Assembly (NCBI GenBank): GCA_016218825.1
Contig: JACRCV010000060.1
Span: 1 to 36,418, forward strand
DNA length: 36,418 nucleotides
From: Deltaproteobacteria bacterium
Lineage (GTDB): Bacteria; Myxococcota; XYA12-FULL-58-9
Direction of reading: 5' to 3'
Part shown: positions 1 through 36,418 of the stretch, piece after piece
How the letters are laid out: the number at the start of each line of letters is the position of its first letter
Numbering within the stretch: position 1 is the stretch's first letter
Notes under the pieces: model-generated
Database searches by the model: none
Seen by the model: only the letters and a program-made list of their open reading frames with translations
What the model was told of the DNA's origin: nothing
Translations under genes and position numbers: made by a program

Positions 1-441
1 GCTCGGCGAGCGCCGCTTCAAGCTGGGCGATACGAAGATCGCGTGGGTCCCCGGACTGCACACACAGCTTGGATCATGTCCGGGATCGGTGGTCAACAAC
101 TCTTTGCGCTCTCAGGAGCAGATTGGCCGTGAACGCTTACGTCGGTGGCTGCCGCCGCCAACCAGACCCCCGCCCCAGTCGGCAACCCTCGGCGCACCAC
201 CTCCGCAAGACCTCGGCACCGACCGGCAACCGCTTGTTGCTGCCGACCCCGAGACGGTCGGGCGGCCAGTGTCTTTCCCGTCCCAACATCCGGAGCCGCA
301 TCGCGTCGGGATCTCGCGCCGGACGGGAGGCAGGACGTTGGGCGGCGAGCCTACGTCTGGTGCTGCTGGTCGGCGACCGCCGGTGGTTGCCGTGCGTCTC
401 GGTGCTGGTCGCCCAGAATGCGGCTGGGATAGAGTTCGAGC
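1..441. other. Left edge of window, no assignable gene
   Basis: A frame stays open from base 2 to 709. Its translation becomes Arg/Pro/Ser-rich and overlaps the better-supported gene starting at 442, so it is probably not coding beyond the first stretch. The first ~90 bases could be the 3' part of a gene cut by the window edge, but nothing is recognisable. No tRNA, no insertion-sequence end and no copy of the tRNA-Arg 3' end found at 7131 was seen here, so the left border of the accessory element cannot be placed. Confidence 0.4.
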
Positions 442-1449
442 ATGGCGCGAAGCAAGAAACACCAGACCAAGCCAGCGCAAAGCGGGTCCGAGGCAGGCAG
501 CGCCCCGGAACCGGTGCCCCCGGGCCTTCGCGGCGTCTACACCATGTGGCAGCGGTGGTTGGGCCTCCCCCGAGAAGAACAACGAAGACAGGAATTGGCG
601 ACCGCCAAGGCCCTCGCCCGAGCCAAGGTCGAGATCGCGCACACCGGAAACCGAGGTGACAGCGTCTTGTACGAGCTTTTCTTGCTCCGGGATGTATTGT
701 CGAAGATGAGCCTGTTTCGGGGTGCGCTGCTCTACGTTGCGCTCTCAGGGGTGGCCGAGTGGTTGGCTCTGCATCCGATTGTTGGTGCGGCCGAGGGCGA
801 TCTCAAGCGTCTTCGGAAAGTAGATGCCGAGTTTCGGCGTGAGTACAGTGACCTCCCGCGAGAAGATCGGGAGGGATTCAAACCAGAGTCTCTTGCGAGT
901 GGGCGTCTTGTGTCTGCAGAGAATAGGATTCGAAATGAGGTCCGCGCTCTCCTCCCAAAACTCGCGGAACTCGTGGACCTGGGTTCCATCGGAGAGAGCA
1001 GAGCGGCGCGACCGGAGGGCGAGCTTTGCCTTACCGTTCGATCCGGCTGTGCCGGCCCCGGCGCGGAAGTCCATCCGACCCTCGACATCGGAGTAACTGA
1101 CCTTGCCGGCTGCCTGACCCCGTGGGTGAGCGACTTGGGTCTCACCGTGAAACAATACCTGTTGCTTGAGGCGCTGTTTGAGCAGCGCCACAAAGCAGGC
1201 AACAAGAAACCGGCTGGGCACGTCGAGACGAGGATACGATTCGAGGACGTTGAAGACCTTGCGGCGACACGCTTGAGTGAATGGGGCGGCACCGCGGACG
1301 TTGGCAGTGCCCGCATGAGCGAGGAGCGCTCTCGGCTCATCGCACGATTTCGCCAGCTTGGACTTCGCCGCGACGAGGTGATTGCCTTTGAACGTGGCGG
1401 CGATATGTGGACGCCCTTGCCACCGGACGCTCTCACTACCGAGGGGTAG
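442..1449 (+). CDS. Hypothetical protein of the mobile element
   Basis: A 335-residue protein I do not recognise. The N-terminal ~25 residues are polar and low-complexity. The middle (about residues 75-130) is helical with one modestly hydrophobic stretch (LLYVALSGVAEWLAL) followed by charged, Lys/Arg/Glu-rich sequence. The C-terminal third contains an Arg/Glu-rich helical segment (about 275-310). No catalytic motif, signal peptide or zinc ligand set is obvious. It lies 85 bases upstream of the primase-polymerase start, on the same strand and in DNA of lower GC than the chromosome further right, so it probably belongs to the same element. It could be a replication accessory or regulatory protein, but that is inferred only from position. 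Confidence 0.6.
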   Translation: MARSKKHQTKPAQSGSEAGSAPEPVPPGLRGVYTMWQRWLGLPREEQRRQELATAKALARAKVEIAHTGNRGDSVLYELFLLRDVLSKMSLFRGALLYVALSGVAEWLALHPIVGAAEGDLKRLRKVDAEFRREYSDLPREDREGFKPESLASGRLVSAENRIRNEVRALLPKLAELVDLGSIGESRAARPEGELCLTVRSGCAGPGAEVHPTLDIGVTDLAGCLTPWVSDLGLTVKQYLLLEALFEQRHKAGNKKPAGHVETRIRFEDVEDLAATRLSEWGGTADVGSARMSEERSRLIARFRQLGLRRDEVIAFERGGDMWTPLPPDALTTEG

Positions 1450-1534
1450 CGACGCAGCAGCACCTGCAATCTCGGTGCAAGCAGCAAAGACTTGAGGCGT
1501 GAAGGTCCCCCATCACTTCGCTGATGGAGGCTCT

Positions 1535-4315
1535 ATGCCGGACGTAAAAGCTCTCTTGGTTGCCGCGCTGTACAGCGCGTTCGTCGTCGTTGACCGCTAC
1601 TTCTTTCGGCAACGGCCGACGGGCAGCTACACTTTTGTCGAGGAGCAGGTCACCGAGGAAGTAGTTGCCGACCACGTCGTCGGCAAACACACGGTCGGCG
1701 TCGTGCCGTTGTCCGGCCAGGTGGCGCGGTGGGTCGGTATTGATTTCGACCTGAATATTCGCAAGCACCCGGACCTGGCCGAGGCCCTGAAGAACTTCAA
1801 GCCAGAACTCGGCGCGGATGGCCTACCCGAGCCTCTTGCCAAGGCGGTCCGGCTGACCGACGGTTTCGCTCGCGAGCGTACCTTGCTCCCGTTGTTCGAA
1901 TTCTCTGGTTATAAAGGGGTCCACGCCTGGCTGTTCGCACCCCAGGGTGCCGAAGCACGGAAGCTGCGCAGGGGGGCGAAAGCGCTCGTCCAAAAAGTTC
2001 GCAAGGCGCTCGGCCCCGACGCCGCGAAGTTCAAGGAGATTGAGGTCTTCCCGAAGCAGGACGCGCTGAAGCCGGGGGCGCGCGGCAATTGCATGAAAAT
2101 GCCGTTGGGCTTTCATCTCGTCACCGGCTTACGGTCGGTGTTCTTCACCGTGGAACCCTATGTTGGGGACTTCACGCTGACGACCGACGAGGCGCAGCTC
2201 GGCCTTCTCCAGCGGGCGGCGGCAAGCGACGCCGGCCCGGCACTGCTGTGTATCACAGACTCACAGGAGACGACGCCCGAGCCAACGACAGCGACGACGC
2301 CACCGCCGACTGCGCTTACGACCACGCCTTCCGTCAACCTCGCGACGCTCACGGAGCAGGCGGTGGAGGCTGCGGTCGAGGCTGTTGTCGCCGGAGGCAC
2401 GCGCAACGATACCGGCTTCAAGCTGTTCGTGGCGCTGCGCGACGCTGGTGTTGACATTGTGGACACACGTTCGGCCGCCGAGTCGTACCACTCTCGCGTC
2501 GAGAAGTTTGGCGACCATCCCTACCCGATTGAAGATGCCCTTGCCTCGGTCGAGAGCGCGTATTCGAGACCTCCACGGCCACAGGCCGTGGAGACCAAGA
2601 CCTGGCAGGACAACAGCAAGCCTGCCGTCGAGGTGTACCAATTACTACTCGCCGAGCTACAGCCCAAGGCCACCACGATGGCCAAGGTCGAGTTTCTCGA
2701 AACTACGGCGCAGGTCGTTGCGGCTTCGGGCGTTGACCGGTTGCTCGCCAAGGGCCTGCTCGACGAGTTGCGCGCGGTCACCGACGCCTTCGACGCTGAT
2801 GACCAGAAGCTCGTCATGAGTCGTGTCGCCGGGCTCAAGAAGGAGGCCGAGGACGACCGCTCTGCCATCGAGATGCTGCTCGACATCGGCCAGCGGGATG
2901 AGCTGTTCCACGATGACAAGAAAGATGCCTTCGCCGCCGTGACACACGAGGGTGTTCGCGACGTGCTGCGGGTTGGCGGTCCCGCGCACAAGCGTCATCT
3001 CGCGTGGAGGTTCCACCTCGAGACAGGGTCGGCGGTGGGTGGCACGGCCATTGATTCCGTGTGTCAAGTTCTCGCGGCTACGGCCATCAACCGCGGCCCG
3101 TGTATCAAGCTCCACAAGCGTTTTGCAGTTGTCGACGGCGCTGTCTGGATTGCACTCGCGGATGAGAAACGCCGTGCGGTCAGGGTCACGGCCGAGAAGT
3201 GGGAGGTCGTCGGTAAGCCGCCAATCTTGTTCGAGCTTCAACCGCACCAGACCGCACATCCCGACCCGGAAGGCGGCGGCAACCTGCGCGAACTATTGGC
3301 TCCATTCTTCAATTTTGCGCAGCCAGAGGACGAGGCCCTATTCGAGGCCTGGCTCGTTGTTGCGGCGGTGGAGAACATCCCTCGCTGCGCCGTCATCATC
3401 AAGGGCGCACCAGGGAGCGCGAAGAGCACGACCGCCAAGATCGGACGCTCCTGCATCGACCCTTCGGCCGTGGATGCACTTAACCTGGGCAACGCCGATA
3501 CGGCCCAGACTGCCCAGATTCTGTCGCAGCACGAAGTGCCGGTGTTCGACAACATCAACTATCTCACCAAGGACCAAGAACCGCTGTTCTGCGTGGCGAT
3601 AACACGCGGCGCATACTCAACGCGGGAGCTGTACACCAACGGTGGGGCCTACATCTTCAGGCTCGGCTGTGCGCCCATCCTGACGGGTGTCAACTGCCCG
3701 ACCGAAGCTGCTGACCTTCTGGACCGCTCGGTGTTGGTCGAGCTCGAGCGTATCCCCAGCGACAAGCGCCGTGAGGAGTCGGTGATCTGGCGTGAGTTTG
3801 AGGCCCGGCGCCCGCGGATCTTCGGCGCATTCCTCGATGTCCTCGTCCAGACGATGAGGATTCACCCGAGTGTGGAACTCCAGTCGTTGCCACGCATGGC
3901 CGACTGGACGCGATGGGCCGTGGCTGCTGCCGAGGCGATGGGGTACGAGCGCGACCTCATTCTGAGTGCACTTCGACTCAACGAATCAAGCCAGGTCGAG
4001 GCTGCGCTGGAAGAGCCGGTTTCGCAAGCCCTCCGGAAGCTCATGGCGACCCGCGACCGCTGGAGCGGCACACCCGCCGATTTGTACGACAAGCTGACCG
4101 AGGTCCACGGCAAACCGAGGTACGGGGATCGCTGGCCGGCGGGTCCGTCGCCGCTCTCGAAGCGTCTGCGCGTATTGTTGCCGCCCCTCACGGCCGTCGG
4201 CATCGACATTGTCTTCACGAAGGCCAACGAGGAGCGCTTGGTCATTATCAGCAAGTCCCAGGCTGCCACCAAGGACTCACGTTCTTGGGCAGAGAACTAC
4301 CACGGTCGGCGATGA
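1535..4315 (+). CDS. Primase-polymerase (AEP, TOTE-like) fused to P-loop ATPase
   Basis: A 926-residue replication protein. The N-terminus carries the archaeo-eukaryotic primase signature in order: a D-x-D metal motif (D70-F-D72 in GIDFDLN), an s-x-H nucleotide motif (SGYKGVH, residues 124-130), a third acidic residue in IEVFPKQD (E170), then GNCMKMPLGFH (184-194). This arrangement resembles TOTE-type primases. A Ala/Thr/Pro-rich linker follows. Near residue 624 there is a Walker A (GAPGSAKST) and about 45 residues later a Walker B-like VFDNIN, so the C-terminal half is an ATPase/helicase. I prefer ATG 1535 because GGAGG lies at 1526-1530; a GTG at 1499 is in frame. Such PrimPol-ATPase fusions are typical of plasmids, phages and integrated elements. 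Its stop overlaps the next start by 4 bases (ATGA). The primase call is firm; the helicase activity is inferred. Confidence 0.85.
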   Translation: MPDVKALLVAALYSAFVVVDRYFFRQRPTGSYTFVEEQVTEEVVADHVVGKHTVGVVPLSGQVARWVGIDFDLNIRKHPDLAEALKNFKPELGADGLPEPLAKAVRLTDGFARERTLLPLFEFSGYKGVHAWLFAPQGAEARKLRRGAKALVQKVRKALGPDAAKFKEIEVFPKQDALKPGARGNCMKMPLGFHLVTGLRSVFFTVEPYVGDFTLTTDEAQLGLLQRAAASDAGPALLCITDSQETTPEPTTATTPPPTALTTTPSVNLATLTEQAVEAAVEAVVAGGTRNDTGFKLFVALRDAGVDIVDTRSAAESYHSRVEKFGDHPYPIEDALASVESAYSRPPRPQAVETKTWQDNSKPAVEVYQLLLAELQPKATTMAKVEFLETTAQVVAASGVDRLLAKGLLDELRAVTDAFDADDQKLVMSRVAGLKKEAEDDRSAIEMLLDIGQRDELFHDDKKDAFAAVTHEGVRDVLRVGGPAHKRHLAWRFHLETGSAVGGTAIDSVCQVLAATAINRGPCIKLHKRFAVVDGAVWIALADEKRRAVRVTAEKWEVVGKPPILFELQPHQTAHPDPEGGGNLRELLAPFFNFAQPEDEALFEAWLVVAAVENIPRCAVIIKGAPGSAKSTTAKIGRSCIDPSAVDALNLGNADTAQTAQILSQHEVPVFDNINYLTKDQEPLFCVAITRGAYSTRELYTNGGAYIFRLGCAPILTGVNCPTEAADLLDRSVLVELERIPSDKRREESVIWREFEARRPRIFGAFLDVLVQTMRIHPSVELQSLPRMADWTRWAVAAAEAMGYERDLILSALRLNESSQVEAALEEPVSQALRKLMATRDRWSGTPADLYDKLTEVHGKPRYGDRWPAGPSPLSKRLRVLLPPLTAVGIDIVFTKANEERLVIISKSQAATKDSRSWAENYHGRR

Positions 4316-4506
4316 GCGCGCAGGCGCGTGAGTTGCATGACCGCCACCCGGACAGGTGTAGCCGAGACCGGCTACGCGAATCACCCCTCGGCCAGCTCGT
4401 CGAGCTTCTCGCCGACGTGCTCGCCGAGCGGGCGCTCCGGGAGCGTTGTGGCGGAGACGAAGGGGATAACGAGCACCAGCCAGATCCAACCGTCGCCCCA
4501 AAGTAG
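4312..4506 (+). CDS. Small ORF translationally coupled to the primase
   Basis: A 64-residue protein whose ATG overlaps the primase stop in an ATGA junction, the usual sign of translational coupling. It is charged and has a clear amphipathic helix (LGQLVELLADVLAERALRE, about residues 26-44) and a polar C-terminal tail. Codon third positions are strongly G/C, as expected for a real gene here. In the other frame the same DNA encodes a Ser/Pro/Thr-rich stretch that would be an unlikely N-terminal extension of the serine recombinase. A small protein next to a recombinase could be a directionality factor, but no helix-turn-helix is evident, so no function is assigned. Confidence 0.6.
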   Translation: MSAQARELHDRHPDRCSRDRLRESPLGQLVELLADVLAERALRERCGGDEGDNEHQPDPTVAPK

Positions 4507-6259
4507 CCTTCGCCCGCAGTTCTCTCCCGGCCTGTCGGCGCTCCCAATCCTCAAGCTGCCGCTCATCGAACGTCCGACCCCTGCGCTCGTGCTCGCGTAT
4601 GGCCGGTACAGTTCAGAGAATCAGAACGCGGGCTCGGCCGACGCGCAGATCGAGATGATCGAGAGTGCCGTCGCAGCCAACCGGGTGCCGGTCCGAAACC
4701 CGCTCCTCCTCGGTGTCGAGCAACGGTTGGCCGGCTTCGTCAAAGACGAGGCGATCTCGGGCACGCGTGTCTCCCGTGAGGGCATCGAGCTTGTCGAGTG
4801 GCTCATCACCACGCACCGGGTCCACGCCGTCTGCGTCCTCGACCTCTCGCGCAGCACGCGCCTCGTCGAGCGCACCATCTGGCTGCGCAACCTCGCGCGG
4901 TTCCACCACGTCGAGTTCGTCTCCCTCTCCGAGAACACAAGCAGCTATGACGACAGCAGCAAGCCGCTGTTCTTCGTGCAGGGCCTCGTCAACGAGCTGT
5001 CGAACGACCAACGACGGGAAGCGACGGTCGCGCACATGACAGTCCGAACAGCCGCGGGCTACTCGCATGGCAGCTTGCCTTACGGCTACGTCAGCGAGGC
5101 CACGCGCCAGGAGGACCGCAAGGGCAAAGAGGTCAAGTCGCACTTTGCAATCAAGATTCACCCGGAGCGCGCAGCGGTCGTGTGCCAGATTTTCGAGTGG
5201 TACGGCCGCAACGGTCTTGGCGTGAAGAAGATCGTCGCCCGTCTCAACGAGATGAAGATCCCATCGCCCGGTCCGAGCCATCGGCGTGAGGGGCTGGTCG
5301 GCGCGTGGAGCTTCACGACCGTCAACCTGTTGCTCAAGAACCCGCGCTACGCCGGCATGTGGTTCTGGCGCATGCGCAGAAACGAAGTCGACCCCGCCAC
5401 GGGTAGGCGTGTGCAGCGGGCGTTGCCGCAGAGCGAGTGGGTGCCGATGGGCGGCGACGATGGTTTCCGCGAGGACCTGCGCATCGTGCCGCAAGACATG
5501 TGGGAGGCCGTGCAACGGACGCTCGCCGACATCACCCGCCGCCGGGCGCAGGGGAAGACGCCGGCCGAGCGGCGGTGGGGCTGTCGCAAATCGTCCGAGG
5601 CCGACCACTTGCTCTCGGGGCTCCTCTGCTGTGGCACGTGCGGCGATGGCAATCTCGTGCTCTCGTCGGGCAAGGCCGGCGGTTACTACCAGTGTTTCAA
5701 CGCCGGAAAGGGCACCTGCGAGAACAAGCGCCACGTGCCGTTGCGCAAGCTCGAAGCCGCTGTCGTCGCCGTGGTCGCCGAGCTGCTGGACGACAAGCTC
5801 GCGGCCGAGGTCGCCGACCGCACCAACGCCAAGCTGCGTCAGCGTCTCGCCGAAGACCCCAACAGTATCGAGCGGCTGCGAGTCGAGCGGCAGAAGCTCG
5901 AGCGCAAGGTGCAGAACTACTTGGACTTCGCGGGCGACGGTGACAACAGCCCCGCTTTGCGCGAGCGCCTGCACGAGACCGAGGCCCGGCTGACCCAGGT
6001 GTCGGGCGACCTTCTGCGGGCCGAGGCGCTGCGCAGAGACCCGGTGTTGGTGACGCCGTTCCTCGTGCGCGAGCAGCTGCGCGACCTCGTCGCTGTGCTC
6101 CGATCTGACCCGGGCAGGTCGCGTGGCGTGCTGCGTAGCCTGTTCCCCGAGCGCATCACCGTGCGCGTCCAAGAAGACGGCGTCTGGGTTCTGGGCAAGC
6201 TGGCCGTCGATGCCGACGGCAGCACGGTGGTGCGGGAATTTCGGGTGGCGCTTGCCTAG
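4448..6259 (+). CDS. Large serine recombinase (resolvase/recombinase/zinc ribbon)
   Basis: Site-specific integrase of the large serine recombinase family, which cuts and rejoins att sites through a phosphoserine link. The N-terminal resolvase domain contains YGRYSSENQ, where the first Ser is the expected nucleophile (residue 55 with this start). A recombinase domain follows (GVKKIVARLNE... NPRYAGMW), then a zinc ribbon (CCGTCG, later C-x6-C) and a Leu/Glu/Arg-rich coiled-coil segment near the C-terminus. The start is uncertain: GTG 4448 has GGGAG just upstream and gives 603 residues, while 4337 (ATG) or 4328 (GTG) would add a Ser/Pro-rich extension that overlaps the coupled small ORF. It lies directly after the primase module and probably mobilises the whole element. 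Confidence 0.9.
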   Translation: MAETKGITSTSQIQPSPQSSLRPQFSPGLSALPILKLPLIERPTPALVLAYGRYSSENQNAGSADAQIEMIESAVAANRVPVRNPLLLGVEQRLAGFVKDEAISGTRVSREGIELVEWLITTHRVHAVCVLDLSRSTRLVERTIWLRNLARFHHVEFVSLSENTSSYDDSSKPLFFVQGLVNELSNDQRREATVAHMTVRTAAGYSHGSLPYGYVSEATRQEDRKGKEVKSHFAIKIHPERAAVVCQIFEWYGRNGLGVKKIVARLNEMKIPSPGPSHRREGLVGAWSFTTVNLLLKNPRYAGMWFWRMRRNEVDPATGRRVQRALPQSEWVPMGGDDGFREDLRIVPQDMWEAVQRTLADITRRRAQGKTPAERRWGCRKSSEADHLLSGLLCCGTCGDGNLVLSSGKAGGYYQCFNAGKGTCENKRHVPLRKLEAAVVAVVAELLDDKLAAEVADRTNAKLRQRLAEDPNSIERLRVERQKLERKVQNYLDFAGDGDNSPALRERLHETEARLTQVSGDLLRAEALRRDPVLVTPFLVREQLRDLVAVLRSDPGRSRGVLRSLFPERITVRVQEDGVWVLGKLAVDADGSTVVREFRVALA

Positions 6260-6292
6260 GGCTGGCGGAAGTGCGGTAATGACGCCCGCGTT

Positions 6293-6844
6293 ATGACAAG
6301 GACAATATGGATAGCGCTCGCAGCGGGCGTCCTCGCCGTGTTCGGCCTTGGTGCGGCCTACTATTGGGGAGTGTCGGCCGCCTACGGTGCTCCGAGGGAA
6401 GTAGGCCAGTTTGGCGATCTCTTCGGTGGGCTGACCGCGATCTTCTCTGGGCTCGCGTTCGTCGGGGTCGTCGTGGCACTCCTCTATCAGAGCCGACAAC
6501 TTGAGCTGCAAAGGGAGGATCTGAAGGTCGCGCACAAGAGCTTGGCCACACAAATCGAGGAGCAACGGGAAGCCAGGAAAGAGATGGAGACCCAAGGTCG
6601 CTTTCAGGCTTACCTGGCGCTGGCGAACTTCGCTACCGTGATTCAGGACGCGCGGGCGCGGCTGCGGGGGTTGCAGGGGTTCACCCAAGAAGAGGCAGGG
6701 TTCACGCAGGGACAGCTCGCGGTCACGACCTTGGTCCGGTTTCTCCAAGAGCAGCTTGAGCGAGAACGCAGCCTGACACGGCATATGGTTGCCGAGGGCT
6801 ACCTTGAGCCGCCGAAGAAGGAGGATCATACCGATGGTACATAG
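6293..6844 (+). CDS. Two-TM membrane protein, AbiC-like (putative abortive infection)
   Basis: A 183-residue protein with a transmembrane helix near residues 5-25, then the stretch GQFGDLFGGLTAIFSGLAF running into a second membrane helix, and immediately a charged coiled coil (QSRQLELQREDLKVAHKSL). This order (G-x-FGD-x-FG, FSGLAF, second TM, ELELQRE-type coil) matches what I know of the putative phage abortive infection (AbiC-like) family. The family's antiviral role is itself mostly inferred. The gene starts 33 bases after the recombinase stop, a typical cargo position, and overlaps the next gene by 11 bases. It lacks the long C-terminal part of some relatives, so it may be a short variant. 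The family call is moderately sure; the function is inferred. Confidence 0.65.
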   Translation: MTRTIWIALAAGVLAVFGLGAAYYWGVSAAYGAPREVGQFGDLFGGLTAIFSGLAFVGVVVALLYQSRQLELQREDLKVAHKSLATQIEEQREARKEMETQGRFQAYLALANFATVIQDARARLRGLQGFTQEEAGFTQGQLAVTTLVRFLQEQLERERSLTRHMVAEGYLEPPKKEDHTDGT

Positions 6845-7067
6845 CCAGGAGGTTCCCTACACGACCTACCTGCGGTTCTTTGGCGCGGTCAAGAGCGGCC
6901 AGAAGGTGGATGCGAGTTCAGCGTTTTATGATTCGGGGCCGATGGGGTCGATGCCATTCTCGCCTGAGCGGACCGCCGCTGCATCGCTGGGCATTCAGGA
7001 TGCAACGAATGGCGTCAAGATGATGTCCAAGCAGGAGTTCGAACAAGCTCTGGGAAAACACACGTAA
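6834..7067 (+). CDS. Small hypothetical protein coupled to the AbiC-like gene
   Basis: A 77-residue protein I do not recognise. The start ATG 6834 is supported by a strong AAGGAGG at 6818-6824, nine bases upstream, which lies inside the end of the preceding gene. The two genes overlap by 11 bases and are probably co-translated. The sequence is soluble, with an aromatic N-terminus (PYTTYLRFFG) and a Met/Gly/Pro-rich centre; it has no signal peptide or membrane segment. It could be a partner of the membrane protein upstream, which is inferred from coupling alone. It is the last gene before the tRNA-Arg gene. Confidence 0.6.
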   Translation: MVHSQEVPYTTYLRFFGAVKSGQKVDASSAFYDSGPMGSMPFSPERTAAASLGIQDATNGVKMMSKQEFEQALGKHT

Positions 7068-7130
7068 GCTGTGGCGGTTCGAGCTCTAGACGACGGGCAG
7101 TGAGTCTCAGCGGTTCAGCGTAGGTACAAG

Positions 7131-7207
7131 TGGCGCGCCCGGTTGGATTCGAACCAACTGCCCCCGGCTTAGAAGGCCGGTGCTCTATCCGAATGAGCTA
7201 CGGGCGC
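7131..7207 (-). tRNA. tRNA-Arg (anticodon UCU)
   Basis: Read on the minus strand the 77 bases fold as a complete cloverleaf. The acceptor stem is GCGCCCG/CGGGCGC with discriminator G and an encoded CCA. The D arm is GCTC/GAGC with GG in its loop. The anticodon arm is CCGGC, loop CTTCTAA, GCCGG, giving anticodon TCT. The T arm is GTTGG, loop TTCGAAT, CCAAC. It decodes AGA (and probably AGG by wobble), rare codons in this GC-rich genome. Its 3' end points toward the accessory genes at 442-7067, the usual side for an integrated element. An AT-rich stretch (7209-7243) just upstream of its 5' end probably holds the promoter. Confidence 0.97.
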
Positions 7208-7648
7208 GTCTATGATATCATTGATGTTTTATCTAATAACGCGTTGCGTTGCGACGCCTGTCACCACCCCCACTGCCACCACCCCAGGCCATCTTCATGC
7301 AGTCAATCAGCTGTCGATGGCCCTCTCGTGGCACCTTCCCACTAACACGGCCCCTCGTGCTCAGGCAACGGCGTCGGTTCCATCGCCGTCAGCACGTGCC
7401 GGCCACGGACGTCCGGCGCCGACGCTGACGGCCGCGGGCGCGTCATGCTACGCCGGTGCCGAACAGGATCGCCCTGCTCTGGGCCGGCCCCTGAGATCTG
7501 CGGCGTGGATGGCGGAGGGAACATCGGGTACTCTGTCCCGAGGAAACGAACGACTGCGCGACTGCGATCGTCTTGCCCGTCATCCGGGCCTCCTTCGCGA
7601 AACGGAGCCACCTTCTGAGGGCTCGGCCGTGCCTGGCAGGGAGGCCAC
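7208..7648. other. Intergenic region between tRNA-Arg and lipoprotein gene
   Basis: About 440 bases without a convincing gene. The first 40 bases, next to the tRNA 5' end, are unusually AT-rich for this chromosome and are a likely tRNA promoter region on the minus strand. The rest is GC-rich, and its open frames have shadow-like composition (Arg/Pro/Ser/Thr). A GGGAGG at 7639-7644 is the ribosome binding site of the gene at 7649. No clear sigma-70 promoter or terminator was found. Confidence 0.5.
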
Positions 7649-10600
7649 GTGGGCCGCTGGCGAATCATGGGGTTTCGCGACCTGATCCTTTCGGCCGCCC
7701 TCGTCGCCGGATGCTCGGATCTCCCCGAAGCCGTGCCGCCGGCGCCAAGCCCGGCGGTCTTCGAGGAGCGGGTCAGCCCGACGACCACGTTCATCCACCG
7801 CGAGGACGGCAGCACGACCGCGGTCATCACCGCCGCGCCCCGCGCCTTTCGCGACCCAAGCGGGGCTTGGCGGCCGATCGAGACCGCCCTCGCACGCACC
7901 GGCGAGGGGGCGATCGCCCAAAAGAGCCTGGTCCGCGCGCGCTTCCCCGCCGAGCTCGGCACCGGCTCGGCGGTCCGGTTCGAGTCGCAGCAAGGCCTCG
8001 GTCTCAGTTGGCGGCCGTCGTGGCCGGAGGCGGGGTCGGCGGCGCTCGGCGCCGAGGGCGCCCTCGCGTGGTACGACCTCGACGGCGCGACCGAGCGCTT
8101 CCGGGTGCTCAAGGACGGCGTCAAGCACGATCTCGTGCTCGCCTCCGCCGAGGCGGTGCGGCGCTATCTCACGCCCGCGCCGGACCAGACGCTGGCGGCG
8201 CGCGCCACGGTCGCGCTCGATCCGCTCCTCTCCCTCGCTGCCCGCGGTCAGACCGCGGCGCCCTCCTTCGTCACCTCGGGCGCGATCGAGCTCGTCGGCC
8301 CCCACGGCACCGAGCTCGTCCTGCCGGCGCCGCGGGCCTACGACGCGCGGGGCGCGAGCGTCGCGGCCCGCTACCGCTTCGAGTCCGCCTCGGGTGCGCT
8401 CGCGGTCGAGGTTCCGGCCGCGTGGCTCTTGGCGCCGGAGCGGAGCTTCCCGCTGGTCGTCGACCCGCCGGCGACGGTGACCACCGGCTTCGCGCTCACG
8501 ACCGGCGCCGCGGCGGCCGCGGGTCCCGGCTCGTTCTCGATCTTCCCCGACGGTCTGCGGCTCGGGAGCAAGCACTTCACGAACCCGGTCGCGGACGAGT
8601 ATTACCAGCTCGCCTTTCGCTTCGACCTCACCGCGCTCGATCCCGCCTCGGTCGTGAGCGCGGTCTCGGCCAACGTCTTCTTCCGGTCGACCAACCGCTC
8701 GACGGCGAACAGCCAGACCGTCCACTTCGGGCGCCTCACCCGCGACCCGGAGACGGCGACCTCCGCCCTGATGTGGCAGGACGGCGCCCACGGCGCCAAC
8801 CCCGACTACGCCGTGGTAGCCGGCCAGCAGAACGACTGCGACTGTTGGATGAACGGCGGCGACCCGGTCACGCAGACGGGCACGCCGCTCAACGCCGCGG
8901 CCTTGGCCGACTTGCAGGCGGCCATCGCCTCCGGCTCGTTCCTCATCGGCATGCACGTGCCGAGCTACGCCACCGACACCAACGCCACGCCCGACGGGGT
9001 GGTCGACCGCAACGAGCCCGAGCTCTACGTGGACTTCGTCGGTGCGCCGTCGGTCATCTCGATCTGGCCCGACTCGGGGAGCAGCAGCGCGCCCCAGACC
9101 GTCACCGTCCTGGGCACGAGCTTCCTGGGCCAGACGGGCACGACCGCGGTGTTGAGGCCGATCCCGAGCGGCGCGGACACGGCGGCGAGCGTGACCTACG
9201 TCTCGGCGTCCCGGATCCGCGTCGCCGTTCCGGTGGGCCTTGCCCCCGGAGTCTACGACGTCGTCGTCGGCACCGTTCATGGAAGCTCCATCGTCACGGT
9301 CGCCGACCGCTACACCTCCCTCGGGCCCACGAAGACCTGGAACGGCAGCGTGTCGACCGCTTGGTCGGAGGCCGGCAACTGGACCCCGCCCGGCGCGCCC
9401 GACGCCACGAACGACGCCGTCATCCCCGCTCTGGTCGCCACCGTGGACGTGGCCGGTGCCGCCGCCCACGCGGTCACGGTCACCGGCGGCACCCTGGCAA
9501 CGAACGGCCGCAGCGTGGCGGTCGGCGGCGACCTCACGGTGAGCGCCGGCACCGTCGACATGACGGCGGGAGGCACGGTCCTCTTGTCCGGCTCCCTCTT
9601 CTTGGCGGCCACCGCCTCGCTGTCGCCGGGCACCGGCCGGGTGGACTTCGCGAGCCAGACCCCGGGGCGCCGTGCCTTCATGGCGACCGGCGTGGTCTTC
9701 GCCGACGACTTCGAGCGCGGGACCACGGCCTGGACGGCGTCGGTCACCTCCGGCTCGCCCATCCCCTGGCGCGTCGAGGAGAAGGTCACGGACTCGCCGA
9801 TCCATGCCTGGTTCCAGCAAGGCCAGCGAACCGTGGCGGGCGCCGCCGCGCTCGCGTCGCCTTCCTTCAGCCTCGCCGGCAAGGCGAGCGCGACGTTGCG
9901 CTGGCGGCACCGTTACCGCATCAGCCTGGAGAACGGCTCGGGGCCCGGTGCGAGCGACGGGTTCGTGGTCCAGGTGAGCATCAACGGCGGCGCGTCCTGG
10001 ACGAGCATCGCGCCGCACGCCGCGAGCACCTCGCCCTTCGCCGCCAAGTTCACCTCCGGCACCTGCGCCAACGGGACGGCGCGCACCGCCAATCCGGTCG
10101 CGGCAGGTCCGAGCGGGCTCTTTGCCGGCGAGCTGGAGGCGTGGACCGAGGGTTCGGTGAGCCTGACGCCCTACGCCGGCCGGCCTGACGTGAAGGTCCG
10201 CTTCTGGAGCGGCTGGGACAACTGCAACGACCAGCCGCCGCACGAGGGCCTCTACGTGGACGACGTGATCGTCACCGCCGACGCCGCCCCCCTCGCGTTC
10301 GCCGACCTCGTCCTCTCCGGCGCCGCCGAGGTGCTGGCGGTTGCGCCGCTCTCGGTGAGCGGCAACCTCGACCTCCAGACCGCCGCGAGCGAGCTCGATC
10401 TGAACGGCGGCGGGCTCACTTGCACCGGCGGCGTCAACAACGCCGGACGCCTCGTCCGTGGCCCCGCGGGCACCTTCGCCGTCACCGGCCCCTTCGTGAG
10501 CTCGGGCACGTTCCTCATGGGCACGGGCGACGTGAGCACCGGCCTTCTTGAGAACGCCGGCGCCTTTGTCGGGGGGACCGGCAACCTGACGGCGGCGGGC

Positions 10601-13150
10601 ATCTCGACCTCGGGGACGCTCGCAACCGGCGACGGCGCGACCGTGGTGAACGGGGACCTCCTCGTCACCGGCGGCAGCGCCACGATGCGTGGGCCGACCC
10701 TCAGCGTGACCGGCAGCGTCCGCAACGACGGGACCCTGGAGATGGGAAACGCGGCGCTGACGCTCTCGAGCGCCGCGCCGGCCTCGCTCGGCGGCTCGGG
10801 GACCTTCCGGCAGTCGGCGGCCGGCGAGACCCTGCTCTACGACGGGTTCGAAGCCAACGCCGTGGGTGCGGCCCCTTCGGGCTGGACTACCGGCGCGCCG
10901 TGCGGTCCGAGCGACGTCCTGGTGGACCGGGTGCCGACGAGCCCCGGCGTCGGCACCCGCGTCGTCAACCTCGGTCGCGGCAACACGTGTAAGACGAACA
11001 CGCTCACCAGGGCCGTGAGCACCACCGGCCGGCGCGGCATCCGGCTCGCCTTCGGTCGCGCCACCAACACCCAGGCGGGCGAAACCTACGTCCTCTACGT
11101 CAAGTACAGCCTCGACGGCGGCCAGACCTTCAAGACCGCGAAGACCGTGACCGGGACCTCCGCCTACACCGCGGACGCAGTCTACCTCTCCGACGTCGAC
11201 CCCGCGGTCGACGACAACGCTGATCTGCAGATCCAGCTCGAGGCCTTCCGCAACTTCACCGGCTCGTACCACTACGTCGACGAGATCCGGCTCACGGCCG
11301 GGACCGCTGGTCTCGGCGCCGTGACCGCGACGAAGACGGCGGCCGGCGTCGTGACCGTGGATCCCACCGACCTCGCCGGTGAGCTCACCGTCGCCGGAGC
11401 GCTCACGTTGTCGCAAGGGACGCTCCGCGTCGCGGCGGGGAAGACGCTGGCGTTGTCGAGCCCGGCCGCGACCACGTCCACGACCGCAGCGAGCACCACC
11501 CTTGACGTGGAGCCCGGCGCCGCGCTCCGCCTATCGGGCAACACGACCTTGAGCGTCGCCGGCCGGCTCGAGCTCGTGGGCACGGCCGCGGCGCTGCGCG
11601 CCCGGGTGACGACGACCGATCCGGTGACCCCCGAGCGTTTTGCGCTCGCGGTCTCGGGGACGTTCCAGGGCGACTGGTTCGAGATCGCCTACGCCGACGC
11701 CCGCGGCCTCGACCTCGCCCCCGGGGCCTCGATCGTCGCTCTCGATCGGGGGAGGTTCCACCACCCGCCCGCCGGCGGCGCGCTCCTCTCCTTGCGCACC
11801 GCCGGTGCTCCGCCCGGGGGGCTCGCCACCGGCTGCGAGTTCGAGGACGTTGACGGCGTCGCGGGCGCGGTGAATGTCGACGGCTCGTTCGCTGCCACCG
11901 CGGTGCGCTTCGATGCCGCCGACGGGGCGTTCCAGGGCGAGGAGGTCGACCGCGATTTCGGCGGCGCCACGCCGGGCAACGTCACCTGGACCTATCCCGC
12001 GACCGAGGTGCAGGTCGTGGCCGCCGCCGAGGCTCAGCCCGGAACCGCCAACTCGGCCGGCGTCACCATCCAGGTGACCGGCGCCGGCGGCGTTCCCACG
12101 ACCAGCCACGCCCGCTACGCCGCCGCCGTCTCTGCCGGCGGCTCCGCCTCGGTCGCCGGCGCCCCGATCACGATACCTCCCGGCGCGAGCGCGACCACGA
12201 TCACGGTGACCGACACCGTCGCCGAAGACGTGACCGTGACCCTGACCGAGACGAGCAGCACGAGCCTCGCCGAGGTCCCGGGCACGGTCTCGTTCATCGC
12301 CGGGCCGGCGACCCGGCTCACCGTGGCCGGCTTCCCCTCGCCGACCGTCGCCGGGGAGGTCCACGACCTGGAGGTCACGGTCCGCGACGACTGGGACAAC
12401 GTGGCGACCTCGCACGTGGGAGCGATCCGCTTCACGTCCAGCGATCCCGCCGCCGGCCTGCCGGCCGACACCCCATTCACCCTGGCTGACAACGGCGCCA
12501 AGCTCTTCCAGCTCGCGTTCGCGACCGCCGGTACGCAATTCGTCACCGCGACGTGCACGACCCTGGGCACGATCAGCGGCACCCAGGCCGGCATCGTGGT
12601 CGTCCCGCCGCCGTGCGTTCCAGCAGGACCGGACGACACCTGCAACGGCGTCGACGAGGACTGCGACGGCCCGGCCGACGAGCACTATCTGCCGATCGCC
12701 ACGTCCTGTGGGGTCGGCGCCTGCGCCGCCACCGGCGTGACTGCCTGCGCGGGCGGCGCCGTCCTCGACTCGTGCGCCCCCGGCTCGCCGGCGGGGCCCG
12801 ACGGCTCCTGCAACGGCGTCGACGACGACTGCGACGGCCCGGCCGACGAGCACTATCTGCCGGTCGCCACTTCCTGCGGGGTCGGCGGCTGCGCCGCCAC
12901 CGGCGTGACTGCCTGCGCGGGCGGCACCGTCGTGGACTCCTGTTCCCCGGGCTCGCCGCGCGCGCCGGATGACCGGACCTGCGACGGCCTGGATGACGAC
13001 TGCGACGGCTTCTTCGACGAGGACGTCGACCTCGTGAGCTCCTGCCCTGCATCGGCGGACGCCTGCGCGCGGGTCGTGTGCGGCCGGCGAGCGGGGTCTG
13101 CGAGGAGAGCAGGTTGTCGGAGTGCTGCGTGGCGGACGAGGATTGCGTGA
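7649..13150 (+). CDS. Giant surface lipoprotein, N-terminal part of a frameshifted gene
   Basis: An 1833-residue open frame that begins with a lipoprotein signal (Arg-containing n-region, hydrophobic core, lipobox LVAGC). GTG 7649 has GGGAGG five bases upstream; ATG 7667 is an alternative without a binding site. Visible regions in order: a DNRLRE-like beta domain (about residues 300-470), an IPT/TIG-like Ig domain (about 470-555), Gly/Thr/Ser/Val-rich beta-repeat stretches introduced by WNGSVSTAWSEAGNW, two jelly-roll-like segments each introduced by DGFE or DDFE and ending in YVDD or YVDE, and then MopE-type motifs (CNGVDEDCDGPADE). Such proteins are exported and surface-bound, with adhesion or metal-binding roles. 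After residue ~1811 the frame breaks, and its last ~23 residues look out-of-frame. The real C-terminus is encoded at 13078-14121. Confidence 0.85.
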   Translation: MGRWRIMGFRDLILSAALVAGCSDLPEAVPPAPSPAVFEERVSPTTTFIHREDGSTTAVITAAPRAFRDPSGAWRPIETALARTGEGAIAQKSLVRARFPAELGTGSAVRFESQQGLGLSWRPSWPEAGSAALGAEGALAWYDLDGATERFRVLKDGVKHDLVLASAEAVRRYLTPAPDQTLAARATVALDPLLSLAARGQTAAPSFVTSGAIELVGPHGTELVLPAPRAYDARGASVAARYRFESASGALAVEVPAAWLLAPERSFPLVVDPPATVTTGFALTTGAAAAAGPGSFSIFPDGLRLGSKHFTNPVADEYYQLAFRFDLTALDPASVVSAVSANVFFRSTNRSTANSQTVHFGRLTRDPETATSALMWQDGAHGANPDYAVVAGQQNDCDCWMNGGDPVTQTGTPLNAAALADLQAAIASGSFLIGMHVPSYATDTNATPDGVVDRNEPELYVDFVGAPSVISIWPDSGSSSAPQTVTVLGTSFLGQTGTTAVLRPIPSGADTAASVTYVSASRIRVAVPVGLAPGVYDVVVGTVHGSSIVTVADRYTSLGPTKTWNGSVSTAWSEAGNWTPPGAPDATNDAVIPALVATVDVAGAAAHAVTVTGGTLATNGRSVAVGGDLTVSAGTVDMTAGGTVLLSGSLFLAATASLSPGTGRVDFASQTPGRRAFMATGVVFADDFERGTTAWTASVTSGSPIPWRVEEKVTDSPIHAWFQQGQRTVAGAAALASPSFSLAGKASATLRWRHRYRISLENGSGPGASDGFVVQVSINGGASWTSIAPHAASTSPFAAKFTSGTCANGTARTANPVAAGPSGLFAGELEAWTEGSVSLTPYAGRPDVKVRFWSGWDNCNDQPPHEGLYVDDVIVTADAAPLAFADLVLSGAAEVLAVAPLSVSGNLDLQTAASELDLNGGGLTCTGGVNNAGRLVRGPAGTFAVTGPFVSSGTFLMGTGDVSTGLLENAGAFVGGTGNLTAAGISTSGTLATGDGATVVNGDLLVTGGSATMRGPTLSVTGSVRNDGTLEMGNAALTLSSAAPASLGGSGTFRQSAAGETLLYDGFEANAVGAAPSGWTTGAPCGPSDVLVDRVPTSPGVGTRVVNLGRGNTCKTNTLTRAVSTTGRRGIRLAFGRATNTQAGETYVLYVKYSLDGGQTFKTAKTVTGTSAYTADAVYLSDVDPAVDDNADLQIQLEAFRNFTGSYHYVDEIRLTAGTAGLGAVTATKTAAGVVTVDPTDLAGELTVAGALTLSQGTLRVAAGKTLALSSPAATTSTTAASTTLDVEPGAALRLSGNTTLSVAGRLELVGTAAALRARVTTTDPVTPERFALAVSGTFQGDWFEIAYADARGLDLAPGASIVALDRGRFHHPPAGGALLSLRTAGAPPGGLATGCEFEDVDGVAGAVNVDGSFAATAVRFDAADGAFQGEEVDRDFGGATPGNVTWTYPATEVQVVAAAEAQPGTANSAGVTIQVTGAGGVPTTSHARYAAAVSAGGSASVAGAPITIPPGASATTITVTDTVAEDVTVTLTETSSTSLAEVPGTVSFIAGPATRLTVAGFPSPTVAGEVHDLEVTVRDDWDNVATSHVGAIRFTSSDPAAGLPADTPFTLADNGAKLFQLAFATAGTQFVTATCTTLGTISGTQAGIVVVPPPCVPAGPDDTCNGVDEDCDGPADEHYLPIATSCGVGACAATGVTACAGGAVLDSCAPGSPAGPDGSCNGVDDDCDGPADEHYLPVATSCGVGGCAATGVTACAGGTVVDSCSPGSPRAPDDRTCDGLDDDCDGFFDEDVDLVSSCPASADACARVVCGRRAGSARRAGCRSAAWRTRIA
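12641..13038 (+). repeat. Tandem MopE-type metal-binding repeats (168-171 bp units)
   Basis: Two nearly identical coding units start at 12641 and 12809, and a third, partial and more diverged unit starts at 12980. Each begins with an Asp/Cys motif of the form C-N-G-V-D-x-D-C-D-G, or CDGLDDDCDG in the third, and continues with a Cys-containing stretch (SCGVGACAATGVTAC). The motif is known from Myxococcota and other surface proteins as a putative metal-binding repeat. The close nucleotide identity of the first two units suggests recent duplication and could cause assembly errors. Confidence 0.85.
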
Positions 13151-14121
13151 CCGCATCCGCGTGCATCGACGGATCCTGCAACCCGGGCACCGGTCGCTGC
13201 GGCTATGCGAGCCCGGCGGGCTGCTGCGCGAGCGGCGCCGAGTGCGAGGACGGCGACGCCTGCACCCGCAACGACTGCGACCCTGCGAGCGGCGCCTGCT
13301 CGCGAGACTCAATCTCCCACTGTTGCCTGAGCGACGCCGACTGTGAGGACGGCGACGACTGCTCGTACGACTCCTGCACCGGCGACCACCGCTGCGCGCA
13401 CCAACCCGCGATCTGCGAGACCCCGGGGCCGTGCGGCAGCGACACGAGCTGCACGTACTCCGGGTTGTGGGTCCGGGCCGGCGCCGGCAATCGCCGGGGC
13501 GTCGAGGTGTCCATCGGCGGGCGGGGCGTGGTGTTGCACCTCGTGCTCGAGACCGAGGCGATCGGGGGGGTCTTTCACGGCGTGTCTTTGATCCTCGAGG
13601 GGCGGGCCGACGGCGGCAGCTACGGAAAGCCGCGCTTCCGGCTGTACGAGGACCGGGACCGAGACGGCTCGGTCGACCCGGGGAGCGCGCCTCTCGCGGT
13701 AGCAGAGGGGCTCTCCGGGGGCAGGCTCGACCTTCAGGGCACGGCGTTGACCATGGCGCCGGCGAGCGAGACCTCGCTGGTGGTAGAGGTGGAGGTGGCG
13801 AAGGGATCAGTCGGCGAGACCGCGGGGACCGTCGTGGAAGGCCGGTCGCTCCCCCCCGCTTGGCTTGTTCTCCTGTGGACGTGTCCGGCGGCGGCGGTGC
13901 TGGCCCTTCGTGTCCGGCGCCGGCGAGCGGCCCTGGCGCTCGTGGTCGTGGGTTGGCTCGTGGCGGGCGGGTGCATGGCGCGCACCGCCGGCGTGCACCC
14001 GGACGAGCTGCGGTTGGTCTTCGCGAGCAACGACGGGGTGCAGGTGTCGACGGCGGCGAACGAGCGGCTGGTGGTGACCGGCGCGCCCCAGGAGGGGCAG
14101 CCGTTTCGCGCCTGGTGGTGA
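13078..14121 (+). CDS. C-terminal part of the giant lipoprotein (Cys-rich repeats, TM tail)
   Basis: A 347-residue open frame that continues the upstream gene in another frame: PASGVCEES fits directly after the VVC at residue ~1811 of that frame. It carries myxobacterial-type Cys-rich repeats (CCVADEDC, CCASGAECEDGDAC, CCLSDADCEDGDDC), then a beta-rich domain with an Asp-rich YEDRDRDGSVD loop that could bind calcium. Near the C-terminus are a hydrophobic helix ending in an Arg cluster (LALRVRRRR), reminiscent of MYXO-CTERM anchors, a second hydrophobic segment and a short soluble tail. It has no plausible initiation signal of its own, so it is best read as part of one gene spanning 7649-14121. 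It ends 7 bases from the convergent folP gene. Confidence 0.75.
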   Translation: MRPASGVCEESRLSECCVADEDCVTASACIDGSCNPGTGRCGYASPAGCCASGAECEDGDACTRNDCDPASGACSRDSISHCCLSDADCEDGDDCSYDSCTGDHRCAHQPAICETPGPCGSDTSCTYSGLWVRAGAGNRRGVEVSIGGRGVVLHLVLETEAIGGVFHGVSLILEGRADGGSYGKPRFRLYEDRDRDGSVDPGSAPLAVAEGLSGGRLDLQGTALTMAPASETSLVVEVEVAKGSVGETAGTVVEGRSLPPAWLVLLWTCPAAAVLALRVRRRRAALALVVVGWLVAGGCMARTAGVHPDELRLVFASNDGVQVSTAANERLVVTGAPQEGQPFRAWW

Positions 14122-14128
14122 CGCCGCG

Positions 14129-14998
14129 TCACGAGCAGAACGCATCCGCCACCAACACCGCGTCGCGGACCGCGGCGACGTCGTGCACCCGCAACACGTG
14201 GGCGCCGAGCTCGAGCGCCAGCGCGCAGGCGGCGGCGGTCGCGCGATCTCGGTCCTCGACCGGCCGACCGGTGATCTCGCCCAGGAAGCGCTTCCGCGAC
14301 GGCCCATAAACCACCGGCCGGCCGAGGGCCGCGAGGCTCCGCAGCCCCTTTGTCAGGGCGATGTTGTGGGCCACGGTCTTGCCGAAGCCGATCCCGGGGT
14401 CGACGAGGATCCGATCCCGCGACACGCCGCCCGCCACCGCGATCTCGATGCGCGCCGCCAAGAACGCCCGCACCTCGCCGACGACGTCGTCGTAGTGGAT
14501 CACGCCCTCCTGCCTCGTCCGCGGCTCGCCGCGCCTGTGCATCAGGATCAACGCGGCGTCCGCCGCCGCGACCACCGCCGCCATCCGCGGATCGGCGAGC
14601 GCCGTGACGTCGTTGACGATGGTCGCGCCGTGATCCAGGGCCGCCGCCGCCACCTCGGCCTTGCTGGTGTCGACGCTGACCGCTACCGGAAACCGATGCC
14701 AGGTCAGCGCGGTCACGATCGGCAACACCCGCTGGCGCTCGACCGCCGCGTCCACCTTCAGCGCGCCGGGCCGGGTCGACTCGCCGCCGACGTCGAGGAT
14801 CCGCGCCCCCGCCGCCACCTGCGCCTCGGCCCGCCGGAGGGCGTCGTCCACCGACGTCAGCGCCCCGCCGTCGGAGAACGAGTCCGGCGTCGCGTTCAAC
14901 ACCCCCATCAGCAACGGGTGCCGAAAGTCCAACACCGTGCCACCGAGGTCGATCGGCGCCGGCGTCTGGGCGACCGCGCTCGGCTCCTCTGTCACCAT
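14129..14998 (-). CDS. folP: Dihydropteroate synthase
   Basis: Folate biosynthesis enzyme joining 6-hydroxymethyl-dihydropterin diphosphate with p-aminobenzoate in the cytoplasm. It shows the full set of family motifs: GVLNATPDSFSDGG, DVGGESTRPGA, VSVDTSKAEV, IVNDVTAL, DPGIGFGKTVAHN and GPSRKRFLG. The start at 14998 has GGAGG a few bases upstream; an in-frame start at 15034 would add 12 residues. The usual LMHM.G motif reads LMHRRGEPRTRQ. In many bacteria folP follows ftsH, and here it is separated from ftsH by a 3.5 kb oppositely oriented cytochrome operon. Confidence 0.96.
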   Translation of the reverse strand: MVTEEPSAVAQTPAPIDLGGTVLDFRHPLLMGVLNATPDSFSDGGALTSVDDALRRAEAQVAAGARILDVGGESTRPGALKVDAAVERQRVLPIVTALTWHRFPVAVSVDTSKAEVAAAALDHGATIVNDVTALADPRMAAVVAAADAALILMHRRGEPRTRQEGVIHYDDVVGEVRAFLAARIEIAVAGGVSRDRILVDPGIGFGKTVAHNIALTKGLRSLAALGRPVVYGPSRKRFLGEITGRPVEDRDRATAAACALALELGAHVLRVHDVAAVRDAVLVADAFCS

Positions 14999-15040
14999 GC
15001 CGCCTCCATACGCGAGCCGCACGACCCTTCGCAACTGCTC

Positions 15041-15070
15041 TTGACACCGGGATAGGACCTCGGGTGTAAC
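15041..15070 (+). promoter_or_regulatory. Sigma-70-like promoter for the cytochrome operon
   Basis: A perfect TTGACA (15041-15046) is followed after 18 bases by TGTAAC (15065-15070), four of six matches to the -10 consensus. It sits in the divergent gap between folP and the first cytochrome gene, about 40 bases upstream of ATG 15112, the right place to drive the plus-strand operon. The exact transcription start is not visible. Confidence 0.5.
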
Positions 15071-15111
15071 CGGCGTGCGCGATTGAATGTAGAGCTGTCC
15101 TGCGGGATCTC

Positions 15112-15675
15112 ATGGTGTTGATCATGCATCGCCTCGCCAGGCTCACCGCCGCCGCCCGCCGCATGCGCGGCGCCACCCTCATCGCCTTGATCTCGGCGGC
15201 CACCGCCGCCCACGCCGAGGACAAGATCTCGCCACCCAAGTGGAGCCTGGCGCCGGTTGCCGGCACCGTCGGCTGGTCGCACGCGCCGTTCGAAGCCGGC
15301 GCTTGCGACACCTGCCACAGCGTCAAGAAACCGAAAGGCCCGGGCAGCGCCCGCCAGCCGGTGTCCACGACCTGCCTTGTCTGCCACGACGAGCTACAGC
15401 AGGAGCTCGCCAAGAGCCAGCACAAGCACGCGGCGCTCGAGCCCTGCACCAACTGCCACAACCCTCACAACGGCGCCGACCGTAGCCTGCTCGTCGGCAA
15501 GCTCGCCGACGTCTGCGCCGGGTGCCATCGCCAGGCGTGCACCAAGAAGCACCCGGAGCGCGCCGATCCAAAGCTCAGCCCGGCCCTCTGTCTCGGCTGT
15601 CACGATCCGCACGCGAGCCAGAGAGACCACCTGCGCCTCGACAAGCCCAAACCCCAACCGGAAAGCAAGCCATGA
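15112..15675 (+). CDS. Periplasmic pentahaem c-type cytochrome
   Basis: A 187-residue secreted electron-transfer protein. The N-terminus (ARRMRGATLIALISAATAAHA) is a Sec signal peptide; ATG 15124 is an alternative start. Five CXXCH haem-attachment motifs are present: CDTCH, CLVCH, CTNCH, CAGCH and CLGCH. Three are followed by D or N-P-H (CTNCHNPH, CLGCHDPH), as in doubled-CXXCH families. The tail is Lys/Pro-rich. It shares the lead-in WSHAPFE.G.C with the next gene, so the two are related. Its stop overlaps the next start by 4 bases (ATGA). It probably acts with that protein in periplasmic electron transfer; donor and acceptor cannot be told. Confidence 0.9.
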   Translation: MVLIMHRLARLTAAARRMRGATLIALISAATAAHAEDKISPPKWSLAPVAGTVGWSHAPFEAGACDTCHSVKKPKGPGSARQPVSTTCLVCHDELQQELAKSQHKHAALEPCTNCHNPHNGADRSLLVGKLADVCAGCHRQACTKKHPERADPKLSPALCLGCHDPHASQRDHLRLDKPKPQPESKP

Positions 15676-16796
15676 ACATGTCACGCGCCAGTAGCCTCGC
15701 GCCTTCGATGTTTCTTCTCGGCCTCGCCGCCGCCGCCGGCGCCGCGCCCGCCGCCCCCGCCAAGAACGCCGCGCCCGCGAAGGCGGCGAGCGCCGCCGAC
15801 AAGCCCGCGAAGCCGAAGGCCAACGCCGGCGTCAAGCCGACGAGGCGCGCCCCGTTGGCGCCGCTCCCCCCCGGCCCGGACGTCGCCTGGTCGCACGCGC
15901 CCTTCGAGGTCGGACAGTGCAACATCTGCCACAAGAGCGGCGATCCGAAGGCTCCGGGGCCGGTCGTGGACAACAGCAACGACATGTGCTTCACCTGTCA
16001 CGAGGAGATCAAAGAGGCCCTCGCGGGGCGCAAGTTCCAGCACGACGCCATCGACGCCGGCTGCACGGCCTGCCACAACCCCCACAACTCGCGTTACAAG
16101 AAGCTGTTGACCGATCCGGCGCCGCAGCTGTGTTACGAGTGCCACTCCGACATCGAGAAGGTCGCGACCACCTCGAAGGTGCGGCACGGCGCCATCACCA
16201 AAGAGCGCGCCTGCCTCGCTTGCCACAACCCGCACGCCGCCAACGTCGAGCACCTGCTGATCCAGCTGCCCTATGACCTGTGCGTCGGTTGCCACTCGAC
16301 GAACGATCTGGCGGACGACAACGGCAAGAAGCTCATGAACATCAAGCAGCTGCTCACCGACAACGAGGTGAAGCACGGCCCCATTGCTCAAAAGGATTGC
16401 AGCGCCTGCCACCAGACCCACGGCAGCGCGAACTTCCGCCTCCTGGTGCAGGCCTACCCCGAGAAGTTCTACAGCCCCTACGACCCGGCGAACTACGCCC
16501 TGTGCTATCGCTGCCACAACGATCAGATCATGGCGAACGCCACGACCACGACGCTGACGAAGTTCAGGGACGGCGACCGGAGCCTGCACTACCTGCACGT
16601 GCACAAAGAAGACCGCGGCCGCACCTGCCGCGCTTGCCACGAGGTGCACGCCTCGCACAAGCCGCATCAGATCCGCGACGCGGTCCCCTTCGGCAGCGGC
16701 GGCTGGATGCTGCCGCTGAACTTCAAGCAGACCGCGACCGGCGGCCAGTGCGAGAAGACCTGTCACAACACCAAGACCTATGCGAACAAGAAGTAG
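15672..16796 (+). CDS. Periplasmic multihaem c-type cytochrome (9 CXXCH plus CX3CH)
   Basis: A 374-residue multihaem cytochrome. A hydrophobic signal region (MFLLGLAAAAGAAPA) is followed by an Ala/Lys/Pro-rich linker to about residue 60. I count nine CXXCH motifs: CNICH, CFTCH, CTACH, CYECH, CLACH, CVGCH, CSACH, CYRCH and CRACH. A tenth site near the C-terminus is CEKTCH, with three residues between the cysteines. Repeated C-x-x-C-H-N-P-H and C-H-Q-T-H blocks mark the doubled-CXXCH family. The start at 15672 is fixed by the ATGA overlap with the upstream cytochrome, and the C-terminus overlaps the next gene by 17 bases, so the genes are one transcript. Confidence 0.92.
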   Translation: MNMSRASSLAPSMFLLGLAAAAGAAPAAPAKNAAPAKAASAADKPAKPKANAGVKPTRRAPLAPLPPGPDVAWSHAPFEVGQCNICHKSGDPKAPGPVVDNSNDMCFTCHEEIKEALAGRKFQHDAIDAGCTACHNPHNSRYKKLLTDPAPQLCYECHSDIEKVATTSKVRHGAITKERACLACHNPHAANVEHLLIQLPYDLCVGCHSTNDLADDNGKKLMNIKQLLTDNEVKHGPIAQKDCSACHQTHGSANFRLLVQAYPEKFYSPYDPANYALCYRCHNDQIMANATTTTLTKFRDGDRSLHYLHVHKEDRGRTCRACHEVHASHKPHQIRDAVPFGSGGWMLPLNFKQTATGGQCEKTCHNTKTYANKK

Positions 16797-17640
16797 CGCC
16801 GCGGCGCCGCGCGTGCTGCGCAGCTCGCTGGTCGCCGTCGCCGGCGTCGTCGTGCCGCTCACCGTGTGGCCGGCGGCGGGCGCGGCGTTCTACAACGTCA
16901 AGGTCGGCGATCCGATCGCGAACGTCACGCTGCCGACCATCCACGGCAAAGACGGCACGCTCCTCGGCAAGGGTGTCGGCGCCAGCGTCTTCGTGCTGTT
17001 CCGCCCCGATCAAGAGAACTCCAAGCTCGGGCTCGCAGAGATGGCGCGCGCCAAGCAGGCGCTCGCGGGGAAGAAGGTCTACTGGGTCGGCGTCGTGCCC
17101 GGAGGCTTCGAGCGAGCGACGGTCGAGACGGCGCTCGCCGCCGCCGGGCTCGAGATGCCGGTGCTCCTCGACAACGGCGACGCCCTCTACGGCAAGCTCG
17201 GCGCCATGTTGCACCCGACGGTCGCGGTGGTGGACGGCGCCGGCAAGCTCGCCGCCTACGAGCCGTTTCGCAAGGTCGACTACGGCGAGGTCGTCAAGGC
17301 GCGGGTGCGCCTGGTGCTCGGGGAGATCACCGCCGCCGAGCTCGAGGCGACGTTGAACCCGCCGGCCGCGATCCAGGGCGGTGACGGCGAGGTCGCGCGC
17401 CGCAACCTGAAGCTCGCGGAGCTGCTGTACAACGGCAAGCAGTACGCCAAGGCCGTCGACGCCGCCCTCAAGGCCATCGACAAGGCGCCGGACCTGGCGC
17501 GGGCGCACGCCCTTGCGGCCGCGGCGTACGCGGCGCAAGATAACTGTGCGTCCGCAAGACCTCACATAGACAAGGCGCTGTTGCTCGTCCCGGAGGAGGC
17601 CACCGCGCTCGCCGCCAAGAAGTCGTGCGGCGCACCCTAG
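16780..17640 (+). CDS. Exported Cys-less thioredoxin-fold/TPR protein, copy 1
   Basis: A 286-residue protein with a signal peptide (VLRSSLVAVAGVVVPLTVWPAAGA). Residues ~35-190 look like a peroxiredoxin/TlpA-type thioredoxin fold: a VGDPIANVTLPTIHGKDGT lead-in, a FVLFRPDQENS strand-loop where the catalytic Cys would normally be, and a cis-Pro region (LHPTVAVVDGAGKL). The active-site cysteines are absent. The C-terminal ~80 residues form TPR-like helices (LAELLYNGKQYAKAVDAALKAI) ending in a DNC...SC Cys pair. It overlaps the upstream cytochrome by 17 bases and has a paralogue at 17777. It is probably a periplasmic scaffold or redox-inactive partner of the cytochromes; that role is inferred. Confidence 0.8.
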   Translation: MRTRSSAAAPRVLRSSLVAVAGVVVPLTVWPAAGAAFYNVKVGDPIANVTLPTIHGKDGTLLGKGVGASVFVLFRPDQENSKLGLAEMARAKQALAGKKVYWVGVVPGGFERATVETALAAAGLEMPVLLDNGDALYGKLGAMLHPTVAVVDGAGKLAAYEPFRKVDYGEVVKARVRLVLGEITAAELEATLNPPAAIQGGDGEVARRNLKLAELLYNGKQYAKAVDAALKAIDKAPDLARAHALAAAAYAAQDNCASARPHIDKALLLVPEEATALAAKKSCGAP

Positions 17641-17667
17641 ACTGCTTTCGAGATGAAGCGATCGTCG

Positions 17668-17733
17668 TCCCCGCCCCACCCGGGGGCGGGGATTCAGGGG
17701 TGGGGGTGGGGAGCGCCGCGGCAGCCGCGGCGC
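17668..17733. repeat. Two strong GC-rich inverted repeats between paralogues
   Basis: First hairpin: a 10-bp perfect stem TCCCCGCCCC (17668-17677) with GGGGCGGGGA (17683-17692) around a 5-base loop. Second: a 10-bp perfect inverted repeat GCGCCGCGGC (17713-17722) and GCCGCGGCGC (17724-17733) around a single A. Neither is followed by a T run, so they are not canonical intrinsic terminators. They could reduce read-through, stabilise the upstream mRNA or belong to a dispersed repeat family. Confidence 0.6.
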
Positions 17734-17776
17734 GGGAATCGACGGCAGACGAAAGCGGTCTATCTCGCGGGGCCTG

Positions 17777-18604
17777 ATGCGCACATCGGTTGTCCTCTGG
17801 ACTCTCATTCTCTGGGCGTCGTCGGCGTCGGTGGCCGCGCCCGGCAACGCGTTCTACAACGCCGAGATCGGCAACCAGGTCGAGAACCTCACCCTCGACA
17901 AGCTCACCGGCGGCAGGCAGCCGTTCTTGGGCGACGCCGACGCCAACGTCTTCTTGTTCTTCCGTCCCGACCAAGAGAACTCGCGCGCGGTCTTGAAGCA
18001 GATGACGGCGTTGGCGCTGAAGCTCGGCGACAAGCGGGTGGCTTGGGTCGCGGTGGTCTCGGACGCCTATGCGAAGGAGGCGGTGGCGGCGGCGGTCGCC
18101 GAGGCCGGGCTGACGATGCCGGTGCTGATCGACAAGGGTGACGCGCTCTACGGCAAGCTCGGCGTGGTGCTGCACCCGGTGATCGGCATCGCCGACAAGC
18201 AGCACAAGCTCGTGGCCTACGAGCCGTTCCACAAGATCGACTACGCGGTCATCGTCGAGGCGCGCATCAAGCGGCTGCTCGGGCTCATCAGCGACGCCGA
18301 GCTCGCCGCGGCGCTCAATCCGCCGCAGGCCGTGGACGGCGGCGACAAGGTCGTCGCGAAGCGCCATCTGAAGATGGCCGAGATGCTGTTCGCGGCGAAG
18401 AGCTACGACAAGGCGCTGGAGTTCGCGGCGAAGAGTTTGGCGCACGACCCGGAGGCGGCCGGCGCCCACGGGCTCGTGGCGTTGATCCTCGCCACCCGCG
18501 GCGACTGCGCCGGGGCCAAGCCGGCCATCGACGCGGCGTTGAAGCTCGACGCCAAGGAGGCCCGAGCGCTCGCGGCGAAGGAGATGTGCGCGAAAGCGAA
18601 GTAG
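17777..18604 (+). CDS. Exported Cys-less thioredoxin-fold/TPR protein, copy 2
   Basis: A 275-residue paralogue of the 16780 gene with the same plan: signal peptide (VVLWTLILWASSASVAA), thioredoxin-like fold lacking catalytic cysteines (FLFFRPDQENSR), an ALYGKLGVVLHP block almost identical to copy 1, then TPR-like helices (MAEMLFAAKSYDKALEFAAKSL) and the same terminal Cys pair (GDC...MC). The shared FRPDQENS, DALYGKLG and YEPF.K.DY blocks show a tandem duplication. The 136-base gap to copy 1 contains two strong hairpins, so expression may differ. It converges on ftsH, whose stop lies 27 bases away. Its function is inferred to parallel copy 1. Confidence 0.8.
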   Translation: MRTSVVLWTLILWASSASVAAPGNAFYNAEIGNQVENLTLDKLTGGRQPFLGDADANVFLFFRPDQENSRAVLKQMTALALKLGDKRVAWVAVVSDAYAKEAVAAAVAEAGLTMPVLIDKGDALYGKLGVVLHPVIGIADKQHKLVAYEPFHKIDYAVIVEARIKRLLGLISDAELAAALNPPQAVDGGDKVVAKRHLKMAEMLFAAKSYDKALEFAAKSLAHDPEAAGAHGLVALILATRGDCAGAKPAIDAALKLDAKEARALAAKEMCAKAK

Positions 18605-18631
18605 GGGAGCGTCGAGTCGGGGCCTACGGCC

Positions 18632-20557
<1,926 letters not shown>

Positions 20558-20615
20558 ACGCCTCTCCTTAGACCCACCGCGTCGGCATCCGCCGTACCGC
20601 CATTTCTCCCCTACT

Positions 20616-21965
20616 TTAGCACGGCTGCCAAGGGATAGCTCCCTCGACCCTCACGGCCACCGCGCCGCGCGCCCGCGGCTGCACGGGGAAACCCGCGCCA
20701 CGCCGCAGGCCCACCGCCCAAAGGATCGAATCGCCGGCGACGACGAGCGGCCAGGCACGCCGGAGGGCGCGGGGGATCTTGGCGTTGGTGAACAGGTCGC
20801 CGACCTTGATCCGGCCACGGTTGCCGAACGGCTGCATGCGATCTCCGGGCACGACGGTCCTCACTCTGAGGGGAAGATGGGGGCCGGGGAGAGCGATGGC
20901 AACCATGTCGCGATCGTTTTCCGGCAAGCGCGGGCCCCGGCGCGCGGTCGTCTCGAGGGGCGCGGCGACCACGGTGATCCCGAGCCGCTCGAGCCGCAGC
21001 CGCCCGGGGACGGTCAACAACAGATCGTACGGCGCCTCGGCGTCGACCCACAGGCGACCCGCCTCCAGGCGAATGGTGCGGCCGGCGACCGACAGCGAGC
21101 CGGGGCGGCCGCTCGCGAGGCGGTGCAGGCGCGCGAGCGTGTCCCGACCGGCGTCGAGGCCGTGGCGTTGCAGCCAGGCTTTGAGGAGGCGGGAGCCGAG
21201 CGGCGCCGGCGTCGGCAGCCCGGCGACCGCGAGCGAGTCGAGAGGGCCGAGCCGGGCCTCGAGGTCACGACGCGCGAGGCGCGCCAGCAGGCGCTCGTCG
21301 GCGCGCGCCTGGGCGCCGAAGCGCGCGAACGCGGTCTCGAGGCGCGGGTTCAGCTGCCGCAGCACCGGCAGGACGCGGTGGCGGATGAGGGCGCGCGCCC
21401 GCCGTTCGTCGTGGTTCGAAGGGTCGGTCGCGAACGGGATCTGGTGCGCCGCGAGGTAGTCGAGGATTTGCCCGCGGCTGGTGTCGAGGAGCGGCCGGAT
21501 GAGCTTGCCGCGCCGCGGCCGGATGCCGCCGGCACCCCGCAGGCCCGCGCCCCGCGTCAGGTTCAAGAGGATGCTCTCCACCTGGTCGGTCGCGGTGTGG
21601 GCGACCGCGATGCGATCGGCGCCGACGCGCGCGGCGAACGACGCCAGGGCCCGGTAGCGGGCGCGACGGGCAGCGTCCATCAGGTTGCCGCGACGGGTGA
21701 CGGCGACCGGCTCGATCGCGAAGGGCACGTCGAGCTCGCGCGCGAGACGCGCGGCGCGCGCCAGCTCGGCGCCGGCCTCGGGGCGCAAACCGTGGTCGAT
21801 GCCGAGCGCGAACAGCGCGCGCCAGCCCAGGGCCGCGGCGGCGCTCGCGGCCAGATGCAGCAGCGCCTGCGAGTCCGGGCCGCCGCTCGTCGCGACGACC
21901 ACCGTCGAGCCGGGCGGCGCCAGACGGGCGAAGCGGGCCACGGCGCGTTGCAGATCAGGCGGCAT
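20616..21965 (-). CDS. tilS: tRNA(Ile)-lysidine synthase
   Basis: Cytoplasmic enzyme that modifies C34 of the tRNA-Ile CAU anticodon to lysidine with ATP and lysine, so the tRNA reads AUA. The PP-loop motif [12 protein letters not shown] is near the N-terminus, followed by the family blocks [33 protein letters not shown] and IRPLL. The C-terminal part contains [14 protein letters not shown] and the typical W-x-VG-like end. ATG 21965 with AAGGAA upstream is preferred; the open frame extends further but the added sequence is not family-like. The product of 449 residues is typical. It is transcribed toward ftsH and divergently from the radical SAM operon. Confidence 0.95.
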
Positions 21966-22045
21966 CGCCAATTCCTTATGCTGCTCTTCGTCCGAGATCC
22001 AGGTCGGCCGGGCGTCGGCTCTTCCCGGCTGCCCCCGGCCGCAGG

Positions 22046-22080
22046 TATACTGCCGGTGCTTTCGAACGTCACTCGGGAGG
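22046..22080 (+). promoter_or_regulatory. Possible -10 element and RBS of the radical SAM operon
   Basis: TATACT (22046-22051) matches the sigma-70 -10 consensus in five of six positions. It lies about 35 bases before ATG 22086, in the divergent gap with tilS. A GGGAGG ribosome binding site is at 22075-22080. No good -35 hexamer is visible at the right distance, so the promoter may need an activator or another sigma factor. Confidence 0.35.
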
Positions 22081-22085
22081 TTGCG

Positions 22086-22706
22086 ATGGCGCGGTCGGTC
22101 GACGGCATCAAGCCGTTCTCGAACAAGAAGGGCGGCACGAGCGCGACCGCGCACGAGCATAGATCAGCCGCGCCGCTGGCGCCCGGGGGGCGAGGCTACG
22201 ACGCCAACGACGCGCCGCAAGCCCGCACGCTCAAGACCGGTGACGCGCGGGCGGCAGCCGCGAACCCGCCGCTCGCGGCGCCGAAGATCTCAAGGGCCCT
22301 GCCCGACCGGCACTCGGGCCAAGCCGTCGACGTCGCGCTGCTGCGGCGCGAATGCCAGGCGCGCGGCCTCAAAGGCAAAGCGGTGCAGGCGGTCGCGAAC
22401 GGCGTGCGCGCGGTGGCGAGCGGCGCGTCGATCCCGGCGGCCGAGGTCCAGCGTCGATTCCTGGCGCTGCTCGACGCGACCGGGGCGGCGCGCTTCGAGC
22501 TGGCGCTCGACGGGCTCGAGGCGGCCGCGGTGTTGGCCGAAAGAGACGCGGCCAGGTTTGGCGCCCACGTCGGCGCCCTCGGCCGCGAGATCACGACCCA
22601 AGGTCCGGAGCTCGGCTACGAGGCGCTCGCCGACTTTGTGGTCGCGGCGTTGGCGGCCGGGGGCGCGGCCAAACCGGGTCATGGCCTGGCGGTGCCGACG
22701 GCGTAG
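22086..22706 (+). CDS. Hypothetical protein, first gene of the radical SAM operon
   Basis: A 206-residue protein I do not recognise. GGGAGG five bases upstream supports the start. The first ~75 residues are polar, Ala/Arg/Gly/Pro-rich and probably disordered. Residues ~78-195 are predicted helical (DVALLRRECQARG, FLALLDATGAARFELALDGLEAA, LGYEALADFVVAALAAGG) and contain a single cysteine. There is no signal peptide or membrane segment. It is 18 bases upstream of the first radical SAM gene and thus co-transcribed with three radical SAM proteins and two glycosyltransferases. As the leading gene of a modification operon it could be a substrate, chaperone or recognition partner; nothing in the sequence decides between these. 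Confidence 0.7.
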   Translation: MARSVDGIKPFSNKKGGTSATAHEHRSAAPLAPGGRGYDANDAPQARTLKTGDARAAAANPPLAAPKISRALPDRHSGQAVDVALLRRECQARGLKGKAVQAVANGVRAVASGASIPAAEVQRRFLALLDATGAARFELALDGLEAAAVLAERDAARFGAHVGALGREITTQGPELGYEALADFVVAALAAGGAAKPGHGLAVPTA

Positions 22707-22724
22707 CACGGCCGAGGCGGGACG

Positions 22725-23852
22725 ATGTACGCGTATCACGAGCTCCGCAAGCTCCACTTCGAGATCACCGACAAGTGCAACGCCACCTGTCCCCAGTGCC
22801 CGCGCAATGACTGCGGCGGGACCGTCAACCCGCGCCTGCCGCTCGTGGAGCTCTCGGTCGACGACGTGCGGCGGATGGTTCCGGAGAGCCTGGTCCGGCA
22901 GCTGCGGCACATCTACGCCTGCGGCAACTACGGCGATCCGGTCGTCGCCAAGGACACCCTCGCGATCTTCTCCTACTTCCGCCGCGCCAACGACAAAGCC
23001 TATCTGGGCCTGCACACCAACGGCAGCGCCCGCAAGCCGGAGTGGTGGGCGGAGCTCGGCCGGCTGATGCGCCACCCCACCGGCTACGTCCGCTTCAGCA
23101 TCGACGGCCTCGAGGACACCAACGCCGTCTATCGCCGCAACACCAGGTGGCGCGTCATCATGCAGAGCGTCGAGGCCTTCATCGGCGCCGGCGGCAACGC
23201 CGAGTGGGACTTCCTGGTGTTCCGCCACAACGAGCACCAGGTGGAGGCGGCGCGCGCGCGCGCCAAGGCCATGGGCTTCACCCGTTTCACCGCCAAGGCG
23301 ACCGCGCGCTTCTTCGACGGCCAGCGCTTGCAGCACATCGACCGCACTCCGGTCAAAGACAAATCCGGCAACGTGGTCTCGTACCTCGAGCGGCCGCTCT
23401 CGCCCGAGTGGAACAACGAGGCGTTGACTCGCATGCGGGCGGTGACCGAGCACTACGGCACCTCCACCCGGTATCTCGACACGACGACGATCAGCTGCAA
23501 GGTCGCGGCCGAGAAAGCGATCTACATCTCCGCCGACGGTGTGGTGCTGCCGTGCTGTTGGCTCGGCGCCCGCAGCTACATGGCGTCCGCGAGCCAGCAG
23601 GAGGCCTTCGCGCAAATGGTCGCCGCCGCCGGTGGCGTTGCGGCGTTGAACGCCAAGCACCATTCCATCGAGGCGATTGTCGCCGGTCCGTTGTTCCAGC
23701 GCGGCTTCCCGGAGAGCTTCGCGAAGCGCTCGTTGACCGAGGGACGGATCTACACCTGCGCGTGGATCTGCGGTGAGCTGACCCCGAGCACCGTCCAGTG
23801 GAAGAACAGCGAGCGGTTTCCGGCGCCCGTGCTGCCACAGCCGGTCGGGTGA
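22725..23852 (+). CDS. Radical SAM protein with C-terminal auxiliary Cys domain, copy 1
   Basis: A 375-residue radical SAM enzyme. The [4Fe-4S] motif is CNATCPQC (C18, C22, C25), placed right after a HFEIT strand as usual. Other core features are the CGNYGDP block near residue 66, LHTNGS (97-102) and FSIDGLEDTN (124-133). The C-terminal half has further cysteines, C258, C277, C278, C345 and C349 (ISCK, LPCCWLG, CAWICG), which fit a SPASM/twitch-type domain holding an extra iron-sulfur cluster. Such enzymes often modify ribosomal peptides or proteins or epimerise residues. It lies 18 bases after the first operon gene and 3 bases before its paralogue. The substrate is unknown; peptide modification is inferred from the auxiliary domain. 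Confidence 0.9.
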   Translation: MYAYHELRKLHFEITDKCNATCPQCPRNDCGGTVNPRLPLVELSVDDVRRMVPESLVRQLRHIYACGNYGDPVVAKDTLAIFSYFRRANDKAYLGLHTNGSARKPEWWAELGRLMRHPTGYVRFSIDGLEDTNAVYRRNTRWRVIMQSVEAFIGAGGNAEWDFLVFRHNEHQVEAARARAKAMGFTRFTAKATARFFDGQRLQHIDRTPVKDKSGNVVSYLERPLSPEWNNEALTRMRAVTEHYGTSTRYLDTTTISCKVAAEKAIYISADGVVLPCCWLGARSYMASASQQEAFAQMVAAAGGVAALNAKHHSIEAIVAGPLFQRGFPESFAKRSLTEGRIYTCAWICGELTPSTVQWKNSERFPAPVLPQPVG

Positions 23853-23855
23853 GCC

Positions 23856-24953
23856 GTGTACCGCTACGACGAGATCCGCGTTCTGCACCTCGAGCTGACG
23901 GCGCGCTGCAACGCCGCCTGCGCGATGTGTCCGCGCAACATCCAGGGCGGTCAGGTCAATCCCAACCTGCCGCTGTCGGAGCTCTCGCTCGCGGACGTGC
24001 GCGCCATCTTCCCGGACGACTTCATCCGCCGACTGCGGCGGATGTACATGTGCGGCAACTACGGCGACGCCATGGTGGCCAAGGACGTCGTGCCGGTGTT
24101 CGAGCACTTCCGCGCCGTCCATCCGGGCATCGACCTCCGGCTGACCACCAACGCCAGCGGCCGAACCGCCGACTGGTGGGCGCGGCTGGCGAAGGTCGTC
24201 GACCGCTGCATCTTCTCGATCGACGGCCTCGAGGACACCAACTCGATCTATCGCCGCCGCACAAAGTGGCGCCTGGTCATGCGGGCGGTGGAGGCGTTCA
24301 TCGGCGCCGGCGGCAGGGCCGAGTGGGAGTTCTTGGTGTTTCGCCACAACGAGCACCAGGTCGAAGCGGCGGCGGCGCTCAGCCCGCGACTCGGCTTCAA
24401 GAAGTTCACCCCGAAGCGCACCGAGCGTTTCCTGGTCAACGGCCGGCTGGTGCCGGAGAAGCCGGTGCAAGATGGGCGCGGGCAGGCGGCGTACGCCATC
24501 TCGATGCCGAGCGACCCTCGCTATCACAACGCTGCCACCGTGGGGGTGGCCGCGCTCGCCGACCGTGGGACGACGTATCGGTCTTACGCCGAGCAGACCG
24601 GGGTGAGCTGCAAGGCCGTGGGCGAGCACAAGATCTTCGCGAGCGCCGAGGGACTGATCTTCCCGTGCTGTTGGGTCGGTGGCCTGTACTCGTCGGGTCT
24701 GAAGGCCGAGGCCGGTGAGGTCTGGAAGCTCATCCACCGGCTGCCGGAGGGCAAGCACTCCCAGGACGCGCGGCGCCATTCGCTCCGGGAGATCGTCGAG
24801 GGGCCGCTCTTTTGCGCCGCGGTGCCGGACACCTGGGTGCCGGGGTCGCCGGCGCGCAGAGAGTTCACCCTCTGCGCGCGTACCTGCGGCCAGTACGACG
24901 CGATGCAGGCGGTGCCGGCACCGGCGCTGTTCTCGGGTGTCGCGCATGGCTGA
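23856..24953 (+). CDS. Radical SAM protein with C-terminal auxiliary Cys domain, copy 2
   Basis: A 365-residue paralogue of the preceding gene, with radical SAM motif CNAACAMC (C18, C22, C25) and the same landmarks: NPNLPLSELSLADVR, CGNYGDAMVAKD, LTTNASG, FSIDGLEDTNSIYRR, FIGAGG.AEWEFLVFRHNEHQ. Auxiliary cysteines C252, C271, C272, C340 and C344 match copy 1. The start is GTG, 3 bases after the upstream stop. The central region (about residues 185-250) and the C-terminal tail diverge most, which suggests different substrate positions or partners rather than redundancy. Its 3' end overlaps the third radical SAM gene by 8 bases. Confidence 0.9.
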   Translation: MYRYDEIRVLHLELTARCNAACAMCPRNIQGGQVNPNLPLSELSLADVRAIFPDDFIRRLRRMYMCGNYGDAMVAKDVVPVFEHFRAVHPGIDLRLTTNASGRTADWWARLAKVVDRCIFSIDGLEDTNSIYRRRTKWRLVMRAVEAFIGAGGRAEWEFLVFRHNEHQVEAAAALSPRLGFKKFTPKRTERFLVNGRLVPEKPVQDGRGQAAYAISMPSDPRYHNAATVGVAALADRGTTYRSYAEQTGVSCKAVGEHKIFASAEGLIFPCCWVGGLYSSGLKAEAGEVWKLIHRLPEGKHSQDARRHSLREIVEGPLFCAAVPDTWVPGSPARREFTLCARTCGQYDAMQAVPAPALFSGVAHG

Positions 24954-26025
24954 GCCGCGGCCCCTGTTCTGCGCCAAGCCGTTCAAGCGCTTCGAGGTCA
25001 GCCGCCGCCAAGGAGGCCTCACGCACCTGTGCTGCTCGGCCTGGCTCAAGCGCGCCGTCGGCAACCTCAAGGAGCAGTCGGTGGCGGCGGTGTGGAACAG
25101 CGTCGCGGCGCAGGAGATCCGCGCCTCGATCTTGGACGGCTCCTTCTCCTACTGCGATCGGCAACGCTGTCCGTTCCTGCAGACTGTCTCCGGCCCGGTC
25201 AGCGCGCTCGCCGACGTCAAGGACCCGGAGCTGCTCGCCGCGGTCCGCGAACGCTGGACCGAGCTCCCCTACGGGCCGCGCGACATCAGCTGCGCCTACG
25301 ATCGCTCCTGCAACCTCGCCTGCCCGTCGTGCCGCACCGCGGTCGTGGTGGAGACCGATCGCGAGCAGGAGATCGTCGCCATCCAACGCAAGCTCAACGA
25401 CGAGGCGCTCAAAGACGCCCACGTGCTGTCGATCACCGGGTCCGGGGATCCCTTCGGGAGCCCGTATTTCAGGCGCTGGCTGCAGTCGATGCAGAGGGCG
25501 GACATGCCGCGGCTCCGCTCGATTCACCTGCACACCAACGCCCAGCTCTGGACCCCCGGGACCTGGGCCACGATCCCGGCCGAGATCCGGGCGCTCGTGG
25601 GCTCGACGGAGATCTCCATCGACGCGGCGACGGCCGCGACCTACGCGGTGAATCGACAGGGCGGCGACTTCGAGCGCCTGCTCCGGAACCTGGAGCTCGT
25701 CCGGCAGCTGCGCCGCGAGGGCCCGCTCAGACGCGTGAAGATCAGCATGGTGGTCCAGGAGAACAACTTCACCGAGATGCCGGAGTTCGTGCGCCTCGGC
25801 CAGCGGTTGGATGTCGACTGTGTCTACTTCAGCCAGCTCGTCGACTGGCAGACCTTCGCGCCCGACGAGCTCGCGGCGCGCAGCGTGCATCGACCGGAGC
25901 ATCCCCGGCACCGGGAGCTCGTGGCCGTGCTCAAAGACCGGATCTTCGACGATCCGAAGGTCGACCTCGGGAATCTGACCGAGCCCAGAAAGCGCGGTCT
26001 CTTTGAGGCCGGCGCCGCGGAGTGA
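24946..26025 (+). CDS. Radical SAM protein with N-terminal auxiliary Cys domain
   Basis: A 359-residue protein with inverted domain order. The N-terminal ~80 residues hold C9, C29, C30, C70 and C75 (LFCAKPFKRFEV, LTHLCCSAWL, YCDRQRCPFL) with VWNS and IRASILDGSF between, which is SPASM-like. The radical SAM motif CNLACPSC (C122, C126, C129) follows, then ITGSGDPFGS, HLHTNAQ and ISIDAATAATY. The spacing C-x19-CC resembles C-x18-CC in the C-terminal domains of the two upstream paralogues, so the parts look rearranged. ATG 24946 lies inside the end of the previous gene (8-base overlap), and the stop abuts the first glycosyltransferase. The enzyme class is sure; the reaction is unknown. Confidence 0.88.
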   Translation: MAEPRPLFCAKPFKRFEVSRRQGGLTHLCCSAWLKRAVGNLKEQSVAAVWNSVAAQEIRASILDGSFSYCDRQRCPFLQTVSGPVSALADVKDPELLAAVRERWTELPYGPRDISCAYDRSCNLACPSCRTAVVVETDREQEIVAIQRKLNDEALKDAHVLSITGSGDPFGSPYFRRWLQSMQRADMPRLRSIHLHTNAQLWTPGTWATIPAEIRALVGSTEISIDAATAATYAVNRQGGDFERLLRNLELVRQLRREGPLRRVKISMVVQENNFTEMPEFVRLGQRLDVDCVYFSQLVDWQTFAPDELAARSVHRPEHPRHRELVAVLKDRIFDDPKVDLGNLTEPRKRGLFEAGAAE

Positions 26026-26027
26026 TC

Positions 26028-27017
26028 ATGCTGCAGGTCGTGGAGCCCGCCACCGCCTACCGTCCTGCCGCCGACCTCGGGATCGTCACCTGCTATTTCA
26101 ACCCGGGCGGCTTCAAGTCGAAGCGGGTCAACTACGACTCGTTCATGCAGCCGATCCGCGCCGGCGGCCTCGACGTCATCACCGTCGAGTGTGCGTTCGG
26201 CGAGGCGCGCTTCGAGCTCGAGCCCGGCGCCGACGTCGTGCAGCTTTGCAGCCCGTCGATCATGTTCCAGAAAGAGCGCCTCTTGAACCTGGCACTCGCC
26301 CGCCTCCCGGAGCGCTGCACCAAGGTCGCCTGGCTCGACTGCGACGTCCTCTTCGACGACCCCGATTGGCCGGGCGCGACCTCACGGGCGCTCGACGCTC
26401 ACTGCATCGTTCAGCCCTTCGCGACCGCGTTCCGCCTGCCGCCGCGGCAGCGTCAATACACCGGCGACGGCGCCGGCTGGCGGAGCTTCGCCGCCGTATT
26501 TCGGGAGTCGCCGCGGCTGTTTTTGACCGGCAACTTCGACGCCCACGGGCACACCGGCTTCGCCTGGGCGGCGCGGCGGGACCTGCTGCGTGCCCATGGG
26601 TTGTACGACGGCATGGTGGCCTGCTGCGCCGACCACATCATCGCCCACGCCGCGCTCGGCGACTGGAGCTCGGCCTGTTTTCGCCGGCTCGCCGGGGTCA
26701 ACAACCCATATGCGACCGACATCCGGGCGTGGTGCCGGCGCTTCTACGCCGACGTTCAGGGGAACCTCGGCGTCGTCCACGCCAATCTGCTCCATCTCTG
26801 GCACGGCAGCATGGCCAGGCGTCGCTACGTCGAGTGCGCCAAGCAGCTTCTCGGCTTCGCCTACGATCCGAAGACCGACCTGCGCCTCGGCGCGGCCGGC
26901 ACCTGGGAGTGGGCGAGCGCCAAACCCGAGCTGCACGCGTGGGTCAAAGAGTACTTCGCGCAGCGCAACGAAGACGACCAGGACGGCGAGGGCGAGCAAG
27001 CGCCCGCGCTGCCATAG
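26028..27017 (+). CDS. GT-A-like glycosyltransferase, copy 1
   Basis: A 329-residue protein of the IVT-x-YFNP type. It has a beta-strand start (LGIVTCYFNPGGFKSKRVNY), conserved FGEA and FQKERLLNLAL helix, and AWLDCDVLFDD, whose D-C-D (104-106) is a plausible metal-binding DxD of a GT-A fold. Later blocks are GNFDAHGHTGFAWAAR, CCADHIIAHAALGDW and LLHLWHG. No signal or membrane segment is present, so it is cytoplasmic. ATG 26028 follows the radical SAM stop by 2 bases and has GGAG at 26019-26022; GTG 26022 is an alternative with a 4-base overlap. The C-terminus is acidic. The sugar donor and acceptor are unknown, and the glycosyltransferase assignment rests on fold-like motifs. Confidence 0.75.
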   Translation: MLQVVEPATAYRPAADLGIVTCYFNPGGFKSKRVNYDSFMQPIRAGGLDVITVECAFGEARFELEPGADVVQLCSPSIMFQKERLLNLALARLPERCTKVAWLDCDVLFDDPDWPGATSRALDAHCIVQPFATAFRLPPRQRQYTGDGAGWRSFAAVFRESPRLFLTGNFDAHGHTGFAWAARRDLLRAHGLYDGMVACCADHIIAHAALGDWSSACFRRLAGVNNPYATDIRAWCRRFYADVQGNLGVVHANLLHLWHGSMARRRYVECAKQLLGFAYDPKTDLRLGAAGTWEWASAKPELHAWVKEYFAQRNEDDQDGEGEQAPALP

Positions 27018-27019
27018 CC

Positions 27020-27991
27020 ATGGCGATCCTCGATCTGCAACCGGCGGCTCGCTACGAGCCGGTCGCCGACCTCGGCATCGTCACGAGCTACTTCAACCCG
27101 AGCGGCTTCGCGAGCAAACGCGCCAACTACGAGCGCTTCGTCGCGCCGATGCGCGCCGCCGGGTTCTCCTGCCGCACGATCGAGTGCGCCTTCGGCGAGG
27201 CGCCGTTCGAGCTCGGGGCGCACGCCGACGTGATCCGAGTCCGCTCGCGCTCGGTGATGTTCCAGAAGGAGCGTCTGTTGAACCTCGCGATCGGCCGCCT
27301 GCCGCCGACGTGCACCAAGGTCGCCTGGATCGACGGCGACGTGCTGTTCACCGATCCCCTCTGGGCGGTGCGCGCGTCGGAGCGCCTCGATACCTGCCAG
27401 GTGATCCAGCCCTTTGACACCGCCTATCGCCTGCCGCCGCGCGTGTATCATTACGACGGCAGCGGCATTGCCTGCCGGAGCTTCGCGGCGACCTTTGTCG
27501 ACGATCCCGAGGCGTTCGCGCGCGGCAACTTCCATCAGCACGGCGACACCGGCTTTGCCTGGGCGGCGCGCCGGCAGCTGGTCGCGAAGCACGGTCTCTA
27601 TGATGCGATGATTCTAGGCAGCGCCGACCACGTCATGGGGCACGCGGTCTTGGGGGATTGGACCTCGGGCTGTATTCGCACCACCGCCGGCGTCAACAAC
27701 CCGTGCGCTGCAGATCTGCGCGCCTGGGGCCGCCGCTTCTATGCCGACGCCAAGGGGAGCTTGGGGTTTGCGGCCGGTTCCCTGTTGCACCTCTGGCACG
27801 GCAAGGCGGTCAACCGTCGTTACGTGGAGCGCACCAAGAAGCTCGTCGGGTTCGGCTTCGATCCCAAGACCGATCTACGGATCGGGGAGTCCGGCGCCTG
27901 GGAATGGGCCAGCCCCAAGCCGGAGCTGCATACCTGGGTCGAGGCCTACTTCCGCGACCGACAAGAAGACGACGAGGAGGGCGAGGCGTGA
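27020..27991 (+). CDS. GT-A-like glycosyltransferase, copy 2
   Basis: A 323-residue paralogue of the preceding gene, 2 bases downstream. Shared blocks include ADLGIVTSYFNPSGF, FQKERLLNLAIGRLPP, AWIDGDVLF with the D-G-D metal motif (105-107), TGFAWAAR, SADHVMGHAVLGDW, GVNNP and LLHLWHGKAVNRRYVE, and an acidic tail (DRQEDDEEGEA). The near-equal length and conserved motifs show a tandem duplication with both copies intact. It ends the tight operon; the next gene is convergent. The two copies may add different sugars or act on different acceptor sites; the sequence does not decide. Confidence 0.75.
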   Translation: MAILDLQPAARYEPVADLGIVTSYFNPSGFASKRANYERFVAPMRAAGFSCRTIECAFGEAPFELGAHADVIRVRSRSVMFQKERLLNLAIGRLPPTCTKVAWIDGDVLFTDPLWAVRASERLDTCQVIQPFDTAYRLPPRVYHYDGSGIACRSFAATFVDDPEAFARGNFHQHGDTGFAWAARRQLVAKHGLYDAMILGSADHVMGHAVLGDWTSGCIRTTAGVNNPCAADLRAWGRRFYADAKGSLGFAAGSLLHLWHGKAVNRRYVERTKKLVGFGFDPKTDLRIGESGAWEWASPKPELHTWVEAYFRDRQEDDEEGEA

Positions 27992-28027
27992 GCCACAGGG
28001 GGTGACCGAGGCGCCATCGCCGTTGCG

Positions 28028-28732
28028 CTACCGCATCGCCTTTTCGAAACCCCGCGACAGATGCGCCGCGAGCTCGGGGAACTTCCTCTCCGTCTCGTAG
28101 GCGCTGCCCGCCTGCTTGAGGAGCGCCGAGGCCTGCTTGTGGAACGCGGCCGCCTCGGTCTTGGAGAGCCGGCCGTAGAGCTCGTCGATCAGCGCCTTCA
28201 GGCGGTTGGTCTCTTCCTTGGTGATCCGGACCTTCTGGCCGGCAAAGGCGGCCATCGGATCCGGCGCTGCGCCCTTGACGGTCCACTTGATGTCGTCCCC
28301 GAGGTGACTGCCGAGCACGGCCTCGAGCACATCGGCGGCTGCCGCGCCGGTCTTTACCGCGCTCAAATCGATGTTGGTCTTCGCGGGGGCGCTCGCTTGG
28401 GCCTGGAGCTGCACCCCGCCCTTCGCGACCTTGGCCTGAAAGGCGCCGTCGAGCTTGACCGCCAGGCGTGACGCGGTCATCAGCTCTTGCGGCGCGCCGC
28501 TGTAGGTGCCCACCAGCTTCGCGACCCGGTTGCGGAAGTGCGCCCGCTCGACGGTGTTCGGGAGCTTGTCCAACAGCTCGTTGTACTTGGCCTCGAGGCC
28601 GGTGGCCTCTTTGCCGCTCAGCTTGATGACCTGGCCGTCCTGCCGGAAGGTGTCCTGGTTGAGCTGACTCTCGAAGTATTGTTCGAAGAGCTCCGCGGCC
28701 TCGTCACTCTTGCGTTTCGCTCTGTCGACCAT
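28028..28732 (-). CDS. Hypothetical helical protein convergent to the operon
   Basis: A 234-residue protein I do not recognise, on the opposite strand between the glycosyltransferase operon and the coiled-coil gene. AGGTGA upstream supports ATG 28732. It is helical and highly charged, with an N-terminal KRKSDEAAELFEQYFESQL helix, an Ala/Gln-rich centre (GVQLQAQASAPAKT), and a Lys/Glu-rich C-terminal helical pair (KEETNRLKALIDELYGRLSKTEAAAFHKQASALL). It contains no cysteine, signal peptide or membrane segment. It shares a 191-base divergent control region with the 564-aa protein gene, so the two may be co-regulated. It is a possible partner or substrate of the modifying enzymes; no function can be assigned. 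Confidence 0.7.
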   Translation of the reverse strand: MVDRAKRKSDEAAELFEQYFESQLNQDTFRQDGQVIKLSGKEATGLEAKYNELLDKLPNTVERAHFRNRVAKLVGTYSGAPQELMTASRLAVKLDGAFQAKVAKGGVQLQAQASAPAKTNIDLSAVKTGAAAADVLEAVLGSHLGDDIKWTVKGAAPDPMAAFAGQKVRITKEETNRLKALIDELYGRLSKTEAAAFHKQASALLKQAGSAYETERKFPELAAHLSRGFEKAMR

Positions 28733-28825
28733 CGTATTTCACCTCGTCTCGGCCTGCAGGGCCGGTGCACCTCGGAGGCTACCAGGGGGGTCGATCCCTT
28801 CGCAACCCTCACGTGCGATTGCCCT

Positions 28826-28837
28826 GGACAATTGTCC
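28826..28837. promoter_or_regulatory. Palindromic operator candidate in a divergent gap
   Basis: GGACAATTGTCC is a perfect 12-bp palindrome, flanked by CCCT on the left and CGAGGG on the right (an imperfect extension of the dyad). It lies roughly midway between the divergent starts at 28732 and 28924. A dimeric regulator could bind here to control both genes. A 12-bp palindrome can occur by chance, so this is only a candidate. Confidence 0.3.
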
Positions 28838-28923
28838 CGAGGGCGCGAGTTGCCGCTTGTCGCGGATCCATCGCGAGTGTTATCAACGAGAGGTCGAATA
28901 GAATAACGCCGAGGAGAAGAACG

Positions 28924-30618
28924 ATGGCCACGACGATTGGCGCTTTTTGTGACCTCTTGGTCGCCGGCAACGTCGACATCCAGAAGCTCACCGCGAAGGA
29001 GCTCCAGTCACGCACCGACGTCCCGCCGGATCTCCGCGGCATGGGTTGGGACAAGCTGTTGCGTCAGCTGCGGGACACCGACGCCAAGATGCGCGCCGCG
29101 CAGCGCAGCGTCGACCTCGGCCCCAAGGTGGCGGCGGCCGACCAGCGCCGCGGCGCGACCGGTGCGGGCAGCGTGGTCGGGGTCATCGGCGGCCAGGGGA
29201 AGCGCGCCGACGGCGCCGCCGCGGCGACCGCATTTGCCACGGTGCCGCCGGTGGAGATCCCGCAGCGCGACAGCTTCTCCGCGAGCGAGTTCGTCCAATT
29301 GGCCGAGAAGCAGAAGAGCGGCCTGCAGGACAAGCTCACCGAGCTCGCCGGGGTCCGGCAGCGCCAGCAGCACCAGGCGGAGGTGACGCTGCGCGACCGT
29401 GACGTCGCGTTGGAGCAGCTCCTGCAAGCGATCCTGCCGGACATGACGCCGGCGTCGGCGGCCACCGCGACCAAGCTCCTAGGTTGGCCGGCGCGGCAGC
29501 TGCCGGACGTCGCCGCCGAACAGAAGAAGCTCGAGCGCCCGCTTGCCGAGGCGCAGGCGGCGCTGAAGGCTGCCCTCGCCGGTCTCGGCGCCAAGGTCGG
29601 GGTCGCCGCCGACGCGGCGTTGGGCGTCGCGGAGCGCAAGCTCACGGCGGCCACCAAGCAAGAGCAGGAGGTCGCCGCCGAGCTGCAGAAGTTCGGCAAG
29701 GCCAAGGCGCTGATCGAGGCCGGATGGGACACCTCGAGCTACTCGCATTGGAAGCTCAGCCCGAGCTGGTTCTCGGACAAGAACGCCGCCAACGAGGTGG
29801 TCGCCAAGCTCGGGTTGGCGAATTTCGGCGCGGTCCGGGCCGCGTACGAGAAGCTCGGCACGGCGCTTCACGGCGCCCGGTCTCAGGTCGCGGACCTCAG
29901 GGCCCAGGTGGGCGAGGCGCGCGATCTCAAGACCCGCGCCGACGGTCTACAGGCACAGCTGGACGATCTGCCGGCGCGAACCCTCGCCAAGGCCCGCGAC
30001 GCGGTCGCGACCTATCTGCGCGGCGCCCCCAAGGAGGAGCTCGGCAAGACCCTCACCGACGAAGGCATCGTTCGGCTGTACAAGGCATACGGCGCGTTGA
30101 GCGCCAAGGTCGAATACATGACCGAGCTCGGCCAGAAGATGATCGAGCTCGAGCGCGACGTCGCCAAGGACAAGCAGCAGCTCGACCAGGAGATCGCGCG
30201 CTACAAGGGCAAGGACCGGAGCGCGGTGCTGCCGCAGGACAAGGTCAAGTACAAGCTCGGCAACACCCGTTGGCAGCAGCGCGACAAGCAGTACCGCGGT
30301 TACACCTCGGCCTACGATCGCGTCTACGGCTACCGGAGCTATGACAGCTCGCCCAGCCTGCTCACCACGTGGTTCTGGTGGAACGTGTTCTCCTCCGGCC
30401 ACACCACCAACAACTACTACAACGGCTATTTCACCCCGACCGACGTCGCAGAGCACGTGCAGGCGAATCCCGACTACGCCTACACCGACCGACCTGCGAA
30501 GGACGCCGACGCGGCCGCGGCCGTGGCGCAGAGCGACGCGGTCGGCAGCCGCGATCCCCAAGACGTGAGCGGGTCGGCGGCGAACGCGTGGGGCGACAGC
30601 TCGCGGATCTCGTCGTAA
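28924..30618 (+). CDS. Large coiled-coil protein with aromatic-rich C-terminal region
   Basis: A 564-residue protein I do not recognise. GAGGAG precedes ATG 28924. Residues ~115-470 are largely coiled coil, Ala/Gln/Glu/Lys/Leu-rich (QQHQAEVTLRDRDVALEQLL, ELERDVAKDKQQLDQEIARY). Residues ~450-515 are strikingly aromatic (YRGYTSAYDRVYGYRSYD, LLTTWFWWNVFSSG, NNYYNGYF), followed by an Ala/Asp/Ser-rich polar tail. It has one cysteine, near the N-terminus, no signal peptide and no clear membrane helix, although the LLTTWFWWNVF stretch could touch a membrane. The next gene, a glycosyltransferase, starts 9 bases after its stop. It could be a structural protein or a substrate of the neighbouring modifying enzymes. 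Confidence 0.75.
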   Translation: MATTIGAFCDLLVAGNVDIQKLTAKELQSRTDVPPDLRGMGWDKLLRQLRDTDAKMRAAQRSVDLGPKVAAADQRRGATGAGSVVGVIGGQGKRADGAAAATAFATVPPVEIPQRDSFSASEFVQLAEKQKSGLQDKLTELAGVRQRQQHQAEVTLRDRDVALEQLLQAILPDMTPASAATATKLLGWPARQLPDVAAEQKKLERPLAEAQAALKAALAGLGAKVGVAADAALGVAERKLTAATKQEQEVAAELQKFGKAKALIEAGWDTSSYSHWKLSPSWFSDKNAANEVVAKLGLANFGAVRAAYEKLGTALHGARSQVADLRAQVGEARDLKTRADGLQAQLDDLPARTLAKARDAVATYLRGAPKEELGKTLTDEGIVRLYKAYGALSAKVEYMTELGQKMIELERDVAKDKQQLDQEIARYKGKDRSAVLPQDKVKYKLGNTRWQQRDKQYRGYTSAYDRVYGYRSYDSSPSLLTTWFWWNVFSSGHTTNNYYNGYFTPTDVAEHVQANPDYAYTDRPAKDADAAAAVAQSDAVGSRDPQDVSGSAANAWGDSSRISS

Positions 30619-30627
30619 GCAGCATCA

Positions 30628-32301
30628 ATGGCACACAGTCTGCGGATCGTCGCCTATGCCGTCGACGGGGGCGGCATCGGCCACCTGAACCGCATGGTGG
30701 CGCTGTCGCGCTGGCTGCGCCGTTATGCGGCCCACATGGGCCGGCGCGCCGAGATCTACGTCCTCACCACGAGCGAGGCGGACGGGCTGCTGCTCACCGA
30801 GAAGCTCGCGGGCTTCAAGCTGCCGTCGCCGACCGTGGCCCACGATGCCGGCATCGACCGGCTCGGTTATCTGGCAATGGCGAAGCAGTGGGTCTGGCAT
30901 TCGCTCGGCCTGCTGCGTCCCGATCTGTTGATCGTGGATACGTGGCCGCGGGGTGCCTTCGGCGAGCTGCTCTCCGCCCTCGATCTCTGCCGGCGCAAGG
31001 CGTTCATCTACCGGCCGGTGAAGGACGAGGTCGCGGCGAGCGCCGACTTCCAGGCGATGCTGCCGCTCTATGATCGCGTCCTGGTGCCCGAAGAGGAGGG
31101 CGTGGTGCACGTGCAAGTGCCAAAGGCGGCCGAGGCGCTCGTGAGCTACGTCGGGCCGGTGATGGTGCGGGAGCGGGCCGAGCAGCACAGCCGGATCGAG
31201 GCCCGGGATCACCTCGGCGTCGTCGGTGATCGGCTGGCGGTGTACGTCTCTGCCGGCGGCGGTGGCGACCCGGGCGCCGAGGAGCATCTCCTCAGCGTGG
31301 TCACGGCGCTCTGCGACGATCCGAGCTTGCACCTCGTCGTCGGTGCCGGGCCGCTGTATCGGGGACGGGTTCTCGCGGGCGAGCGCATCACCTGGTTGGC
31401 GCACGGCGGCGTCTCCGAGCTGATGGCGGCGTTCGATCTGGCGATTTGCGGGGCGGGTTACAACACCTTCGCCGAGCTGATGCACGCCGGGGTGCCGACG
31501 ATCTTCGTGCCGCAGCACAAGCTCGCCGACGATCAGGCGGCGCGGGCTGCCCGCGCGGTGGCGGCGGGCGCCGCGATCGTGCTCGGGGAAGGGCTCCTCG
31601 GCAGCGAGGTCGAGCGTGCCGTGGCGGACTTCAGAGATCCGGAGCGCCGCCGACAGGCCGGCTTGGCAGCGCGCCGGCTCGTGCCGGAGAACCACGCCCG
31701 CCGGGCGGCGGCCGAGCTGCTCCGCTTGCTGGTGCCGGCGCGTGACGTGGATCGCGCCGAGGCGGCGATCGGCGACGAGGTCTTGCGGGCCGCTCGCGAC
31801 TGTCGAGTCGGCTACCAGGTCTTCGTCGATCTGATGCGCGCCCTCGACACGCGGGACAGCGGCGCGTCGGTCGAGGAGGAGACCTCGGCAGGGGAGGTCA
31901 GCGAGCTCGCGGTGGCGCTCTTGCGCTTCATCACGGACCGCGCGCTGCCGGTGGTGACCGCGGTGAAGCTGGTGGCCGCGTTGTCGCAGAAGCTGCCGCG
32001 GGCGCTGCCTGCCGAGCGTGCCGCGGCGGCTCGCCGATTGCTGCCGGAGCTCGCGGCCTTCAACGATTGGACCGCGGCGACGGCGTTTCTGCGGATGATC
32101 AACAGTGAGCGCCGGCTGCCGGCGGCGGAGCTGGCAGCGCTCATCGGCGACTTCTTGAGCAGGCTCCGCGCGCGTCGGGAGGATCTGTACCGCGGCATCG
32201 CCTACGTCTCGGAGGCGGTGAGCGCCGGCACCTATCCGGCGGGGATCGCAGATCTTCCCGTGACCGGGACGCCGGACGCATTCGAGGCGGGGACGACGTA
32301 G
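30628..32301 (+). CDS. GT-B glycosyltransferase (GT1/GT28-like) with helical C-terminal domain
   Basis: A 557-residue protein with the two Rossmann halves of a GT-B enzyme. The N-terminal half has a Gly-rich acceptor-side loop (YAVDGGGIGHLNRMVALSRWL) as in MurG-like enzymes. The C-terminal half has VYVSAGGGGDPGAEEH, WLAHGGVSELMAAFD and the donor-binding block ICGAGYNTFAELMHAGVPTIFVP followed by DDQAARA. Beyond about residue 370 there is an extra ~190-residue all-helical domain that is not part of the usual fold. There is no signal or transmembrane segment. It is 9 bases downstream of the coiled-coil protein gene and thus probably co-transcribed; that protein is an obvious candidate acceptor. 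The donor sugar is unknown. Confidence 0.82.
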   Translation: MAHSLRIVAYAVDGGGIGHLNRMVALSRWLRRYAAHMGRRAEIYVLTTSEADGLLLTEKLAGFKLPSPTVAHDAGIDRLGYLAMAKQWVWHSLGLLRPDLLIVDTWPRGAFGELLSALDLCRRKAFIYRPVKDEVAASADFQAMLPLYDRVLVPEEEGVVHVQVPKAAEALVSYVGPVMVRERAEQHSRIEARDHLGVVGDRLAVYVSAGGGGDPGAEEHLLSVVTALCDDPSLHLVVGAGPLYRGRVLAGERITWLAHGGVSELMAAFDLAICGAGYNTFAELMHAGVPTIFVPQHKLADDQAARAARAVAAGAAIVLGEGLLGSEVERAVADFRDPERRRQAGLAARRLVPENHARRAAAELLRLLVPARDVDRAEAAIGDEVLRAARDCRVGYQVFVDLMRALDTRDSGASVEEETSAGEVSELAVALLRFITDRALPVVTAVKLVAALSQKLPRALPAERAAAARRLLPELAAFNDWTAATAFLRMINSERRLPAAELAALIGDFLSRLRARREDLYRGIAYVSEAVSAGTYPAGIADLPVTGTPDAFEAGTT

Positions 32302-32360
32302 CGTCGTTCTCCGCCCCATCGACCGTGGTCCGTCCGGCGGAGCGGAAGGGGGCGGGTGTA

Positions 32361-32389
32361 TTGACAGATCCGGCCACGCCGGCTAGATC
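32361..32389 (+). promoter_or_regulatory. Sigma-70-like promoter of yceD-rpmF
   Basis: A perfect TTGACA (32361-32366) is followed by a 17-base spacer and TAGATC (32384-32389), a weak -10. Transcription would begin near 32396. A 6-bp inverted repeat CGCCAC (32391-32396) and GTGGCG (32406-32411) falls at the predicted 5' end of the mRNA. The position, 37 bases before the yceD start, is right for the ribosomal-protein operon. Confidence 0.5.
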
Positions 32390-32425
32390 ACGCCACTTTT
32401 CGGTGGTGGCGCGAGGGCCTTCGAG

Positions 32426-32956
32426 ATGCGCGTGTCTTTGGATGAGATCGGCCCCGACGGGCTGGACCTGGATGATACGGTCGACGTCCACGACCTGCGT
32501 CAGGCTCTCGGCCCCAACGCGCCCTTTCAACCGACGCAGGCCGGCCACCTGGTGGCGCACCTGGAGCGCCTGGACGACGCGGTGCGGGTGTCGGGCCGGG
32601 CGCGGGTGGACCTCGAGGCGCGCTGCTCGCGCTGTCTCGGGCCGGTGCCGGTGACCCTCGACACCCCGGTGGACGTGACCCTGTTCCCGAAGGGCGCCGA
32701 GCCGCCGCCGGCATCGGACGGCGAGGTGGCGCAAGACGACCTGGGGGTCGCCACCTACGAAGACGGCGAGATCGATCTCGCGGCGGTGCTGCACGACGAG
32801 GTCTTCCTCGAGCTGCCGATGAGCCCGCTGTGCTCCGAGAGCTGCGCCGGCTTGTGCCCCGAGTGTGGAAAGGACTTGAACAGCGGTCCGTGCGGCTGTA
32901 CGCCGCAACAGAAAGACGAGCGCTGGCAGGCGCTGAAGCGCCTGAAGCTGAGCTGA
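32426..32956 (+). CDS. yceD: YceD/DUF177 family protein
   Basis: A 176-residue cytoplasmic protein of the DUF177 family, which almost always precedes rpmF and is linked to ribosome or 23S rRNA metabolism; its exact role is not settled. The family features are visible: a beta-rich N-terminal half with VSGRARVDLEARCSRCLGPV containing a CxxC pair (C67, C70), then an acidic loop, E-x-FLELPM-x-PLC and a C-terminal Cys cluster (CAGLCPECGKDLN, CGC) that probably binds zinc. Its stop lies 31 bases before rpmF, which confirms the assignment. Confidence 0.93.
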   Translation: MRVSLDEIGPDGLDLDDTVDVHDLRQALGPNAPFQPTQAGHLVAHLERLDDAVRVSGRARVDLEARCSRCLGPVPVTLDTPVDVTLFPKGAEPPPASDGEVAQDDLGVATYEDGEIDLAAVLHDEVFLELPMSPLCSESCAGLCPECGKDLNSGPCGCTPQQKDERWQALKRLKLS

Positions 32957-32987
32957 CCGACGTCCAGCAAGCAACAAGGAGTGAGTC

Positions 32988-33167
32988 ATGGCGGTTCCGA
33001 AGAAACGACACTCGCACTCGCGGACGCGAAAGCGCCGCAATCATCAGGCGCTCAAGGCCGAGGGCCACATCACCTGCCCGCAGTGCCGTGAGCCGATGAA
33101 GCTGCACCACGTGTGCGGCAACTGCGGCTACTACCGCAGCCGCGAAGTCGTCGCCAAAGAGGCGTAG
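32988..33167 (+). CDS. rpmF: 50S ribosomal protein L32
   Basis: A 59-residue ribosomal protein. It begins MAVPKKRHSHSRTRKRR, the standard L32 N-terminus, and has the zinc ribbon CPQC and CGNC, with GYYRSREV near the end as expected. AAGGAG at 32976-32981 sits six bases before the ATG. It follows yceD on the same transcript. The plsX and fabH genes that often follow rpmF are absent here; a DprA-like gene comes next. Confidence 0.98.
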   Translation: MAVPKKRHSHSRTRKRRNHQALKAEGHITCPQCREPMKLHHVCGNCGYYRSREVVAKEA

Positions 33168-33350
33168 AGCAAATCCGGCTCCGACCGGTTCGATCGGATT
33201 CCGGTCGCAAGTCGCAAGCCGGGCGACCGTCCCCGTCGCAGTCTGCGCCAACGTCGCGTCGCGACCTCCGGGCCGCGGCGCCAATCCCCCGTGCTGTCGA
33301 GGTTCGTGGCCGCCACGAGGCTGGCACGTGCCGTGCACCCTGACCGCTCG

Positions 33351-34220
33351 ATGTCACGACCCGCACCCGAGGCGCTCCAGGCGTTGTTGGCATTGCGGCT
33401 CGCCGCCGGCCGACGGGCGGCGGGCGTGTTTCGCGTCCTCGCGACCCATCCGGCGCCGGAAGGGCTAGTCGCTGAGCTCGGGCGGACGTTGGCCGCGACC
33501 TACCATCGTGCCGCGGCGGACGAGCTGCGGGCGCTGGCGCTCATGGACATCACCATCGTCCCGGTGTGGCGGCTGCCGCCACGCTTGTCGCGCGCCTGGC
33601 CGACGCCGGCGGCGCTCTTCGTCCGCGGCGATCCACGGCTCCTCGAGCGCCCGGCGCTGGCGGTGGTCGGGGCGCGCCACGCCCACCCGACGGCGATGCG
33701 CTTCGCGTTCGATCGCGGTCGCGACGCGGCGGGCGCTTCGATGGTGCTGGTCTCCGGCGGAGCGCGCGGCGTCGACAGCGCGGCGCATCGGGGCGCGCTC
33801 GAGGCCGGCGGGGTGAGCCTTGCCTACCTCGGGGTCGCGGCCGATCGAGTGTACCCGGCGGCGAACGCCGGGCTGTTTCGCAAGATCCTGGCGACCGGCG
33901 GCGCGTTGGTGAGCGAGCACCCGCCCGGGCCTACGACTTTCAAGGGCGAGCACGCGATGCGCAACCGGCTGATCGCGGCGCACGGGGCGGCGGTGGTCAT
34001 CGTCGAGGCCGGCGAGAGCTCGGGCACGCTCGTCACCGCGGCGTTCGCGAAGAAGCTCGAGACCCCGGTGTGGGTGTCTCCGGAGGGGGTGGGCGCCGAG
34101 CGCGCCGGGATCGTCGCCCTCACCCGCGAGGGGGCGGCGGCCGTTTGGCGCGGCATCGACGCTTGTGCCCTGACCCGACTTCGTGATGTGGTTCGAGGCG
34201 CGGAGGTACTTGATGAGTGA
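33351..34220 (+). CDS. dprA: DprA-like DNA-processing protein
   Basis: A 289-residue protein with the extended Rossmann fold of DprA, which loads RecA on incoming single-stranded DNA during transformation. Motifs are LAVVGARHA, LVSGGARGVDSAAHRGAL, LGVAADRVYPAAN, GGALVSEHPPG, AMRNRLIAAH and VVIVEAGESSGTLVTAAFA. An N-terminal helical region is present. The winged-helix DNA-binding domain found at the C-terminus of many relatives is not evident, so this is a short form. ATG 33351 is preferred; an in-frame start at 33291 would add 20 residues of doubtful quality. Its last 8 bases overlap the next gene. The DprA family call is firm; natural competence of the host is not implied. Confidence 0.87.
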   Translation: MSRPAPEALQALLALRLAAGRRAAGVFRVLATHPAPEGLVAELGRTLAATYHRAAADELRALALMDITIVPVWRLPPRLSRAWPTPAALFVRGDPRLLERPALAVVGARHAHPTAMRFAFDRGRDAAGASMVLVSGGARGVDSAAHRGALEAGGVSLAYLGVAADRVYPAANAGLFRKILATGGALVSEHPPGPTTFKGEHAMRNRLIAAHGAAVVIVEAGESSGTLVTAAFAKKLETPVWVSPEGVGAERAGIVALTREGAAAVWRGIDACALTRLRDVVRGAEVLDE

Positions 34221-34761
34221 CATCGTCGCCTTGTTGATGGATTCGCCGCTGAACCAGGTCTTGAGCCTCACGGACGCGCAGGCCCTCGCCAAGGTCGGGA
34301 CCGAGCGCTCGGTCAGTCGTGGCAAGTACCTGTTCCGGGCCGGCGATCCGGGAGACGCGTTGTTCCTAGTGGCGCAGGGCAGCTTCGAGGTCGTGCTCGG
34401 CAGACCGCAGAGCGGCGAGACCGTGGTCGCGACGGTGTCCGCCGGCCAGATCGTCGGCGAGCTCGAGGTGATGACCAAGACGCAGCGGGTGGCGTCGTTG
34501 CTGGCGGTCGACGACACCGACCTGTTGGAGCTGCCGGCGGCCAAGCTCGAGCAGCTGTTGCAGCAGAACCTGCCGGCGGCCAACAAGCTCGTGGCGTTCA
34601 TCGCCAAGACCCTGGCGCGCCGCCTCGCGGCGGTCAATCAACGCATCCTGGCCAAGCCGCCGCCGCCGCCCCCCGCTGACGCGGCGCCGGTCGAGGTCGC
34701 CGACGCCGACCTGGTGGTCGACGACGAGGACATGGCGGTGCTCGACAAGCTCTGGGGCTGA
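34213..34761 (+). CDS. Cyclic nucleotide-binding domain protein
   Basis: A 182-residue single-domain protein. Residues ~15-135 form a cNMP-binding beta-barrel: RGKYLFRAGDPGDALFLVAQGSFEVVL, then a GQIVGELEVMTKTQRVASLLA phosphate-binding cassette (G-E-L, with R-x-A close behind), and an amphipathic helix. After this come a Pro stretch (PPPPPP) and an acidic tail ending in DKLWG, instead of a helix-turn-helix, so it is not a typical CRP/FNR transcription factor. GGAGG lies six bases before ATG 34213, and the start overlaps the dprA end by 8 bases. It is probably a ligand-sensing adaptor; its partner is unknown. Confidence 0.87.
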   Translation: MSDIVALLMDSPLNQVLSLTDAQALAKVGTERSVSRGKYLFRAGDPGDALFLVAQGSFEVVLGRPQSGETVVATVSAGQIVGELEVMTKTQRVASLLAVDDTDLLELPAAKLEQLLQQNLPAANKLVAFIAKTLARRLAAVNQRILAKPPPPPPADAAPVEVADADLVVDDEDMAVLDKLWG

Positions 34762-34779
34762 GCGCCCCGGCCCCGATAG

Positions 34780-36099
<1,320 letters not shown>

Positions 36100-36418
36100 G
36101 GTGAGTACCTCCGAGATGGCGGGCGATCGCAGGCGGAGCCTCGGTGGGCCCGTCGTCGCCGGTTGTGGGGGCCCTGTATACGTCGTCGATCCGGTTCTCA
36201 CAAGGTCGGTTGTCGCCTGAGGCTCAGGTTTGATCTTTCTGACCCTCTGGGCGTGCCCCTTGCGCCGACGCTACATCCGGATCTTCTGGGGGTGCCCCCC
36301 GCGCTGCGCGGGGGTCCTGCTTCCCAACGGCCGCTAGGCTACGCCGCTCCTATTCGTCGCGGCTCGCTGAGCGGCCGTACGGTCGCAACCTTACGGGCTC
36401 GGCCGTTCGGCCTCGGCC
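36100..36418. other. Upstream region of ino1, palindrome-rich, no gene seen
   Basis: About 320 bases without a convincing gene. The ino1 ribosome binding site lies within the first 15 bases. Further right are several GC-rich inverted repeats: CCCCCGCGC/GCGCGGGGG around a single T near 36296-36314, a CCGTACGG palindrome near 36375, and GGCCG/CGGCC (36401-36412). Their density suggests a dispersed repeat or a terminator for a gene beyond the window, but this cannot be decided here. Confidence 0.4.

Follow-up and report, generated by a model that had tools for sequence, protein, structure and literature searches.

The DNA analysed in this study, called the window here, comprises one complete contig of 36,418 bp (G000:C35) from the 6.5-Mb genome of a soil-type bacterium of the Myxococcota. 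Its eight-gene unit at 22725-32301 encodes three radical SAM (rSAM) enzymes, two transferases with a predicted GT-A fold, a 234-aa protein, a coiled-coil protein and a MurG-like (GT28-like) transferase. The unit belongs to an island representing one form of a system, so far undescribed, that modifies proteins or sugars and recurs across myxobacteria. The existence of that system is well supported, and its conserved core is the GT28-like transferase and its partner protein, together with rSAM enzymes. As to substrate and chemistry, we infer with a probability of about 0.4 that the rSAM enzymes and transferases of this multi-enzyme system, which occurs in several Myxococcota families, tailor the partner protein at its C-terminal tail.

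The island and its borders

The unit lies in the interval between tilS (20616..21965, minus strand) and a gene that we take to be a yceD (DUF177) homologue (32426..32956, plus strand), named by recognition rather than by a family-library search. The flanking genes are presumably ftsH, tilS, yceD and dprA homologues, of which tilS and yceD were confirmed as neighbours in relatives. This interval, 21966-32425, is 10.46 kb long in the window. In three other genomes of the host's order, where tilS and yceD are divergent neighbours, the spacing is 225 bp (G002), 121 bp (G007) and 89 bp (G006); it is 1.0 kb in G001, a genome of the same genus, and 1.56 kb in G004. Judged against these relatives, the gene set is an insertion between tilS and yceD. 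The island has the same GC content and third-position GC as its host, so there is no sign of recent import from a source of different base composition. A scan for repeats, promoters and terminators in the island found tandem gene duplications and otherwise chance-level sites. A reading of the window as a prophage or a T4-like phage array was rejected, since no phage structural or replication genes were recognised in it.

The interval contains six plus-strand genes, a 234-aa gene on the opposite strand, a 617-aa ORF and the gene for a 557-aa GT28/MurG-like transferase. The earlier note on this DNA described the six plus-strand genes at 22086-27991 as a tight operon, and all six frames are present, with the reported intergenic gaps of 18, 3, -8, 2 and 2. 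However, comparison with other genomes gave no support for these six genes as the conserved unit. The conserved core lies largely outside it, at 28921-32301, and the unit runs on to 32301. Only the rSAM-GT-GT order is common to a relative (G004), while in G068, a third genome, it is the third rSAM gene, g4, that accompanies the GT pair, and the first gene has the look of an older resident of the gap. The only spaces longer than 40 nt inside the set are one of about 190 nt (28733-28920) and one of 124 nt (32302-32425). No small precursor gene is apparent in the gaps of the island, which agrees with the earlier report that a short RiPP precursor was not visible.

The first gene (22086..22706, plus strand) encodes a 206-aa protein with an Ala/Pro-rich, disordered-looking N-terminus and a small helical domain. 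It had no family match and no homologue in a protein search of 195 Myxococcota genomes. The 1-kb tilS-yceD gap of G001 contains a single 268-aa ORF (L195:6811-7617). When the 206-aa protein was aligned with this ORF the score was 84, compared to 43.6 +/- 7.7 for shuffles (0 of 500 as high), and the helical domain alone gave a weaker result (5 of 500 shuffles as high). Because a resembling ORF sits in the same gap of G001, this gene was probably resident there earlier and stands outside the rSAM/GT unit.

Radical SAM enzymes and their viral relatives

Three consecutive plus-strand genes encode rSAM enzymes: g2 (22725..23852; 375 aa; C18/C22/C25 and C258, C277, C278, C345, C349), g3 (23856..24953; 365 aa) and g4 (24946..26025; 359 aa; C9, C29, C30, C70, C75). 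Against Pfam, g2 passed the cut-offs for both Radical_SAM (32.7 bits, cut-off 29.5) and SPASM (22.3 bits, cut-off 21.5), and g3 passed that for Radical_SAM (30.3 bits); SPASM was not detected by Pfam in g3, yet its auxiliary cysteine positions are conserved. The score of g4 for SPASM (PF13186) was 26.4 bits, above the same cut-off, and that for Radical_SAM was 25.5 bits, just under the cut-off, with an intact CxxxCxxC at 122-129. All three are therefore radical SAM superfamily members by their CxxxCxxC motif and Radical_SAM domain, and their Cys-rich auxiliary domains place them in the SPASM/twitch subfamily. Domains and cysteines also bear out the earlier assignment of a C-terminal auxiliary domain to g2 and g3 and an N-terminal one to g4. 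The genes g2 and g3 are tandem duplicates (45% identical).

No named NCBIfam rSAM maturase family was passed by g2 or g3, with TIGR04317 the best at 44.6 and 38.1 bits, respectively (cut-off 380). The best NCBIfam match of g4 is NF033640, 'twitch domain-containing radical SAM protein', in which the auxiliary domain also comes first, but at 68.6 bits g4 falls well under the cut-off of 170, whereas a phage-array enzyme scores 424.6. A predicted model of g2 (pLDDT 90) matched the structures of BlsE, SkfB, SuiB, MoaA, viperin and anSME. The top PDB match was the cytosylglucuronate decarboxylase BlsE (E=9.7e-11), though with 16% identity and a TM-score of about 0.5, and the peptide maturases SkfB and SuiB rank after it with matches nearly as good, as does anSME. 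An anti-phage defence system was considered and discarded, since PADLOC gave no match beyond a weak viperin-model score for g3 (20.5 bits, E=6.4e-5).

Among 97 Myxococcota genomes searched, close g2/g3-type rSAMs were found only in the window genome and in G004, whose single rSAM is the counterpart of g3 (61% identical). A 35% relative of the g2/g3 family is encoded on a Nocardia plasmid, adjoining another rSAM gene and methyltransferase genes. Close g4 relatives were found in 2 of 195 Myxococcota genomes. G068, which belongs to another family, has a g4 homologue (41%) fused behind a Stf0 sulfotransferase as the C-terminal part and encoded beside a tandem GT pair, and another homologue lies on a Paracoccus plasmid (39%).

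The g2/g3 family is mostly viral: IMG/VR contigs yielded at least 583 relatives, and the 80 that were kept are 34-49% identical. Many of these contigs carry T4-like replication genes and several consecutive rSAM genes (e.g. L092, L099, L109). GT-like genes were present at 54 of the 80 loci, a methyltransferase-like gene also at 54, and at 30 the rSAM is closely preceded by a conserved 74-aa ORF; nothing similar to this ORF was seen in the window or the G004 locus. We take the T4-like replication genes and the GT-like and methyltransferase-like genes of these contigs to be such by recognition of their sequences, and representatives of the phage-array genes gave no significant Pfam match. In a quick tree, three bacterial sequences, g2 and g3 among them, formed a clade within the viral diversity (SH-aLRT 87), though the tree sampled almost wholly viral sequences and the origin and the direction of transfer are not readable from it.

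Transferases and the 234-aa protein

Downstream of g4 on the same strand are g5 (26028..27017; 329 aa; DCD 104-106, HLWHG 256-260) and its tandem duplicate g6 (27020..27991; 323 aa; 60% identical; DGD 105-107). Neither had a Pfam or NCBIfam match. When an AlphaFold2 model of g5 (pLDDT 84.2, pTM 0.87) was compared with the PDB by Foldseek, the matches listed were essentially all GT-A glycosyltransferases, the best being WrtF (9omk, E=1.2e-6), with TM-scores of only about 0.4. The model thus assigns g5 a predicted GT-A fold, as the earlier description of g5 and g6 as GT-A-like had it. Both Asp residues of the DxD motif are invariant across 23 sequences, and g5 and g6 are putative glycosyltransferases. 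This family is present in 4 of 195 Myxococcota genomes, and a g5 homologue search of the genome contigs returned a single locus. Other relatives of g5 (P0005-type) occur in phage contigs, in Xanthomonas phage XaC1 and on Cupriavidus and Burkholderia plasmids. When 15 phage records with a P0005-type GT were searched, none carried a g2/g3-type rSAM, so joint transfer of the GT and rSAM genes from one known phage type is not supported.

Next to the GT pair, on the minus strand, lies the gene for the 234-aa protein (28028..28732), which is helical-looking and has an internal repeat: its halves align with a score of 56 compared to 28.4 +/- 5.3 for shuffles (0 of 500 as high). It was found in 2 of 195 Myxococcota genomes, those of the window and G004, with 40% identity between the two, and in G004 it is likewise kept beside the GT pair.

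The 557-aa GT28/MurG-like transferase (30628..32301, plus strand; PF04101 41.9 bits) has an extra C-terminal domain and is part of the conserved core of the system. Its gene was found in 21 of 195 Myxococcota genomes. A phylum-wide search for a CITCW-type SPASM rSAM returned 19 genomes, all inside these 21, though they are not independent events because many are close relatives (seven genera). The two genomes with the GT28-like gene and without the CITCW rSAM are those of the window and G004, both of which carry the g2/g3-type rSAM instead. In 18 of the 19 genomes the GT28-like and rSAM genes are adjacent and often overlap, the exception being G010, where they are on different contigs. The Myxococcaceae rSAM, used as query, had no match in a plasmid search or in a viral search.

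The composition of these loci varies around the core. The loci of Myxococcaceae-like genomes (family code f13) contain a TPR protein, the GT28-like gene, the CITCW SPASM rSAM and a second rSAM, with a GT2 gene in some. In G016, G054 and G056 the GT28-like gene is instead accompanied by a member of the 617-aa protein family and by two or three genes for rSAMs. G004, which belongs to the same order as the host and to another family, has six relatives of island genes at a different site, 66-73 kb on contig 5. They correspond to the 557-aa protein (54%), the 617-aa protein (26% over 166 residues), g3, g5 (71%), g6 and the 234-aa protein. It has one rSAM of the g2/g3 type and lacks g4.

The partner protein and its C-terminal tail

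In the window and at every locus examined, a gene for a partner protein lies directly upstream of the GT28-like gene. In the window this is a coiled-coil-like protein and candidate substrate (28921..30618, plus strand; a 617-aa ORF, about 565 aa from the most likely start, an ATG at about 28921). With a profile built from its counterparts in G004, G016, G054 and G056, it is recovered at E=2.5e-26. Between partners of the TPR type and those of the coiled-coil type no homology was detected (hhalign probability 0.3). Partner bodies of the coiled-coil type are divergent, and an aromatic block is conserved near the C-terminus. In the window this block reads WFWWNVF...YYNGYFTPTDV, and its counterpart in G054 is LLWWDVMSDGQLDGNFISEV.

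A D-x-S end was present in 18 of 18 partners from loci other than the window and G004, compared to 1 among the remaining predicted proteins at these loci (about 321); the 18 tails are not independent because 14 belong to one homologous family, and the motif was noticed post hoc with a crude gene predictor. The stricter end [WYF]-x-D-x-S was found in 17 proteins of the whole set, including most partners. Most partners have an aromatic-x-Asp motif in their tail, which in the window reads WGD, but it is absent in G010, whose tail, MADRS, has no aromatic residue. The window partner ends in AWGDSSRISS, so that WGDSS is followed by RISS and D-x-S is not terminal, and the G004 partner ends in PES.

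Comparison with known systems

Searches of Pfam, NCBIfam, PHROGs and PADLOC and of the literature matched no named system, in keeping with the earlier remark that none with this exact gene set was known, and the papers listed on rSAM/GT systems in myxobacteria and on STM4011/4012 described none that matched. The second rSAM of the Myxococcaceae loci matches the STM4011 family (NF038073) at 47.7 bits, but this is far under the cut-off of 200 and is not the rSAM type of the window. The T4-like phage arrays share the rSAM family of g2 and g3 and also combine several consecutive rSAM genes with GT-like genes. Such environmental phages carry many rSAM genes, with 12 in one virus (PMC5332604), and pelagimyophage host-recognition clusters contain rSAM cassettes together with glycosyltransferases that presumably change the O-chain of the host (PMC7029224). 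However, the phage GT-like clusters c2 and c4 have no detectable relation to g5 and g6 (hhalign probability below 2), and the GT28-like gene and partner protein were not seen in the phage loci inspected.

The triceptide systems, in which the rSAMs XncB, OscB, MscB and YxdB form three-residue cyclophanes (PMC11002830), use SPASM rSAMs, as the window does, and their aromatic-x-Asp target motif may have a counterpart in most partner tails; the likeness is one of domain and possibly of motif, not of shown sequence membership. They differ in having a short precursor with leader and core, for which no ORF was found in the island gaps, whereas the partners here are about 400-570 aa and come with a GT28-like transferase.

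Proposed function and alternatives

From the observed gene content, domains, fold, associations, insertion and tail we infer a scheme that includes its substrate, its chemistry and the order of its steps. Its core consists of the GT28/MurG-like transferase, the partner whose gene immediately precedes it and between one and three rSAMs; some lineages have GT-A or GT2 transferases in addition. Enzymes of a predominantly viral family occupy the rSAM slot in the window and G004, together with a tandem GT-A pair that has phage and plasmid relatives. The partner may be the substrate of both kinds of enzyme. The rSAMs would perform radical C-H chemistry on its aromatic-rich tail, where they might join an aromatic residue to Asp as in a three-residue cyclophane. 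The transferases would glycosylate the tail, for example at the conserved terminal Ser. SPASM rSAMs cross-link Trp-x-Asp/Asn, Tyr-x-Asp and Phe-x-Asn, as in OscB (Trp-Asp/Asn) and YxdB (Tyr-Asp) (PMC11002830), and by analogy such a cross-link would be the best precedent for modification of the partner tail. Since the GT28-like and rSAM genes of the core come with a partner whose C-terminal tail is conserved, a whole-protein target, which the earlier note had raised as one option, is now the leading model. That the system represents a new class, in which whole TPR or coiled-coil proteins with an aromatic-x-Asp-x-Ser tail are cross-linked by rSAMs and glycosylated by GT28-like together with GT-A or GT2 enzymes, with an rSAM module exchangeable between myxobacteria and T4-like phages, is a bolder and rather doubtful proposal.

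Some observations count against tailoring of the tail. The structural matches of g2 mix enzymes acting on sugars or nucleotides (BlsE, viperin, MoaA) with peptide maturases. The tail ends of the window and G004, the tail and distant rSAM of G010, and the non-independence of the tails also belong here.

A glycan-modifying system is nearly as likely as modification of the partner tail, although it too is somewhat unlikely taken by itself. Here the transferases would build an oligosaccharide or surface glycan, the rSAMs would modify its sugars by epimerisation, deoxygenation or decarboxylation, and the partner would be a scaffold only. This would fit BlsE, which acts on cytosylglucuronate, as the top match of g2, the GT28-like enzymes of these loci (often with GT-A or GT2 enzymes), and the arrays of GT-like genes that accompany phage members of the g2/g3 family, as well as the pairing of rSAM cassettes with glycosyltransferases in pelagimyophages (PMC7029224). 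However, no nucleotide-sugar synthesis, flippase or polymerase genes were recognised in the island, SkfB, SuiB and anSME match g2 nearly as well as BlsE, and the conserved tail would be left unexplained. It is improbable that the genes form a specialised-metabolite cluster, with a small molecule tailored by g4 and the GT pair: in G068 their homologues do have genes for a DegT aminotransferase, sulfotransferase, ThiF and FMN-dependent dehydrogenase around them, but no such scaffold-building enzymes were recognised in the window island or the G004 locus.

Even less probable is that the genes are the remnant of a captured phage module for host recognition or virion decoration. The position of g2 and g3 inside the viral diversity and the GT homologues in phage contigs and phage XaC1 are consistent with this, but the tree gives no direction of transfer, the composition is host-like, the GT28-like and partner genes are myxobacterial, the window has no recognised phage structural or replication genes, and the two gene types were together in 0 of 15 phage records. 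That a short precursor was overlooked in what is a conventional RiPP cluster is very improbable; SPASM rSAMs are present and phage loci have the 74-aa ORF, but nothing similar was seen in the window or G004, and both loci leave no room for a conserved small gene.

The data presented in this study link a large phage rSAM family of unassigned function to a chromosomal system of just eight genes that includes a conserved transferase and a protein that may be its substrate. Should the tail of the partner prove to be what is modified, this would be a rare case of radical chemistry and glycosylation acting on a whole protein, and it would provide a testable handle on the targets of the rSAM arrays of T4-like phages.

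A g4-type radical SAM (rSAM) enzyme, the island type with an N-terminal SPASM domain, is fused to an Stf0 sulfotransferase in G068, a Myxococcaceae-like genome (L020:9665-11476, minus strand), and the fusion adjoins a second sulfotransferase and a tandem glycosyltransferase (GT) pair. This closeness of sulfotransferase and GT genes is echoed in several phage contigs, where an ORF of about 200 aa with the look of a sulfotransferase P-loop (L033:13764-14402, L031:13285-13908, L037:13811-14401 and L053:13772-14401) is found about 3 kb from a P0005-type GT, the family of the island pair g5/g6. When two of these ORFs were searched against Pfam, only one gave a match, which was weak.

On a Paracoccus zhejiangensis plasmid, a g4-type rSAM gene (L164:11569-13101) is adjoined by GT25 and GT28-like transferase genes. 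Genes for DUF4150, DUF2169, a kinase and a caspase-family protein lie within a few kb, the first two being domains associated with type VI secretion. Plasmids from Burkholderia and Cupriavidus (L166:10004-11856 and L165:11998-13704) carry a P0005-type GT followed by a coiled-coil-like protein of 256-304 aa, similar in appearance in both. In a viral contig a GT of this type appears as a 571-aa ORF (L050:7324-9039), exceeding the family length by about 250 aa, and this may be a fusion.

In the window, the 234-aa protein 3' of the GT pair (28028-28732) contains an internal duplication (score 56 vs 28.4 +/- 5.3 for shuffles). Outside the island, two related multi-CxxCH cytochrome-like ORFs and then two related redoxin/TPR-like secreted proteins, the latter 47% identical to each other, form an apparent paired duplication (15112-18604), and 7649-13150 is one open frame of 1833 aa with what looks like a lipoprotein start.

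A very highly conserved 74-aa protein (consensus LQKEaARALsameAtNnnIykfNkqAhHnSqnWYkAVI..YGDLPS) is encoded at L116:7777-7998 and at 29 further viral loci. Pfam and PHROGs searches returned no match to it. In the phage arrays its ORF is found immediately or a short distance upstream of the gene for the g2/g3-type rSAM (C-terminal auxiliary domain), and the protein may serve this phage enzyme as a substrate or as a chaperone.
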